From positions 1 through 58,143 of the forward strand of contig DXEN01000009.1 of NCBI GenBank assembly GCA_019114945.1: a stretch of DNA of 58,143 nt. Direction: 5' to 3'. Within the stretch, counting starts at the first letter, position 1. Each line of letters opens with the position of its first letter. Positions 1 through 58,143 of the stretch are shown here, piece after piece. The notes beneath the pieces were generated by a model that was given only the letters and a program-made list of their open reading frames with translations, was not told the origin of the DNA and searched no databases. Made by a program: the position numbers and the translations under genes. Source of the stretch: Candidatus Parabacteroides intestinigallinarum (lineage in GTDB: Bacteria > Bacteroidota > Bacteroidia > Bacteroidales > Tannerellaceae).

Positions 1-711
1 AAAGGGAAATCTAAGAATGGGTTGTACGGTGACGCGACGGAGGAGTTGGATTGGTCGATGGGCGTATTGTTCGAGACCTTGAAGCAATGCGGACTGGACG
101 AGAACACACTCGTTATCTTTACTTCGGATAATGGCGCTCAAGAGCGGTTTGGAGGGACGAACCGGCCTCTTCGGGGCGAGAAAGGCACTACGTATGAAGG
201 AGGATTCCGGGTTCCTTGCATCATGCGTTGGCCGGCGAGGATTCCCGCGAACCAAGAAAATGACGAGTTGGTGACATCGATGGATTTACTTCCGACGTTG
301 GCTTCGTATTGTGGGTATGAGGTCCCCAAAGATCGTATCATAGACGGGCATGATGTGACGGATATTTTAGAGGGTCAGTCTATAGCTTCTTCTACAGAGG
401 TGTTTTATTATTACCAGAAGCAACAATTGCAGGCCGTACGTTGGAGAAATTGGAAATATCATTTACCTTTACAAGAACGGATAAAAGGTCCTCATTTGCC
501 GGATACGGAGGTTGGCGAAGCTCGGTTGTATGACTTGGACTTGGACTTGTCGGAAACGGAAAATGTGATTGATCGGCATCCGGAAGTGGTTCGTCAGATG
601 AATAAACTCATTGAGGAGGTGCGTTCGGATATGGGAGATTGGGGCTACGAAGGGAGGAACCAGAGGCCGGCGGGCGTCATCGACGAACCTTTCCCCAGAG
701 TAATGAACTAA
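1..711 (+). CDS. Sulfatase, C-terminal part (cut by window start)
   Basis: The frame is open from base 1, so the true start and the catalytic Cys/Ser motif lie outside the window. What remains is the C-terminal part of a family S1 (formylglycine-dependent) sulfatase. The segment GLYGDATEELDWSMG is nearly identical to GLYGDVVEEIDWSVG of the next gene, and the metal-binding TSDNGAQ (D-N pair) follows at the expected distance. The downstream GEKGTTYEGGFRVPCIMRWP block is typical of the family. Such enzymes remove sulfate esters from host glycans or polysaccharides, normally in the periplasm. The next gene begins 12 bases after the stop, so the three sulfatases probably form one transcript. The glycan substrate cannot be told from the sequence. 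Confidence 0.9.
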   Translation, partial: KGKSKNGLYGDATEELDWSMGVLFETLKQCGLDENTLVIFTSDNGAQERFGGTNRPLRGEKGTTYEGGFRVPCIMRWPARIPANQENDELVTSMDLLPTLASYCGYEVPKDRIIDGHDVTDILEGQSIASSTEVFYYYQKQQLQAVRWRNWKYHLPLQERIKGPHLPDTEVGEARLYDLDLDLSETENVIDRHPEVVRQMNKLIEEVRSDMGDWGYEGRNQRPAGVIDEPFPRVMN

Positions 712-723
712 AATCAATATGGT

Positions 724-2097
724 ATGAGAACACTGAATTTTATATCCTTGGCCACGATGGCGGTAGCGGCTTCCACGCAGATGGATGTATATGCGAGTGC
801 GCCGGAACGTCCGAATTTCGTGATTATTTTGTGCGATGATATGGGTTATGGTGATTTGAGTTGCTATGGCAATCCGACCATCCAGACGCCTAATATCGAC
901 CGGATGGCGGATGAAGGCATGAAATTAACCCAGTTTTATGTGGGTGCCGCCATCTCTACGCCCAGCCGGAGCGCTCTGTTGACAGGACGGCTCCCGGTAA
1001 GAAACGGAATGTATGGAGACCGGAAAGGGGTTCTGTTTCCCGACTCGAAGGCGGGTTTGGGACAAGACGAGATAACGATCGCTAAAGTGCTGCGGCAAAA
1101 TGGATACGCTACCGGTTGCGTCGGGAAGTGGCATTTAGGCGCTTTCTCACCTTATCTGCCAACAGATCATGGATTTGATTATTATTTCGGTATTCCTTAC
1201 TCGAATGATATGAGTCCTGCCCAGAATAAGGGGTCACATGCCCGGAATTATCCACCGACTCCGTTGATTTTGGGTGATAAGAAGATTGAGGATGAGCCGG
1301 ATCAAGGCGAGTTGACTCGTCGTTATACCGAGAAAGCGGTGGAGTTTATCCATGAGCATGCCAAGGAACCTTTCTTCCTGTATTTCGCGCATACATTCCC
1401 GCATATTCCGTTGTACACGAACGCTCGTTTCGAGGGAACCAGCAAGCGTGGCTTGTATGGCGACGTGGTGGAAGAGATCGATTGGAGCGTGGGAGAGGTG
1501 TTAAAGGCTTTGCGGGAGCATGGTTTGGACGATAATACGTTTGTCATATTCACGAGCGATAATGGTCCTTGGCTGACAGAGCGTGAGAATGGAGGCTCCG
1601 CCGGTCCTTTGAAAGATGGTAAGGGCACTTGGTGGGAAGGAGGATTCCGGGTGCCGGCTATTTGCTGGATGCCCGGGAAGATCGCTCCGGCGATTAATGA
1701 TGAGATGATGGCTACGATGGATTTGTATCCGACGTTCCTCGCGATGGCGGGTATAGAGCGGCCGGAGGGTGTCGTGCTGGATGGTGTGGATCAGAGCGGA
1801 TTCTTGTTCGAGGAGAAGCGCTCCGCACGTGATGAGGTCTATTATTGGTGGGGCAGCGAGTTGATGGCCGTCCGAAAAGGGGAATGGAAATATTATTTCA
1901 AAACAATCAAGGACCAATATTTACGGACTTGCCAGATCGAGATTCCGGCTGAGCCTTTATTGTATAATGTAGAAGTAGATATCTCGGAAAAGTTTAATCA
2001 AGCGAAATCGCATCCGGAGATTGTGCGAGCATTGATAGAACTGGGTGAGAATCATAAGAGGGATATGAAGATCAAACCTTCGGTTTGTGATATGTAA
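724..2097 (+). CDS. Exported sulfatase, Ser-type, 457 aa
   Basis: Complete family S1 sulfatase. An N-terminal signal peptide (about residues 1-25) precedes the PNFVIILCDDMGYGDLSCYG block that supplies the Asp metal ligands. The activation motif is STPSRSALLTGR, that is S-x-P-S-R, so the catalytic formylglycine must be made from serine. In anaerobes this is done by the radical-SAM maturase anSME, which is not in this window. The second metal site reads TSDNGPW, and KWHLG follows the motif as expected. Length is normal. It sits 12 bases after one sulfatase and 26 bases before another. The likely job is desulfation of host mucin, glycosaminoglycan or a sulfated polysaccharide; which one is unknown. 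A SusC/D pair, common beside such genes, is not visible here. Confidence 0.93.
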   Translation: MRTLNFISLATMAVAASTQMDVYASAPERPNFVIILCDDMGYGDLSCYGNPTIQTPNIDRMADEGMKLTQFYVGAAISTPSRSALLTGRLPVRNGMYGDRKGVLFPDSKAGLGQDEITIAKVLRQNGYATGCVGKWHLGAFSPYLPTDHGFDYYFGIPYSNDMSPAQNKGSHARNYPPTPLILGDKKIEDEPDQGELTRRYTEKAVEFIHEHAKEPFFLYFAHTFPHIPLYTNARFEGTSKRGLYGDVVEEIDWSVGEVLKALREHGLDDNTFVIFTSDNGPWLTERENGGSAGPLKDGKGTWWEGGFRVPAICWMPGKIAPAINDEMMATMDLYPTFLAMAGIERPEGVVLDGVDQSGFLFEEKRSARDEVYYWWGSELMAVRKGEWKYYFKTIKDQYLRTCQIEIPAEPLLYNVEVDISEKFNQAKSHPEIVRALIELGENHKRDMKIKPSVCDM

Positions 2098-2123
2098 TAG
2101 AACAATTTAACGAAGAGAACAGG

Positions 2124-3470
2124 ATGAATAAGTATATAATAACGGCGGCCTGCGGATTGGTGTCGTCCGCCGCGTTCGCGCAAACGAAGGCGTTTCCGGA
2201 CACGCCCAATATCTTACTGATATTAGTCGATGATTTGGGTTATGGGGATTTGTCGTGTCAAGAGGCGGCGAAAGATATACGGACTCCGCATATCGATAAG
2301 TTGCTGGATGAGGGCATTCGCTTCACGAACTTTCATGCGAATTGCCCGGTATCGTCTCCCAGCAGGGCTTCTTTATTGACCGGGCGTTTCCCTGATATGG
2401 TGGGTGTTCCCGGAGTGATCCGGACGCACGAGGAGGACAGTTGGGGGTATTTGTCGGATGAGGCGATATTGTTGCCCCAGATGTTGAAAAAAGCGGGTTA
2501 TCACAACGCGATGATTGGCAAATGGAACTTGGGGTTGGAATCACCGAACACGCCTACGGAAAGAGGCTTCGACTCTTATAAAGGTTTTTTGGGGGACATG
2601 ATGGATGATTATTATACGCATCGCCGATGGGGAAATAACTATATGCGCGATAATCTGAAAGAGATCGATCCGCAAGGGCACGCAACCGATATTTTCTCGG
2701 ATTGGGCGATTCGTTACCTGTCGGATATGCGGGATAAGCGAGAGCCATTCTTCCTATATTTAGCGTATAACGCGCCGCATACACCTATACAGCCTCCGAA
2801 GGAATGGTTGGAGAAAGTGAGGAAACGCGAGCCGTCGCTTCCGGAGAAGCGGGCTAAGATTGTCGCTTTGATCGAACATCTGGATGATAGCATAGGACGT
2901 GTGTATGAGGCTTTAGAGGAAAACGGCCAGTTGGAGAACACGATTATTATCTTCACCTCCGATAACGGAGGGCAGGCGGACGCGGGAGCGAATAACGGTC
3001 CGTTCAGAGGCGCGAAGCAAGATATGTATGAAGGAGGAATCCGGGTAGCGGGTGGTATTTATTGGAAAGATCAGATACAGTCCGCTGTTCTGGATAATTT
3101 CGTGATGCTTTCGGATATATTCCCTACTTTGTGCGATTTGGCGTCGGTCCCGGTCTCGCACGAGATAGATGGTATCAGTCTCTTGCCTCTTTTGCGAGGA
3201 GAACGGCAGGATACGGATGACCGGATGGTTTATTGGGTCCGTCGGGAAGGGAATTCCCAATATGGGGGGATGGCGTATTATGCCGCCCGTTATAAGGATT
3301 ATAAGATTCTGCAAAATACGCCTTGGGAGCCTATCCAGTTCTTTAATTTGAAAGAGGATCCTCAAGAGCGGAAGCCTATCGCGGATCGTTCGTCGAAAAC
3401 ATTTGTAGATTTATTTAATGGGTTGATGGAGCATATCCGTCAAGCCGGGAAGATTCCTTGGCAAGATTGA
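2124..3470 (+). CDS. Exported sulfatase, Ser-type, 448 aa
   Basis: Third sulfatase of the cluster. A clear signal peptide ends near AAFAQ (residue 20). The PNILLILVDDLGYGDLSC block carries the metal ligands, and the activation motif is SSPSRASLLTGR (S-x-P-S-R, serine type). A second metal site reads FTSDNGGQ. Sequence divergence from the gene before it suggests a different substrate rather than a fresh duplication. The gene ends the operon; a repeat array starts 15 bases after the stop. It needs the same anSME-type maturation as its neighbour. Confidence 0.93.
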   Translation: MNKYIITAACGLVSSAAFAQTKAFPDTPNILLILVDDLGYGDLSCQEAAKDIRTPHIDKLLDEGIRFTNFHANCPVSSPSRASLLTGRFPDMVGVPGVIRTHEEDSWGYLSDEAILLPQMLKKAGYHNAMIGKWNLGLESPNTPTERGFDSYKGFLGDMMDDYYTHRRWGNNYMRDNLKEIDPQGHATDIFSDWAIRYLSDMRDKREPFFLYLAYNAPHTPIQPPKEWLEKVRKREPSLPEKRAKIVALIEHLDDSIGRVYEALEENGQLENTIIIFTSDNGGQADAGANNGPFRGAKQDMYEGGIRVAGGIYWKDQIQSAVLDNFVMLSDIFPTLCDLASVPVSHEIDGISLLPLLRGERQDTDDRMVYWVRREGNSQYGGMAYYAARYKDYKILQNTPWEPIQFFNLKEDPQERKPIADRSSKTFVDLFNGLMEHIRQAGKIPWQD

Positions 3471-3485
3471 AATAGGCTTTTAAAC

Positions 3486-3567
3486 GCACATAGCTGCGAT
3501 GTCCAACGCACGTACGTGAAATGCCTATCGCACCTATGTGTCTTGGCTGACGCACCTATGTTAAAAT
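3486..3567. repeat. 22-base tandem repeat, about 4 units
   Basis: Units begin at 3486, 3508, 3530 and 3552 (last one partial). Each starts with GCAC plus a variant of CTATGTG followed by about 11 variable bases. The same core, CACATAGGTG read on the other strand, forms a 22-base array at 56884-56971. It lies just after the sulfatase stop codon. Function unknown. Confidence 0.75.
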
Positions 3568-3604
3568 TTGTGGTCGCATTGGGGCGCGGGACGGTGAGAC
3601 CGTC

Positions 3605-3770
3605 GCTTTATGTGTGCTCAATTCCCTTCGGAGGAGATTCATGTTTCTTTCGAAGGGAATTTTAGTTTCTCTCGAAGGAAACCGTTTCCCCTCTTGAGAG
3701 GGGCAGGGGGTGTGTTAATCAATTGAGAATTGACAATTGACGATTGACGATTATAGGGCCGTGAAACTTA
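3605..3770. repeat. Long direct repeat A, copy 1
   Basis: About 165 bases that recur with few differences at 5820-5985 (offset 2215-2216). The shared part contains TTTCTTTCGAAGGGAATTTT, a GAGAGGGG/CAGGGGGTGTG stretch and a run of ATTGACAATTGACGATT-like units ending at AGGGCCGTGAAACT. The two copies bracket the conjugation-gene remnant and the broken AlbA gene, so they may mark recombination or insertion boundaries. Confidence 0.8.
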
Positions 3771-3776
3771 TAGAAA

Positions 3777-4059
3777 GTGTTGCAGAAGCGGCAAAGCATG
3801 ACCATCAACCAGCGGGAGAAGTCCACCTCGATAAGCACCCAGATGGACAGCCTGATACGTGCCAGCAAGATGTCCAACCTCACGCAAGGCATGTTCGTGG
3901 GTGCGGTGGTGGACAACGAGAAAGTGCCGGATGCAGGAGGAAATACAAGCCAACTACGAGCGCATCCGTCAGGAAGTCCAGCAGATTGTCGAGAACGAGA
4001 TAATCCGGATTAAGAATGACCCGGAGCTGTGCCATTTGATTAAGGAGGAGGATGAATAA
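3777..4059 (+). pseudogene. Remnant of conjugative coupling protein (MobC/TraG-like C-terminus)
   Basis: Two reading frames together give the C-terminal tail of the VirD4-type coupling protein found in Bacteroidales conjugative elements. The first frame (from 3777) encodes MTINQREKSTSISTQMDSL and LTQGMFVGAVVDN. The second frame (ending 4059) encodes MQEEIQANYERIRQEVQQIV and IIRIKNDPELCHLIKEED. Compared with the family as I remember it, a stretch between VVDN and MQEE is missing and the frame changes there, so this is a decayed fragment. It begins 6 bases after repeat A copy 1. It shows that an integrative element once sat here. It was not translated as one protein in any frame. Confidence 0.65.
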
Positions 4060-4111
4060 CCGATATTCTTTCCTGACACACAGTATTTTTGCTAATTTTG
4101 CAGACAAAGAA

Positions 4112-5463
4112 ATGATTATGAATGAGAACCAAAATATTGAATGGAAAGAAAGCTGGCGGGACGAATACCTGAAATGGATATGCGGTTTCGCCAATGCCGC
4201 AGGCGGCAAGATATATATCGGCACGGATGACAACGGCAAGGTGGTCGGCGTTGCCGATGCCAAGAAGCTGCTGGAGGACATTCCGAACAAGGTGCGTGAT
4301 GTGCTGGGCATCATGGTTGATGTGAACCTGCTGGAAGAAAACGGGCTGCAATACATTGAGATTGACGTGCCGCCCTATTCAAACCCTATCAACTACAAAG
4401 GTCAGTACCATTACCGCAGCGGCAGCACGAAACAGGAGTTGAAAGCTGCGGCTTTGAACCGTTTCATCATGCAGAAAACAGGCAGGCATTGGGACGAGTT
4501 CCCCATAGAACGAGCCAAAGCGGAGGACTTGTCAGAAAGTGCGCTGAACCGTTTCCGCAAGGAAGCGGCAAGAAGCGGACGTGTGGACGAAGGGGTGTTG
4601 AACGACACGACCGGGCATCTGTTGCAGGACTTGCGCCTGATTGACGATGCCGGGCATTTGAACCGTGCCGCCGTGCTGTTGTTTCATCCCGACCCCGAAA
4701 AATATGTGTTCGGCGCATATATCAAGATAGGCTTTTTCCGGGACAATAAAGGCAATCTGGAATTTCAGGACGAGATTCACGGTGCTTTGATGGAACAGGT
4801 GGACAAGGCTATGGACTTGATAAAGACCAAGTATTTAAAATCTACCGGATTTCATACGAGGACATTTCCCGGCGGGAAACGCCGCAGTTCCCAGTCGAAG
4901 CCGTCAGGGAATCACTGATGAACGCCATCGCCCACAAGGATTACGCCAGCGGTGTACCCATCCAAATCAGCGTGTTCCCCGACCATATCACTTTCTGGAA
5001 CTCCGGGCAGTTGCCGGAGGACTGGACTACCGACAGGCTGTTTGAAAGCCATCCGTCCGCACCCTATAACCCGATAATCGCCAACGCCTTTTTCAGAAGC
5101 GGGGACATTGAAAGCTGGGGACGTGGTTACAAGCGCATTTTGGAAGCGGTCAGCGCATACAGGCTGCTGCCGCCCAAACTGGAAATGATAAGCGGGCTGA
5201 TGATTACCTATTATACGGACGTGCGTTCACAGTTATTGGCGCAACGTGTGGATGAAAGGTATATACCTGTCATTGAATATGCAGCCCAAAATGGAAGCGT
5301 TACCAATTCGGACGTTCAAAGAATATTGAATACCAACCGGACTACTGCATATCGTTTGTTACAACAAATGGGAACATGGCTGGAAATGCAGGGCGTTACG
5401 GGTAAAAGCACTTATTATACGATAAAAGGTTTGCCAAACGCTTCGCAAACGCTCCAAAAATAA
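4112..5463 (+). pseudogene. AlbA_2-type ATP-binding / RecG-like regulator, frameshifted
   Basis: Frame 1 (to 4918) starts best at ATG 4112 or 4118, just after a TAATTTTG promoter-like element at 4093-4100. It encodes the N-terminal AlbA_2 (Schlafen-related) domain: NIEWKESWRDEYLKWICGF, NAAGGKIYIGTDDNGKVVG and YHYRSGSTKQEL. Near 4841-4850 the frame changes. The continuation in the next frame reads ISYEDISRRETPQFPVEAVR and then MNAIAHKDYASG, the GHKL-like HATPase part (divergent AAA_4 family), followed by a C-terminal winged-helix-like segment. Joined, the product would be about 450 residues, the family's usual size. These proteins are usually transcription regulators carried by mobile elements. 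A real frameshift, a sequencing error or a programmed shift are all possible; without reads I favour inactivation. Confidence 0.75.
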
Positions 5464-5654
5464 GTGGTTTCTTATCTTTCGCCTTTCATATATAGCTTGT
5501 TACCAGCGAATTGCAAATAGTAAAAACGCTTCATAAACGCTTCACAAATGGCTCATTGAAAGAGGGTGATTAACTTCGCTCTCTCTTTTTATACCTGCTT
5601 TTAATGCTGCAACCAATGGTTGCAGTCATTCTTCACCCGGACAACCCTTACCAG

Positions 5655-5800
5655 AAGCGACCTCGGAGAGGTCGAACAAAAGTGATGTTGTTGAACCTCT
5701 TCGAGGTTCCGCCGGAGTAGGGATGGTTTGTCCGCAGGTGTCGCTACGCTCCACCAGCGGTTAATCACATTCGACCTCTTCGAGGTCTTTTCTTTGCGTG
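5655..5800. repeat. Direct repeat B, copy 1
   Basis: A 146-base block repeated almost exactly at 6068-6213 (constant offset 413). It contains small palindromes GACCTCGGAGAGGTC and GACCTCTTCGAGGTC; the last is followed by TTTTCTT and could end transcription. No gene is contained. Between 5464 and 5655 I see only a perfect palindrome at 5607-5625 (arms CTGCAACC / GGTTGCAG). Confidence 0.8.
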
Positions 5801-5819
5801 ATATATGCTTGAAATAAGA

Positions 5820-5985
5820 GCTTTATGTGTGTTCAATTCTCTTCGAAGGAGATTTGTGTTTCTTTCGAAGGGAATTTTAGTTTCTCTCGAAGGAAACCGT
5901 TTCCCCTCTTGAGAGGGGGCAGGGGGTGTGTTAATCAATTGACAATTCACAATTGACGATTAACAATTATAGGGCCGTGAAACTA
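5820..5985. repeat. Long direct repeat A, copy 2
   Basis: Second copy of the 165-base block at 3605-3770. It immediately precedes ATAGGACGGTGGAACCGTCC (5986-6005), whose ACGGTG...CGTC theme also precedes copy 1 (3590-3604) and recurs near 6270. The region 5464-6478 (about 1 kb) holds no supportable gene, only these repeats, ATTGACAATT-type strings and hairpins. Confidence 0.8.
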
Positions 5986-6067
5986 ATAGGACGGTGGAAC
6001 CGTCCCACTCTGTGTAACCGAGGGTGGAGCGAAGCGACACCTTCGGGATGCGTGTATCCCTTGCCGG

Positions 6068-6213
6068 AAGCGACCTCGGAGAGGTCGAACAAGAGTGATG
6101 TTGTTGAACCTCTTCGAGGTTCCGCCGGAGTAGGGATGGCTTGTCCGCAGGTGTCGCTCCGCTCCACCAGCGGTTAATCACATTCGACCTCTTCGAGGTC
6201 TTTTCTTGGCGTG
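6068..6213. repeat. Direct repeat B, copy 2
   Basis: Second copy of the 146-base block at 5655-5800, including the terminal GACCTCTTCGAGGTC palindrome and T-run. Copies A2 and B2 are interleaved with B1, giving the order A1, mobile debris, B1, A2, B2. Confidence 0.8.
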
Positions 6214-6422
6214 TGGGTAATTGTCAATTAACAATTGACGATTGACAATTATTGGCTGGAAACTTGTAGGACGGTGAAGTCTCTCCCTATGTGTAATGCC
6301 TGTTATGTTACGAAAATGTGTATATTCGCGCAAATCATGTTGGTAAAATGTGATTAATGGACATTATGAGGCATTTATAATGCCTATTATCGCTCCTTTA
6401 TACTGGGCATGATGAGATACAA

Positions 6423-6459
6423 ATAATGCCCATTGTAAGGTGTTTACAATGGGCATTAT
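6423..6459 (-). terminator. Terminator-like hairpin after asd
   Basis: Perfect 16-base inverted repeat (6423-6438 and 6444-6459, arms ATAATGCCCATTGTAA / TTACAATGGGCATTAT) with a 5-base loop, 19 bases past the asd stop on the minus strand. The following TTTGTAT is a weak T-tract. A smaller AGGCATT/AATGCCT palindrome lies further on. Confidence 0.7.
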
Positions 6460-6478
6460 AAGAGTCGTATATCCGTTA

Positions 6479-7489
6479 TTATCCGATATTCCCTACCTTC
6501 AGCAGGTACTCCGCGATTTGTACGGCGTTGAGGGCGGCGCCCTTCTTGATCTGGTCGCTCACGGTCCAGAAGGTCAGGCCGTTCGGGTTGCAAAGATCCT
6601 TGCGGATGCGCCCTACGTAAACCGGATCGTGGTCCGCTACGAATAGAGGCATCGGATATACCTTGTTGGCCGGATCGTCCTGCAATACCACGCCTTCCGC
6701 ATTGGCGAAAGCCTCGCGAGCCTCCTCGACGCTAATCGGGCGCTCGGTCTCGATCCATGTCGCCTCGCTATGCGCCCGCATGACGGGGACACGCACGCAG
6801 GTAGCGCTTACCTCCACATCGGAATGCATAATCTTGCGTGTCTCGTTGTACATCTTCATCTCCTCTTTCGTGTAGCCGTTCTCCATGAACACATCTACAT
6901 GAGGAATGACATTATATGCCAATTGATAAGCGAATTTCTCCACCGTCGGCTCCTCGCCTTTTTGCAATTGCTCGTATTGCTTGATTAACTCGGCCATGGC
7001 GGTAGCGCCCGCTCCGCTCGCGGCTTGATAAGTGGACACGTGTACCCGTTTGATGTGCGATAATTTCTCGATCGCCTTCAGGGCGACTACCATCTGGATA
7101 GTCGTGCAATTCGGGTTCGCGATGACACCGCGCGGGCGGTTCAAGGCATCTTCCGGATTGACCTCCGGAACGACCAAGGGAACGTCGTTGTCCATCCGGA
7201 ATGCGCTGGAGTTATCGATCATGACGGTTCCGTATTGGGTAATGGTTTTCTCGAACTCCTTGGATGTACCCGCTCCCGCGGAGACGAAGGCCACATCGAT
7301 ACCCTTGAAATCGTCGTTGTGCTTCAGCTCTTTCACGGTGTAAGGTTTACCGCGAAACGTATAAACACGTCCGGCACTGCGCGAGGAGCCGAAAAGTACC
7401 AACTCGTCGATCGGGAAGTTTCTTTGGTCGAGCACACGCAGGAACTCTTGTCCTACGGCACCACTAACACCAACAATCGCTACTTTCAT
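6479..7489 (-). CDS. asd: Aspartate-semialdehyde dehydrogenase, 336 aa
   Basis: Cytoplasmic enzyme that reduces L-aspartyl-4-phosphate to L-aspartate 4-semialdehyde with NADPH. It feeds the lysine/diaminopimelate, threonine and methionine branches. The N-terminal nucleotide-binding motif is [14 protein letters not shown], and SSRSAG follows. The active-site cysteine is in [14 protein letters not shown]. The substrate-binding region includes the [13 protein letters not shown] segment. Length matches the family. It is transcribed alone, convergent with the repeat region and divergent from the lamin-tail gene. A TATCTTTG -7 element about 117 bases upstream implies a long leader that contains a GGAAAGGTTTCC / GGAAACCCTTT palindrome (7545-7571). 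No lysine riboswitch was recognised. Confidence 0.96.
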
Positions 7490-7605
7490 TTTGAGTACTG
7501 ATTAAATTAGTATATTTGTAAATATTGTTATAACTTTGTCGTCCGAAAGGGTTTCCAAGGAAACCTTTCCGTGCCCTGCAATAACAGTTGTTTTGTAGGA
7601 GCGTG

Positions 7606-7613
7606 CAAAGATA
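7606..7613 (-). promoter_or_regulatory. Putative -7 element of the asd promoter
   Basis: Minus-strand TATCTTTG fits the Bacteroidota TAnnTTTG -7 consensus. It would give asd a leader of roughly 110 bases. The -33 TTTG is not clear. Confidence 0.45.
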
Positions 7614-7641
7614 GAGATTTTATAACTAAAACTAAGTAGCT

Positions 7642-9720
7642 ATGAAACAATTATTATTAATTCTTCTCTTATTTGTTCCGGTTTGCGTTTGCGCTCAAGT
7701 GCGCGAATCGTTTGACGGGCCGGAAATTACCTCGAATTATTCGTGGCAGGGCGATCTGGATCAGTTCGCGATCGTGGATGGCTGGCTGGTTTCCCGGGCG
7801 AGTCCCGAAGAAAAATCGGCTTCAATAGAATTGCCTATTGATTACGCCCCGAGTATGACATGGGAGTTTGAGGTGCGGATCGCGTATAAGCCCAGCAACT
7901 TTAATCATATCCGTATGTATGTCTATACGGATGATACGGGCATGGATTATTTCGTGCAAGTGGGGAATAACGACCATGAGGTGATGCTTCGGAATGCGGC
8001 CTCGGAAGAGGATTCTCCCCAAACCTTAGTGAAAACGGGATTGGGCATGCTGGAAGAAAGCGATGTTTTCTTGCGTGTAAAACTATCGTTAGAGATGCGT
8101 AAAACATGGTTTTTGTATGTGGAGGAAGCCGGGAAATATCGTTTACTGGGAAGCTATGAGGAAGAAGCGCCGGTTTCCTCATCCGCAGGGGGATCACTGC
8201 GCTTCGAGTGTCGTTACTCGAAAACACACGTAAACGACTTCGCGTGTAACTTTATAGAGGTATCGATGGATAAATCCGCGGAAGAGCCGGATGAGGAGCC
8301 AGAGGAGGAAGAGGAAGAAGAGGAGCCCGACGTGCCGGAAGAACCGGAAGAGGAACCCGACGTGCCGGATACGCCCTCGTTCGCGTCCGGTAGCGTCCGT
8401 ATCAATGAGGTGATGGCGAATCCGAAAGGATCGGTCGCTTTCCCGGAAACCGAATACGTGGAGCTTTATAACACAACGTCGGGAAGCGTGGATCTGACCG
8501 GTTGGTCGTTCGTGTATGGTGATAAAGAGACGGCGCTGGCCGCTCTGCGCTTAGAGGCTGGAGGGTACGCGGTGTTGTATCGTTCCGGTCGGGAGATACA
8601 CGTGGATAGTCCGGGGCAAGCGATGCCTTTGGAGCGTTTCCCCTCCGCCTTGGCGAATACGGGGAAGGAACTGGCTTTGTTGGATCCCTCGCTGCAAACG
8701 GTCGATAGGGTCGCGTACGACGAGGCCGAGGCCGGTGTCTCTTGGGAGCGTTCGGGGGATGGCTTTTATTTATCGACCGATCCGCGCGGGGGGACGCCCG
8801 GCTCTGCCAACTCATCGCCCGGTGCGTATGAAGAGCCGGAAGAAGAACCCGAACCTTCGGAACCTGACGAGCCGGAGGAACCCGTGCGGACGATCGTCTT
8901 GCCCGGAGAGATTATTTTTAATGAGTTGTTGCCGAACCCGTATCCGGATGGGAGCGAATATATCGAGCTATACAACCGTTCGGACCGCGTGTTGCCTTTA
9001 TCGGGCTTATCCATCGCGCTTCGCAAGACGGACGGAAGCCTGCGAACCCGCTACCCCTTGTCCTCGATAAGCGGGACGCTGGAACCGGGCGGATTCGCCT
9101 TGCTGAGTAAAGACATCGAGGGGGTGGAGCGTTTTTATATGATTGTCAATCCCTCGGCTTTGCACGAGCTGAAATTGCCCGTCCTGGCGAATACCTCCTC
9201 TACGTTGGTATTACTACGTTCGGAAGACGAGGTGGTAATCGATGAGGTGTGTTATTCGGCGGAGTGGCACGCGGCTTTCGTCAAAGAGGAGAAAGGAGTG
9301 GCTTTGGAGCGGATCGATCCCGATGGAGCGTCGCGGGAGGCCTCGAATTGGACATCCGCTTCCTCGCTGGAAGGATATGGGACGCCGGGCTATCGGAATT
9401 CCCAATTCGGCAAACCCGCGGAAGAGAACCCGACCGGGATAGAGTCTCCTGTTTACGAGGAGGCGACGGGGGATTACGCGATTTCTTACCGCCTTGAGCA
9501 AGCCGGCTACGTATGCCGGGCGTGGATTTATGACGCCTCCGGCCGGTTGGTCCGCGAGGTGGTCAATCATGAGTCGCTGGGTACGAATGGCGTCATACGC
9601 TGGAACGGACTTTCGGGCGATGGCTCCAAGGCCCGGACGGGCGTTTATATCTTCTACGCGGAACTGATCCATCCGAATGGGACGGTCAAACGTCGCAAAG
9701 AGGTGTTCTTGGTTAAATAA
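7642..9720 (+). CDS. Exported lamin-tail-domain protein, 692 aa
   Basis: A signal peptide ends at VCVCAQ (residue 19). The N-terminal ~200 residues resemble a jelly-roll/laminin-G-like module. Two lamin tail domains follow, starting at VRINEVMANPKG (about residue 252) and EIIFNELLPNPYPDGSEYIE (about 425); both carry the family's hxNEhhxNP...EYhELYN signature. They are joined by very acidic Pro/Glu/Asp linkers (about residues 213-243 and 395-415). The C-terminus (about 610-692) reads as a FlgD-like Ig fold, WNGLSGDGSKARTGVYIFYA, like the C-terminal domains of Bacteroidota secreted proteins. Such proteins are cell-surface or secreted; the ligand or enzymatic partner is unknown. No nuclease or phosphatase domain is visible. 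It stands alone. Confidence 0.85.
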   Translation: MKQLLLILLLFVPVCVCAQVRESFDGPEITSNYSWQGDLDQFAIVDGWLVSRASPEEKSASIELPIDYAPSMTWEFEVRIAYKPSNFNHIRMYVYTDDTGMDYFVQVGNNDHEVMLRNAASEEDSPQTLVKTGLGMLEESDVFLRVKLSLEMRKTWFLYVEEAGKYRLLGSYEEEAPVSSSAGGSLRFECRYSKTHVNDFACNFIEVSMDKSAEEPDEEPEEEEEEEEPDVPEEPEEEPDVPDTPSFASGSVRINEVMANPKGSVAFPETEYVELYNTTSGSVDLTGWSFVYGDKETALAALRLEAGGYAVLYRSGREIHVDSPGQAMPLERFPSALANTGKELALLDPSLQTVDRVAYDEAEAGVSWERSGDGFYLSTDPRGGTPGSANSSPGAYEEPEEEPEPSEPDEPEEPVRTIVLPGEIIFNELLPNPYPDGSEYIELYNRSDRVLPLSGLSIALRKTDGSLRTRYPLSSISGTLEPGGFALLSKDIEGVERFYMIVNPSALHELKLPVLANTSSTLVLLRSEDEVVIDEVCYSAEWHAAFVKEEKGVALERIDPDGASREASNWTSASSLEGYGTPGYRNSQFGKPAEENPTGIESPVYEEATGDYAISYRLEQAGYVCRAWIYDASGRLVREVVNHESLGTNGVIRWNGLSGDGSKARTGVYIFYAELIHPNGTVKRRKEVFLVK

Positions 9721-9836
9721 AACCTTTTACCTTAATATATATACGAGAGGAACGTTCGTTTTTTATCCTGATTTGTGTAAGGGAAGAAATCCGGAAATAG
9801 CGGAAAATTGCGTTACTTTGTCTCAAAAAATAGCTT

Positions 9837-10874
9837 ATGATAGAAGCTTTATCAAGTTTGATAACCGTGCGTTTGAATGAGCGGGCGGATGGCGTGATTA
9901 TTTTGGACCAGACCCGCTTGCCGGGCGAGGAGGTTTATTTGACACTTACGTGCGCCAAGGACGTATGGGAAGCGATCCACGCCTTGAAGGTAAGGGGCGC
10001 CCCCGCGATAGGTATCGCCGCGGCGTATGGACTATACGTTTGCGCCCGACGCATCGACACGGAAGACCCTGTCGCTTTCAGGGAAGAACTCCGGAAGGTG
10101 AAAGACTATTTGTCGGGCGCCCGCCCTACGGCCGTCAATCTATCCGCCGCCTTGGAGCGGATGGAACACGTGCTGGATACGCATCCGATGGCGTCCGTCC
10201 CGGTATGGAAAGAGTTATTGCGCCGGGAAGCGCTCGCGATCCGGGAAGAAGATGCCGCCTCGTGCCGGCGGATGGGTGAGATTTGCTTACGCCTGCTTCG
10301 CCCGGGCATGGGGATTTTGACCCATTGCAACGCCGGGCATTTGGCGGTATCCGAATATGGGACGGCGTTGGCCCCCATCTACTTAGGGCAGGAGAGGGGG
10401 TATGGCTTCAAGGTATTCGCCGATGAGACACGCCCGTTATTGCAGGGAGCGCGCCTTACGGCCTACGAATTAAGCAAGGCCGGTGTAGACGTGACGCTCA
10501 TCTGTGATAATATGGCATCGACCGTCATGCGGAAAGGATGGGTACAGGCGGTAATCGTAGGTTGCGACCGTATCGCGGCGAACGGGGATGTGGCGAATAA
10601 GATCGGGACCTCCGGCGTCGCTATCCTGGCCCGGCATTACGGCATCCCGTTTTACGTGTTAGGCCCGACCTCCACGATCGACCTCTCTTGCCCGGATGGG
10701 GATGCCATCGCTATCGAGGAACGCGATCCGGGCGAGGTGACGGAGATGTGGTATTCCGCGCGGATGGCCCCGAAAGAGGTAAAAGTATATAACCCGGCGT
10801 TCGATGTGACTCCGCATGAACTCATCAGCGCCATCATCACGGAGAAAGGTCTCTTTTATGAAAATAATGAATGA
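9837..10874 (+). CDS. mtnA: S-methyl-5-thioribose-1-phosphate isomerase-like, 345 aa
   Basis: Member of the MtnA / eIF2B-alpha-like aldose-ketose isomerase family. In the methionine salvage pathway it converts 5-methylthioribose 1-phosphate to 5-methylthioribulose 1-phosphate. Diagnostic segments are KVRGAPAIGIAAAYGL, SGARPTAVNLSAAL, the active-site cysteine region LTHCNAGHLA, ADETRPLLQGARLTAYEL, and VGCDRIAANGDVANKIGT carrying the catalytic Asp. Length is normal. No other salvage gene is adjacent, so the flux partner (mtnK, mtnB) must lie elsewhere, or the enzyme acts on a related pentose 1-phosphate. The start at 9837 follows a TTACTTTG near-match to the -7 element by 16 bases. Confidence 0.93.
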   Translation: MIEALSSLITVRLNERADGVIILDQTRLPGEEVYLTLTCAKDVWEAIHALKVRGAPAIGIAAAYGLYVCARRIDTEDPVAFREELRKVKDYLSGARPTAVNLSAALERMEHVLDTHPMASVPVWKELLRREALAIREEDAASCRRMGEICLRLLRPGMGILTHCNAGHLAVSEYGTALAPIYLGQERGYGFKVFADETRPLLQGARLTAYELSKAGVDVTLICDNMASTVMRKGWVQAVIVGCDRIAANGDVANKIGTSGVAILARHYGIPFYVLGPTSTIDLSCPDGDAIAIEERDPGEVTEMWYSARMAPKEVKVYNPAFDVTPHELISAIITEKGLFYENNE

Positions 10875-10878
10875 AAGT

Positions 10879-10909
10879 TTTGCTAATCCCGAAACAATCA
10901 GTAACTTTG
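10879..10909 (+). promoter_or_regulatory. Promoter of rpsU
   Basis: TTTG at 10879-10882, 19 bases, then TAACTTTG at 10902-10909. This is an exact match to the Bacteroidota housekeeping consensus, about 55 bases upstream of the rpsU start. Confidence 0.75.
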
Positions 10910-10964
10910 CCGGTCCATTTTAGGATTGTGAGATTAAATAACAAATAACATAACAATTTAAATT

Positions 10965-11156
10965 ATGATTGTAGTTCCATTAAAAGAAGGCGAGAACATC
11001 GAGAAGGCGCTTAAGAAGTTTAAGAGAAAATTTGAGAAGACTGGCGTGGTAAAAGAGTTGAGAAACCGTCAGGCATTTGAGAAACCGTCTGTTACGAAGA
11101 GAAAACGGATGATGCATGCCGTTTATGTGCAGCATTTGCAACAAGCGGAGGAATAA
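10965..11156 (+). CDS. rpsU: 30S ribosomal protein S21, 63 aa
   Basis: Small basic protein of the 30S subunit near the mRNA exit and anti-Shine-Dalgarno region. MIVVPLKEGENIEKALKKFK and the RKFEKTGVVKELRNRQAFEK block are typical, followed by the basic KRKR tail. Length fits the family. It has its own promoter. It is followed by a recombinase gene 66 bases on; the two may be partly co-transcribed, though a TATATTCG element lies between them. Confidence 0.97.
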   Translation: MIVVPLKEGENIEKALKKFKRKFEKTGVVKELRNRQAFEKPSVTKRKRMMHAVYVQHLQQAEE

Positions 11157-11222
11157 ATATCGGCTTAGGCTTGTTTTTTTGAATTCTTGTTCCTATATTC
11201 GTTGCATGAATGTGAACAAGAT

Positions 11223-12161
11223 ATGCGACATGACAAATTGATTGATGACTTCGCGGATTACCTTCGGTATGAACGCAATTATTCCGCGTATACGGTAGGG
11301 GCCTATTTCAAGGACCTGTGTCAGTTCGAGGAATATGTAAGGAGTCATCAAGATATTGAGGATGAAGCGGATGGAAAGTTCTTTCCGGGTGAGGTAGATC
11401 GGGATATCGTACGGAATTGGATCGCCAGTTTGATGGACGAGAAACTCTCACCCCGCTCGGTGAACCGTAAGCTAAGTTCTTTGAAATCTTTTTTTAAGTT
11501 TCTTATGAAGCGAGGGGATATCGCCTCGGATCCGTTGCGCCTGGTGGAAGGACCCAAGACGAAGAAGCCTTTACCTTATTTTATTAAGGACGAGGATTTG
11601 GAAACGTTGTTGGATGGTGATGGATTCGGGGATGATTTTGAAGGCGTGAGGAATCAGCTGATTATCGAGATGTTGTATGATACGGGGATGCGTCGCTCGG
11701 AATTGATAGGCATACGGGATTCGGATGTGGATTTTGAGGCCCAGTTGATCAAGGTGACAGGAAAGCGTAACAAGCAACGATTGATACCCTTCGCGGAAAA
11801 CTTGAAGAATCGAATGCTTGCTTATATGGAGGCGAGGAATCGCGAGGTAGGCGGTTCGGAGGATTGGTTCTTTGTCCGGAAAAACGGGAACCAATTATCG
11901 GCGGAAATTGTTTATTATATAGTAAAGAAGCAATTGTCGGCGATACCCATGTTGGCAAAGCGTAGTCCGCATGTGTTGAGACATTCATTCGCGACGAGTA
12001 TGCTAAACAATGGAGCGGAGTTGAACGCGGTGAAAGATTTATTAGGTCACAGTAGTTTGGCGTCCACCAGTGTTTATACACATACGACCTTTGAGGAATT
12101 AAAAAAAGTGTATCAGGCTCATCCAAGAGCAAAAAAAGAAGGAGGTTATTATGGAAATTAG
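11223..12161 (+). CDS. xerC: Tyrosine recombinase XerC/XerD family, 312 aa
   Basis: Site-specific recombinase expected to resolve chromosome dimers at dif. The N-terminal SAM-like core-binding domain (LIDDFADYLRYERNYSAYTV) is followed by the catalytic domain. Its Arg lies in DTGMRRSELIGI, the HxxR motif is in SPHVLRHSFATSML, the second His is in LLGHSSLASTSVYTH, and the Tyr nucleophile is in SVYTH. I start at ATG 11223 because TATATTCG at 11193-11200 looks like its promoter and would lie inside the longer frame that begins at TTG 11187. The 3' end overlaps hpf by 11 bases, so the two are translationally coupled. XerC versus XerD cannot be settled from this alone. Confidence 0.9.
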   Translation: MRHDKLIDDFADYLRYERNYSAYTVGAYFKDLCQFEEYVRSHQDIEDEADGKFFPGEVDRDIVRNWIASLMDEKLSPRSVNRKLSSLKSFFKFLMKRGDIASDPLRLVEGPKTKKPLPYFIKDEDLETLLDGDGFGDDFEGVRNQLIIEMLYDTGMRRSELIGIRDSDVDFEAQLIKVTGKRNKQRLIPFAENLKNRMLAYMEARNREVGGSEDWFFVRKNGNQLSAEIVYYIVKKQLSAIPMLAKRSPHVLRHSFATSMLNNGAELNAVKDLLGHSSLASTSVYTHTTFEELKKVYQAHPRAKKEGGYYGN

Positions 12162-12450
12162 AATTCAAGCGATCCATTTTGACGCGACAGATCAGTTGCA
12201 AGCGTTCATCCAAAAGAAAGTGTCCAAGTTGGAGCAGTACTTCGATGGCATTATAAAAGCGGAGGTAACCTTGAAGGTGGTCAAGCCGGAGACTTCGAAC
12301 AACAAGCAGGCCGGCGTTAAATTGTTGATCCGGAATGGAGAGTGCTTCGCTGAAAAGGTGGAGAATACTTTCGAGGGAGCGATAGACGGGTGCGTTGAGG
12401 CTTTGGAGAAACAATTGGTTAAATTCAAGGAAAAAATCAGAGCTAAATAA
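12151..12450 (+). CDS. hpf: Ribosome hibernation promoting factor, short form, 99 aa
   Basis: Member of the HPF/YfiA (RaiA) family, which binds the 30S decoding region and silences or dimerises ribosomes in slow growth. It has the beta-alpha-beta-beta-beta-alpha pattern: MEIRIQAIHFDATDQLQAFI, then KKVSKLEQYFDGI, then VEVTLKV-like strands and a C-terminal helix CVEALEKQLVKFKEKI. At 99 residues it lacks the C-terminal dimerisation domain of long HPF. It overlaps the recombinase gene and precedes the tRNA-tuf operon promoter, a common Bacteroidota arrangement. Confidence 0.92.
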   Translation: MEIRIQAIHFDATDQLQAFIQKKVSKLEQYFDGIIKAEVTLKVVKPETSNNKQAGVKLLIRNGECFAEKVENTFEGAIDGCVEALEKQLVKFKEKIRAK

Positions 12451-12467
12451 AAAAACGGTAGATAAAA

Positions 12468-12498
12468 TTTGGTATGTAAGAAATAATGCCTAAATTTG
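12468..12498 (+). promoter_or_regulatory. Promoter of the tRNA-tuf operon
   Basis: TTTG at 12468-12471, 19 bases, TAAATTTG at 12491-12498: a perfect match to the Bacteroidota consensus. The predicted start (about 12505) falls inside the hairpin at 12499-12529. Confidence 0.75.
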
Positions 12499-12533
12499 CA
12501 GCCGTTTCGCCATGGTGACGAAACGGCTGTTTT
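12499..12533 (+). terminator. Hairpin with short T-run, overlapping the tRNA-tuf promoter start
   Basis: An 11-base perfect stem (12499-12509 CAGCCGTTTCG, 12519-12529 CGAAACGGCTG), 9-base loop and TTTT. It would terminate hpf transcripts arriving from upstream. For transcripts starting at the tRNA-tuf promoter most of the 5' arm would be at the extreme 5' end. Confidence 0.6.
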
Positions 12534-12541
12534 AAACTACC

Positions 12542-12615
12542 GCCTCTTTAGCTCAGTTGGCCAGAGCACGTGATTTGTAATCTCGGGGTCGTTGGTTCGA
12601 ATCCGACAAGAGGCT
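12542..12615 (+). tRNA. tRNA-Thr (anticodon TGT)
   Basis: Acceptor stem GCCTCTT/AAGAGGC, D-arm TAGCTCAGTTGG, anticodon loop TTTGTAA (TGT), T-arm GGTTCGAATCC. The anticodon stem CGTGA/TCTCG has a U-U pair in the middle. No encoded CCA. First tRNA of the operon. Confidence 0.93.
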
Positions 12616-12645
12616 CGAAGAGTCGATAGTTGACAATTATTAGAA

Positions 12646-12728
12646 GGGCAGTTACCAGAGTGGCCAAATGGGGCAGACTGTAAATCTGCTGGCTTACGCC
12701 TTCGGTGGTTCGAATCCATCACTGCCCA
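12646..12728 (+). tRNA. tRNA-Tyr (anticodon GTA)
   Basis: Acceptor stem GGGCAGT/ACTGCCC, anticodon stem GCAGA/TCTGC with loop CTGTAAA (GTA), a long variable arm as expected for tRNA-Tyr, and T-arm GGTTCGAATCC. 83 bases, no encoded CCA. Confidence 0.95.
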
Positions 12729-12768
12729 CGAACGAAATGGATGGTTTAAATGAATTGTCCATGGTTTT

Positions 12769-12841
12769 GCGGAAGTAGCTCAGTCGATAGAGCATTAGCC
12801 TTCCAAGCTGAGGGTCGCGGGTTTGAGTCCCGTCTTCCGCT
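12769..12841 (+). tRNA. tRNA-Gly (anticodon TCC)
   Basis: Acceptor stem GCGGAAG/CTTCCGC, anticodon loop CTTCCAA (TCC) on stem TTAGC/GCTGA, and T-loop GTTTGAGTC. Confidence 0.95.
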
Positions 12842-12853
12842 CTTATAATTATT

Positions 12854-12925
<72 letters not shown>

Positions 12926-12975
12926 CAAGTTTAAGGTAGGATATGATCATTAATCAAATAAAGAACAAATAAGTT

Positions 12976-14163
12976 ATGGCAAAAGAGAAATTTGACAGAT
13001 CGAAACCGCATGTAAACATTGGTACGATTGGCCACGTTGACCACGGTAAAACAACTTTGACCGCTGCTATTACGACCGTATTGGCAAAGCAAGGTCTTTC
13101 AGAGCTTCGTTCTTTCGACTCTATCGATAACGCTCCGGAGGAGAAGGAAAGAGGTATTACGATTAACACCGCTCACGTAGAGTATCAGACAGCGAACCGT
13201 CACTATGCTCACGTGGACTGTCCGGGCCACGCCGACTATGTAAAGAACATGGTAACCGGTGCTGCTCAGATGGATGGCGCGATCATCGTAGTTGCCGCTA
13301 CGGATGGTCCGATGCCTCAAACTCGTGAACATATCTTGTTGGCTCGTCAGGTAAACGTACCGCGTTTGGTTGTTTTCATGAACAAGTGCGATATGGTGGA
13401 TGATGAGGAGATGTTGGAGCTGGTTGAGATGGAAATGCGCGAGTTGCTTTCTTTCTACGGCTATGATGGTGACAACACGCCGATCATTCGCGGTTCCGCG
13501 CTGGGTGCCTTGAATGGCGATCCGAAGTGGGAAGCTAAGGTTATGGAGTTGATGGAAGCTTGCGATACATGGATTCCTCTGCCTCCGCGTGAGGTTGATA
13601 AGCCTTTCTTGATGCCGGTTGAGGATGTATTCTCGATCACGGGTCGTGGTACGGTTGCTACAGGTCGTATCGAGACTGGTATCGTAAAAGTAGGTGACGA
13701 GGTTCAGATTATCGGCTTGGGCGCTGATGGTAAGAAGTCTGTCGTTACGGGTGTTGAGATGTTCCGTAAGATTTTGGACGAGGGCGAAGCTGGTGATAAC
13801 GTAGGTTTGTTGCTCCGCGGTATCGATAAGAACGAGGTTAAGCGCGGTATGGTTATCTGCCACCCGGGTCAGGTTAAGCCTCACTCTAAGTTCAAGGCCG
13901 AGGTTTATATCTTGAAGAAAGAGGAGGGTGGTCGTCACACTCCGTTCCACAACCACTATCGTCCGCAGTTCTACATCCGTACGTTGGATGTAACGGGTGA
14001 GATTACGTTGCCGGAAGGAACCGAGATGGTAATGCCGGGTGATAACGTAACGATCGAGGTTGAGTTGATCTATCCGGTTGCTTGTAGCGTAGGTTTGCGT
14101 TTCGCTATCCGCGAGGGTGGACGTACGGTAGGCGCTGGTCAGATTACTGACTTGGAGAACTAA
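12976..14163 (+). CDS. tuf: Elongation factor Tu, 395 aa
   Basis: GTPase that delivers aminoacyl-tRNA to the ribosomal A site. G1 is GHVDHGKT (residues 19-26), the G2 Thr lies in [13 protein letters not shown]3 is DCPGHADY, G4 is NKCD, and G5 is near RGSALGA. Domains 2 and 3 follow with [13 protein letters not shown] and the conserved C-terminal VGAGQITDL. Length is standard. It is co-transcribed with four tRNAs in the order Thr-Tyr-Gly-Thr, the same order as E. coli thrU-tyrU-glyT-thrT-tufB. Codon use is strongly biased, as expected for a very highly expressed gene. Confidence 0.99.
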
Positions 14164-14186
14164 TCCAAATTAAGAATAAAAAGAGG

Positions 14187-14214
14187 ATAGCCAGTCTGTA
14201 AGGGCTGGCTATTT
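14187..14214 (+). terminator. Hairpin between tuf and tRNA-Trp
   Basis: ATAGCCAG (14187-14194) pairs with CTGGCTAT (14205-14212), followed by TT. The T-run is too short for a strong terminator, so it may be a processing site ahead of tRNA-Trp at 14217. Confidence 0.5.
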
Positions 14215-14216
14215 CT

Positions 14217-14289
14217 ACGGAAGTAGCTCAGTCGGTAGAGCACTGGTCTCCAAAACCAGGTGTCGGGAGTTCGAGCCTCTCCTTCCGTG
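14217..14289 (+). tRNA. tRNA-Trp (anticodon CCA)
   Basis: Acceptor stem ACGGAAG/CTTCCGT, anticodon stem CTGGT/ACCAG with loop CTCCAAA (CCA), and T-arm GAGTTCGAGCCTC. It directly precedes secE, a common bacterial arrangement. Confidence 0.95.
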
Positions 14290-14306
14290 CTAAATCTATA
14301 GATTCG

Positions 14307-14501
14307 ATGAAAAAGATATTTACTTATATTAAGGAATCATATAACGAACTTGTTTATAAAGTTTCTTGGCCTACGAGAGCGGAGCTTTCCAGTAGTGCGG
14401 TTGTTGTTATGTTTGCTTCCCTTATCATCGCCGCATTGATCTTCGTTATCGATGGCGCTTTCGAGACTGTGATGCGTTTCTTCTACAATCAAATCTTTTA
14501 A
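14307..14501 (+). CDS. secE: Preprotein translocase subunit SecE, 64 aa
   Basis: Small clamp subunit of SecYEG. It has the short single-membrane-span form: an amphipathic N-terminal segment YIKESYNELVYKVSWPTRAE, where VSWPTRAE is the family signature, then one hydrophobic helix (about residues 30-50) and a short tail. It lies between tRNA-Trp and nusG, as in most bacteria. Confidence 0.96.
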   Translation: MKKIFTYIKESYNELVYKVSWPTRAELSSSAVVVMFASLIIAALIFVIDGAFETVMRFFYNQIF

Positions 14502-14516
14502 TTCGGTTTATTCGGT

Positions 14517-15059
14517 ATGTCTGATGTCCAAAAGAAATTTTATGTTCTGCGAGCCATTAGTGGTAAGGAGAATAAGGTACGCGAATACTTGGAGGCCGAG
14601 TTGAAGAATACGGATTTGGGCGATTATGTATCTCAGGTCTTAATCCCGACCGAGAAGACGTATACGGTACGGAACGGCAAGAAAGTCATGAAAGAAAGGG
14701 CTTATTTGCCGGGTTACGTATTAGTAGAGGCTACATTGGTCGGTGAGGTAGCTCATCGTTTGTGCAATATCCCGAATGTGATTGGGTTCTTAGGAGGTTC
14801 TGAAACTCCGGTTCCTTTGCGTCCCGCGGAAGTAAGTCGTATTTTAGGTACGGTGGATGAGTTGCAGGGACAAACGGGGGATTTGGATGTCCAATTTTAT
14901 GTTGGGGAGAGCGTGAAGATTACCTTTGGGCCGTTTAGCGGTTTCACGGGAATCATAGAGGAGGTCAACGCTGAGAAAAAGAAACTGAAGGTGATGGTGA
15001 AAGTCTTCGGACGTAAAACCCCCCTTGAGTTGGGTTATATGCAAGTGGAGAAAGAGTAA
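14517..15059 (+). CDS. nusG: Transcription termination/antitermination factor NusG, 180 aa
   Basis: Binds the RNA polymerase clamp and links it to Rho or the ribosome. The N-terminal NGN domain starts FYVLRAISGKENKVREYLE and contains RAYLPGYVLVE and NVIGFLGG. The C-terminal KOW domain is VKITFGPFSGFTGIIEEVN. Length is standard. It starts 15 bases after secE and precedes the ribosomal protein genes. Confidence 0.97.
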   Translation: MSDVQKKFYVLRAISGKENKVREYLEAELKNTDLGDYVSQVLIPTEKTYTVRNGKKVMKERAYLPGYVLVEATLVGEVAHRLCNIPNVIGFLGGSETPVPLRPAEVSRILGTVDELQGQTGDLDVQFYVGESVKITFGPFSGFTGIIEEVNAEKKKLKVMVKVFGRKTPLELGYMQVEKE

Positions 15060-15122
15060 GCTTTGTTACGAGGGTTTTATCTTTTTCTGTTATAGATGTT
15101 ATATCTCTAAAAAATTAGAACA

Positions 15123-15566
15123 ATGGCTAAAGAAGTTGCTGGACAAATCAAGTTGCAGATTAAAGGAGGAGCAGCAAACCCTTCTCCCCCAGTAGGCCCT
15201 GCTTTGGGTTCTAAGGGTATTAACATTATGGAGTTTTGCAAGCAATTTAATGCCAAGACCCAAGACAAGGCTGGTAAAGTATTGCCTGTCGTGATTACTT
15301 ACTATGCCGATAAGTCTTTCGACTTTGTCGTTAAAACCCCTCCTGTAGCTATTCAATTATTGGAGGCTACGAAGAAGAAGAGCGGTTCGGCTCAGCCTAA
15401 TCGTACGAAAATCGCTGAGATTACGTGGGATCAGGTGAAGGCTATCGCCGAGGACAAGTTGGTCGATCTAAACTGTTTTACTGTCGAGTCGGCTATGCGA
15501 ATGGTCGCCGGGACAGCCAGAAGTATGGGTATCACTGTTAAAGGGACATTCCCGGGTAATAATTAA
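15123..15566 (+). CDS. rplK: 50S ribosomal protein L11, 147 aa
   Basis: GTPase-centre protein of the large subunit. The N-terminal [20 protein letters not shown] motif is diagnostic, including the thiostrepton-region prolines. FVVKTPPVA and the C-terminal [16 protein letters not shown]-binding part follow. It is the first gene of the rplKAJL run. Confidence 0.98.
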
Positions 15567-15581
15567 TAAACTTCAATTGAG

Positions 15582-16280
15582 ATGAGTAAACTTACAAAGA
15601 ATCAAAAGTTGGCTTTAGGTAAGATTGAAGCTGGGAAAGCATATACATTGAAAGAGGCTTCCGCTTTGGTGAAGGAAATTACCACCACCAAGTTTGATGC
15701 TTCCGTTGATGTGGATGTCCGTTTAGGTGTTGATCCCCGAAAAGCCAATCAAATGGTGAGAGGCGTTGTTTCGTTGCCTCATGGAACAGGAAAACAGGTT
15801 CGGGTTCTTGCATTATGTACTCCGGATAAAGTTGCCGAGGCGACTGCCGCGGGCGCGGATTATGTCGGATTGGAAGAATATATCGATAAAATCAAAGGCG
15901 GTTGGACGGATATTGACGTGATTATCACGATGCCTTCTGTCATGGGTAAGATCGGTGCCTTGGGTCGTATATTAGGTCCGCGTGGCTTAATGCCGAACCC
16001 CAAGAGCGGAACGGTTACGAATGAGATAGGGAACGCGGTAAAAGAGGTCAAGCAAGGTAAGATCGACTTTAAGGTTGATAAGAGTGGTATCGTGCATACC
16101 TCGATCGGTAAAATCTCTTTCACCCCGGATCAAATCCGCGACAACGCGAAGGAGTTTATCTCTACGTTGATCAAGTTGAGACCTACAGCAGCTAAGGGTG
16201 CGTATATAAAGAGTATCTATCTTTCAAGTACTATGAGTGCGGGTATCAAAATCGATCCCAAATCAGTTGATGAGAATTAA
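15582..16280 (+). CDS. rplA: 50S ribosomal protein L1, 232 aa
   Basis: L1-stalk protein that assists release of E-site tRNA; in many bacteria it also represses its own operon by binding the mRNA leader. Signature segments are [52 protein letters not shown] and [18 protein letters not shown]. It starts 15 bases after rplK. I did not recognise an L1-binding leader upstream of rplK. Confidence 0.98.
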
Positions 16281-16293
16281 AAACAATTGAACG

Positions 16294-16824
16294 ATGAGAA
16301 AGGAAGATAAAGGTGCTATTATAGAGCAGTTGACTGCTACGTTGAAGGAATATCCTAATTTCTATCTGACCGATATCGAGGCGATGAACGCTGAGGATAC
16401 GAGCCGGTTGAGAAGGGAATGTTTCAAGCGTGAGGTTAAGTTGGTTGTCGTAAAGAACAACCTGTTGAAGAAAGCGTTGTTAAATCTGGAGGGTGATTTC
16501 TCTGATTTAAATGCGTCGTTAAAAGGCAATACGGCCGTGATGTTCTCGCAGGTCGCTAATGCTCCCGCTCGCCTGATTAAGGATTTTACCAAGGACGCCA
16601 AGAAAGGCGTTGTGGCTAAGCCCGCGCTGAAAGCCGCTTATGTACAAGAGAGTTTCTATGTAGGCGCTGAGCAATTAGAGTCTTTGGTAAATATCAAGAG
16701 CAAGAACGAACTTATCGCCGATGTTATCGCTTTGTTGGAATCTCCGGCGAAGAACGTTATCTCGGCTCTTCAATCATCAGGACAAACTATCCATGGTCTG
16801 TTGAAGACTTTGGAAGAAAGATAA
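16294..16824 (+). CDS. rplJ: 50S ribosomal protein L10, 176 aa
   Basis: Base of the ribosomal stalk; anchors L7/L12 dimers. MRKEDKGAIIEQLTATLKEY and the LRRECFKREVKLVVVKNNLL block are typical. The C-terminal helix (NVISALQSSGQTIHGLLKTL) is where L7/L12 N-termini bind. It is 13 bases downstream of rplA. Confidence 0.97.
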   Translation: MRKEDKGAIIEQLTATLKEYPNFYLTDIEAMNAEDTSRLRRECFKREVKLVVVKNNLLKKALLNLEGDFSDLNASLKGNTAVMFSQVANAPARLIKDFTKDAKKGVVAKPALKAAYVQESFYVGAEQLESLVNIKSKNELIADVIALLESPAKNVISALQSSGQTIHGLLKTLEER

Positions 16825-16875
16825 ATCTTTAATTAAACAATTTCATAGATAAATAATCATTTAAATCATACAAAA

Positions 16876-17250
16876 ATGGCAGATTTGAAAGCTTTTGCAG
16901 AACAATTAGTAAACTTGACCGTTAAAGAGGTTAGCGAGTTGGCAACTATCCTGAAAGAGGAGTACGGTATCGAACCTGCTGCCGCAGCTGTCGCTGTAGC
17001 TGGCCCCGCTGCTGGTGCCGCTCCCGCCGCTGAGGAGAAGACATCTTTCGATGTTGTTTTGAAGGGTGCTGGCGCTAATAAATTGGCTATCGTTAAGTTG
17101 GTAAAAGAGTTAACGGGTCTTGGCTTGAAAGAGGCAAAAGATTTAGTGGACAATGCTCCTAGCAACGTAAAAGAAGGTATCGCTAAGGCTGACGCTGAGG
17201 CATTGAAGAAACAATTAGAGGACGCGGGAGCTGAAGTTGAGCTTAAATAG
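16876..17250 (+). CDS. rplL: 50S ribosomal protein L7/L12, 124 aa
   Basis: Stalk protein that recruits translational GTPases. An N-terminal dimerisation helix ([20 protein letters not shown]), an Ala-rich hinge (about residues 37-52) and the C-terminal factor-binding domain ([35 protein letters not shown]) are all present. It is followed by a strong hairpin at 17279, which would trim read-through into rpoB and help make L7/L12 in excess. Confidence 0.98.
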
Positions 17251-17278
17251 TATCTATAACCTGGTTTCCAGGTGATTT

Positions 17279-17317
17279 GGTTAAGAGTCTCCGAGGAGGT
17301 AGACTCTTAACCTTTTT
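17279..17317 (+). terminator. Hairpin attenuator between rplL and rpoB
   Basis: Perfect 12-base inverted repeat: GGTTAAGAGTCT (17279-17290) and AGACTCTTAACC (17301-17312), followed by TTTTT. It sits at the classic rplL-rpoB attenuation point, so partial rather than complete termination is likely. Confidence 0.85.
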
Positions 17318-17359
17318 GTGTCTATAATTTTAATAAGTTCAATAAATTCCTACTATTAG

Positions 17360-20300
17360 ATGTCTTCAACAGCTGAAAACCAAAGAGTTAATTTCGCTTC
17401 GATAAAGAATCAGTTCCCGTATCCGGACTTTCTCGAAGTTCAATTGAAGTCATTTCATGACTTCCTTCAACTTGATACTCCTCCCGAGAAGAGAAAGAAA
17501 GAGGGGTTGTATAAAGTATTTGCCGAGAATTTTCCAATCGCGGATACTCGTAACAATTTTGTGTTGGAGTTCTTAGATTACTATATCGATCCGCCTCGTT
17601 ATACGATTGATGAGTGTATCGCTCGTGGATTGACCTATAGTGTTCCTTTGAAAGCAAAGTTAAAGCTTTATTGTACGGATCCGGATCATGAGGATTTCGA
17701 CACGGTTATCCAGGATGTGTACTTGGGGCCGATTCCCTATATGACAGAGCGGGGAACGTTCGTGATAAATGGCGCTGAGCGTGTTGTGGTGTCGCAATTA
17801 CACCGTTCTCCGGGTGTGTTCTTCGGACAGAGTACACACGCGAATGGTACGAAATTGTATTCCGCGCGTATTATTCCTTTTAAAGGTTCATGGATTGAGT
17901 TCGCTACCGACATTAATAATGTCATGTATGCTTACATCGATCGGAAAAAGAAATTGCCGGTGACGACTCTTTTGAGAGCGATTGGCTTTGAGAGCGATAA
18001 GGATATTCTTGAGATTTTCAATCTCGCCGAGGAGGTTAAGGTTACAAAGGCGAATTTGAAAAAGTATATCGGTCGTAAGTTGGCGGCTCGTGTTTTGAAG
18101 ACATGGGTAGAGGATTTTGTGGATGAGGATACGGGAGAGGTCGTTTCCATAGAACGGAACGACGTGATTATTGACCGTGAATCGGTATTGGATAGCAATA
18201 ACATTGAGGCTATCTTGGATTCGGGCACGCAAAATATCTTGTTGCACCGGGAGGACCAAAACCTGTCGGATTACGCGATTATCTATAATACGTTACAAAA
18301 AGACCCGAGTAACTCGGAGAAAGAAGCGGTCTTGTATATTTACCGGCAGTTACGAAACGCTGAGCCGGCGGATGAGGTGAGCGCGAGAGAGGTGATTACC
18401 AATCTGTTTTTCTCGGAGAAACGTTACGACCTGGGCGAGGTAGGCCGCTATCGGATTAATAAGAAGTTAGGCCTTACGACCAGTGAGGACATCAAGGTCT
18501 TGACGAAAGAAGATATTATCGAGATTATCAAATATTTAATTGAGTTGATAAACTCGAAAGCCATCGTGGATGATATCGACCACTTGAGCAACCGCCGTGT
18601 ACGTACCGTTGGCGAGCAGCTGTATAACCAATTTGGAATAGGCTTGGCCCGTATGTCACGTACAGTTCGTGAGCGAATGAATGTGCGTGACAATGAGGTG
18701 TTTACGCCGATAGACTTGATTAACGCGAAAACGATTTCCTCGGTCGTTAATTCATTCTTCGGCACGAATGCGTTGTCTCAGTTTATGGATCAGACAAACC
18801 CGTTGGCGGAAATTACGCTCAAACGTCGTTTATCGGCTTTGGGACCTGGAGGTTTGTCGAGGGAACGTGCCGGTTTTGAGGTGCGTGATGTGCATTACAC
18901 GCATTATGGCCGTCTATGTCCGATCGAGACGCCTGAGGGCCCGAATATCGGATTGATCTCCTCTTTATGCGTATATGCGAAAATCAATGATTTAGGCTTT
19001 ATCGCGACTCCCTATCGGAAGGTTGTCGATGGTAAAGTCGACTTTTCCGAGGAGGGATTGCAGTATTATACGGCCGAGGAAGAGGAGCAGATGACGATCG
19101 CGCAGGGTAACGCTCCGTTGGATGATGAGGGGAAATTTGTCCGGGATCGTGTAAAAGCCCGTTTTGAGGCTGATTTCCCGGTCGTAGCTCCTTCAGAGGT
19201 GAACTTAATGGACGTATCCCCGCAGCAAATCGCTTCGATTGCCGCTTCCTTGATCCCGTTCTTGGAGCACGATGACGCTAACCGTGCGTTGATGGGGTCG
19301 AACATGATGCGCCAGGCTGTTCCTTTGTTGCGCACGGACGCTCCGATCGTGGGTACCGGTATTGAGGCGCAGGTGGCTCGCGATTCTCGCACGCAGATTA
19401 TGGCAGAGCGAGAGGGAGAAGTCGTGTTTGTTGACGCGACTTGCATTAAGATTAAATATGACCGCACGGAAGATGAGGAGTTTGTCAGCTTCGAGGATGC
19501 GGTAAAAACATATAATATACCGAAGTGGCGTAAAACGAACCAAAGTACTACGGTCGATTTGCGTCCGATTTGCCATCGTGGCCAACGCGTGAAAGCGGGA
19601 GATATCTTGACGGAAGGTTATTCGACCCAAAATGGGGAGCTTGCGTTGGGACGTAATATCAAGGTGGCTTATATGCCTTGGAAAGGCTATAATTATGAGG
19701 ACGCGATCGTTCTGAACGAGCGGATGGTAAGTGAGGACTTCTTTACTTCCGTACACGTTGATGAGTACATCTTGGAGGTGCGCGAGACAAAACGGGGAAT
19801 GGAGGAATTAACCTCGGATATCCCGAATGTGAGCGAAGAGGCTACCAAGGATTTGGATGAGAGGGGTATCGTCCGTGTAGGCGCACGGATTGAGCCGGGC
19901 GATATCTTGATTGGAAAGATTACGCCGAAGGGTGAGTCCGATCCTTCGCCGGAGGAGAAATTGCTGCGTGCGATCTTCGGTGATAAGGCGGGCGACGTAA
20001 AAGACGCTTCCTTGAAAGCGACTCCTTCTTTGAGGGGTGTGGTTATCGAGACCGCTTTGTTCTCGAAGGCTGTCAAGAAGCGTAAGTCGAGATTGAGTGA
20101 CAAGGCGATTCTTCCGAAGTTGGACGAGGAATATGAGGAGAAGATGGCCAACTTGAAGAATTTGCTGGTTGACAAATTGCTGGTACTTACCAATGGAAAG
20201 GTCTCTCAGGGAGTCAAGGATTATATGAACGCGGAGATTATCGCGAAGGGAGCGAAATTCACCCGCAAGGCCCTTGAGGAGTTGGATTATAACTCGATCC

Positions 20301-21172
20301 AGGTAAGCAAGTGGACGGTCGACGCTCAAAAGAACGAATTGATCAAGCAAGTAATCTTGAATTACTTGAAGAAATATAAGGAACTCGACGCTGAGTTGAG
20401 GCGTAAGAAATTCGATTTGACGATCGGAGATGAGTTGCCTACCGGAATTGTTCAGATGGCGAAAGTGTATATCGCCAAGAAGCGTAAGATCCAAGTCGGT
20501 GATAAGATGGCCGGTCGCCATGGAAATAAAGGTATTGTCTCGAAGATTGTTCGTCAGGAGGATATGCCTTTCTTGGAGGATGGTACTCCGGTTGATATCT
20601 GTTTGAATCCGTTGGGTGTGCCTTCTCGTATGAACTTGGGACAGATTTTTGAGGCCGTATTGGGATGGGCCGGTCGTGAGTTGAACGTGAAGTTCGCGAC
20701 TCCTATTTTCGATGGCGCTACGTTGGATGATTTGAATGAGTGGACCGATAAAGCCGGTTTGCCTCGTTATGGAAAGACTTATTTGTATGATGGTGGTACA
20801 GGCGAGCGCTTTGACCAGCCCGCGACGGTGGGCGTGACCTACTTCTTGAAATTAGGACACATGGTCGATGATAAGATGCATGCTCGTTCGATTGGCCCGT
20901 ATTCTTTGATTACGCAACAACCGTTGGGTGGTAAGGCTCAATTTGGTGGACAGCGTTTCGGAGAGATGGAGGTCTGGGCGTTGGAGGCATTCGGTGCCGC
21001 TCATGTGCTTCAAGAGATCCTTACGATTAAGTCGGATGATGTGGTGGGACGTTCCAAGGCTTATGAGGCGATCGTGAAGGGAGATCCGATGCCGCAACCG
21101 GGTATTCCGGAGTCTTTGAATGTGTTATTGCACGAGTTAAGAGGACTTGGCTTGAGCTTTACTCTGGATTAA
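17360..21172 (+). CDS. rpoB: RNA polymerase beta subunit, 1270 aa
   Basis: Catalytic subunit with the conserved beta blocks: [20 protein letters not shown], the rifampicin region [67 protein letters not shown], and near the C-terminus [19 protein letters not shown]. Length suits Bacteroidota. Residue 487, matching E. coli His526 in the rifampicin region (T-x-K-R-R), is Leu, encoded CTC at 18818-18820. Most bacteria have His there, so this may be a rifampicin-resistance allele. It follows rplL across an attenuator and precedes rpoC by 80 bases. Confidence 0.99.
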
Positions 21173-21187
21173 TTTAACAACAATAAA

Positions 21188-21223
21188 AAGTGGACGGGAG
21201 GAATTTCCCTCCCTGTTCCACTT
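21188..21223 (+). promoter_or_regulatory. Intergenic hairpin between rpoB and rpoC
   Basis: AAGTGGA-C-GGGAGG pairs with CCTCCC-TGT-TCCACTT across a small loop. No T-run follows, so it is more likely an RNA-processing or stability element than a terminator. Confidence 0.5.
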
Positions 21224-21252
21224 CGATAGATAACTCTTTATAAATAAATAAT

Positions 21253-24200
21253 ATGGCCTTTAGAAAAGAAAACAAGATAAAGAGTAACTTTTCAAAAATA
21301 ACTATCGGTCTGGCATCTCCCGAGGAGATATTGGAGAATTCCAGCGGTGAGGTCCTGAAACCGGAAACGATTAATTATCGTACGTATAAACCTGAGCGTG
21401 ACGGTTTGTTCTGTGAGCGAATCTTTGGTCCGATTAAGGATTACGAGTGTCATTGCGGGAAGTACAAACGCATCCGGTATAAGGGAATTGTCTGCGATCG
21501 TTGTGGCGTAGAGGTTACGGAAAAGAAAGTGCGTCGTGAGCGGATGGGGCACATTCATTTGGTAGTACCTGTCGCTCATATTTGGTATTTCCGTTCTTTG
21601 CCTAATAAGATTGGGTATCTGCTGGGGTTGCCTACGAAGAAGTTGGATTCCATTATTTATTATGAACGCTATGTCGTCATTCAGCCGGGATGCGTAGATA
21701 CCGTCAGTGAATTGGATTTATTATCGGAAGAAGAATATTTGGATATCTTGGATAATCTTCCTCGGGAAAATCAATCGTTGGAGGATACGGACCCGAACAA
21801 GTTCATCGCGAAGATTGGCGCGGAGGCTGTTTATGATTTGTTAGCCCGTTTGGATTTGGATTCCCTTTCTTACGAGTTACGCCATCGGGCAAATACGGAT
21901 AGTTCGCAGCAACGTAAGAATGAGGCATTGAAACGTCTTCAAGTGGTAGAGGCTTTCCGTGCGTCTAAAGGACGGAATAAGCCGGAATGGATGATCATGA
22001 AAGTCATTCCTGTGATTCCGCCGGAGCTACGTCCGTTGGTACCTCTGGATGGAGGACGTTTCGCGACATCTGATTTGAATGATTTGTACCGTCGTGTCAT
22101 CATCCGCAATAACCGTCTGAAACGTTTGATCGATATCAAAGCGCCTGAGGTGATCTTGCGTAACGAGAAACGTATGTTGCAAGAGGCGGTGGATTCGTTG
22201 TTCGATAACTCTCGTAAATCCAGCGCGGTAAAGACCGATGCGAACCGTCCGTTGAAGTCCTTGTCTGATAGCTTAAAAGGAAAACAAGGTCGTTTCCGTC
22301 AGAATTTGCTGGGAAAACGTGTGGATTACTCCGCGCGTTCGGTTATCGTCGTTGGGCCTGAGTTGAAGATGCACGAATGTGGTTTGCCTAAGGATATGGC
22401 GGCTGAGCTATATAAGCCATTCGTGATCCGTAAGTTGATAGAGCGTGGTATTGTCAAGACGGTTAAGTCCGCGAAGAAAATCGTGGATCGTAAGGAGCCT
22501 GTTGTTTGGGATATCTTGGAGTATGTGATGAAGGGCCATCCGGTGCTCTTGAACCGTGCCCCGACGTTGCACCGTTTGGGTATCCAAGCGTTCCAGCCGA
22601 AATTGATCGAGGGAAAGGCTATACAGTTGCATCCGTTGGCATGTACGGCGTTCAACGCCGACTTTGATGGCGACCAGATGGCGGTGCATTTGCCATTGGG
22701 CAACGAGGCGGTATTGGAGGCCCAGATGCTGATGTTGGCCTCGCACAATATCTTGAATCCGGCGAATGGCGCTCCTATCACCGTGCCTTCTCAGGATATG
22801 GTGCTGGGATTATACTATATCACTAAATTGCGTAAAGGTACGCTTGGCGAAGGCCTGAAATTCTATGGACCGGAGGAGGCGACTATCGCTTATAACGAGA
22901 AAAAGCTGGATATCCACGCTCCGATTCATGTCTATGTGGACGATGTGGATGAGCAGGGAAACCGGGTCAGAAGAATGGTTGAGACCTCGGCTGGTCGTTT
23001 GATGGTGAATGAATATGTTCCGAAAGAGATTGGATATGTGAACGAGGTGCTGGGAAAGAAGGCGCTACGTGACATTATCGGTCGGGTCATTAAAGCCTGC
23101 GGTGTCGCTCGTACCGCTCAATTCTTGGACGATATCAAGAATTTGGGTTATTATATGGCGTTTAAGGGCGGTTTGTCCTTCAACTTGGCGGATGTCTTGA
23201 TTCCACCTGAGAAAGATGACTTGGTGAAAGAGGGATACGATGACGTGGAGCAGATCATGGCCAATTATAATATGGGATTCATCACGAATAACGAGCGTTA
23301 TAATCAGATCATCGATACATGGACACATGTCAACAGCAAGTTGTCTAACATCCTGATCAAGCAGTTGACGGAGGATAACGATGGGTTTAACTCTATTTAT
23401 ATGATGATGGATTCCGGAGCCCGCGGTTCTAAGGAGCAGATTCGTCAGTTGTCGGGTATGCGTGGTTTGATGGCGAAGCCGCAGAAGAGTGGAGCGGAAG
23501 GAGGTCAGATCATTGAGAACCCGATTCTTTCGAACTTCAAGGAAGGCTTGTCGGTGTTGGAGTACTTCATTTCTACGCACGGTGCCCGTAAGGGATTGGC
23601 CGATACCGCGTTGAAGACGGCTGACGCTGGTTATTTGACTCGTCGTCTGGTAGACGTATCGCACGATGTGATCGTGAACGAGGAGGACTGCGGCACGTTG
23701 CGCGGTTTGGTTTGCACGGAGCTGAAGAATAACGAGGAGGTGATCGCTTCCCTGTATGAGCGTATCTTGGGACGTGTTTCCGTACACGACGTGATCCATC
23801 CGATCACGGGCGAGGTGCTTGTCCGTGCGGGCGAGGAGATCCGTGAGGAGGCAGCCCAGAAGATTCAGGAATCCCCGATAGAGAGCGTCGAGATTCGTTC
23901 CGTATTGACGTGCGAGTCGAAGCGGGGTGTTTGCGCGAAGTGTTACGGACGTAACCTGGCGACGAATTTCATGGTGCAGAAAGGCGAGGTTGTCGGAGTT
24001 ATCGCCGCCCAATCAATTGGAGAGCCGGGTACGCAGTTGACGTTGCGTACGTTCCACGTGGGTGGTATCGCCTCGAACATCGCTACCGAGAATAGCATCA
24101 CCTCGAAATACGATGGTATTCTTGAAATCGACGAGCTTCGCGCCGTGGAGGCCGAGGACGAGATGAGCGGAAAGAAACATTTCGTAGTTGTCAGCCGTCT

Positions 24201-25545
24201 GGCGGAAATGCGCATCGTCGACCCGAATACCAAGATCGTATTGGTAAGCCACAATATCCCGTATGGTTCTAAGTTGTTCTTCAACAATGGCGACGCGGTG
24301 AAGAAAGGTGATGTTATCATCGAATGGGACCCGTTCAATGCCGTTATCGTATCCGAGGTTTCCGGTAAAATCGAGTTCGAGAGCTTGGTGGAGAACGTTA
24401 CCTATAAGGTGGAGAGCGATGAGACCACGGGCTTGAAAGAGAAGATCATTATCGAATCCAAGGATAAAACAAAGGCGCCGGCCGCTCACATCGTGGACGA
24501 GGCGGGTAATTATTTGAAGAATTATTCGTTGCCGTTGGGCGCCCATGTCGTGAAAGAGAATGGCGACGCGGTAAAAGCCGGAGAAGTGCTGGTGAAGATT
24601 CCTCGTGCCGTTGGAAAAGCGGGCGATATTACCGGTGGTCTTCCCCGTGTGACGGAGTTGTTCGAGGCGCGTAACCCGTCCAATCCGGCGGTTGTATCGG
24701 AGATCGATGGCGAGGTTGGATTCGGCAAGATTAAACGCGGAAACCGCGAGATCACCGTAACATCGAAGTTGGGCGAGGTGAAGAAGTATATGGTTCCTCT
24801 GTCGAAACAATTGTTGGTGCAGGAGAACGACTATATCCGTGCCGGTATGCCGTTGTCCGACGGGGCGATTACGCCTTCCGACATTTTGGCGATCAAGGGT
24901 CCGACGGCCGTGCAAGAGTATATCGTGAACGAGGTCCAAGACGTATATCGCTTACAGGGCGTGAAGATCAATGATAAGCATTTCGAGGTGATTGTCCGCC
25001 AGATGATGCGTAAGGTCGAGGTTGTCGATCCGGGAGACACGCGTTTCTTGGAGCAGCAAGTGGTCGATAAGTTGGAGGTGATGGATGAGAATGATCGTAT
25101 CTGGGGTAAGAAGGTCGTAACTGATCCGGGTGACTCTCAGACGTTGCAGGCGGGTCAGATCGTGACCGCTCGTAAGTTGCGGGACGAGAATAGTATGTTG
25201 AAACGCCGAGACTTGAAACTGGTCGAGGTGCGCGACGCGATTCCCGCTACGGCGAACCAGATCCTGCAAGGTATCACACGTGCCGCTTTGCAGACGAACA
25301 GTTTCATGTCCGCCGCTTCTTTCCAGGAGACGACGAAGGTCTTGAACGAGGCCGCTATCAACGGCAAGGTGGATCGCCTGGAGGGACTGAAGGAGAACGT
25401 GATTTGCGGTCATTTGATTCCTGCGGGTACCGGCCAGCGTGAGTTCGACAAGTTGATCGTGGGCGCGAAAGATGAGTTTGACCGTATTTTCGCCAATCGC
25501 AGGAATGTTGTCGATTTCAACATGATGGATAAGGACAACGATTAA
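21253..25545 (+). CDS. rpoC: RNA polymerase beta' subunit, 1430 aa
   Basis: The N-terminal zinc site is [20 protein letters not shown]. The clamp follows, and the active site [12 protein letters not shown] carries the three Asp residues that hold catalytic magnesium. [20 protein letters not shown] lies in the bridge helix/trigger loop region. A second zinc site appears at [16 protein letters not shown], and [18 protein letters not shown] is canonical. Length is normal for Bacteroidota. It is the last gene of the operon, followed by a terminator at 25576. Confidence 0.99.
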
Positions 25546-25575
25546 TCCGCTTCGTTAGTCCTGCTTAAAAATAAA

Positions 25576-25617
25576 GGAAAGGGTACGTCTCGCGAGGGCG
25601 TATCCTTTTCTTTTTTT
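25576..25617 (+). terminator. Rho-independent terminator of the rpoBC operon
   Basis: GGAAAGGGTACG (25576-25587) pairs with CGTATCCTTTTC (25599-25610) using two G-U pairs, followed by seven T. Confidence 0.85.
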
Positions 25618-25731
25618 GATAGAGTTGTCAAAGGAGCCTTGATAGAACTGTCAAGGGTGTCTTGATAGAGCTGTCAAAGGTGTCTTGATAGAGGTATCAA
25701 GGGTGCCTTGATAGAGGTGTCAAGCCTTAGT
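25617..25731. repeat. 23-base tandem repeat, 5 units
   Basis: Units start at 25617, 25640, 25663, 25686 and 25709 with exact 23-base spacing. The consensus is TTGATAGAgcTGTCAAgGgTGtC. Each unit holds a near-palindrome (TTGATAG...TGTCAA). The array lies between the rpoC terminator and the promoter of the AraC gene, so it could be an operator array for that regulator or a neutral repeat. Confidence 0.85.
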
Positions 25732-25746
25732 CTTTCCGCTCCCTCG

Positions 25747-25778
25747 CTTGCGAGGCGCGCGGATAACTTTTATATTTG
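25747..25778 (+). promoter_or_regulatory. Promoter of the AraC-family gene
   Basis: CTTG at 25747-25750 (one mismatch to TTTG), 20 bases, and TATATTTG at 25771-25778. This places transcription start near 25785 and decides for the ATG at 25812. Confidence 0.65.
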
Positions 25779-25811
25779 TATCCGGGTAATTGTGATAATA
25801 CGGTTTCGCTT

Positions 25812-26699
25812 ATGAATATGGTAGAAGTGTTGGAGGAGATCACTCCTCTCTCGCCCGAGGATTGTTTCTTGGTCATACGGCGTGTGAAGTCCGGGTTCCA
25901 TTTCCCGTTGCATACGCATAGGGAGTTTGAGTTGAATTACGTGGAGAACGCGAAAGGGGCGATGCGGATTGTCGGAGATTCGATGGAAGAGATCGGCGAC
26001 TTGGATTTGGTGCTGATAGCGGGTGGCACGAAGCATACGTATACGAATCATAATTGCTTGTGCGATGGGATTTTCGAGATAACGATCCAGTTTCACGCAT
26101 CCCTGTTCGACAGCTTGATCGACAAACGCCATTTCCATTCGATTCGTGACATGTTCGAGCGGGCTTCCCGCGGGCTTGTCTTCAGCCGGCAGATGGTTGC
26201 CGACATACGGGATAGGCTGCGGGCGTTATCGAATGACAACAAGCCGGATTCTTTCCAAAATGTATTACGCTTGATAGAAATCCTGAAAATCTTGTCGCTC
26301 GACAAGGCGGCCCGCGATTTAAATACCACGGACGCGCCGAGAAGCCCGAGGAATAATAGCGACGCGGATCGCTTGGATACGATATTGCTGTATTTGCGCG
26401 AGAATTACGCGCGACGGATAAGCTTGGCGGAAGTCGCTCGACTGGTAAGCATGAGCGAGGCTTCCTTGATGCGTTTCCTGAAGAGGTGGACGGGAAAGAC
26501 CTTCATCGATCACCTGAATGAGATACGGGTGGCCGAGGCCGCCTCGTGCCTGACCAATTCCAGCGATAGCGTCTCTGAGATTTGTTATAAGTGCGGTTTT
26601 AATAACCTGTCTAATTTCAACCGGGTATTCAAGCGGCGGAAGGGCTGTACGCCGACGGAGTATCGGGAGAGGTATTCCCGTACACGTTTTGTGCTTTGA
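25812..26699 (+). CDS. AraC-family transcription regulator, 295 aa
   Basis: An N-terminal cupin-type sensor domain (HFPLHTHREFELNYVENAKG, with metal-site-like histidines) is followed by a linker. The C-terminal AraC/XylS double helix-turn-helix (about residues 195-290) contains ISLAEVARLVSMSEASLMRF and the second-helix signature VSEICYKCGFNNLSNFNRVF, KRRKGCTPTEYRERY. I start at 25812 because the -7 element overlaps the longer frame that begins at 25776. Cupin-AraC proteins of Bacteroidota often respond to sugars or host signals; the ligand is unknown. No adjacent target operon is obvious. The 23-base repeats just upstream are candidate operators. Confidence 0.9.
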   Translation: MNMVEVLEEITPLSPEDCFLVIRRVKSGFHFPLHTHREFELNYVENAKGAMRIVGDSMEEIGDLDLVLIAGGTKHTYTNHNCLCDGIFEITIQFHASLFDSLIDKRHFHSIRDMFERASRGLVFSRQMVADIRDRLRALSNDNKPDSFQNVLRLIEILKILSLDKAARDLNTTDAPRSPRNNSDADRLDTILLYLRENYARRISLAEVARLVSMSEASLMRFLKRWTGKTFIDHLNEIRVAEAASCLTNSSDSVSEICYKCGFNNLSNFNRVFKRRKGCTPTEYRERYSRTRFVL

Positions 26700-26775
26700 C
26701 GCCCGTATGGATACCTATTGATGTTGATTTATATCAATTATTGACGAGATAGTATTACTTATTGCGCAAATAGTA

Positions 26776-26807
26776 TTTGGCAGCTCTATCGAAAGCCTGT
26801 ACATTTG
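26776..26807 (+). promoter_or_regulatory. Consensus promoter without a following gene
   Basis: TTTG at 26776-26779, 20 bases, TACATTTG at 26800-26807. It points into a region with no ORF above about 14 codons. Confidence 0.6.
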
Positions 26808-26813
26808 TGTCGT

Positions 26814-26984
26814 ACAAATGAATGAGATTAGTACTTACGTGAGATCTTGGCTTAGGCGCCAAGTACTTTATGATGAACACAACAAGATATTTTTTTTACA
26901 TTGGTCTAAAGAATTGAGAATTAAAAACACAACGAAGGAACGATTGCCTGTGAAGGTAGTCGTTCTTGCTTTTATAGGGGGGCG
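26814..26984 (+). ncRNA. Candidate small RNA
   Basis: The 26700-27056 interval has no convincing gene, yet holds a consensus promoter (26776-26807). A hairpin CTTGGC/GCCAAG at about 26852-26870 follows. A terminator-like hairpin GAACGA-TTGCC/GGTAG-TCGTTC lies at about 26943-26971, followed by TTGCTTTT. That would give a transcript of about 165 bases. A 14-codon frame starting ATGAACACAACAAGATAT lies within it, so a small peptide or a decayed gene start is an alternative. The RNA family is not recognised. Confidence 0.35.
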
Positions 26985-27056
26985 CTCTTTGTAACCCGGA
27001 ATAAATGATTATATTCGCGTTCGCATTTTTGTCAAACAATTTTAAAGAAAGATAGT

Positions 27057-27380
27057 ATGGAAGACAACAAACCGGCCAATAACGAGATTCAGATTGAGTT
27101 GTCTGAAGAGATGGCCCAAGGAACTTACGCCAACTTGGCGATTATTTCTCATTCCAGCTCGGAGTTTATCTTGGATTTCATCCGGGTGGTTCCGGGAGCT
27201 CCCAAGGCTCAAGTGAAGAGCCGTGTGATCTTGACTCCGGATAACGCTCAGCGTTTGTTATTCGCTTTGCAAGACAACATCAAGAAATTCGGCGAGCAGC
27301 TCCAGGCTCAACAGCAAGCGGCGAGCAACAGCAGCCGGACGGCCAATTTCGAGGACTTCGCTCCGAAGGGTGAGGCTTGA
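27057..27380 (+). CDS. DUF3467 protein, 107 aa
   Basis: Small conserved protein of Bacteroidota and relatives. The family pattern is clear: IQIELSEEMAQGTYANLAII, then HSSSEFILDFIRVVPG, then RVILTPDNAQRLLFALQDNI. The C-terminal ~20 residues are Gln/Ala/Ser-rich. The function is not established as far as I know. A TATATTCG promoter-like element lies about 45 bases upstream, and a strong terminator follows. Confidence 0.85.
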   Translation: MEDNKPANNEIQIELSEEMAQGTYANLAIISHSSSEFILDFIRVVPGAPKAQVKSRVILTPDNAQRLLFALQDNIKKFGEQLQAQQQAASNSSRTANFEDFAPKGEA

Positions 27381-27403
27381 TTCCTTGGGATCAGGATTAA
27401 AAG

Positions 27404-27446
27404 CGAGAGCCATCTCTGTTTCAGCACGGAGATGGCTCTCGTTTTT
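27404..27446 (+). terminator. Rho-independent terminator after the DUF3467 gene
   Basis: Perfect 13-base stem: CGAGAGCCATCTC (27404-27416) and GAGATGGCTCTCG (27429-27441), then TTTTT. It isolates the T6SS region from upstream transcription. Confidence 0.9.
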
Positions 27447-27591
27447 CTAAAAGGATAGAATGCTATTTTTATGCTTTTTTTGTCAGGATAGGCGAGGAGG
27501 ATGGTTGGCGGGGAAATGTACCAATATGAAGAAAAATAATCACGTAGGGAAAAAAAGTAATCCAAAAGTGTTCGTATTCTCTATATTTTCC

Positions 27592-27599
27592 TATATTTG
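27592..27599 (+). promoter_or_regulatory. Putative -7 element for the T6SS block 1 operon
   Basis: TATATTTG fits the -7 consensus; the -33 box is weak. It leaves a leader of about 185 bases before the ClpV-like gene. I see no other element in 27447-27791. Confidence 0.5.
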
Positions 27600-27791
27600 T
27601 TGCTAGATAGTAAATCTTGCGAATCAACAGTTGTTTTGTTGATTTTAAGATGAGGAATCGTTCTTCCGCGGTGCCGTTTCCATAAGCGGAGCACGAAACA
27701 AGGAGCGATGATAGATGAACTGAATTGTAGTGCTTTTTAACAAGAATTGGTGTTGGGCTTTCAATGCTGATTCGCATAAATATCCAATATT

Positions 27792-30239
27792 ATGAACGAC
27801 CGTATTAAAGATATCGCGAATTCTTTTGCTGAGGAATATTGTAGTGATGCTGTGTATCCATCCCATTTATTCAAGGCTGTTCTGCATAAAAGTATAGGAT
27901 TGGTTCATTTGATAGAGACCGATTTGGACAAGGACTACTATTACTTGCAGGAATGGGCGGATGTGCAGATGCAATTGTCGCCGAGGGCTTCAAGGCCATC
28001 GCGAAATCTTGAGCTGTCGGAAGAGGCGGAAGCCGTCATGGAAGAAGCGGAGGTATATAGGGAGAATTGGGGCATGACTGAATGCGAGCCGGTTTGTGTT
28101 TTAGCCGCGTTGGTCACCCCTGGGGTAGGTTTTACTTTCGATCAGTTGAAGACTCTGCCCCTCAATGCTACGGAGATCGCGGAGAAAGTCTCTCGTTCGG
28201 TTGGGACGAAGCCGATAGGCTCTTCCGGGGAAGCGATCGCTCCCGGTGGAAACGGGGGATTGGTCGGGACCTATTGCGTCAATAAAATAGAGGAGGCCAT
28301 AAAGGGGAAGTTGCCGGTAGTGGTTGGTTTTGAGAATGAGATCGCTACGATATTTGAGATATTGGGGCGTAAGACCAAATCGAATTTGTTGATATCCGGA
28401 GAGTCGGGCGTAGGTAAGACCTCTTTGATTAATGCCTTTGTTAAGCGTCTCGCGGCAGGAGATGTCCCTTCGTTCTTGAATAATGCTGTCGCGTATGAGT
28501 TGGATTTGGCGAGTATTGGTGCCGATGCCGCTTATAAGGGAGAGTTGGAGGATCGTTTTAAGAAGCTTTTGCGAGAGATCAAGGAGCGTCCCAACGCTAT
28601 CTTGATCATAGAATCGATTGATAAGCTTTTTGACAAACAAAGTAATTTTTATGGAGCCTCCTCTATCTTGAAACAAGAATTGGGCAAGGGGAATTTGTTG
28701 TTGCTTTGCACGGCTTCGGTCGATGGCTATACCAAGTATATTGAGACGGATAAGGAATTTGTCACCAAATTAGAGAAGATTACGCTCGACGAACCGAATA
28801 CGGATTTGTGTTTGCGTATATTGAAAGGTTCGTTGTCCGCTTATTCGGAATATCATCATTTAGATGTGAGCGAGCCGGTAATGGTGGACGCGATTCGTTT
28901 GGCTAAACGTTACTTAACGGAAAAATCCTTGCCCGACTCCGCGTTCGATTTGATCGATCGCACGATGGCGTTGGTGAAGACGATGAATGATATGTCGGCC
29001 AATGACGTCTCGAACCTTCGAGCGGAGCTTGTCCGGTTGGCGGATCAGATCGGGGTAGCGGATAATAACCAACTAATGACGGAATTGGAGTGGTTGCATT
29101 ATCGATTGATTAACCAGATTAGTTGTATCTTGATGGCGCGGTTGGATGCGGATGTTGATTTTGGCAAGATCCAGACACCGCGGGAGCGAGTGGATTATTT
29201 AAGGAGCACGCTCGATCAGTTGGAGCGGATGTGCCAACAAAAACGGACGGCATTAGAAAGTTCTGACTTGTTCGCTGTAGTCGCGAAGCAGACGGGAATA
29301 CCTTTGGGCAAGGTTCAATCGAAGGAACGCGACCGTCTGGTCAATGCCGAAGCTACGTTGAAGAAGCGGGTGGTAGGGCAAGACCATGCTGTCAAAATTG
29401 TGCTTGATTCGATATTTGAGTCTCGTTCCGGATTGAACAAGAAAGGACAGCCGATGGGTTCGTTCTTTTTCCTCGGTCCGACCGGTACGGGAAAGACAGA
29501 GTTGTCGAAAGCTTTGGCCGCCTTCTTATTCGAAGATGAATCCGCTTTGATCCGTTTCGATATGTCGGAATTTAAGGAAGAACATTCGGTAGCTTTGCTT
29601 TATGGCGCGCCTCCGGGATACGTAGGTTATGAGGACGGAGGTCTCTTGGTGAACAAGATTCGTCAAAAGCCCTATTCCGTGGTGCTGTTTGATGAGATAG
29701 AGAAAGCGCATAAGTCCGTATTCGACCTTTTCTTGCAAATCTTGGATGAAGGTAAATTGCACGACCGCTTAGGACGGGTAGGCGATTTCTCGAATGCCCT
29801 GATTCTTTTTACCTCTAATATAGGTAGTCAATTTATCGTAGACTCATTTACCCAAGGACGAATCCCACGGAATAATGATTTGATGGATATCATGCAGAAT
29901 TATTTCCGGCCTGAGTTCTTGGGGCGTTTGACGGAAATTGTCCCGTTCTCTCCAATTACGGAAGAAACCGTTACGCGTATCTTCGAGATTCACTTGAAGG
30001 GGTTGCTTAAATTGTTGGAAGAGCAGGGAATATCGCTTGATATTACGCCGGAGGCGAAGCGCGAGATCGCGATGATGGGCTTCAATCCGCAATATGGCGC
30101 ACGACCGGTAATCGGTATTATCCGGAAAGAGTTACGTCACCCGTTGTCGAAACTTATCATTTCCGGAAAAATAAAGTCGGGCGATGTCGTGCAAGTCCGT
30201 ATGAAAGAGGGACATCCCGATTTCGTGATTGTTTCGTGA
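27792..30239 (+). CDS. tssH: ClpV/TssH-like AAA+ disaggregase, 815 aa
   Basis: Class I Clp ATPase that should recycle contracted T6SS sheath. It has a Clp_N-like N-terminus (PSHLFKAVLHKSIGLVHLIE). The first AAA domain has Walker A GESGVGKTS (203-211), but the Walker B is LIIESIDKLF instead of the usual ..IDE.. The arginine-finger region reads DKEFVTKLEK instead of ..ERRF.., so this domain is probably ATPase-dead. A middle coiled region (about 415-500) follows. The second domain is intact: GPTGTGKTEL, VVLFDEIEKAH, TSNIGSQF and FRPEFLGRL. It is the first gene of block 1, 50 bases before tssB. The association with sheath genes supports ClpV over ClpB. Confidence 0.9.
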   Translation: MNDRIKDIANSFAEEYCSDAVYPSHLFKAVLHKSIGLVHLIETDLDKDYYYLQEWADVQMQLSPRASRPSRNLELSEEAEAVMEEAEVYRENWGMTECEPVCVLAALVTPGVGFTFDQLKTLPLNATEIAEKVSRSVGTKPIGSSGEAIAPGGNGGLVGTYCVNKIEEAIKGKLPVVVGFENEIATIFEILGRKTKSNLLISGESGVGKTSLINAFVKRLAAGDVPSFLNNAVAYELDLASIGADAAYKGELEDRFKKLLREIKERPNAILIIESIDKLFDKQSNFYGASSILKQELGKGNLLLLCTASVDGYTKYIETDKEFVTKLEKITLDEPNTDLCLRILKGSLSAYSEYHHLDVSEPVMVDAIRLAKRYLTEKSLPDSAFDLIDRTMALVKTMNDMSANDVSNLRAELVRLADQIGVADNNQLMTELEWLHYRLINQISCILMARLDADVDFGKIQTPRERVDYLRSTLDQLERMCQQKRTALESSDLFAVVAKQTGIPLGKVQSKERDRLVNAEATLKKRVVGQDHAVKIVLDSIFESRSGLNKKGQPMGSFFFLGPTGTGKTELSKALAAFLFEDESALIRFDMSEFKEEHSVALLYGAPPGYVGYEDGGLLVNKIRQKPYSVVLFDEIEKAHKSVFDLFLQILDEGKLHDRLGRVGDFSNALILFTSNIGSQFIVDSFTQGRIPRNNDLMDIMQNYFRPEFLGRLTEIVPFSPITEETVTRIFEIHLKGLLKLLEEQGISLDITPEAKREIAMMGFNPQYGARPVIGIIRKELRHPLSKLIISGKIKSGDVVQVRMKEGHPDFVIVS

Positions 30240-30288
30240 GGAAAGAATGATTAAAATGAATAATAACCATTAAAACGTAAAATGTATT

Positions 30289-30753
30289 ATGGCAATGAAA
30301 GAGAATTTTATCTCGATGGCTCCCGATGAGGAATCCAACGCGAAAGTCAGTCCGATTGATAACAATAAGACGTTGATGATTGATCAATATACCTCGGACG
30401 TTGAACCGGGAAACCCGGAACTTGTGGAGGACATCCAGACGATAGGTGATGCTTTCGCTCGCTTTAAGCCCTCTGTGGAAGTCGATTTTGTGGACGAGGA
30501 CGGCGGCTCGGTAAACGAGACTTTGCGGTTCAATGAGCTGCGTGATTTTGAGGCGCAAGGCGGCAAGGGCCGATTGGTGGAAAACAGCGCTTTCCTTTCT
30601 GGGGTGAAGAAGAAAATCGATACGAACGCAAAGATTCGCAAAAGTATCGAGCAAAATCGGAAATTGCGGGATATATTGAAAGACAGTACCGGCAGAGAGG
30701 AATTAAAAGTGATGCTGAAAGCGTTGCTTGAGGAACTTGAGAGTAGTAAATAA
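30289..30753 (+). CDS. tssB: TssB, T6SS sheath small subunit, 154 aa
   Basis: VipA-type subunit that pairs with TssC to form the contractile sheath. The DAFARFKPSVEVDFVDEDGG strand region, the FNELRDFEAQGGKGRLVENS block and the C-terminal helices around KIRKSIEQNRKLRDILKD match the Bacteroidota subtype-iii TssB pattern. Length is typical. It is followed 19 bases later by tssC. Confidence 0.88.
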   Translation: MAMKENFISMAPDEESNAKVSPIDNNKTLMIDQYTSDVEPGNPELVEDIQTIGDAFARFKPSVEVDFVDEDGGSVNETLRFNELRDFEAQGGKGRLVENSAFLSGVKKKIDTNAKIRKSIEQNRKLRDILKDSTGREELKVMLKALLEELESSK

Positions 30754-30772
30754 TATCTAAAAGAATACGAAT

Positions 30773-32143
30773 ATGGCAGACACAGAAATGCAAAGAAGTA
30801 ATGCCGCTTCCCAGGCGACTTCCGGAGTGAGTGAGGTACGCCCTCAACAGTCGGCTCAAGATGTATCGAAGTTGTTGTCCGCTTATGGTGGTTTCAATGC
30901 CGTTCGCGGCTTCATGCCCGATGCGGATAATTTAAATCCCGCTCGTAAAGCGGCTAAGGCTGTTTTCCTTTCGGACAAACGTTTTAAAGAGAAGCGGGAG
31001 AACCTGATTAATGATATCAAAGGTTGGCTTGAGGTCTTGGATGAAGGGCATGAAAGCGCTACCGAGTTCGTGGACGCTTGTAAGGAGAAAGAAGAAAAAT
31101 ATACGAAGCTCTTAAGTCAGGGCATTACCGATGCGCTCTTCGCGACGGCCAACTTGGAACGCTCTTACCGGGAACTCGACAGTTTCTTTAAGACCGCCAA
31201 TACGGACAAGGTAAAGAACTTGCGGATCATCAATGTCTATAAGGATGATGTCGCGGATCCCGATTCGGGTTTTGCCCAGGAGGTGGAAGGCATCCTTCGC
31301 AATGGTTTCGACCGTTTAAGTTTGAAGGACTGTTATAGTTTGTTGGTTGTTCCGGGAAATGTTTTCCAGGATAAACCGACCCTTTTGCAATGGGCGAAGA
31401 TCGCTTTCAAATATAAAGTCATGCTCATCACGGACCATGCCGATGAGTATTCGTTTGATGATCTTTATACTAATACGGAATGGTATCATGACAGCGATAT
31501 CGAGCTCCAAAACGTGATTATGACCGCCAACTGGCTTGTCGGACGTGACGCCGAGAAAATGTCGGAAGACGAGAAAGACAGTCCCGCTTTTTATATTTGC
31601 GGGTCGAGTGCCTTGGCTGGTAAGCTTTACGACGAGAGCGCGAACATGGCTCAAGGGGCGGGTGGTAAGAAATACGGTACCCTTGACGGCGTGAAAGGCG
31701 TGAAACTCGATTTGCTTAAGTCGCAAATCGCCGCGTTGATGGACAACCAAGTCATCCCGATGGTTTATTCCGAGGGACGTGTCATGGCGTTCAACAATAC
31801 GACGCTTTACAATGGGGATAATACGGCCATGAAGGAATATCCCATCGTCCGCGTGTTCGACTGGGTCAAGAAAGTCCTGATGAATTACGTGCACGAGGTG
31901 GCGCTCGAGAACTGGGATCCTTATAACTCTCCTAAGAACTTGAAAGCGAAGATTCAAGCGTTCTTGAACGATTACAAGGGTTATGGCAACCTGTTCCAGA
32001 ACTACGAGATCAAGGAGCCGACACAAGATCCGGTGACCAAACGTATCACTTGTGATATCAGTCTGACTCCTTTCTATTCGGCGAAGAACTTTATTATTAA
32101 GGTATCAGCGGATAAGAAAGATAAAGATGCGCAAATGGCGTAA
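30773..32143 (+). CDS. tssC: TssC, T6SS sheath large subunit, 456 aa
   Basis: VipB-type sheath protein (Bacteroidota DUF5458-like form). A disordered N-terminus is followed by the sheath core. Recognisable parts are YGGFNAVRGFMPDADNLNP, LERSYRELDSFF (reminiscent of the VipB WRGLxxL region), DAEKMSEDEKDSPAFYICGS and a C-terminal DISLTPFYSAKNFIIKVSAD. Length fits. It lies between tssB and the Hcp genes, as expected for a tail operon. Confidence 0.88.
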   Translation: MADTEMQRSNAASQATSGVSEVRPQQSAQDVSKLLSAYGGFNAVRGFMPDADNLNPARKAAKAVFLSDKRFKEKRENLINDIKGWLEVLDEGHESATEFVDACKEKEEKYTKLLSQGITDALFATANLERSYRELDSFFKTANTDKVKNLRIINVYKDDVADPDSGFAQEVEGILRNGFDRLSLKDCYSLLVVPGNVFQDKPTLLQWAKIAFKYKVMLITDHADEYSFDDLYTNTEWYHDSDIELQNVIMTANWLVGRDAEKMSEDEKDSPAFYICGSSALAGKLYDESANMAQGAGGKKYGTLDGVKGVKLDLLKSQIAALMDNQVIPMVYSEGRVMAFNNTTLYNGDNTAMKEYPIVRVFDWVKKVLMNYVHEVALENWDPYNSPKNLKAKIQAFLNDYKGYGNLFQNYEIKEPTQDPVTKRITCDISLTPFYSAKNFIIKVSADKKDKDAQMA

Positions 32144-32186
32144 TATGCGGAAAGAGTTTATTTTCTAACTTTTAAAATCAAAGGAT

Positions 32187-32579
32187 ATGGCAAAGACACC
32201 AGTAAAATTGGAAGTTGACGGCTACAAGGAGCGTGAAGTCATGATGGTCAAGTATGAGTTCGACCAAGCTACGGATGTGGAAGGTCAAATGTCGGGCATA
32301 CCTCGTGGCGGTAAAATTAATATCCGCGTCAAGGCACTCAATGATGGTACACCCGACCTGCTGGCTTGGATGGTTGAACGTAATTTGCCGAAAAACGGTA
32401 CGATCACTTTCCTTGAGACGAAAACCGGTAAGAACATGAAGACGATCAAGTTCACGAACGGTTATTGTGTTAATTTCGAGGAGAAATGGGAAGATAAGCA
32501 AGGGCACTTCGAGGAAATCGAGATTACGTGCCAAAAGATTGAATTCGGATCTGTGGTTTTCGAGAATGATTGGGCTTGA
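32187..32579 (+). CDS. tssD: Hcp/TssD tube protein 1, 130 aa
   Basis: Tail-tube protein of the Bacteroidota TssD type. It shows the pattern KLEVDGYKEREVMMVKYEFD, IPRGGKINIRVKAL, LLAWM and EKWEDKQGHFEEIEITCQKI. It starts 43 bases after tssC. It should form hexameric rings inside the sheath. About half its residues match the next gene, so the two are tandem duplicates. Confidence 0.88.
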   Translation: MAKTPVKLEVDGYKEREVMMVKYEFDQATDVEGQMSGIPRGGKINIRVKALNDGTPDLLAWMVERNLPKNGTITFLETKTGKNMKTIKFTNGYCVNFEEKWEDKQGHFEEIEITCQKIEFGSVVFENDWA

Positions 32580-32626
32580 ACCTATTGATCGCGACAGAAT
32601 GTTTAACTAAAAAACAAAGTAAAATT

Positions 32627-33025
32627 ATGGCAGAAAATATCACGCCGGTGCAACTATCGGTAAAAGATTTCGAGACCCGCGAGGTCATGATGGTTGATTA
32701 TACATTCTCTCAAACTACGGATCGGGAAGGCCAGATCTCCGGTATTCCTCGGGGCGGGCGAATCAATATTCGCGTTAAGGCGATGAATGATGGAAACAAT
32801 CAGCTTTTGCAATGGATGTTATCGCCCAACGACCCGCGCGATATCAAGATCACGTTCTACAATACGATCGACGGATCGACCATGAAAGAACTTGAAGGTA
32901 CCGGATGCTATTGCGTTCACTATCTTGAGAAATGGGAAGATGGCGAGGAGCATTTCGAGGAGCTTCAGATCGTTTGTCAGGAACTGAAGAACGGTCCGGT
33001 TGATTTCCAGAATCCTTGGAAATAA
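32627..33025 (+). CDS. tssD: Hcp/TssD tube protein 2, 132 aa
   Basis: Paralogue of the preceding gene: VKDFETREVMMVDYTFSQTT, GIPRGGRINIRVKAMNDG, LLQWML and YLEKWEDGEEHFEELQIVCQ. I choose ATG 32627 (MAENITPVQLS), which aligns with the start of its neighbour; the longer frame from 32570 would overlap that gene and adds no homologous residues. Between 33025 and the next gene are 163 bases without a recognisable feature. Confidence 0.87.
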   Translation: MAENITPVQLSVKDFETREVMMVDYTFSQTTDREGQISGIPRGGRINIRVKAMNDGNNQLLQWMLSPNDPRDIKITFYNTIDGSTMKELEGTGCYCVHYLEKWEDGEEHFEELQIVCQELKNGPVDFQNPWK

Positions 33026-33188
33026 TCTATAAGAAGATGAGACCGGCTTTTCTCTGTCGTGAATTCGCGGCTTGGAAAGTCGGTCGAATTCTTTCTAAGC
33101 CTGTTTGGCTGAGGACAAGCTTAGGGAGGTTTTGAAAAAGGTATCCCGATAAAGGGAATTAGCGAATCGTCTTATACCAGTTTTTGAT

Positions 33189-33596
33189 ATGTCTTTATTG
33201 GCTAACTTATATCTTGGAGATAACCGCTCCGGCAATTATACGAAAGAATATCTCGTCACGGCTTGTCATGTTAAGCTCGCTCGTCGGCACAACGATTACG
33301 CGCCCGACGCCGATCCTCGTTGTGATCTTATCCACGTTACGATTGTCGCTCCCGACAAAGACAATTTGGAATTGCAGGAATGGTATATCGAGCGATCGGC
33401 TTTGTCCGGAAAAATCGTGATCGATCTTTCCAATCAAGCGGCTAAATACGACCAGACAGAGCGGACCATCCAATTCGAGAACGCTCAATGCGTCGCTATC
33501 GCCGAGCATTACGAGATTGATGCGCCTTATCGGCATCTTTTCGAATTCGAATTCATGGCCGAGGCTTTGGAGATCGACGAGAGTACGTTTCAATAA
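33189..33596 (+). CDS. Hcp/TssD-like protein 3, 135 aa
   Basis: More divergent TssD-like protein. The strand pattern is kept: LVTACHVKLARRHNDYAPDA, CDLIHVTIVAPDKDNLELQE, WYIERSALSGKIVIDL and HLFEFEFMAEALEIDE. It lacks the RGGKINI turn of proteins 1 and 2. It could form a specialised ring at the tip or base of the tube, or carry an effector. The family call rests on fold pattern and position. Confidence 0.7.
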   Translation: MSLLANLYLGDNRSGNYTKEYLVTACHVKLARRHNDYAPDADPRCDLIHVTIVAPDKDNLELQEWYIERSALSGKIVIDLSNQAAKYDQTERTIQFENAQCVAIAEHYEIDAPYRHLFEFEFMAEALEIDESTFQ

Positions 33597-33613
33597 CTAA
33601 AAGGAGGAACAAT

Positions 33614-34093
33614 ATGAGCAATCTCTCTAACAATACGAAAGTGAGCTTATTTTTCGACGACATTACAAGCGGTATTATTCTGACTAAAGACAAGAGTCGC
33701 ACCGTTCAGTCCTTTCATTATCGATGCGAGAGAAAACGAAACGCGATGGGGATGCCATACGGTCCGACCGCCAAGACCTACTTGCGATTTAGCGTAAAGA
33801 CATTACCCGACGGTCATCTGAAAGATCTTTACAACCGGATGTATGAAACGGTGCCTTCGGCCTTCTCGTTTGTCTTTAATGCGACATTCGATCCGGATGA
33901 CCAGTTAAGCGACTATGATACGGCCTTGGTCGTGGAAGGTTTTATCACGAGCGTCGATGAGGTTTATGAGGGGCTCTCGACCGAAACGACCGATGCCAAA
34001 GGGCTTATGTTGACGAACGTAGAGTTTCTGGCAAAGTCTATCTCTTATATGGGAAGCGGGAATAAAAAGAAATCATTGAATATCCATTTCTAA
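33614..34093 (+). CDS. Hcp-like protein 4, 159 aa
   Basis: Small beta-rich protein placed between Hcp 3 and VgrG. The segments VQSFHYRCERKRNAMGMPYG, KTYLRFSVKTLPDG and MLTNVEFLAKSISYMG resemble the Hcp/tail-tube strand layout, with longer loops. Position directly before the spike suggests a tube-to-spike adaptor ring. It starts 17 bases after Hcp 3 and ends 18 before vgrG. The assignment is weaker than for the other three. Confidence 0.55.
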   Translation: MSNLSNNTKVSLFFDDITSGIILTKDKSRTVQSFHYRCERKRNAMGMPYGPTAKTYLRFSVKTLPDGHLKDLYNRMYETVPSAFSFVFNATFDPDDQLSDYDTALVVEGFITSVDEVYEGLSTETTDAKGLMLTNVEFLAKSISYMGSGNKKKSLNIHF

Positions 34094-34111
34094 ACAACAT
34101 AGAGACAAATC

Positions 34112-37100
34112 ATGGCGACTTATACCTTAGATATATGCGATAGTAATGATAAAAAAGCATTTCTGCGTTTGACGTACGATAAAAATAATACGAGCTCCCC
34201 AAAACTTACGTTGGGAGGAGTGTCGCTTACGTGCAAATTGTTAGGGATTCATTTTGCCAAGGCGATTTATCAACCCGGATGCGTTCGTTTCAAACTTCAA
34301 CTGACCAGTCAAACAATACGACCGAAAATCGCGGATGTGTTTGCCCGGTTTAAGGATGCTTATATTGACTTGACAAGCAAGGAGAGCGGTCAATCGCAAA
34401 GTGTCGCGGAAAAGTACCACTTATTCGATATACAACCGGCCATCAAGTCTTCGGCCGATAAAGAGATAGAGCTGACGCTTACGGCCTATAGCCCGGATAA
34501 ATACCTTACTATCGACAAGTATTGCAAAGCCTATACGGGCAAGAAGCTTCTCAATGATATCGTCTGCAAGACAATGAATTGGCCGACTCAATTGCCCTCG
34601 GAAATCACGAGTAATTCCGAGATAGATACGAAGCTTATCGCGACCGCTCCTCAACACATTTCCGCGGACAAGACAACAAATAAGGAATACATCCAGCCCT
34701 ATTTGGTGCAATACAACGAGAGCTTTTTCGATTTCCTCGTACGCGTCATGAGCCGTTGCGGGGAGTTCTTTTTCTTCGAGGACGGCAAGTTCCATTTCGG
34801 ATGGGCGCCGAGCGGCAGTATCGCGATCGATAGCTACACCGCGATGCGCTTCTCCCAGTCCATTCCTACCGCTTGGAAAGACGACACGATTGGTTACACG
34901 CATGATAATTATAATTACTTAGATGTAAGCAATGGTGAAAATTACAAGGAGCGTCCAAGGAACAGCAACAGTTCTTCCCTCAACGCGGATTCAGAGATCG
35001 CGAGCGACGAGAACCTCACGCCTATCCCTCCCAAGGATAAGTATACCAGCATGGAAGAATTCGCTTTGATGCCCGGCGCGTTCTCGGTATCGGCGGTATC
35101 GGGGATGTTGAGTGAGAAAACGATGACGGATATGCTTTCCTCTTTAGCGCTCACGCAGGGCGCTGTCACCATGAGCAGCCTTTATTCCTCCTCCACGGCG
35201 AACGACGGATACGAGGAAAGTTTTTTCAAAGCGAAAGAGGGACAAAACGCGGCGGATTATGAGGAACGCATGGATGGTGAAAAAATCCATCTTTACAGCT
35301 CGACGGTCTCTTCGGGAACGGAGCCTTTCAGCATGGATTTCTATGCGAATATCGAGCGGAAGATGAAAGAAGTGGAACAAGGACGCGTTCGCATCGACTT
35401 GGGAGAGGCCTTCTATGCGACACTCTCCTTGGGTGCGGAGGTTTCCTTTGAAGGCACTCCTTATATTGTCGTTCGAATGGAAGGCGAAATCACGCCGGAC
35501 ACGGAATCTGTCCGGATCGAGGTGTTACCGAAATCCTCTGATTCAGCTTATTATCCTCCCCTTGCACCTATCGGTCCTATCCGTACGGCAAGCGCGCAAC
35601 GGGCGTTCGTCGCGGCCAACAACGATCCGATGCGGATGAACCGTGTCCGTATCCGCTTCCCGTGGCAGAAAGAGAGCGACGACCCCTCCCCTTGGATCCG
35701 GATCGCCCTTCCGATGGCCTCGGACAGTAGTGGGTTCAATTTCATTCCCGAGGTAGGCGATGAGGCCATCGTCAACTTCGAGAACGGGAACATCGAGAAG
35801 CCTTATGTGGAAGGCCTCCTTTACTCGGCGGACCGGAAACCGTCGTACACGTACAAGAAAAACAACATGCGCTCGATCTCCTCTCGTAACGGCCACTCGA
35901 TTATCTTTTACGACAACGATAAAGGCACCGACGCAATTCAAAGTCTCTCCCCTCTCTGGAGCACGATCAACAGTTTCGTGCCCGTACTCAGATGGGAAGG
36001 CACGGAAGATATGCAGAAAGCAACCGGAGGCATCGAGTTCACGGACGAATATGGCCTTTACTCCATCTCCATGTCGTCCAACAAGCGGAGGATCTCCATC
36101 GATTCCCCGCTGGGGAGCGTAAGCATCAACGCTTTCACTGGCATCACCATCAGCGCGCCCAATGGGAACGTCCGCATCGAAGGGAAAAATATTGACATCG
36201 TAGCCGGAAACAACCTATCTATCAGCTCTGGTAATAATATCATTAAAGAATACTGGCCTCTCAAAGCAAAGAACAATATATTAGTAGGAACGAAAAGAAT
36301 CTCTGAGGTCGGTGAAGACCTTCTCAGTTCCGTGGCCAGCGCGCTTTCTCCCATAGACATGAAATTGATACGGACCATTATGGAAACGTTCTTGCGCCCC
36401 ATTGGCGGGACGATGCTCATCAAGTCCAACCGATATTTGCGATTGGAAGCCGGCAAGGGAAGCGCGAATATATTGGGACGCGAATTCGTGAAACAAAGAT
36501 GGATAAGCTCAGATTCCAGATCCGGAGCGTTCACGCATGATCGGGCAAAAAAGAATTTCCAAAATGTGTTCACGGAAGAAATTACCCAAAACATAGACAT
36601 TGATTCGTTGAAGGCAGAAATTGACAGGTACTTTAATGAACATAAGAACCACCATCAGACTATAGATCAAATTAAAAACAATTATGATTGGGAAAAACAA
36701 GCTATTGATTCTACTGGAATGTTCGAAACAACGACAACCTCAGATGATATAATCACTCAGCAAAAAAAACCAGAATTCAAATTATATGATCTCGCGAAAC
36801 GAATTTCCGCGAGAGCCAGATTAAAGGATTTAGCCAAGCACATTAAAGAAATAGGTTCAACATTGTCTAAAGAAGTCGAAAACGCGACAAAAGATAAAGT
36901 ATGGCAGAATTTCTTGAATACATGCCCAAAGAACTTGAAAAAAGTATTTGGCGACAATGAAATCAAGTCATTGATGGGTAACATTATAGATCCTGTCTAT
37001 TTCCTGAACGGAAGGACATACCGCGCCTACAATCAAGGGCTCACTCCCGATGTGGCGATTAAAAGGGAAATTATCCATAAGGCTCTTGTCATTCTTGTTA

Positions 37101-37459
37101 AAGAACATAACAGCAAAAATCCTTTCCTAGTCACGTTACCAGGCGCAGACGGTTTGGTTTATGCGGATGATCAAAACTGGAGGGATTGGATTGATGGGAT
37201 CAGCATGACAGTACAAACCGAGCCTCAAAGTATATCCACAACAGGAAGCAAGGTTAAAGAATTCTTCATGGAGGCCTGGGATATTGAAAATTGGATGGAC
37301 CAATACGCTTGGGATTCAACCGATGACGGGAAAATCCTTATTTCAGAGAGGGAAGACGAGACGCTTCGCATCGATGACCAGGGCATATTGGTGCGGCACA
37401 CCTATCAAGTCCCCGCTAATGGACTGAATACCTTGAAAGATAAACTCAAGGCAAATTAG
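34112..37459 (+). CDS. tssI: VgrG/TssI spike protein with C-terminal extension, 1115 aa
   Basis: Trimeric spike of the injection machine. Residues ~1-480 follow the gp27-like base (VQYNESFFDFLVRVMSRCGE, FFFEDGKFHFGW). Residues ~507-600 form the gp5 OB domain (NRVRIRFPWQKESDDPSPWI, GFNFIPEVGDEAIVNFENGN, KPYVEGLLYSADRKP). A beta-helical stretch (about 600-700) contains GSVSINAFTGITISAPNGNV. From about residue 700, and strongly from 800 to 1115 (36230-37459), base composition falls and Lys/Asn rise. This extension has helices and no family I recognise, and may be an evolved effector or cargo adaptor. No immunity-like gene follows directly. Confidence 0.88.
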   Translation: MATYTLDICDSNDKKAFLRLTYDKNNTSSPKLTLGGVSLTCKLLGIHFAKAIYQPGCVRFKLQLTSQTIRPKIADVFARFKDAYIDLTSKESGQSQSVAEKYHLFDIQPAIKSSADKEIELTLTAYSPDKYLTIDKYCKAYTGKKLLNDIVCKTMNWPTQLPSEITSNSEIDTKLIATAPQHISADKTTNKEYIQPYLVQYNESFFDFLVRVMSRCGEFFFFEDGKFHFGWAPSGSIAIDSYTAMRFSQSIPTAWKDDTIGYTHDNYNYLDVSNGENYKERPRNSNSSSLNADSEIASDENLTPIPPKDKYTSMEEFALMPGAFSVSAVSGMLSEKTMTDMLSSLALTQGAVTMSSLYSSSTANDGYEESFFKAKEGQNAADYEERMDGEKIHLYSSTVSSGTEPFSMDFYANIERKMKEVEQGRVRIDLGEAFYATLSLGAEVSFEGTPYIVVRMEGEITPDTESVRIEVLPKSSDSAYYPPLAPIGPIRTASAQRAFVAANNDPMRMNRVRIRFPWQKESDDPSPWIRIALPMASDSSGFNFIPEVGDEAIVNFENGNIEKPYVEGLLYSADRKPSYTYKKNNMRSISSRNGHSIIFYDNDKGTDAIQSLSPLWSTINSFVPVLRWEGTEDMQKATGGIEFTDEYGLYSISMSSNKRRISIDSPLGSVSINAFTGITISAPNGNVRIEGKNIDIVAGNNLSISSGNNIIKEYWPLKAKNNILVGTKRISEVGEDLLSSVASALSPIDMKLIRTIMETFLRPIGGTMLIKSNRYLRLEAGKGSANILGREFVKQRWISSDSRSGAFTHDRAKKNFQNVFTEEITQNIDIDSLKAEIDRYFNEHKNHHQTIDQIKNNYDWEKQAIDSTGMFETTTTSDDIITQQKKPEFKLYDLAKRISARARLKDLAKHIKEIGSTLSKEVENATKDKVWQNFLNTCPKNLKKVFGDNEIKSLMGNIIDPVYFLNGRTYRAYNQGLTPDVAIKREIIHKALVILVKEHNSKNPFLVTLPGADGLVYADDQNWRDWIDGISMTVQTEPQSISTTGSKVKEFFMEAWDIENWMDQYAWDSTDDGKILISEREDETLRIDDQGILVRHTYQVPANGLNTLKDKLKAN

Positions 37460-37507
37460 GAATCCTACAAGTCACGTTTTTTTAATAAATAAGGTAAGAT
37501 TGAATCT

Positions 37508-39289
37508 ATGGATATTCTAGCAAAACAATTCGCCAACTGGCAAGCGGCGTTGGATGAATTCCAAAAAAATATAGAGAAAGACCTGAGCGAAATCCGGCAG
37601 CAAAAGGAGGAAGTCCAGCGAATGAAGGCCGATATCATAGACAAGCTTGACAAGAGCCGTTACCTTCGGGATGACAACCGGCTCATCCTTTCCGCTCCGG
37701 AGATCATTATCGGGAATGTCGACAAAAGCGGCTTGCTGAAAAACGGCGCGTCAAAAGTTATCATCCGCGGCAGCAACATCAATCTGGATGGGGTTGGCGC
37801 GAACGAGAACGACATTGGCTGTATCGTAAGCCGGGCGGCAAGCATCCGCCAGATCGCGGTCGACCCGGGCAAGGATGGCGTAGAACAAGTCGTGAAAGGG
37901 ACTTCCGAAATCATCTCGCAAGCCCGAGCCGTCGTCTTGCGGGGCGAAAGCACCACGGAGAATTATTTCCCGAACGCCCATTTGGCGGCCTCCACCGGCA
38001 TCCTGCTTTCGACAGACGGCTCGATCAGCCTCGACGCCACGCTGCCATGCGATACGCTCAAGGACAAATTGGCCGCGGAAGAACAGAGCCTTTCCTCGTT
38101 CGTCAGCGACCTGAAGGCGAAGGCCAGCCAGGACAAGTCCAACATCGCCAACCTCATCAAGCGACTGGACAAGCTGGCGGCTGAAGACACGCTCAACGAC
38201 GACGCGACCGCCGCGAGGACTAATTATTTGGATATCGAGGATATCCATACGGAGTTTCGCAGGCTCTCGAGCAACCTCTACCGCACGATGACCCGCTATT
38301 TCGACACCCTCTCCCGCCTCGCCGAGGCGAACCGCCAATTGAAATGCCTCAAGGAGCAAGAGGAAGAGGTGAACAAGAGGCAGTCATCCTTCAAGGACAA
38401 AACGACGGAGACCTTCATCTCGCTCCAAGCCGAGCGCGTCAACCTCGCCTCGATCGACGGCGATGGCAACCTGCGCGAAAACGACGACGCCGGTATCAGC
38501 CTGGCGGGCAAAAAGATCAGCCTCACCTCCTACGGCAACGACAGCGCGCTCATCCCGGAAGGCGGCATATTCATGGGCTCGCGAGAGGTAGAGATCAACA
38601 CCGCCAACCCCAAGATCTCCGGCGAGGACATGGATCTCCCCGCCGAGGGAAGCGTGCGGGTCGTCTCGAAAGACATTACGCTCGAATCCGTCGATTACGA
38701 ATACAAGAGCAAGAAGACGCAAGAGAAGAGCCTGACCAAGGACGGCGCCTTTACCGTCCGGGCGGAGAAGATCAATCTCAACGCCACCGACACGGAAGGC
38801 AAGGCCACCGGCTCGATTGCCGCCAACGCCAAGGCTGTCGAGGTCAAGGCGATGGACGTGGACAAGGAGAAACGGACCGACAAGAGCTTGGCTTCGGGAA
38901 GTACCTTGCTCCTGCTGGCCGAGAAGCTTTACGCCGGCTCGAAAGATAAGAAGACCAAGAGCCAAGCCGTCCAAATCGCCTCGGACAAGGTGGGCGTCTT
39001 CGGCGATACGACCGTCGAGTTGCAACAAGACAAGGCCATCCTCCAGTTGAGCGGTGGCGACGCCTCGCTCGCGGGCGGCAAGACGACCTTCTACGGCGAC
39101 ACGACCGCGCATGGCAAGGTGACGTTCAAGTCCGATGTCACCGCCGGGACTGTCGACATGAAGAACCTCAAGGTGCAGACCTCGTTCAAGACGCCCTACA
39201 CGACCGAGGGCTTCGCCGCGCCCGGCGCCCCGTCGACCGCCAAGCTCGGCGCCAAGCTGAAAGAAGAGGAATTGAAATCAACCAAATAG
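37508..39289 (+). CDS. Spike-associated coiled-coil and beta-helix protein, 593 aa
   Basis: Family not recognised. Residues ~5-45 are a coiled coil (DEFQKNIEKDLSEIRQQKEE). About 55-190 show short strands typical of VgrG-style beta-helices. A second long coiled coil (about 190-300) includes DTLSRLAEANRQLKCLKEQE. The C-terminal half repeats short beta motifs such as EVEINTANPKISGED, KINLNATDTEGKATGS and GDTTVELQQDKAILQLSGGD. There is no signal peptide. GC is clearly higher than in the VgrG tail just before it. Placed between VgrG and the PAAR-like tip, it may form an extra shaft segment or a tail fibre. Function is inferred from position and repeat pattern only. Confidence 0.55.
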   Translation: MDILAKQFANWQAALDEFQKNIEKDLSEIRQQKEEVQRMKADIIDKLDKSRYLRDDNRLILSAPEIIIGNVDKSGLLKNGASKVIIRGSNINLDGVGANENDIGCIVSRAASIRQIAVDPGKDGVEQVVKGTSEIISQARAVVLRGESTTENYFPNAHLAASTGILLSTDGSISLDATLPCDTLKDKLAAEEQSLSSFVSDLKAKASQDKSNIANLIKRLDKLAAEDTLNDDATAARTNYLDIEDIHTEFRRLSSNLYRTMTRYFDTLSRLAEANRQLKCLKEQEEEVNKRQSSFKDKTTETFISLQAERVNLASIDGDGNLRENDDAGISLAGKKISLTSYGNDSALIPEGGIFMGSREVEINTANPKISGEDMDLPAEGSVRVVSKDITLESVDYEYKSKKTQEKSLTKDGAFTVRAEKINLNATDTEGKATGSIAANAKAVEVKAMDVDKEKRTDKSLASGSTLLLLAEKLYAGSKDKKTKSQAVQIASDKVGVFGDTTVELQQDKAILQLSGGDASLAGGKTTFYGDTTAHGKVTFKSDVTAGTVDMKNLKVQTSFKTPYTTEGFAAPGAPSTAKLGAKLKEEELKSTK

Positions 39290-39307
39290 GAAGAAAGGAG
39301 AAAGAAT

Positions 39308-39697
39308 ATGCCTAAATACGTTTGCATGGGGGCGACATTGAAATGCACTTTCGGGATGACGCCCTCCACCTTGATGGTCACGGTCCCCCTGCGGCCGATG
39401 ATCCAGAACAAGCCGAAGGCCACCATCATGGATTTCGTCCCGATGGCCAATATCCTGCCTTTCGGCATGTGCCAATCGCCGAGCAACCCCACGGTAGCCT
39501 CGGCGACCGCCGCCGCGATGGGCGTACTGACGCCGATGCCCTGCGTCCCGGCCATCGTGGCTCCTTGGACGCCGGGCGGGAAAGAACTGATTACCAATAT
39601 GCCCGCCTTGCTCGACAATTGCAAGCTGATGTGCATGTGGGGCGGAAACATCTCCATCACGATGCCCGGCCACACGTGCGATTCGCAAGGGAAATGA
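39308..39697 (+). CDS. PAAR-like tip protein (DUF4280), 129 aa
   Basis: DUF4280 proteins are PAAR-like cones that sharpen the spike. MPKYVCMGATLKCTFGMTPS, the repeated small Gly/Pro/Met motifs MANILPFGMCQSPSNPTVAS, AAMGVLTPMPCVPAIVAPW and the closing MCMWGGNISITMPGHT match the family. Cysteines and histidine could bind a metal, as in PAAR. It starts 18 bases after the beta-helix protein and ends block 1; the hairpin array follows. Confidence 0.85.
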   Translation: MPKYVCMGATLKCTFGMTPSTLMVTVPLRPMIQNKPKATIMDFVPMANILPFGMCQSPSNPTVASATAAAMGVLTPMPCVPAIVAPWTPGGKELITNMPALLDNCKLMCMWGGNISITMPGHTCDSQGK

Positions 39698-39724
39698 ACA
39701 CGTTATTTGACACACCTTCTCTTT

Positions 39725-40048
39725 TATCTCCCAACAATCATCCGGAGAAATCCGAAGCACGTTTTATTTCTCCCAACGATGATTGGGAGAAATTTTAAGG
39801 GCTTATTATTTCTCTCAATGATGATTAGGAGAAATTTTTAGGGCTTGTTATTTCTCCCAACGATGATTGGGAGAAATTTTAAGGGCTTGTTATTTCTCTC
39901 AATGATGATTGGGAGAAATTTTTAGGGCTTGTTATTTCTCTCAACGATGATTGGGAGAAATTTTAAGGGCTTGTTATTTCTCTCAATGATGTTTGGGAGA
40001 AATTTTAAGGGCTTGTTATTTCTCTCAATGATGTTTGGGAGAAATTCG
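39725..40048. repeat. 42-base tandem repeat, about 8 units, each a hairpin
   Basis: Units start every 42 bases at 39767, 39809, 39851, 39893, 39935, 39977 and 40019, with a degenerate one near 39725. Each holds inverted arms TTTCTCCCAA and TTGGGAGAAA around a 6-base loop, followed by TTTTAAGGGCTTGTTA. C-to-T changes in the left arm mostly leave G-U pairs, so the RNA stem survives. Placed just after the last gene of block 1, the array looks like serial terminators. The 39698-40247 interval has no gene. Confidence 0.85.
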
Positions 40049-40086
40049 GATGGTTTTTTATGAGGGTGTGTCGAAATTTGGTATTG

Positions 40087-40190
40087 GCACGTGGACGACG
40101 CGGATTAAGCGGATTTGCGCAGACTTATTCAAGTATAAATCAATAAAAAAGAATCTGCGTTCATCTGCTCAATCCGCGTCGTCCGCGTGC
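40087..40190. repeat. Long imperfect inverted repeat (MITE- or REP-like)
   Basis: Arms of about 38 bases at 40087-40124 and 40153-40190 (GCACGTGGACGACGCGGATT and its near-complement AATCCGCGTCGTCCGCGTGC, extended by GCGCAGA/TCTGCG) around an AT-rich centre. Such elements are common between genes in this group; no coding content. Confidence 0.65.
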
Positions 40191-40247
40191 TTTTCCGCGA
40201 TTTGACACATCTACCTGATCGTGTAAAGATCGTGGAGTCGTAGGCGA

Positions 40248-40973
40248 TTAGCCTTCCTCGTTGGCGAGTGAGTCGAGGTTGATTCGTTTGCCGGCGTTTT
40301 CTCCTCGGGCGGCTTGGCGTTCGCTCTCGGCTTGCTCGCTCTCGGCCTTCCCTTTCAGATATTTCTGATAAGCCTCTTCGATTTGCTTTTCCTTCTCGGA
40401 ACGGTAATCGTCGATCATCGATTTATGCTGGTCGTGAAGCTCTTTCAATTGATCGTTCGCCTCGTCCAACTCCTCTTGATTAGCGCCCACCAGCTTGTTG
40501 GCGATCTTCGCGGTATAGGCCGAGTGGGCCGTGCTCATGCGGGCCGAAGTCTCGTCGTAGAGCGTCTTCACGTAATCCATGCCCGCGTCGCGGCGATCCT
40601 TGTTGACCTCCGGCATCGTGCAGAGAATGTATTTAGTTACCTCGTCCGATTCCTCCTCCGATTGGGCGGCGTTCTCATCGAGATTTTTCTGTTCTTGTTG
40701 GTATTCCGGATGCGACTGGGCGATCGCTTTGCTAATCGGGAAAAGGAAAGCGTTGTCTTTGGGGATGAGCGCGAATTGGTCGTCGGCAGGAAGGGAGACA
40801 TCCGCCACGTCCTCCAGATTCACGCTATTCCCATCGATCTTGACATCCACCGACAGCAAGGCGGCCGGCTCGGCCTTGACCGAGAAGTGCATAAACTGGT
40901 AATTCATATAAACCGCGTAAGCGTCCATTTTCTGCTGGGCTTCCTTCAACAAGAGCCTGACTGAATTTCTCAT
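40248..40973 (-). CDS. Ribosome-recycling-factor-like protein, 241 aa
   Basis: Best read as a divergent RRF-fold protein. Residues ~40-85 (VDVKIDGNSVNLEDVADVSL, then ALIPKD..LFPISKAI) follow the RRF strand pattern VEYYG-x-PLNQVA-I-VP...I-PWDKS-ABC-IEKAI. Residues ~113-207 follow the long three-helix bundle, beginning CTMPEVNKDRRDAGMDYVK, like RRF's PPLTEERRKELVK. The RNIRR-type arginines that contact the ribosome are missing, so it is unlikely to be a working RRF. The C-terminus is charged. It is 24 bases after the PEGA gene, in the same operon, between the two T6SS blocks. It may be a structural or effector-related adaptor. Alternatively it is simply an unrelated coiled-coil protein. Confidence 0.45.
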   Translation of the reverse strand: MRNSVRLLLKEAQQKMDAYAVYMNYQFMHFSVKAEPAALLSVDVKIDGNSVNLEDVADVSLPADDQFALIPKDNAFLFPISKAIAQSHPEYQQEQKNLDENAAQSEEESDEVTKYILCTMPEVNKDRRDAGMDYVKTLYDETSARMSTAHSAYTAKIANKLVGANQEELDEANDQLKELHDQHKSMIDDYRSEKEKQIEEAYQKYLKGKAESEQAESERQAARGENAGKRINLDSLANEEG

Positions 40974-40997
40974 AATCCGTTTCTTTTATATGATTGA

Positions 40998-42353
40998 CTA
41001 TTTTAATTTCAAGTTTACATGTAAAATGTCATTCCTCTTTAGATGAATCACCTTCTCTGCCTCCTTTTTCCCTTTCACCATCCGGAGGCGATAGGTCCGG
41101 TCGGCCGGTAGGCGACTCAAGACGCGAGGCGAGAGGCCCACCTCTACGCCGTTCAGGAAAATCCGTGCGTTCACCTCGTCGCACGAGACGTTCAGCGAGC
41201 CATAATCCGTCAGTGGCGAGGCCAGGTTTAGCTCGACAGTCTCGCCCGCCTCTACCCAAAAGTACGCGGTACGCGAGTCCAATCCTTCTTTTTGGGAGCT
41301 GATGGCATAGAAACCGGGCGCTAAGCGACCTTGCCAACTTCCCTTCCCGACCCACTGGCGATTCAGCCAAATCTCCGTCTCGTCATCGAAAGCCCGGATG
41401 GATACCGACGCCGAATCCGCCTCGACAATCTCGAAAGGGTGTTCCGGGGCGACCGATAGGGAATCCGGCGGAGCGGCAGGAGTCTCTTCCGTTGTTCGAG
41501 TAGGCTCGGTCCTTTCCGCGAGCCGGGCGTCTGTCGGTAGGTGGGGACGTAGGGCGACCTTCCTTAAATCGACCACCTTTCGCTCCGCGTTGCCGAGCTC
41601 CAGCGTCCGGTCATAATAAACCCCGTCTTCCCGCTTCACCGTCAAGCGATATTCCCCCGGGCGCAGGCGTCCCGTATCCGCTTGCCCTTTACCTATCGGC
41701 TTATTGTCCAGCAGGATTACCGCGTCCGGGAACGACGTCTGAACCGTCAGGTAAGCGTAGTAAGTTTTCAAGGTAAAATGCTTTTCCAAACGGACGGTAT
41801 CCGACAGCTCGATCGTATCGCTCAAGGGTTGGTAAAAAGGCGATTCCACCCGGCAGGCGTGCATCCCGATTGGCAGATAAAGCGCCAACTCGCCCTGTTG
41901 GATAAGATACATCGTGCTATCGAGATAAAAAATCGCTTGTTGGGGCTCGAACGAGAATACGGCCCATTGCTTCTCCTGTTGGTATTCCTTCTCCACGCTT
42001 TCCGTATAAAGATAAGCGCGGTAACGTTTTTTCCGTTTCACCCCTTTGCCCGGGATTTTCCAGACGAGCTGTCCATACGACGGATGCTTGATTGTCACGG
42101 ATGTGGTCCGGTGCGGCAAGGAGATTGTCACGAGGCCTTCCCCCTCGATCGCCGTTACCGCCGTTTTGCCTACGAAGAATTGGAATCCTTTCTCGTTCGT
42201 GAAAAGATCGAGCAGAGCTTGCCGCTTGTCTGTCTCATAAGTCGCTTTCTGCCAAAACGGATGCTTGTAACGCGTGAAGTCCTCCACGCGCATCTGTTGC
42301 GCCGCCGCGGAGAGGACCAGCAAGCATCCGAGTAATGACAAAAAGTATCTCAT
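40998..42353 (-). CDS. Exported PEGA-type repeat protein, 451 aa
   Basis: A signal peptide (MRYFLSLLGCLLVLSAAAQQ) starts at ATG 42353. That start is chosen because the TAAGTTTG promoter element lies just upstream and inside the longer frame. After an N-terminal module there are three to four PEGA-like units, each with h-h-LDxxxIGxG...LxPGxYxhxhxxxG: AVILLDNKPIGKGQADTGRL, EIWLNRQWVGKGSWQGRLAP and ARIFLNGVEVGLSPRVLSRL. PEGA modules are usually cell-envelope or surface-layer anchors. Its location between the T6SS blocks suggests an outer-membrane or peptidoglycan part of the apparatus, perhaps standing in for one of the subtype-iii envelope proteins. Cysteine at residue 9 is not a lipobox. Confidence 0.75.
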   Translation of the reverse strand: MRYFLSLLGCLLVLSAAAQQMRVEDFTRYKHPFWQKATYETDKRQALLDLFTNEKGFQFFVGKTAVTAIEGEGLVTISLPHRTTSVTIKHPSYGQLVWKIPGKGVKRKKRYRAYLYTESVEKEYQQEKQWAVFSFEPQQAIFYLDSTMYLIQQGELALYLPIGMHACRVESPFYQPLSDTIELSDTVRLEKHFTLKTYYAYLTVQTSFPDAVILLDNKPIGKGQADTGRLRPGEYRLTVKREDGVYYDRTLELGNAERKVVDLRKVALRPHLPTDARLAERTEPTRTTEETPAAPPDSLSVAPEHPFEIVEADSASVSIRAFDDETEIWLNRQWVGKGSWQGRLAPGFYAISSQKEGLDSRTAYFWVEAGETVELNLASPLTDYGSLNVSCDEVNARIFLNGVEVGLSPRVLSRLPADRTYRLRMVKGKKEAEKVIHLKRNDILHVNLKLK

Positions 42354-42386
42354 ATCCTTATGTATATAAAAGCTTTTCGCTTGGTA

Positions 42387-42418
42387 CAAACTTACGATAA
42401 TTCTCTGGAATATGCGAA
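42387..42418 (-). promoter_or_regulatory. Promoter for the PEGA / RRF-like operon
   Basis: On the minus strand, TTCG (plus 42415-42418), 20 bases, TAAGTTTG (plus 42387-42394). It predicts a short leader before ATG 42353. Confidence 0.6.
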
Positions 42419-42426
42419 ATGTTTCC

Positions 42427-42434
42427 TATATTTG
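42427..42434 (+). promoter_or_regulatory. -7 element of the E1-tss operon
   Basis: TATATTTG fits the consensus; it is back-to-back with the minus promoter at 42387. It lies inside the longer open frame from 42360 and decides for ATG 42447 as the E1 start. Confidence 0.65.
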
Positions 42435-42446
42435 TGCAACAAACGA

Positions 42447-43703
42447 ATGGATAGTGCTGCTATGCGTGTAGATGAAGAGTTGACTCCGACGATTCCCGGG
42501 AGGTGGGGGGAAGAAGTCTTCCCGTTGCTCTCTTGGTTCCGGCTCGATAAGGTGCGGAACGCGAATGTCATGGTAGTCGGTTGTGGCGCGTTGGGCAATG
42601 AGGTGTTGAAGAATCTGGCGCTGTTCGGGGTAGAGCATCTCGTAATTGTGGATTTCGACACGATCGAGCTCTCGAACCTGACCCGTTCCATCCTCTTCAC
42701 GCCGGAGGATGCCGCGGAGGGTCGCCCGAAAGCCATCGTGGCGGCCGAACGGCTTAGGAAGATTAACCCGGCTATCCAAGTCTTGCCCATCGTAGGGGAT
42801 ATCGCGCACGACGTGGGGCTGGGGCTCTTGCGGCGGATGGATGTCGTTGTCGCTTGTGTCGATAATCGCTGGGCCCGTTATTGCTTGAACCGGCTATGTA
42901 TGCGGATGAATCGTCCGTGGGTGGATGGCGGTATCGATGGCTTGGAGGGTACCGCGCGGGTGTTTGTGCCGGGTAAGAATTGCTATGCGTGTGGCTTGGG
43001 ACCTGAGGCGTTGAAGGACCTCTCGTTCCGTCTCTCGTGCGCTTCGGTAATCCGGCGGAATATACGGGAGGGGCGTATGCCTACCACGCCGGTTGTCGCT
43101 TCTATCATCGGGGCGGTGGAGGCGCAGGAAGCCATCAAGTTGCTGCATCCGGAAGAGCTGGCTCGTGGCGAGCTTACTTCCCTTTGTGGGAAAATGTACT
43201 ATTATGAGGGGCAGCACCTCGCTTCTCGAATAGTTGATTTCTCCGCATATGACGACGATTGTCCGGTTCACGAGCGTTGGGAGCCGATTGAGAAAATCGA
43301 ATCCCTCACGACAGGTCTTCGTGTCGACGACGCGTTGGCGCGTTTGTCCGAGCGTTTCGGGGGAGAGCCTGTTGAGCTTTGCCTTCGGGATTTTCGCTTC
43401 GTCGATTACTTGGTCGACCGGGAAGACGATCGGAGATATGTTGTCTCGCGTCCTGATTACGCGGTTGAGCGTTTCGTGGAGGAGAGCCCGGTATTACGTT
43501 ATAAACCATTCCATTCGTTTTATCAGCATGAGTTCGGGTCTATCGACATGCGTTTCCCTTATCCGGAGCTGACTTTGAAAGAGATCGGCGTGACGGGGTG
43601 TGACGTTGTTCCGGTGCGAGTGGGGAAGGCCATCCGTTATGTCGAGCTGGGTGACGAACTTGATTATTCAATTTATCTGTCCACAAATACGCGAGCTTCA
43701 TGA
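42447..43703 (+). CDS. E1-like (ThiF/MoeB-type) ubiquitin-like activating enzyme, 418 aa
   Basis: Should adenylate and thioesterify a ubiquitin-like C-terminus. The ATP-binding loop is VVGCGALGNEVLKNL (43-57). VDFDTIELSNLTRSILF gives the Asp and Arg that contact ATP, EGRPKA gives the Lys (95), and VVACVDNRWAR gives the magnesium Asp (139). A zinc site is complete as CYAC (179/182) plus CPVH (272/275). Cys198 in LSCASV aligns with the catalytic Cys of MoeB/MOCS3-type E1s; GAVEAQEAIKLL follows. A ~140-residue C-terminal extension has no family I know. Its TGA overlaps the ATG of tssG (ATGA at 43700), which ties it to the T6SS operon. MoeB or ThiF in cofactor synthesis is rejected because the partners are an E2 and a Ubl, with no molybdopterin or thiamine genes. 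Confidence 0.88.
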   Translation: MDSAAMRVDEELTPTIPGRWGEEVFPLLSWFRLDKVRNANVMVVGCGALGNEVLKNLALFGVEHLVIVDFDTIELSNLTRSILFTPEDAAEGRPKAIVAAERLRKINPAIQVLPIVGDIAHDVGLGLLRRMDVVVACVDNRWARYCLNRLCMRMNRPWVDGGIDGLEGTARVFVPGKNCYACGLGPEALKDLSFRLSCASVIRRNIREGRMPTTPVVASIIGAVEAQEAIKLLHPEELARGELTSLCGKMYYYEGQHLASRIVDFSAYDDDCPVHERWEPIEKIESLTTGLRVDDALARLSERFGGEPVELCLRDFRFVDYLVDREDDRRYVVSRPDYAVERFVEESPVLRYKPFHSFYQHEFGSIDMRFPYPELTLKEIGVTGCDVVPVRVGKAIRYVELGDELDYSIYLSTNTRAS

Positions 43704-44485
43704 ACGAGACGAATCTATATGACATCGGCGCGGAATTCCTGCTGAATTACCTGTATCCCGATTGGACGGATAAGTGGGTGGCGGAGTGCGCTGGGACGTT
43801 TTACCGGAATTACACCCCGGATATCCTTTCTGTCGATGAGGAGCGGCGAACCGTCAGTCTTGCCCGGGATGGATTCACGCGCTTATTACCACAGGGCTTG
43901 ATCGCTCGGGATAACGCGCTGAAAGGGGGAGATTTTAAGCAAAAGAACGAACGTTTGGAGAAGAAAGCGGCTCAGGTCCGGGACTTGTTTAAGCCTGTCG
44001 ATACCCTCTCTTTTCGTTCCCGTTTGCATGTGGAGAAGCAGTTGGAACAACTTTCGAGCGATAAACTTCCCTTTTTGCTAAAACGTTATTTGGGATATGA
44101 TATGGAACAGGAGAGCGATCCCCTTGTTCGGAAGGTAGCCCCGTTGCTTTTATTTGTCAGTCGTTTGCGGGCGGACTTCGGTTTTATTCGCGATTTGTTG
44201 GCGCGGCTAATCGGCTGTAAGGTAGAGATGCGGACCGGCTCTTATTCCTGGGAGGAGGGCGCGGACTATTCGTGTCCTTCTATCGCGTATTATTTGATAG
44301 TTCCGGATCTTACGGAGGAGGCGTATCGGTCGCTTATGTCGGCGATTGCCCCGTTGAGGGAATTCCTGTTGGAATGGTTTATTCCGTTTGATACCCATTG
44401 CACGATCGAGGTGAAATACCATGAGCAACCCTTCTTGTTAGGGGATCGCCTGACGCTGGATTATAATACGGAGATTCATCAATGA
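43700..44485 (+). CDS. tssG: TssG-like baseplate protein, 261 aa
   Basis: Divergent TssG of the Bacteroidota type. The C-terminus has the family architecture: PLREFLLEWFIPFDTHCTIE, a strand, then LLGDRLTLDYNTEIH, which matches the TssG ending in which LG-x-x-LG-N-T closes the protein. The N-terminal half has charged helices (EKKAAQVRDLFKPVDTLS). Two TssG normally wedge with TssF and TssE. It is coupled to the E1 gene by a 4-base overlap and followed by tssK 22 bases later. The call depends on pattern plus neighbours TssK/E/F. Confidence 0.7.
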   Translation: MNETNLYDIGAEFLLNYLYPDWTDKWVAECAGTFYRNYTPDILSVDEERRTVSLARDGFTRLLPQGLIARDNALKGGDFKQKNERLEKKAAQVRDLFKPVDTLSFRSRLHVEKQLEQLSSDKLPFLLKRYLGYDMEQESDPLVRKVAPLLLFVSRLRADFGFIRDLLARLIGCKVEMRTGSYSWEEGADYSCPSIAYYLIVPDLTEEAYRSLMSAIAPLREFLLEWFIPFDTHCTIEVKYHEQPFLLGDRLTLDYNTEIHQ

Positions 44486-44507
44486 CTAATAGTAAAGAGA
44501 TAACACC

Positions 44508-45650
44508 ATGAATATCAACTCGAGAATAGATTGGAAAGCGGGTATGGCTATCTCCGCGCGGACGTTCGTCCAGATGGATAAAAACCTGGCATGGAGGCAA
44601 CAGGTCGCGAACCGGGCCTCGAATGGGAATCAGTTTGGCCTGATTCCTTTCACGGAGTTTAAGTGCCAGTGGGGGTTTGTCCGCAACAAGTTGGAGATCG
44701 AGCATCTTTCGTGTATGGCTCTTTTGCCGTCCGGAAAGATTTTGCATATCGATGAGAAGGCGTTGGTCTCCATTCCGTTGGTTTATGGCGATGAATATTA
44801 TTTGGCATGTGGTTGTGGCGAGGGCGAGACTTCTTTTGAGATTGAGGATGTCCCCTTTGTTCGTCCCGAGGTGACTTATGGCATTTATCAATTGAAGGAA
44901 TTGGAGGGGAAGGATTTGCTTCCGATTATGAAATTTAAGGTGAACGAGGGAGTTTTCTCTATCGATGAAGGATATATTCCTCCCTGTTTGCATCTTTCGT
45001 CCGATCCTCGTTTCCAGTCCCATATCTTTCGGTTGGCGGAAAGGATCGCCCGATTAGCGGAGCACCCGAACTTAGAATCCGGCGAGGGGAAACGGGCGTT
45101 GCAACACTATGCTTATGTACTGGGAAATTATGATTTGAGAAATCGAACCGCCCATTTTATCGGATTAACGAATGAGATAGCGCAAGCGATAGACTATTAT
45201 ATCGTCGCGCCGAACACCGAGACTCCGGTTGCATGGGAGCCTTATTCGGAGTATGATGTTGTAATATGGCTGAATCGACTGAATGATTATGCTTATAGCG
45301 CGGAGACGATTCTCGACAAAGTGGTGCTGGAGGATCATTCGATCGACTTCGAGGCGCTGAAGGCTCAAATCGTGTCGGAATTGTATGAGCGGTTGCATAT
45401 GGAATTGCATGATCGATTGTATGAGGAGTTGAGAGGGAAGCTTTACGCGGAGATCATGGAGGAGCAAACCTCGCGGCTGACCGATTATGTAAACAATCGG
45501 CTGAAGGCGGAGCTGCATGATTTGTTGTCGGGCGAACTTTCGGAAGAGCTTTTTGGAAAGTTGTACAATGCATTGTATGATAGTCTTTTCAATGCGTTGT
45601 ATGTCCCGGAGGAAAAAGAGGAGGAGGAAGAGTTCGTACCTTTAATATAG
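44508..45650 (+). CDS. tssK: TssK-like baseplate protein, 380 aa
   Basis: Connects the baseplate to the envelope complex. The N-terminus INSRIDWKAGMAISARTFVQ matches the TssK opening W..GM.I....F. EGYIPPCLHLSSDPRF matches the shoulder-domain motif. The family is usually about 440 residues. Here the C-terminal head is replaced by repetitive amphipathic helices (about 295-370) with units such as ELYERLHMELHDRLYEELRG and ELFGKLYNALYDSLFNALY, then an acidic tail. Because the TssK head binds the membrane complex, this change may fit a different envelope partner. It lies between tssG and tssE. Confidence 0.75.
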   Translation: MNINSRIDWKAGMAISARTFVQMDKNLAWRQQVANRASNGNQFGLIPFTEFKCQWGFVRNKLEIEHLSCMALLPSGKILHIDEKALVSIPLVYGDEYYLACGCGEGETSFEIEDVPFVRPEVTYGIYQLKELEGKDLLPIMKFKVNEGVFSIDEGYIPPCLHLSSDPRFQSHIFRLAERIARLAEHPNLESGEGKRALQHYAYVLGNYDLRNRTAHFIGLTNEIAQAIDYYIVAPNTETPVAWEPYSEYDVVIWLNRLNDYAYSAETILDKVVLEDHSIDFEALKAQIVSELYERLHMELHDRLYEELRGKLYAEIMEEQTSRLTDYVNNRLKAELHDLLSGELSEELFGKLYNALYDSLFNALYVPEEKEEEEEFVPLI

Positions 45651-45657
45651 GAATGCC

Positions 45658-46104
45658 ATGAGTATATTGTTGCCATTACAGGTTGTGAACGGACGATTGA
45701 AACGGGCGAGGAATCCCAAAAAGGCGATTGACGCGTTCCTGGAGTTGTTGTTGACGACTCCTTGCCGGAGCTGTGTGCCGGATCCTCAATTTGGCTTTGT
45801 TTTTAATAACCTGAAGTTCGAGGTCTTTAATGAGAAGGAGGGGGTTATCTTCAATTCCCATCCTACCGCCGACGAGCCGGAAAGTTTGTATGACAAGAAA
45901 GTGTCGGGGAATTCAAAGAGTCTCAATACATTCGCGTTGGAGCTTAAAAAGGCGATAGAGCGATACGAGAAACGGCTCTCGGAGGTTTCCGTTACGATGG
46001 CTTATGTAAAGGGGCAGCGGAAAATACTCATTTCTATAGAGGGGATCATCGTGGAAACTGGCGAGGCGTATCGTTATCTTTCCAGCCTCTCTATTTGGAA
46101 TTGA
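45658..46104 (+). CDS. tssE: TssE-like (gp25) baseplate protein, 148 aa
   Basis: Small gp25-type protein that starts sheath polymerisation. It shows LLLTTPCRSCVPDPQFGFVF, a helix NTFALELKKAIERYEKRLSE followed by VSVTMAYVKGQRKILISIEG. This is the gp25 layout of helix, 'RYEPRL-V' turn and two strands; the EPRL motif appears as EKRL. It starts 7 bases after tssK. Confidence 0.75.
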   Translation: MSILLPLQVVNGRLKRARNPKKAIDAFLELLLTTPCRSCVPDPQFGFVFNNLKFEVFNEKEGVIFNSHPTADEPESLYDKKVSGNSKSLNTFALELKKAIERYEKRLSEVSVTMAYVKGQRKILISIEGIIVETGEAYRYLSSLSIWN

Positions 46105-46138
46105 TAGCGTGTTCAATCATTAAAAAGAATCTTATCTT

Positions 46139-47830
46139 ATGAATCAGACAATATTCACGACGCGCCAACGGGCGGAGGAGCTTATAAAAGAAGCGATCTC
46201 TATTTGGCAATATAATGGTGGAGGTGAGCTTTTGGAAGGCATCGAGCAGGATCCGGTTTTCTCTTTGTTCATGACCGCTCTCGCTTATCAGGCGAATGAG
46301 ATAGATAATGAGATTGAGCAATTGAGGGTTGAGGTCTTGGATGAGTTCGCGCGGATGTTGGTTCCTTATGATAAAACGCACGCGCTTCCCGCCACGGTGG
46401 TTGTTGAGGTTCAATTGCATGAGGGCGTCTCCGAATGGAACTTGGATCATCATACGAGTTTCTCGTTGGGGAAGTTTACGTTCCTCCCGTTATTGAGGAC
46501 GCGGGTGCTTAATGGGAGTGTAACATCGGTCGTGCGGCTCGATAATCGGCGTTGGAAGGTCGGCCTGCGGTTCCGGGAGCCCGTGAGGAACTTGTCCGGT
46601 ATGACCTTCATGGTTGATAGCGATCAATTTCAGGATTTGAAACTCTTCGCGAACGGACGTGCGCTTCCGCTGGTGAAGCCTTGGGATTACGCGGATTTGC
46701 CGTTGGATGATTATTTTTCCATCGAGCATATGGTCTACAATCAATCCTTTATTTATTCGGCCACGAACACGTGGTTCGATCTTTTCGCCAAGCAAAACGT
46801 AAGGTTGTTTTACATTGATACGTATGAGACATCATCGGCTCAACAGATGCCGACCGAGACATTGGATTTGATATTCGAGTTTACGGGGATAAGCGACGCG
46901 TTTCATTTTGATAAGGAATGTTTGTCCTTGAATGCTACGATCCTGGCCAACGTGGAGGAGCGTGTGGCTACGCTTTCCTCGTCTTCGCCCATCGTCCGTC
47001 TTTCGGGAGGGGACGACGGGCCGGACCAATCGCGTTTTTTGCATCTGATCGCTCCTCCGGATATCCAGCTCTTTCACGAGGAGTCGCTTGAACTCCGGAA
47101 AGTCGGGGCGGATCGTTTCAGCACGGATCGCCTGATGAAACTGGCCGGTACGCTGGTTTCCCGCTTCACTTCCGATTATTATGCGTTCCAAACGGTAGCT
47201 CCTTTTAATGAGGGCGCGTTTATGGAGCAATTTTACGCGTCCTTGAAGCGGATATCGGAAGGAATCGCCCAGGCTTCCCAAACTACCTCGCCGGGCTTGT
47301 ATCTGATGTTGCGAAAGAAACGTCGTTCTCAAGAGGCGAACTTCAGCCTGGATATCCACTATTTGATGACAAATGGCGACGCGGTTAATTCGGTGTTGGA
47401 CGCTAAGAGCCAGCTGAGCGCCTCGGTGGCTTCGTATATCCGGGAGGTTCGGATAAAAGCGGACCCTATGCCGGGCCATGGCGAGATTCAAGGAGCTGAC
47501 GCGGAGGAGGTCTTGGCCCGTTATTATATGGTGACCAACGACCGTATTGTTACCCCGATGGACATCAAGGTGTTTTGTTACAAGGAGTTGGTGACCCGTT
47601 TCGGGATAACGCCGGATATGATTTCCAGTGTCAAGGTCAAGAATGTGCGATATACCGATTCCGTGCGCCCCGCGTTCGAGACGCGGGTGTATATCATCTT
47701 GAAAGATAGCCCGTATGTCAAGCGCGGTTTCGAGGAGAGAATACCGATGGTGGAATGGGTTTTCCAAAAGATGATAGAAGTGAGGAGCACGAATGTATTC
47801 CCGGTCCATGTCAATATCGAGATAGTGTGA
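46139..47830 (+). CDS. tssF: TssF baseplate protein, 563 aa
   Basis: Main wedge protein of the baseplate. The N-terminus carries the family's helical signature DPVFSLFMTALAYQANEIDN EIEQLRVE-type sequence and DEFARMLVPYD, like 'DP-VERLLEGFAFLAARI...ARLLDDFPE' in other TssF. The middle and end include VQLHEG, SDYYAFQTVAPFNEGAFMEQ and RITPMDIKVFCYKELVTRFG. Length is typical. It is followed 66 bases later by the ubiquitin-like gene, with a TATATTCG element at 47867-47874 between them. Confidence 0.82.
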   Translation: MNQTIFTTRQRAEELIKEAISIWQYNGGGELLEGIEQDPVFSLFMTALAYQANEIDNEIEQLRVEVLDEFARMLVPYDKTHALPATVVVEVQLHEGVSEWNLDHHTSFSLGKFTFLPLLRTRVLNGSVTSVVRLDNRRWKVGLRFREPVRNLSGMTFMVDSDQFQDLKLFANGRALPLVKPWDYADLPLDDYFSIEHMVYNQSFIYSATNTWFDLFAKQNVRLFYIDTYETSSAQQMPTETLDLIFEFTGISDAFHFDKECLSLNATILANVEERVATLSSSSPIVRLSGGDDGPDQSRFLHLIAPPDIQLFHEESLELRKVGADRFSTDRLMKLAGTLVSRFTSDYYAFQTVAPFNEGAFMEQFYASLKRISEGIAQASQTTSPGLYLMLRKKRRSQEANFSLDIHYLMTNGDAVNSVLDAKSQLSASVASYIREVRIKADPMPGHGEIQGADAEEVLARYYMVTNDRIVTPMDIKVFCYKELVTRFGITPDMISSVKVKNVRYTDSVRPAFETRVYIILKDSPYVKRGFEERIPMVEWVFQKMIEVRSTNVFPVHVNIEIV

Positions 47831-47896
47831 CGGGGGCTATCGGGTAAGAAATAGAAGGTTTATTCGTATATTCGCGTACATATAAAAAACATTCGA

Positions 47897-48214
47897 ATGG
47901 AAGATTTCTTTTTGGATATTGTGTATAAAGATAAAAAGGTCCGGTTCCGTATCGTGAATCCCCATGCGCCATTGAGCACGTTGATGAATAATCTGCGTCA
48001 TGCTATCGGGAAAGATGGACGTTTGATCTTTGATTTCCCTTCTATCGATCAAACGGGCGCTCCGCTGGATTACTTTTTCGGGAAGGAGGATCCGGCGATC
48101 AACGAGATAAGGGTGCTTCGGCCCAGGATCGGGAAGTCCGACCAGACGCTGGCGGATTATAACGTGCGGAATGGGGATACGGTTTTCTTGATTCCGGACC
48201 CATTCCCCGGTTAA
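47897..48214 (+). CDS. Ubiquitin-like protein ending in Gly, 105 aa
   Basis: Beta-grasp protein: an opening hairpin (DFFLDIVYKDKKVRFRIVNP), a helix (LSTLMNNLRHAIGKDG), a strand region LIFDFPSIDQTGAPL, and a closing IRVLRPRIGKSDQTLADYNV, RNGDTVFLIPDPFPG. The last part matches the ubiquitin/YukD-type ending 'TLxDYxIxxGDTVxLxx'. The protein stops exactly at a glycine, the residue E1 enzymes adenylate, so no protease is needed to expose it. An E2-like gene starts 15 bases later, and an E1-like gene heads the operon. It could be a T6SS structural part rather than a modifier; the E1/E2/RING company argues for conjugation. Only a single terminal Gly is present, not GG. Confidence 0.8.
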   Translation: MEDFFLDIVYKDKKVRFRIVNPHAPLSTLMNNLRHAIGKDGRLIFDFPSIDQTGAPLDYFFGKEDPAINEIRVLRPRIGKSDQTLADYNVRNGDTVFLIPDPFPG

Positions 48215-48228
48215 TCGTATAGGTATCA

Positions 48229-48831
48229 ATGGGAGGTGATGCGTTGATAATGTATAGGCCCGACTTCGATGTCAACCGGTTATCCGGGAGGGATCGGCGC
48301 TTGTTTTATGAGTGGAGCCAATTGGAGCGTGCTTTTGGGCAAGGCGGAAAGATACGGTTCGAGGTCGCTGAATGTAATTCGCGGGGGCTTCCCATCAAGT
48401 ACCGGGTCGCTTACCACATCCGTTCCATTCAGGGGGTTGAGCGTGTGGAGGCGTTGGACATGCCCGGTGTATCGAACCCGCCCATTTTCGCTTCTTTGTT
48501 CCTGATGACGATTACCCTACCGGACAATTACCCTTGTGTAGACGCTCCGGTGGAGTTCCGTTTCTTGACCTGCGACGAGGCGGGAAAGGCGATTCCGCAT
48601 CCCTGGCATCCCAATATCCGGTATTTTGGCGAGTTCGCCGGACGGGTTTGTTTGAATACGCCGGATACCTATGCCAGCTTGCTTTGGGGCGTACGCCGTG
48701 TCGCACTCTATTTGCGTTACGACTTGTACCATGCCGCCCAGCACCCTCCTTATCCGGAAGATCCTAAAGTGGCGCGCTGGGTTGTCCGGCAAGGCGAACC
48801 GAATGGCTGGGTTTATTTTGATCAAAACTAA
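48229..48831 (+). CDS. E2-like ubiquitin-conjugating enzyme (UBC fold), 200 aa
   Basis: Would take the ubiquitin-like protein from the E1 onto a cysteine. The UBC core is visible: helix RDRRLFYEWSQLERAF, strands to FLMTITLPDNYPCVDAPVEF (the E2 'P-x-YP-x-x-P-x-x-x-F' strand), HPNI (127-130) and GRVCLN with catalytic Cys141. The conserved Trp comes after it (SLLWGV). The HPN-to-Cys loop is four residues longer than in typical E2s. C-terminal helices include EDPKVARWVV. A start at ATG 48229 or at ATG 48250 (MYRPDF) is possible. The gene follows the Ubl by 15 bases and ends the tss operon; a fresh promoter for the next genes is at 48874. Confidence 0.85.
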   Translation: MGGDALIMYRPDFDVNRLSGRDRRLFYEWSQLERAFGQGGKIRFEVAECNSRGLPIKYRVAYHIRSIQGVERVEALDMPGVSNPPIFASLFLMTITLPDNYPCVDAPVEFRFLTCDEAGKAIPHPWHPNIRYFGEFAGRVCLNTPDTYASLLWGVRRVALYLRYDLYHAAQHPPYPEDPKVARWVVRQGEPNGWVYFDQN

Positions 48832-48873
48832 GTTTAAGGCATGGGAAAACGATGCTTTTTAGATTCTTTTCCT

Positions 48874-48881
48874 TATATTTG
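48874..48881 (+). promoter_or_regulatory. -7 element upstream of the envelope genes
   Basis: TATATTTG, 16 bases before ATG 48897; the -33 box is unclear. It lies inside the longer frame from 48852 and excludes that start. Confidence 0.55.
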
Positions 48882-48896
48882 TTCACGTTATTTAGA

Positions 48897-50042
48897 ATGG
48901 ACCGGATGAAGTGGCGGAATATATTGATATATAGTTTCATGTTTATCTGTTTGGGGCATGTTTCATGGGCGCGGACGATAAAACGGATAAGCGTGTCGGG
49001 GAACGAGCCTTACGTGGATCATGTATCGCTTCAGGACGGGAGTGCGGACATGGACTTGCTGGTCAAGTTCGTTTTCGACGAACCGGGCAATTGCTTGACT
49101 GTTAGCTTGATTTCTTATCGGCGTCTATTCGTTTTCCAAAGTGACGTGCGTTATTCGCAGGTCGTTCGGTGTTTTAAGTTGCGCCCTTCTAAATTGCCTT
49201 ACGTTGTCGATTCGGATGAGCGGGCGAGGTATAAGCTCACCAAGTCTTTGCGGAAATCCATCCGTCCGAGGCGAAAGCATGTGTTTAAACGTTGGATCGA
49301 GTATGAGGGGCTTCAACCCCAGCCGACCGATTATAAGATGGTGAACGAATACATCGAGCAACGGTTTGACGTCCTCTATAAGGATGCGCCCGTGACGGTT
49401 ACCCTGCGGGATCTTTTACTGATGGACGAGCAAGTCACGCCGACCAAGAAGAAATATGATCTCTTTTTCCAGACCGATTTGAACCGAAAATACGAGATCG
49501 CTATCCTTCGGGATCCTTGCTTTGGGAAGGAAGAGGCTATCCAAGCGGCGATGACGTGCGTGGAGAATATTAAAAACAGCTATTCCGCGTTCGACCGGAG
49601 TTTTGGCGAAGCATCCGTTCCGTATTCGGCGGATAGCCGGGAAGTATTTACCCGGATGAAAGCGCTTCTCGTGGAGCAATATCCGCTTTGGGAAGAAACG
49701 AATCCCTGCCCGGAGATTCAAGCGAACATTGATTTGTATAATAGCTATGTGGATTCTATCCGGGGAGTTATGCCCGCGTTCGAGGAGCGGCGGGTAGAGA
49801 TCCTGCAGCTTGATACCGATTATATCTTGGCGTTGGCGAAGCGGATGGACGCACATGTGAGCCGATGGCTTTTGTCGTCGGATCCCGCGGAGCGGAACGA
49901 CTTGGTCGCCTCGTGCGAGGAGATTATCCGTCAGGCCCGTTCGCATATCGGGCAGGCCTCGGCATCTCATGAGCGCCAGCGGGCGGCAATCCGTGTGTTC
50001 AATGCGGCGGAGGAGTATTTTCATAAGACTTGTACGGAATGA
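48897..50042 (+). CDS. Exported protein of the T6SS locus, 381 aa
   Basis: Family not recognised. A signal peptide (MKWRNILIYSFMFICLGHVS, start 48897 or 48906) leads to a periplasmic N-terminal domain. That domain contains DLLVKFVFDEPGNCLTVSLI SYRRLF-type strands and basic segments (LTKSLRKSIRPRRKHVFKRW). It is followed by a helical C-terminal half (about 210-381) rich in charged heptads. No membrane span follows the signal. The next gene starts inside its stop codon (ATGA at 50039), so these genes are coupled. By place and topology it may be one of the subtype-iii envelope proteins (TssN-TssR); I cannot say which. Confidence 0.6.
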   Translation: MDRMKWRNILIYSFMFICLGHVSWARTIKRISVSGNEPYVDHVSLQDGSADMDLLVKFVFDEPGNCLTVSLISYRRLFVFQSDVRYSQVVRCFKLRPSKLPYVVDSDERARYKLTKSLRKSIRPRRKHVFKRWIEYEGLQPQPTDYKMVNEYIEQRFDVLYKDAPVTVTLRDLLLMDEQVTPTKKKYDLFFQTDLNRKYEIAILRDPCFGKEEAIQAAMTCVENIKNSYSAFDRSFGEASVPYSADSREVFTRMKALLVEQYPLWEETNPCPEIQANIDLYNSYVDSIRGVMPAFEERRVEILQLDTDYILALAKRMDAHVSRWLLSSDPAERNDLVASCEEIIRQARSHIGQASASHERQRAAIRVFNAAEEYFHKTCTE

Positions 50043-50902
50043 GGACGATATGTATAGACATAGTTGGAATAATCTTCCGTCAACGATTCTGGTTGGTCGT
50101 ATGCGTATGGATGGTGTGGTTTTGCCCGGGGGCGGGGGCGCAAGAGGAGCAGGTCGACTTTATCGATAACGTACGTTTGCTGGAAATAGAGAATCGTATG
50201 CTTTATTTTTACGATCAGCTCCAAGAGATATCCTCGCTGATACCGGAGTATGCCCCGGAGGATTTGGATAAGGCGGAGGTGCGGGTGAGCGTGGTCGACG
50301 CGAAATGGGATGTCTATTACCAGTCTATGCGGGATGCGATCGCGAACGATGATTCCTTGTTGCAAATAGTCGCTAATTATCAGGTGGCGAAACAATCCGC
50401 CTTGGATTCGATCGCTTATCGGAAGCATTTTTTTGAGGCGCGGGCGAGTTTTGATGAGGCGGAGGCTTTTTTGTTGGCGCAAGATAGTGTCTACGCACGT
50501 CTTTATGACACGGCGTTAGGGTACTCGTTGGTGAAATCGTTGGGCGCTGAGCTTGAGCGCGTGAAAGGGAAGGAGCAATTGTTGGCGGAGGAGGCGCGAG
50601 GGTATTATGAGCGTGCGAAGGGCATCGCCCAGGAGTTCGACGAGCTATCGCCCAGATTCTCGCGCATGGAAGAGGTGTATATCGGGTTGAGAAATACCTC
50701 GGAGAATATACAGGCCTTGGAGTATAAACCTTGGATCCAGCGGGTGAAGGATTATTTGTACAGCTTTGCCGCGGTCGCGCTGATACTCATGTTCCTCAAT
50801 ATGTTGCAGGCGAAATGGAAAGCGTTCAAGCAAGCGCGTGAGAACGCCCGAAAACTCGCTCAGATGATGAATCGCGATGAGAATGAGTATCCCACGATCT
50901 GA
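50039..50902 (+). CDS. Periplasmic coiled-coil protein with C-terminal membrane span, 287 aa
   Basis: Family not recognised. The start at ATG 50039 overlaps the previous stop (ATGA). A signal segment or N-terminal anchor (FWLVVCVWMVWFCPGAGAQ) is followed by a mostly helical periplasmic part with coiled-coil character (LEIENRMLYFYDQLQEISSL; LGAELERVKGKEQLLAEEAR). A single membrane span lies near the C-terminus (YLYSFAAVALILMFLNMLQA), then a basic cytoplasmic tail (KWKAFKQARENARKLAQMM). This topology suits an envelope-spanning strut of the secretion apparatus. A lipoprotein-like gene follows after 29 bases. Confidence 0.6.
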   Translation: MRTICIDIVGIIFRQRFWLVVCVWMVWFCPGAGAQEEQVDFIDNVRLLEIENRMLYFYDQLQEISSLIPEYAPEDLDKAEVRVSVVDAKWDVYYQSMRDAIANDDSLLQIVANYQVAKQSALDSIAYRKHFFEARASFDEAEAFLLAQDSVYARLYDTALGYSLVKSLGAELERVKGKEQLLAEEARGYYERAKGIAQEFDELSPRFSRMEEVYIGLRNTSENIQALEYKPWIQRVKDYLYSFAAVALILMFLNMLQAKWKAFKQARENARKLAQMMNRDENEYPTI

Positions 50903-50931
50903 AATGTCTAACTTGTTAATAATTCGTTAAG

Positions 50932-53349
50932 ATGAATAGCGTTAAGATAATATTCCTTTTGTTGGGTGTTCTCCTCCTTTCGGGATGCGAGGGTTTCGCT
51001 CCGGAGGATAAGTCGCACCGGGAGGATCATAATGTCAATATCCTGGATGTGGAGTTCGAGCCGGATTACAAATATTTTTACGCGAATGCCCAATTGAACG
51101 ATAGCATCGTGTCGGCTATAATAAGAGGGGATTCCACGATTCGTTTTGAGGCGCGGGAGTTTGCCGGGAACCATTTGGCGACGTCGAATACCCAGCCGAG
51201 ATTGATTGAGATAAAAAACATCAAGCTACAAGAAATCCGGAATTTGGATTTGAATATATTGGTGTTGGTGGATTTGACACTCGATCCCGAGCAAATCGCT
51301 GCCCAAAGGCTGGCGGTGAAAAACATGAAGGCTTTGTTCTCGTTGAGCAATATGCATGTCGCGTTCATGAAAAACCGGACGGTCTCGGAGACGATGAACG
51401 CCACGGATTATGTCTTGGATAATTATTTTAAGCCCGATCCGGGTGAGAAGTATCTTTATCGCTCTATCTTATGCAAGCTGGATGAGTTGGTGGGACGTAA
51501 GTCACGTTATTTCCCGGAGGTCAAGCAGGATACGATTACCCGGTATCTGACGCCCCGGCAGGAGGTGTTGGTCGTGCTCTCGGACGGGAAAGTGTACGAG
51601 CATGACATGCCGATCGATCCGGAGCATTACGCGTTGCAGCGAGCGATTACCCAATATGCTGATTCGATACGTCGGTTGCCTCTGTTTTATGTTAGTTTAG
51701 GGTCGGACGAGCGGGAGGCCGGGCTTTCGGAGGAACCGGCGGAAGGGTTGGACAATGAGGCGGAGAATTTGATGCGGGTATTATGCGCAAAAATGAAGGG
51801 GCAATTCTTGCGAATGCTCGACCCCTACTTCATCCTGAATGACCTTGTTACGCAATTTCATAAGCAATACGCCGATTTCCGTTTCCTGTTCGTCAATCCT
51901 GATTTGAAGATCTACCGGGGACTGGAGCGGATTCTCCAGATTGATTGTTTCCAGTCCGATAGCCTGATAGCCACCGATGTCTTCCCGTATAGCGTGGGGA
52001 GTATTTACAGCCCTGTTATCGTTCATGGGGCTACTACGTTCCAGATTATTTTGCGGGGAGGGATTTTTGGGGTATTGATAATCTTATTGCTTTACCTCGT
52101 TTTCCAATTGGTGATCCCGGCGATTCGTTATTGGCTATTCAAGCGGAAGTATGTCACCCGTTATACGCGGAAAAATATGACTTATAATGGTATTTTGGTT
52201 GAGCAATCTTGTTATTTCTGCAAGGCTCCTTTCGAGGAAGGCGACGAGATTGTCGTGAAATGCCAGCATGTGCTCCATAAATCGTGTTGGGACGAGAATG
52301 AATACAAATGCCCCGAATATGGGAGGCATTGTAAGCAAGGGAGCCATTATTACAACCAGAAGAATCTTTTTGACCCGCATAACGCCTCGTTCTATCTTTC
52401 GTGGATCTTGGCGGGCGCGCTCGCGGGGTTGGTCGCGTGGATATGTTTTACGGCGAATGCCCATGGCGATGGCAATCATGTGCTTGTAAATGTCATCCAC
52501 TTGATATTTGGTGTGGACGCGAATTCGGATAGAGCCGCTGATCTGATGCGGATTTATGGCAATCATCTCTATTTCCTTCCTTTCTATGGATTGAATATCG
52601 GCTTCTTCCTGACCCTTTCGTTGAGCTTGCTGACCAGTCGTGGGCGTTGGTGGGGGAAGCGCTCGCTGGTGGTCGTCGTTAAGTCGCTCGTTGGGGGACT
52701 CCTGAGTTATTTGTCTTTCTTTTTGGGGTGTGTCGTGTCGATCGCTTTGAATCTGAAGGACAATACGGCCTTGATTGATTGGCTCCCCTGGATGTTGAGT
52801 GGTTTCATTATCGCCTTCGTGGTCGCTTATGGCACGGATATCAAGTTGCGAAAGGCCTTGGTGGGCGCCACCATTTCCATCATCTTTGGCTTGGGGTCGA
52901 TGTACTCATGGTCGTTCGCGTTCAATTCGCAGTTCGATACACGCGAGTTCCTGCTTTTGAGCTATATGATTTATTGTATAGGATTCGCGGTGAGTGTCGC
53001 GGTCACCTCGCCGAAGTCCGAGCGATATTTCTTGCGGGTGGAAGGGCCTATCAAGACGATGGATATCGCGATTTATAAATGGATGAGCGCGGCGGCCAGG
53101 AGGAAACGAGTCTTGATTGGCAAGTCCGTGAATTGCGAATTGCAGATGTCTTGGGATTTGACCAGTCCTATCGCTCCCGAGCAGGCGGAGATTCGGATGG
53201 TTAACGGCAATCTTTACCTTATCGCCCTGGAAGAGGGTGTATATCACGATAAGAAGCCTTTGCGCGTCCATCTGCGGAAGCGGTTGTATCACGGCTTTAA
53301 GTTCTCGATCGGTAAGACGCAGTTCACCTATATCGAGAAAGATCTATGA
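50932..53349 (+). CDS. Membrane protein: vWA-like, RING-H2-like zinc module and FHA-like tail, 805 aa
   Basis: N-terminal lipobox LLLSGC (Cys19). Residues ~105-300 read as a vWA-like fold (LNILVLVDLTLDPEQIAAQR; EVLVVLSDGK) with an imperfect MIDAS. One span (about 371-397) leads to the cytosol. There residues 427-467 give C-x2-C, 13 residues, C-x-H-x2-H-x2-C, 7 residues, C-x6-C: Cys427, 430, 444, His446, 449, Cys452, 460, 467. This is RING-H2 order, with the last pair wider than the usual C-x2-C. Six further spans (about 486-692) precede an FHA-like C-terminus (RVLIGKSVNCELQMSWDLTS, APEQAEIRM, GFKFSIGKTQFTYIE). It could be a membrane E3 for the E1/E2/Ubl set and an envelope part of the T6SS. 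The zinc ring might instead be purely structural. Confidence 0.75.
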   Translation: MNSVKIIFLLLGVLLLSGCEGFAPEDKSHREDHNVNILDVEFEPDYKYFYANAQLNDSIVSAIIRGDSTIRFEAREFAGNHLATSNTQPRLIEIKNIKLQEIRNLDLNILVLVDLTLDPEQIAAQRLAVKNMKALFSLSNMHVAFMKNRTVSETMNATDYVLDNYFKPDPGEKYLYRSILCKLDELVGRKSRYFPEVKQDTITRYLTPRQEVLVVLSDGKVYEHDMPIDPEHYALQRAITQYADSIRRLPLFYVSLGSDEREAGLSEEPAEGLDNEAENLMRVLCAKMKGQFLRMLDPYFILNDLVTQFHKQYADFRFLFVNPDLKIYRGLERILQIDCFQSDSLIATDVFPYSVGSIYSPVIVHGATTFQIILRGGIFGVLIILLLYLVFQLVIPAIRYWLFKRKYVTRYTRKNMTYNGILVEQSCYFCKAPFEEGDEIVVKCQHVLHKSCWDENEYKCPEYGRHCKQGSHYYNQKNLFDPHNASFYLSWILAGALAGLVAWICFTANAHGDGNHVLVNVIHLIFGVDANSDRAADLMRIYGNHLYFLPFYGLNIGFFLTLSLSLLTSRGRWWGKRSLVVVVKSLVGGLLSYLSFFLGCVVSIALNLKDNTALIDWLPWMLSGFIIAFVVAYGTDIKLRKALVGATISIIFGLGSMYSWSFAFNSQFDTREFLLLSYMIYCIGFAVSVAVTSPKSERYFLRVEGPIKTMDIAIYKWMSAAARRKRVLIGKSVNCELQMSWDLTSPIAPEQAEIRMVNGNLYLIALEEGVYHDKKPLRVHLRKRLYHGFKFSIGKTQFTYIEKDL

Positions 53350-53356
53350 TTCTTTC

Positions 53357-55822
53357 TTACTCGCTGTAATAAATCCGTTTCACCCGTGGCGATATGGAGG
53401 TCAGTATCTCGTAGGGGATGGTTTTCAGCCGATCCGCCATCTCGCTGACCGGTAGGTCGTCACCGAAGATGATCACGGTGTCGCCTTCCCGGGCATCGAT
53501 ATCGGTTACGTCTATCATGCATGCGTCCATACAGATATTTCCGATAATCGGGCAGCGATGTCCGTTGACCAGTACCTCGCCGCATCCGTTGCTGAGATGG
53601 CGGTCCAAGCCGTCGGCATATCCAATCGGGATAATGGCGATCCGTGAGTCCCGGTCGACGTAGCTCATGCGGCTATAACCTATAGAATCGCCCGCGGGAA
53701 CGTCCTGTATTTGCAAGATCGTGGTTTTTAGCGTGCTGACGTTGCGCAGCCCTTTCATGCCAGAGGGGCTTACGCCATACAGTCCGATGCCTAAACGCAC
53801 CATATCCATTTGATATTCGGTGAAACGCTCGATGCCCGCTGAGTTCAGGATGTGTTTGATTACTTTATGTTCCAATCCGTTTTCTAATTCTTGGGCGGCC
53901 CGGGTGAATTTGTCGATTTGCTGGTGGGTGAAATCGTCGAAGATATAGGAGTCGCTTCCCGCCAAGTGCGAGAATACCGACCGTACCATTACACCGGATT
54001 GTTTGCGCAGACGCTCCCGGATAGCCGGTACGTCGCTTGGCTGGAAGCCCAATCGGTGCATGCCCGTGTCTATTTTGATATGAATCGGATAGGAAGTGAT
54101 GCCTCTCCGCTCGGTCTCGTGGATAATCGCGTCCAACAGGCGGAAACTGTATACCTCCGGTTCCAGGTGGTTCTCAAACAGGACATTGAAACTGCTAAAC
54201 TCCGGATTCATGACGATAATTGGGATGGAGATACCGTTTTTCCGTAACATGGCGCCCTCGTCCGCTACGGCTACCGCTAAATAGTCGCAACGGTGTTCTT
54301 GCAGCGTTTTCGCCAGCTCGTAGAACCCCGCTCCATAACCGAATGCTTTCACCATGCAGACCATCTTGGTGTCCGGCCGCAGTTTCGAGCGGTAGTAATT
54401 GAAATTGTGTACGATCGCGTTCAGGTTTACTTCCAGGATTGTCTCATGCACTTTCTTTTCCAATAGCTCGGAAATCCGCTCAAAGTGGAATTGCCGCGAT
54501 CCTTTAATCAAGATTAATTCGTCGTGGAATGTCTTGAAAGAAGGCGACTGGATGAACTCTTCCGTGGTCAGGAAAAACTCTTTCTCGATATCGAATACGG
54601 AAGCGTATTCTTTCAAGTCGCGCCCGATGCCGATGATGCGGTCGATGTGTTTCCGCTGTACCAGGTCCGCTACTTTCTTGTACAACGATTTCGGGAGCGT
54701 GCCCGATTGGAAGATATCCGATAATATCAAGGTGCTCTTCATCGGTTGGCCACCTCGGCGGCTTTGTTGGAAGTCCAAGGCGATATCCAGCGAGTTGATG
54801 TCCGAGTTATAGGTATCGTTGATCAGCAGGCAATTGTTGATGCCTTGCTTGACGTCCAGGCGCATATCTACCGGTTCCAGGCGGGCGAATTTTGTCACGT
54901 CGTTTACGCTGGTCGGCTTCAGGTATAGCATCACCGCCATGCAATGAATCACGTTCTCGATGGAGGCGTCGTCGGTGAAAGGGATGGTTACTATTTGATT
55001 GAATCCCAATAAAGTACAATAAATCACCGTTTCGTGTTCCTGCTTTTCGATGGATTCGATAAACAGGGGCGCTTCCGAGTCGGTCCGGCTCCAGGCGATC
55101 GCTTTGTGGGAGAGGCAAGCCGATTCGATGCAATTGGCGATGAAAAGGTCGTCCCCGTCGTAAATAATCGCTTCGCATTCATTGAACAATGCCAGCTTCT
55201 CCAGGCATTTCTGGGTCGAGGAGATGAAATTTTCCTGATGCGCCTCGCCTATGTTGGTGATGATCCCGATGGTCGGGGCGATGATGGGTTGCAACCGCTC
55301 CATCTCGTCCGGTTGGGAGATGCCGGCCTCGAAAATGCCTAACGTATGTTTCTCGTTCATTTGCCAGACGGAGAGTGGCACGCCCAGTTGGGAATTATAG
55401 CTCCGTGGCGAGCGTACGATATTGAACTCGTTGTGCAGCAGTTGGTAAAGAAACTCTTTCACGATGGTTTTCCCGTTGCTCCCGGTGATGCCGATAACGG
55501 GGATGTTGAACCGTTTCCGATGGTAGGCCGCTAATTTTTGGAGTGCCCGCAACGTGTCTTTCACCAGCAGGAAATTCGCGTCCGTCATCCGCTCGAATTC
55601 CGGCAGCATCTCGCTGACCACGAAGTTTCGCACACGTAGCTTGTATAGTTCCCCTATATATTTATGCCCGTCGTTCGTCTTGGTTCTCAAGGCGAAGAAA
55701 AGGCTCTCCTCCGGGAAGGATAAACGTCGGCTGTCCGTCAGTAGCAAACTGATCTTGTCATCGTTCAATCGGTCTGCTTGGGCGCCGATGATTCTCGCTA
55801 TATCCTTAATCGCGTATTCCAT
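53357..55822 (-). CDS. Fused MurF / alanine racemase, 821 aa
   Basis: Two peptidoglycan enzymes in one chain, a known Bacteroidota fusion. Residues 1-~455 are MurF, which joins D-Ala-D-Ala to UDP-MurNAc-tripeptide. It has the ATP loop GITGSNGKT (111-119), VVSEMLPEF, NIGEAHQENF and LINDTYNSD. The N-terminal substrate domain is present. Residues ~456-821 are the PLP-dependent racemase Alr (L-Ala to D-Ala). The usual VKADAYGHG appears as CMVKAFGYGAG with PLP lysine Lys492, followed by HIKIDTGMHRLGF, VRLGIGLYGVSP and IIPIGYADG. It is convergent with the last T6SS-locus gene (7 bases apart) and 6 bases downstream of the GSCFA gene, so the two are co-transcribed. Confidence 0.95.
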   Translation of the reverse strand: MEYAIKDIARIIGAQADRLNDDKISLLLTDSRRLSFPEESLFFALRTKTNDGHKYIGELYKLRVRNFVVSEMLPEFERMTDANFLLVKDTLRALQKLAAYHRKRFNIPVIGITGSNGKTIVKEFLYQLLHNEFNIVRSPRSYNSQLGVPLSVWQMNEKHTLGIFEAGISQPDEMERLQPIIAPTIGIITNIGEAHQENFISSTQKCLEKLALFNECEAIIYDGDDLFIANCIESACLSHKAIAWSRTDSEAPLFIESIEKQEHETVIYCTLLGFNQIVTIPFTDDASIENVIHCMAVMLYLKPTSVNDVTKFARLEPVDMRLDVKQGINNCLLINDTYNSDINSLDIALDFQQSRRGGQPMKSTLILSDIFQSGTLPKSLYKKVADLVQRKHIDRIIGIGRDLKEYASVFDIEKEFFLTTEEFIQSPSFKTFHDELILIKGSRQFHFERISELLEKKVHETILEVNLNAIVHNFNYYRSKLRPDTKMVCMVKAFGYGAGFYELAKTLQEHRCDYLAVAVADEGAMLRKNGISIPIIVMNPEFSSFNVLFENHLEPEVYSFRLLDAIIHETERRGITSYPIHIKIDTGMHRLGFQPSDVPAIRERLRKQSGVMVRSVFSHLAGSDSYIFDDFTHQQIDKFTRAAQELENGLEHKVIKHILNSAGIERFTEYQMDMVRLGIGLYGVSPSGMKGLRNVSTLKTTILQIQDVPAGDSIGYSRMSYVDRDSRIAIIPIGYADGLDRHLSNGCGEVLVNGHRCPIIGNICMDACMIDVTDIDAREGDTVIIFGDDLPVSEMADRLKTIPYEILTSISPRVKRIYYSE

Positions 55823-55828
55823 CTCTTC

Positions 55829-56815
55829 TTAACTTAATTTAGCTCGCAAGAGTTCTTCTTCTTTTGCGAGATCAAAGGACGGAAATTTCTCGCTAATTTG
55901 TTTCATCTTTAACAAAGTTTGAAGGATGAACCGTTTATAGGCCTCGCTTTCGGGGTGGAACGGCTTATGGGCGATCGCTTTTTGGATGTCGAGCCATGCT
56001 TTCCGGACTGTGCTCGCCTCTTGGGAGAGGAATGTTTCCGCGAAGCGTTGCCAAATGTATTCGATGGCTTGCGCGGAGGGGTGCAGCATATCGTCTGCGT
56101 AAAAGCGATAATCGCGTAGCTCGTCCATCATGATCTCGTACGCGGGGAAATAGCCTATCCGCTCCGGATAGCTCGTTCGCAAGGCCTCCGCGGCCAATAG
56201 GAGGGTGGCTTTGCTGAGTTGGTTCGCGTGCGCCCCGTCTTTCCAGTGACGGATGGGGCTTATGGTGAAGAGGATTTTCAACTCGGGGTTTTGCTCCCAC
56301 AGGGCGAGGAGCAAAGATTTCCAGTCCTCGATAATCGCGGTATCGGATAGCCGTTGGCGCTCAAATAATGTCTCCGGCAGTTTATGGCAATTCGAGACGA
56401 TTCGCCCGTCGCTTCTCAGTCGATACACGTAAGCGGTGCCCCATGTGATAACCAGGCGGTCGGCACGACGCAAGAAATCGGCGGATAAGAGCAGGCGGTT
56501 GTTGATTTGTTCGAGGCATGTTTCCGGTGAGGTCGCTGAGAAACGGCTATGGTGGGCGAAGCTGTGGTAAACACCCTCGTGCTGGAACAGGTCGCCGGTG
56601 TTGAAACGTTCCGGACGCAGCAACCGGCGTAGCCCTTCCGCCACGGAGGCGGGATTGTACAAGATGCCGAATGGATTGATATCGACCGTGAATTTGTTTG
56701 ATGCCAAAATGCCCCCGATATTCTCGGCGAAGCAGGAGCCCATCATCAGGATACGGTTCGCGTACGAGAAAGCGAACGGCCCTTTCTGTATCGTGATCGG
56801 TGTGTAAAATTCCAT
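55829..56815 (-). CDS. GSCFA-family protein, 328 aa
   Basis: The family is named for the motif seen here as MGSCFAENIG, in the opening TPITIQKGPFAFSYANRILM. NPFGILYNPASVAEGLRRLL and VITWGTAYVYRL follow, and the later FTISPIRHWKDGAHANQLSK and DDMLHPSAQAIEYIWQRFAE resemble SGNH-hydrolase-like blocks (Asp/His near the C-terminus). Function is not established; a hydrolase or esterase is plausible. I start at ATG 56815 (MEFYTPITIQ), because the longer frame from 56968 runs through the 22-base repeat array. It precedes murF-alr in the same operon. Confidence 0.85.
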   Translation of the reverse strand: MEFYTPITIQKGPFAFSYANRILMMGSCFAENIGGILASNKFTVDINPFGILYNPASVAEGLRRLLRPERFNTGDLFQHEGVYHSFAHHSRFSATSPETCLEQINNRLLLSADFLRRADRLVITWGTAYVYRLRSDGRIVSNCHKLPETLFERQRLSDTAIIEDWKSLLLALWEQNPELKILFTISPIRHWKDGAHANQLSKATLLLAAEALRTSYPERIGYFPAYEIMMDELRDYRFYADDMLHPSAQAIEYIWQRFAETFLSQEASTVRKAWLDIQKAIAHKPFHPESEAYKRFILQTLLKMKQISEKFPSFDLAKEEELLRAKLS

Positions 56816-56883
56816 GGTGAAACGCGTTTTTCTGTCCGCGAAAGTAACGAACTTCTCCGGGAGGCGCAAGCGCCGGAAAAGAT

Positions 56884-56971
56884 ACATAGGTGACTTCCCA
56901 AATGCACATAGGTGACTTGCCCGACGCACATAGGTGACTTTGCAAAGACACATAGGTGCGTGAGGCAAGTA
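56884..56971. repeat. 22-base tandem repeat, 4 units
   Basis: Units start at 56884, 56906, 56928 and 56950, each beginning ACATAGGTGACTT or close to it, followed by variable bases. The same core in reverse (GCACCTATGTG) makes the array at 3486-3567. It lies upstream of the GSCFA gene, between two minus-strand genes. Confidence 0.85.
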
Positions 56972-57068
56972 CTTAGGGATGTATCTTCTGATAATCCGCT
57001 TCGCGCAGACCCGTTATTATTTGTCCAATTCTTCACGTTGCTTTTTGGTGAGCGAAGTCACCACGATG

Positions 57069-58143
57069 TCATACGACTGGCGGACAAGTTCCTGTATCTT
57101 TTATTTTGAGCCATTTCCCATAGGTCAGCATCCGCCATATCCATTCCAATGGTCCGAATCTGAAACCGGAAAGCCACAGACGGCTGAACAGCATTTGAAA
57201 CAGGAAGACCGCCAGCACAATTACTTCCGTCTGCAATAGCCCGATGGTGCTGCCCCATCCCAGACCGATGCCATAGAACAGGAACATACCGATGACGGAC
57301 TGCCCGAGGTAATTCGTCAATGCCATCCGTCCCGGAGCAGCCAGCCATTTCCATATACTTCCTTCTTTCCATTTCAGATAGAGGAGGCACAGGCCTGAGG
57401 CATACGCAAAGCCGAGCGGATAGACGCTGATGAAATAGCACACGCTGTGCAGGGTATTTCCGAAAGGATGTCCGCTCATGCTGCTCCAGGCATAGAGGAG
57501 CGAATAGGGCAGACCCAGCGTCAAGCCCCAACGAAAGGCTTTCACCAATAGATTCCTTCTGCCTTCCAAATTGGCATAGATGCGATTCCTGCCAATATAA
57601 AAGCCTATAAGGAACAATCCCAAGACTTTGAAATAGCGGTTCCCAATGATGAACTCCTGCATCCGGACGCAAGCCCCTTGTACAAGGAACTGGAATACCG
57701 TGCCATAGTCCTCCGCATCGTGCAGCCAGTAGGCGAAATTCGCTTCGTTGATGCCATATTTTGCACAATAGGTATCTTGCAAATGAATGAACGGGAGTGC
57801 CAAGTTGGTATGAGTCATTTCGCATACGCCATCCATAGCTATCGGCAGGATAAGGAAGAACAATGCCCACCCAAGCAGTTTCTTGTCCGATATACGGCGG
57901 AACAACGGAAGCAATATTCCTAACAGGGCATAGAGCATCAGGATGTCGCCGCTCCAGATGAACATCAGGTGCAGGAAGCCGAAGAGTAGCAGCATCCCCA
58001 TCCGCCGGTAGAAGATGCGGAATCCGTTCGTCCCTTTCCGCTCCGCATTGCGGATGATGATGGAGAAGCCGATGCCGAACAGCAGGGAAAACAGCGTATA
58101 GAACTTGCCGTCGACAAAGATATACAGCAGGTAACGGGTAATC
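57069..58143 (-). CDS. DUF418-family membrane protein, partial at window end
   Basis: The frame is open to the last base, so the N-terminus lies beyond the window; ATG 58001 is internal. The upstream part reads VDGKFYTLFSLLFGIGFSII, the DUF418 opening, then many membrane spans (LLLFGFLHLMFIWSGDILML, ALFFLILPIAMDGVCEM, GLFLIGFYIGRNRI) and the closing GRMALTNYLGQSVIGMFLFY, the DUF418 domain signature, ending GPLEWIWRMLTYGKWLKI. These are inner-membrane proteins of unknown function, related to acyltransferase-3-like membrane proteins. It is transcribed away from the window edge towards the repeat array. Confidence 0.88.
   Translation of the reverse strand, partial: ITRYLLYIFVDGKFYTLFSLLFGIGFSIIIRNAERKGTNGFRIFYRRMGMLLLFGFLHLMFIWSGDILMLYALLGILLPLFRRISDKKLLGWALFFLILPIAMDGVCEMTHTNLALPFIHLQDTYCAKYGINEANFAYWLHDAEDYGTVFQFLVQGACVRMQEFIIGNRYFKVLGLFLIGFYIGRNRIYANLEGRRNLLVKAFRWGLTLGLPYSLLYAWSSMSGHPFGNTLHSVCYFISVYPLGFAYASGLCLLYLKWKEGSIWKWLAAPGRMALTNYLGQSVIGMFLFYGIGLGWGSTIGLLQTEVIVLAVFLFQMLFSRLWLSGFRFGPLEWIWRMLTYGKWLKIKDTGTCPPVV

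What the first reader, a model, noticed from the sequence alone, without database searches (positions are those of the whole stretch)
42447..53349. A complete ubiquitin-like E1-E2-E3 cascade inside a type VI secretion locus
Seen: an E1-like enzyme with ATP-site residues, a complete CxxC/CxxH zinc site and a MoeB-type catalytic Cys; a ubiquitin-like protein ending in Gly; an E2-like protein with HPN and the catalytic Cys; and a membrane protein with RING-H2 ligand order. All sit on one strand, interleaved with tssG, tssK, tssE and tssF. Established: bacterial ubiquitin-like operons exist, and some (Bil type) attach a Ubl to phage tail parts. A T6SS is itself a phage-tail-like machine. Inference: this system conjugates a Ubl to T6SS tail or baseplate parts, or to cargo, to control assembly, quality or loading. 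I cannot check whether this gene set has been described.
Basis: partly seen in the sequence, partly recalled or inferred. Interest (0 to 1): 0.95.

Follow-up and report, generated by a model that had tools for sequence, protein, structure and literature searches.

The report
Ubiquitin-type tagging pathway inside secretion weapon
Many gut and rumen Bacteroidales carry a contractile protein-injection machine whose core gene set includes a ubiquitin-like tag and the enzymes to attach it, apparently in place of one known membrane anchor, which suggests that a ubiquitin-type tag helps build or control this bacterial weapon.

Summary
Window 42447-53349 encodes an E1, a ubiquitin-like protein (Ubl) ending in Gly, an HPN/Cys E2 and a lipobox-RING-multi-TM-FHA membrane protein, interleaved with T6SS baseplate genes. 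Of the 80 best-matching named E1 loci, 72 hold all eight core genes; the other eight run off their contigs. Key residues are invariant: E1 Cys/zinc site 81/81, E2 75/75, Ubl C-terminal Gly 75/75, eight RING ligands 74/74. Cascade and baseplate proteins diverged together (r 0.80-0.92). TssN, the known Bacteroidota T6SS anchor, passes its cut-off in 1 of 16 genomes with this E2, there in a separate T6SS. Related T6SS loci add a membrane JAMM protease; the window's group lacks it. Divergent copies of the module lie without tss genes nearby. Most likely this T6SS subtype needs Ubl conjugation at the membrane to assemble or anchor. Activity and substrate are untested. Such cascades are known from bacteria and archaea; T6SS linkage appeared in no paper I could read, but a key 2011 paper was not held.

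The parts
42447..43703 (+). E1-like Ubl-activating enzyme (ThiF core, zinc site CxxC...CxxH, conserved Cys, C-terminal alpha/beta domain of about 130 aa)
   Evidence: PF00899 2.9e-52; best PDB profile matches are eukaryotic E1s, UBA7 1.3e-38 and UBA1 about 3e-32, ahead of MccB 2.1e-28 and MoeB 1.2e-27; AlphaFold2 pLDDT 89.8
43700..44485 (+). TssG-like baseplate protein (name by position and by homology to genes in other T6SS loci; no Pfam hit)
   Evidence: 4-bp overlap with E1; present in 80 of 80 named loci, within 200 bp of E1 in 77; iterated profile finds it in E2-less T6SS loci
44508..45650 (+). TssK baseplate protein
   Evidence: TIGR03353 4.5e-12, PF05936 1.4e-4, both below the curated cut-offs
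45658..46104 (+). TssE (gp25-like) baseplate protein
   Evidence: PF04965 1.5e-8, over its cut-off; TIGR03357 2.1e-5
46139..47830 (+). TssF baseplate protein (no Pfam hit itself; homologous to TssF-position genes of other T6SS loci)
   Evidence: the L034 homologue reaches PF05947 only at 0.05
47897..48214 (+). Free-standing ubiquitin-like protein, 105 aa, last residue Gly
   Evidence: median 79% identity to the window in 74 loci
48229..48831 (+). E2-like (UBC) protein, HPN127-129 and Cys141
48852..50042 (+). Conserved protein with an N-terminal signal-like segment (by reading), unknown; candidate envelope component
   Evidence: in 66 of 80 named loci; no Pfam match of note
50030..50902 (+). 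Conserved protein with N-terminal signal-like segment and one hydrophobic segment near the C-terminus (243-261); candidate envelope component
   Evidence: in 65 of 80 named loci, two of them weak hits; hydropathy
50932..53349 (+). Membrane E3 candidate: lipobox Cys19, N-terminal part with a weak vWA signal, hydrophobic segment, RING-H2, further hydrophobic segments, C-terminal FHA
27792..30239 (+). TssH/ClpV-type AAA+ ATPase of the same T6SS
   Evidence: PF07724 and PF10431
30289..34093 (+). Sheath and tube genes by position (TssB, TssC, Hcp-like genes); those scanned had no naming model hit
34112..39697 (+). VgrG spike (34112-37459), unknown conserved protein (37508-39289), PAAR-like protein (39308-39697)
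   Evidence: TIGR01646 1.5e-24, NF041248 4.7e-11, both below curated cut-offs
40248..42389 (-). Two conserved accessory genes (40248-40973 and 40998-42389); same genes in most window-type relatives, on either strand

Best explanation
This is a subtype of the Bacteroidota type VI secretion system with its own ubiquitin-like conjugation pathway as a core part. Inferred mechanism: the E1 adenylates the C-terminal Gly of the 105-aa Ubl and passes it by thioester to its own Cys and then to E2 Cys141. The membrane RING protein recruits E2~Ubl at the inner-membrane docking site and directs the Ubl onto a baseplate or tail component (TssK/E/F/G or the spike) or onto the envelope proteins beside it. 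The tag licenses docking or assembly of the baseplate at the membrane, a job that TssN is proposed to do in the known Bacteroidota system. In related T6SS loci a membrane JAMM protease could remove the tag; in the window's group that protease is absent from the locus, so tagging is probably one-way. Shown here: the gene set, its conservation, the intact catalytic residues, co-divergence with tss genes, and no TssN match in this genome. Inferred: activity, substrate, location and effect.
For: 72 of the 80 named loci kept have all of E1, TssG, TssK, TssE, TssF, Ubl, E2 and RING protein; the other 8 end at contig edges. Invariant catalytic residues. The Ubl ends exactly at the Gly in all 74 named loci that show it, plus the window. 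E1 closest to eukaryotic E1s among PDB chains. Distance correlations of the cascade with TssG/K/E/F are 0.80-0.92, 0 of 199 permutations as high; TssK-TssF 0.96 and TssG-TssE 0.90 for comparison. TssN over cut-off in 1 of 16 E2-carrying genomes, in a stretch unrelated to the E2 locus; one more (G200) has a sub-threshold match of 19.3 bits. Of 13 E2-less order genomes with a TssF match, 10 were tested and 6 have TssN. JAMM motif HxHPGx5SxxD in 11 of 11 protease-type T6SS loci whose E2-RING interval is covered. Ten T6SS loci of E2-less genomes carry none of the four cascade genes.
Against: No biochemical evidence. The 80 loci are the best matches to one E1 and share ancestry, so they are not independent trials. 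The E1-E2-RING module also occurs without tss genes nearby in three genomes (G580, G674, G133), so its chemistry is not T6SS-specific. No Lys stands out as an acceptor. TssN is also missing from some E2-less genomes with a TssF (G040, G344, G350, G363, G411, G090), so its absence is not explained by the cascade alone. No homology of the RING protein to TssN (hhalign probability 9%, TM region only) or TssR (4%) was found. Only TssN and TssR were searched for; TssO, TssP and TssQ were not. The vWA signal is weak (1 of 36 members).
Confidence: 0.6

Rival explanations
1. The cascade tags effectors or tube/spike cargo (Hcp, VgrG, PAAR) in the producing cell for loading or quality control, not the baseplate.
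For: VgrG, PAAR and Hcp-like genes lie in the same locus in most relatives; Hcp has several Lys invariant over 34 sequences. That Bil attaches a Ubl to a phage tail-tip protein is recalled, not read here.
Against: Hcp is highly conserved overall (82% median, 33 loci), so invariant Lys mean little. E1 lies next to TssG and not to the Hcp/VgrG genes, and the RING sits on a protein with several hydrophobic segments.
Confidence: 0.2
2. It is an anti-phage or stress-defence module that happens to be kept beside T6SS genes.
For: Bil operons are defence systems (recalled; named so in the titles cited by PMC11354881); E1 matches PADLOC E1-E2 models over the ThiF core (1.5e-15); two free-standing relatives sit beside nSTAND1 and ion-channel genes.
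Against: Ubl, E2 and RING protein have no PADLOC match at 0.01; in the 80 named loci the cascade genes adjoin or interleave with tssG/K/E/F; co-divergence approaches that among tss genes; single-sequence tblastn found no hit in phage records (E2) or plasmid records (Ubl).
Confidence: 0.08
3. The E1/Ubl pair is a sulfur-transfer (MoeB/ThiF-MoaD/ThiS type) pathway, and E2/RING are scaffolds.
For: ThiF/MoeB models match the E1 core, all far below their curated cut-offs.
Against: E2 HPN and Cys invariant in 75 of 75, RING ligands in 74 of 74; E1 core closer to eukaryotic E1s than to MoeB; no sulfurtransferase match among the ten proteins of the block scanned.
Confidence: 0.05
4. The Ubl and E2 act non-covalently as structural adaptors of the membrane complex, catalysis being a relic.
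For: TssN is proposed to use a Ub-like domain as a hub that docks the baseplate (PMC10781749, passages).
Against: All catalytic residues and the free C-terminal Gly are invariant over large divergence; the Ubl profile shows no match to TssN (hhalign probability 0.1%).
Confidence: 0.07

Closest known systems
T6SSiii of Bacteroidota (B. fragilis GA3; PMC10781749, passages and section 11 read)
   Same: Same phylum; baseplate genes tssE/F/G/K, ClpV, VgrG. TssR is described there as a lipoprotein with a vWA-like domain; the RING protein here has a lipobox and a weak vWA signal.
   Different: That paper finds tssN systematically between tssK and tssG and says its membrane complex, or part of it, is in all T6SSiii it detected. 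Here TssG and TssK are adjacent, TssN and TssR give no match, and a Ubl cascade is part of the block.
Bil (BilABCD) Ubl systems (PMC11354881, passages read; primary papers not held)
   Same: E1, E2, Ubl in one operon; JAMM protease in the related T6SS loci.
   Different: Single Ubl domain, HPN-type E2 not CEHH, single-adenylation-domain E1, added RING membrane protein, T6SS setting, protease absent from the window's group of loci.
Archaeal CsUb operon of Caldiarchaeum subterraneum (PMC11354881 section 18 read; PMC5654768 start of abstract in a listing)
   Same: Ubl, E1, E2, RING-H2 (C3H2C3) and a deubiquitinase in one operon.
   Different: The RING there is called small-RING; here it is on a membrane protein with FHA; no secretion system there (recalled).
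Prok-RING_1 E1/E2/Ubl/JAB neighbourhoods (Burroughs, Iyer and Aravind 2011; recalled, paper not held)
   Same: Pfam Prok-RING_1 is among the best matches to the RING; that family was predicted to work with E1, E2, Ubl and JAB (recalled). The core module is probably of that kind.
   Different: Whether T6SS linkage was noted there could not be checked.
MoeB/ThiF with MoaD/ThiS
   Same: Adenylating E1 core and Ubl with terminal Gly.
   Different: E2 and RING present; E1 has an extra C-terminal domain.

Membership tests
Ubiquitin-like conjugation cascade (E1-E2-E3) | E1 with ATP-binding core, zinc site and conserved Cys | tested here: met
   81 of 81 for Cys/zinc-site and most ATP-site residues, R109 in 79 of 81; PF00899 2.9e-52; model pLDDT 89.8
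Ubiquitin-like conjugation cascade (E1-E2-E3) | Beta-grasp Ubl with exposed C-terminal Gly | tested here: met
   75 of 75 end in Gly; strand/helix order of the AlphaFold2 model; the 60 PDB rows shown are ubiquitin, its fusions and variants, or FAT10. A fold search could not be run.
Ubiquitin-like conjugation cascade (E1-E2-E3) | E2 UBC fold with HPN and catalytic Cys | tested here: met
   75 of 75 for the residues; PDB E2 profile matches 6.2e-8 and 5.3e-7; none at 0.001 with a narrower profile. The fold itself was not predicted.
Ubiquitin-like conjugation cascade (E1-E2-E3) | RING with eight zinc ligands | tested here: met
   C3H2C3, 74 of 74, last pair spaced C-x6-C in the window; PDB matches only weak, RNF126 0.046
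Ubiquitin-like conjugation cascade (E1-E2-E3) | Thioester transfer and isopeptide product | not testable with these tools
   needs biochemistry
Bil (BilABCD) | BilA with two Ubl domains | tested here: not met
   one 105-aa domain
Bil (BilABCD) | E2 with CEHH motif | tested here: not met
   no Glu/His at the corresponding offsets (+6, +8, +13) after Cys141 in the window; HPN instead
Bil (BilABCD) | E1 with inactive plus active adenylation domain | tested here: not met
   one ThiF stretch and a 418-aa model
Bil (BilABCD) | JAB/JAMM protease in the operon | tested here: not met
   0 of 65 window-type named loci with the E2-RING interval covered, and not in the window; present in 11 of 11 protease-type T6SS loci
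T6SSiii | TssN between tssK and tssG | tested here: not met
   TssG-TssK adjacent; PF17555 no match in G000; the same search finds it in G197 and 8 other genomes
T6SSiii | TssR | tested here: not met
   PF17643 no match in G000; found in 1 of 14 genomes, G197
T6SSiii | TssO, TssP, TssQ | not tested
   no search made with these families; no such Pfam match to the 20 window proteins scanned
T6SS in the wide sense | Sheath, tube, spike, ClpV, baseplate | tested here: met
   TssK, TssE, VgrG, PAAR-like and ClpV by models, several below curated cut-offs; TssB, TssC, Hcp, TssF, TssG by position and homology only

The most novel reading that the evidence does not exclude
A bacterial nanomachine whose assembly depends on ubiquitin-type conjugation: the membrane RING protein is itself the anchor of this T6SS, and a covalently attached Ubl takes the docking role that TssN and its built-in Ub-like domain are proposed to play in T6SSiii, so that the tag is a permanent structural part (window group, no protease in the locus) or a reversible switch (loci with the JAMM protease).
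Probability: 0.3. Interest if true: 0.97.

Novelty: new variant of a known kind. Interest (0 to 1): 0.86.

Why it matters
Bacterial ubiquitin-like pathways are best known from phage defence and have lacked a clear housekeeping substrate (recalled). Here one is part of the core gene block of a contractile weapon in many Bacteroidales, among them rumen, cecum and other gut lineages by their record titles. If active, it would be a genetically tractable case of protein tagging controlling assembly of a large bacterial machine, would show what stands in for TssN, and would define a T6SS subtype that surveys resting on TssN or TssP could miss or mis-score. It also brings RING, JAMM and FHA domains together in one bacterial membrane system.

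Tried and rejected
Homology of the RING protein or the two envelope proteins to TssN or TssR: tested by hhalign, not found (TssN-RING protein probability 9%, E 0.0036, TM segments only; TssR 4%). The TssR set held only two sequences, so that test is weak. Ubl to TssN: none.

Sequence match of the E1 C-terminal domain to PDB chains: none at E<=5. The model shows an alpha/beta domain at about residues 281-401; a fold comparison could not be run because the machine stayed busy, so an E1 ubiquitin-fold domain is only a guess.

Acceptor lysines from conservation: nothing distinctive.

A deubiquitinase elsewhere in the genome: PF14464 finds one JAB protein in G000 (contig C9, beside genes that look like PorP/Gld by reading) and none in the five same-genus relatives. 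This search is a weak control: it also missed the JAMM proteins of G163 and G287 that my own profile finds. So a protease elsewhere in the window's genome cannot be excluded. The second E1 in G000 looks like TcdA by reading (recalled).

In-vivo expression: PMC11204068 (passages) reports TssD of Bacteroides mediterraneensis An793 at high level in chicken caecum; that strain has this T6SS (L043) and a separate TssN-type one, so the protein cannot be assigned.

Papers not held: PMC2732565, PMC5938088, 10.1038/s41586-024-07730-4, 10.1038/s41586-024-07616-5, 10.1039/c1mb05061c. No paper on a T6SS-linked Ubl cascade was among the rows listed (15 of 490 shown; 12 of 1,632 shown); PMC12469244, which holds the word ubiquitin once, was not opened. 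What I saw: PMC10781749 passages and section 11; PMC4714493 passages; PMC1779556 passages; PMC11354881 passages and section 18; PMC11204068 passages.


Full report
WHAT IS THERE. The window (58 kb, one contig of a 2.98-Mb assembly) holds a T6SS locus from about 27792 to 53349. Models identify ClpV/TssH, VgrG and a PAAR-like protein, TssK and TssE, several of them below curated cut-offs. TssB, TssC, Hcp, TssF and TssG are named by position and by homology to other T6SS loci. Inside the baseplate block lie, on one strand, E1 (42447-43703), TssG, TssK, TssE, TssF, Ubl (47897-48214), E2 (48229-48831), two envelope-type proteins, and a RING membrane protein (50932-53349). E1 and TssG overlap by 4 bases; Ubl and E2 are 14 bases apart.

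ARE THE FOUR PROTEINS WHAT THEY SEEM. E1 is certain (PF00899 2.9e-52). Its family profile matches eukaryotic E1s best among PDB chains: UBA7 1.3e-38, UBA1 about 3e-32, SUMO E1 about 1e-29, then MccB 2.1e-28 and MoeB 1.2e-27. E2: UQ_con weakly in 8 of 9 members, best 1.5e-5; a diverse 9-row profile finds UBE2K at 6.2e-8 with HPN and Cys aligned and a 16-row one finds E2s at 5.3e-7; a 39-row profile of closer relatives found nothing at 0.001. Ubl: weak singly (of 39 members 15 match Rad60-SLD, 3 YukD, 2 ubiquitin at 0.01). A diverse profile matches 331 PDB sequences at E<=1, and the 60 shown are ubiquitin, its fusions and variants, or FAT10; the last position falls on the end of FAT10 and, by extension of the aligned stretch, on ubiquitin Gly76. 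The best rows are sums over repeated ubiquitins and should be discounted; a narrower profile was weaker and also drew unrelated chains near E 0.5. AlphaFold2 gives strands 5-10, 13-18, helix 26-34, strands 56-65, 70-73, 95-102 at pLDDT 88.8, the beta-grasp order (recalled). The RING protein has a lipobox Cys19 (69 of 74), a hydrophobic segment at 377-395, the RING at 427-467, further hydrophobic segments and a C-terminal FHA domain. A vWA match was found in only 1 of 36 members at E<=0.01; more distant relatives keep a DxSxS motif.

CONSERVATION. Their titles name Parabacteroides, Bacteroides, Mediterranea, Caecibacteroides, Alistipes, Millionella, Prevotella, Xylanibacter, Paludibacteraceae and unnamed Bacteroidales. 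All 80 have the TssG gene; E1 and TssG lie within 200 bp in 77; 72 have all eight core genes and the eight others stop at a contig end; Ubl and E2 lie within 200 bp in 74 of 74. Invariant: E1 C208, C211, C227, C301, H304 and the ATP-site residues tested, except R109 (79 of 81), in 81 of 81; E2 H127, P128, N129, C141 in 75 of 75; Ubl Gly105 as last residue in 75 of 75; eight RING ligands in 74 of 74 (counts include the window). Median identity to the window is 79% for Ubl, 57% E2, 55% E1, 49% TssE, 47% TssK, 43% TssF, 42% TssG, 38% RING protein; Hcp (82%, 33 loci) is as conserved as Ubl. Pairwise distances of the four cascade proteins correlate with those of TssG/K/E/F at 0.80-0.92; the highest of 199 permutations in any test was 0.29.

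DISTRIBUTION. Among 197 relatives 9 have the E2 and 13 a TssF match; the six same-genus genomes with a strong TssF are the six with the E2. Among 392 genomes of the order 6 have the E2 and 18 a TssF match; 5 of the 6 are among the 18, G133 is not. Among 374 of the phylum 3 have the E2, two of them outside the order. TssN over cut-off: 1 of 16 E2-carrying genomes (8 plus 5 named, 3); the exception, B. mediterraneensis, has it in a stretch that shares no 60-mer tested with its E2 locus; G200 has a sub-threshold match. Of the 13 E2-less order genomes with TssF, 10 were tested: 6 have TssN, 4 not. Ten T6SS loci of E2-less genomes (L034, L035, L037, L039, L141-L145, L149) carry none of the four cascade genes; some are cut by contig ends.

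TWO FORMS AND A FREE FORM. In a second set of T6SS loci the order is Ubl-E2-further genes-JAMM protease-RING protein-E1-TssG-TssK-TssE-TssF. The protease has HxHPGx5SxxD in 11 of 11 such loci whose E2-RING interval is covered (7 named, 4 unnamed), and in three free-standing ones. It is absent in 65 of 65 window-type named loci with that interval covered. In the E1 tree the window type is one side of a fully supported branch (100/100; 73 rows, seven of them cut before the RING gene), so one loss or gain of the protease suffices; the root is unknown. The protease-type T6SS loci are not a group of their own: the free-standing copies fall among them, with a long-branch warning. Three genomes (G580, G674, G133) have E1-Ubl-E2-protease-RING protein with no match to my tss profiles in the 40 kb read of each; G133 also had no TssF match genome-wide, the other two were not searched for TssF. 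In G580 and G674 most RING ligands are lost; in G580 the neighbours are an nSTAND1 protein and an ion channel. In two of the three the Ubl runs on past the Gly, as expected where a protease must trim it; in the 74 named T6SS-linked loci it ends at the Gly.

MECHANISM. The invariant chemistry argues for a working cascade; gene order and co-divergence tie it to the baseplate; the RING on a membrane protein places the last step at the inner membrane. PMC10781749 proposes TssN as a membrane hub whose Ub-like domain docks the baseplate, and finds tssN systematically between tssK and tssG. Here that place is empty and a separate Ubl with its own attachment enzymes is present. I therefore favour tagging of a baseplate or envelope part as a licensing or anchoring step. 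This last step is inference.

COMPARISON. It works like a bacterial E1-E2-RING(-JAMM) pathway. It is not a Bil system (three features not met, a fourth only in the protease-type loci), nor T6SSiii as published (TssN and TssR not found). The module itself is probably of the kind predicted by Burroughs, Iyer and Aravind in 2011 (recalled; paper not held), which keeps the rating at 'new variant'. I found no paper on a T6SS-linked cascade in the rows listed, which cover open-licence papers only.

Noticed in passing
L034 1-20000 (G040); similar TssK-TssG layout in L145 (G350) and L149 (G363): A further Bacteroidales T6SS form with no TssN match in the genome and TssG next to TssK; in L034 two Ser/Thr-kinase genes, an FHA domain and an M23 peptidase lie beside the baseplate genes. 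The neighbours in L145 and L149 were not scanned.
   Followed up: partly
L163 9836-19635 and L165 9725-19580: E1-Ubl-E2-JAMM protease-RING protein operon without tss matches nearby; in L163 with nSTAND1 and ion-channel neighbours; RING ligands largely lost while a DxSxS (vWA) motif is kept.
   Followed up: partly
L033 1548-14426: E1-Ubl-E2-JAMM-RING protein set followed by an SrfB-family gene (1e-213), no match to my tss profiles in 40 kb read.
   Followed up: partly
window 14517-25545: The T6SS lies downstream of nusG-rplK-rplA-rplJ-rplL-rpoB-rpoC, with an AraC-type regulator at 25776-26699 between.
   Followed up: no
window 44508-45650, C-terminal third: TssK has a repetitive amphipathic-looking C-terminal segment (sequence reading).
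   Followed up: no
window 37508-39289 and 40248-42389: Three unknown genes kept with this T6SS in most window-type relatives; the last two change strand and order between loci.
   Followed up: no
G000 contig C9, L175 144-1004: A separate JAB-domain protein with an intact-looking JAMM motif at a contig edge beside PorP/Gld-like genes (neighbours named by reading).
   Followed up: partly
L043 (Bacteroides mediterraneensis An793): Carries both this T6SS and a TssN/TssR-type T6SS; TssD of this strain is reported as highly expressed in chicken caecum.
   Followed up: partly
L109 1-21209: A second Ubl match lies downstream of the PAAR gene in this locus.
   Followed up: no
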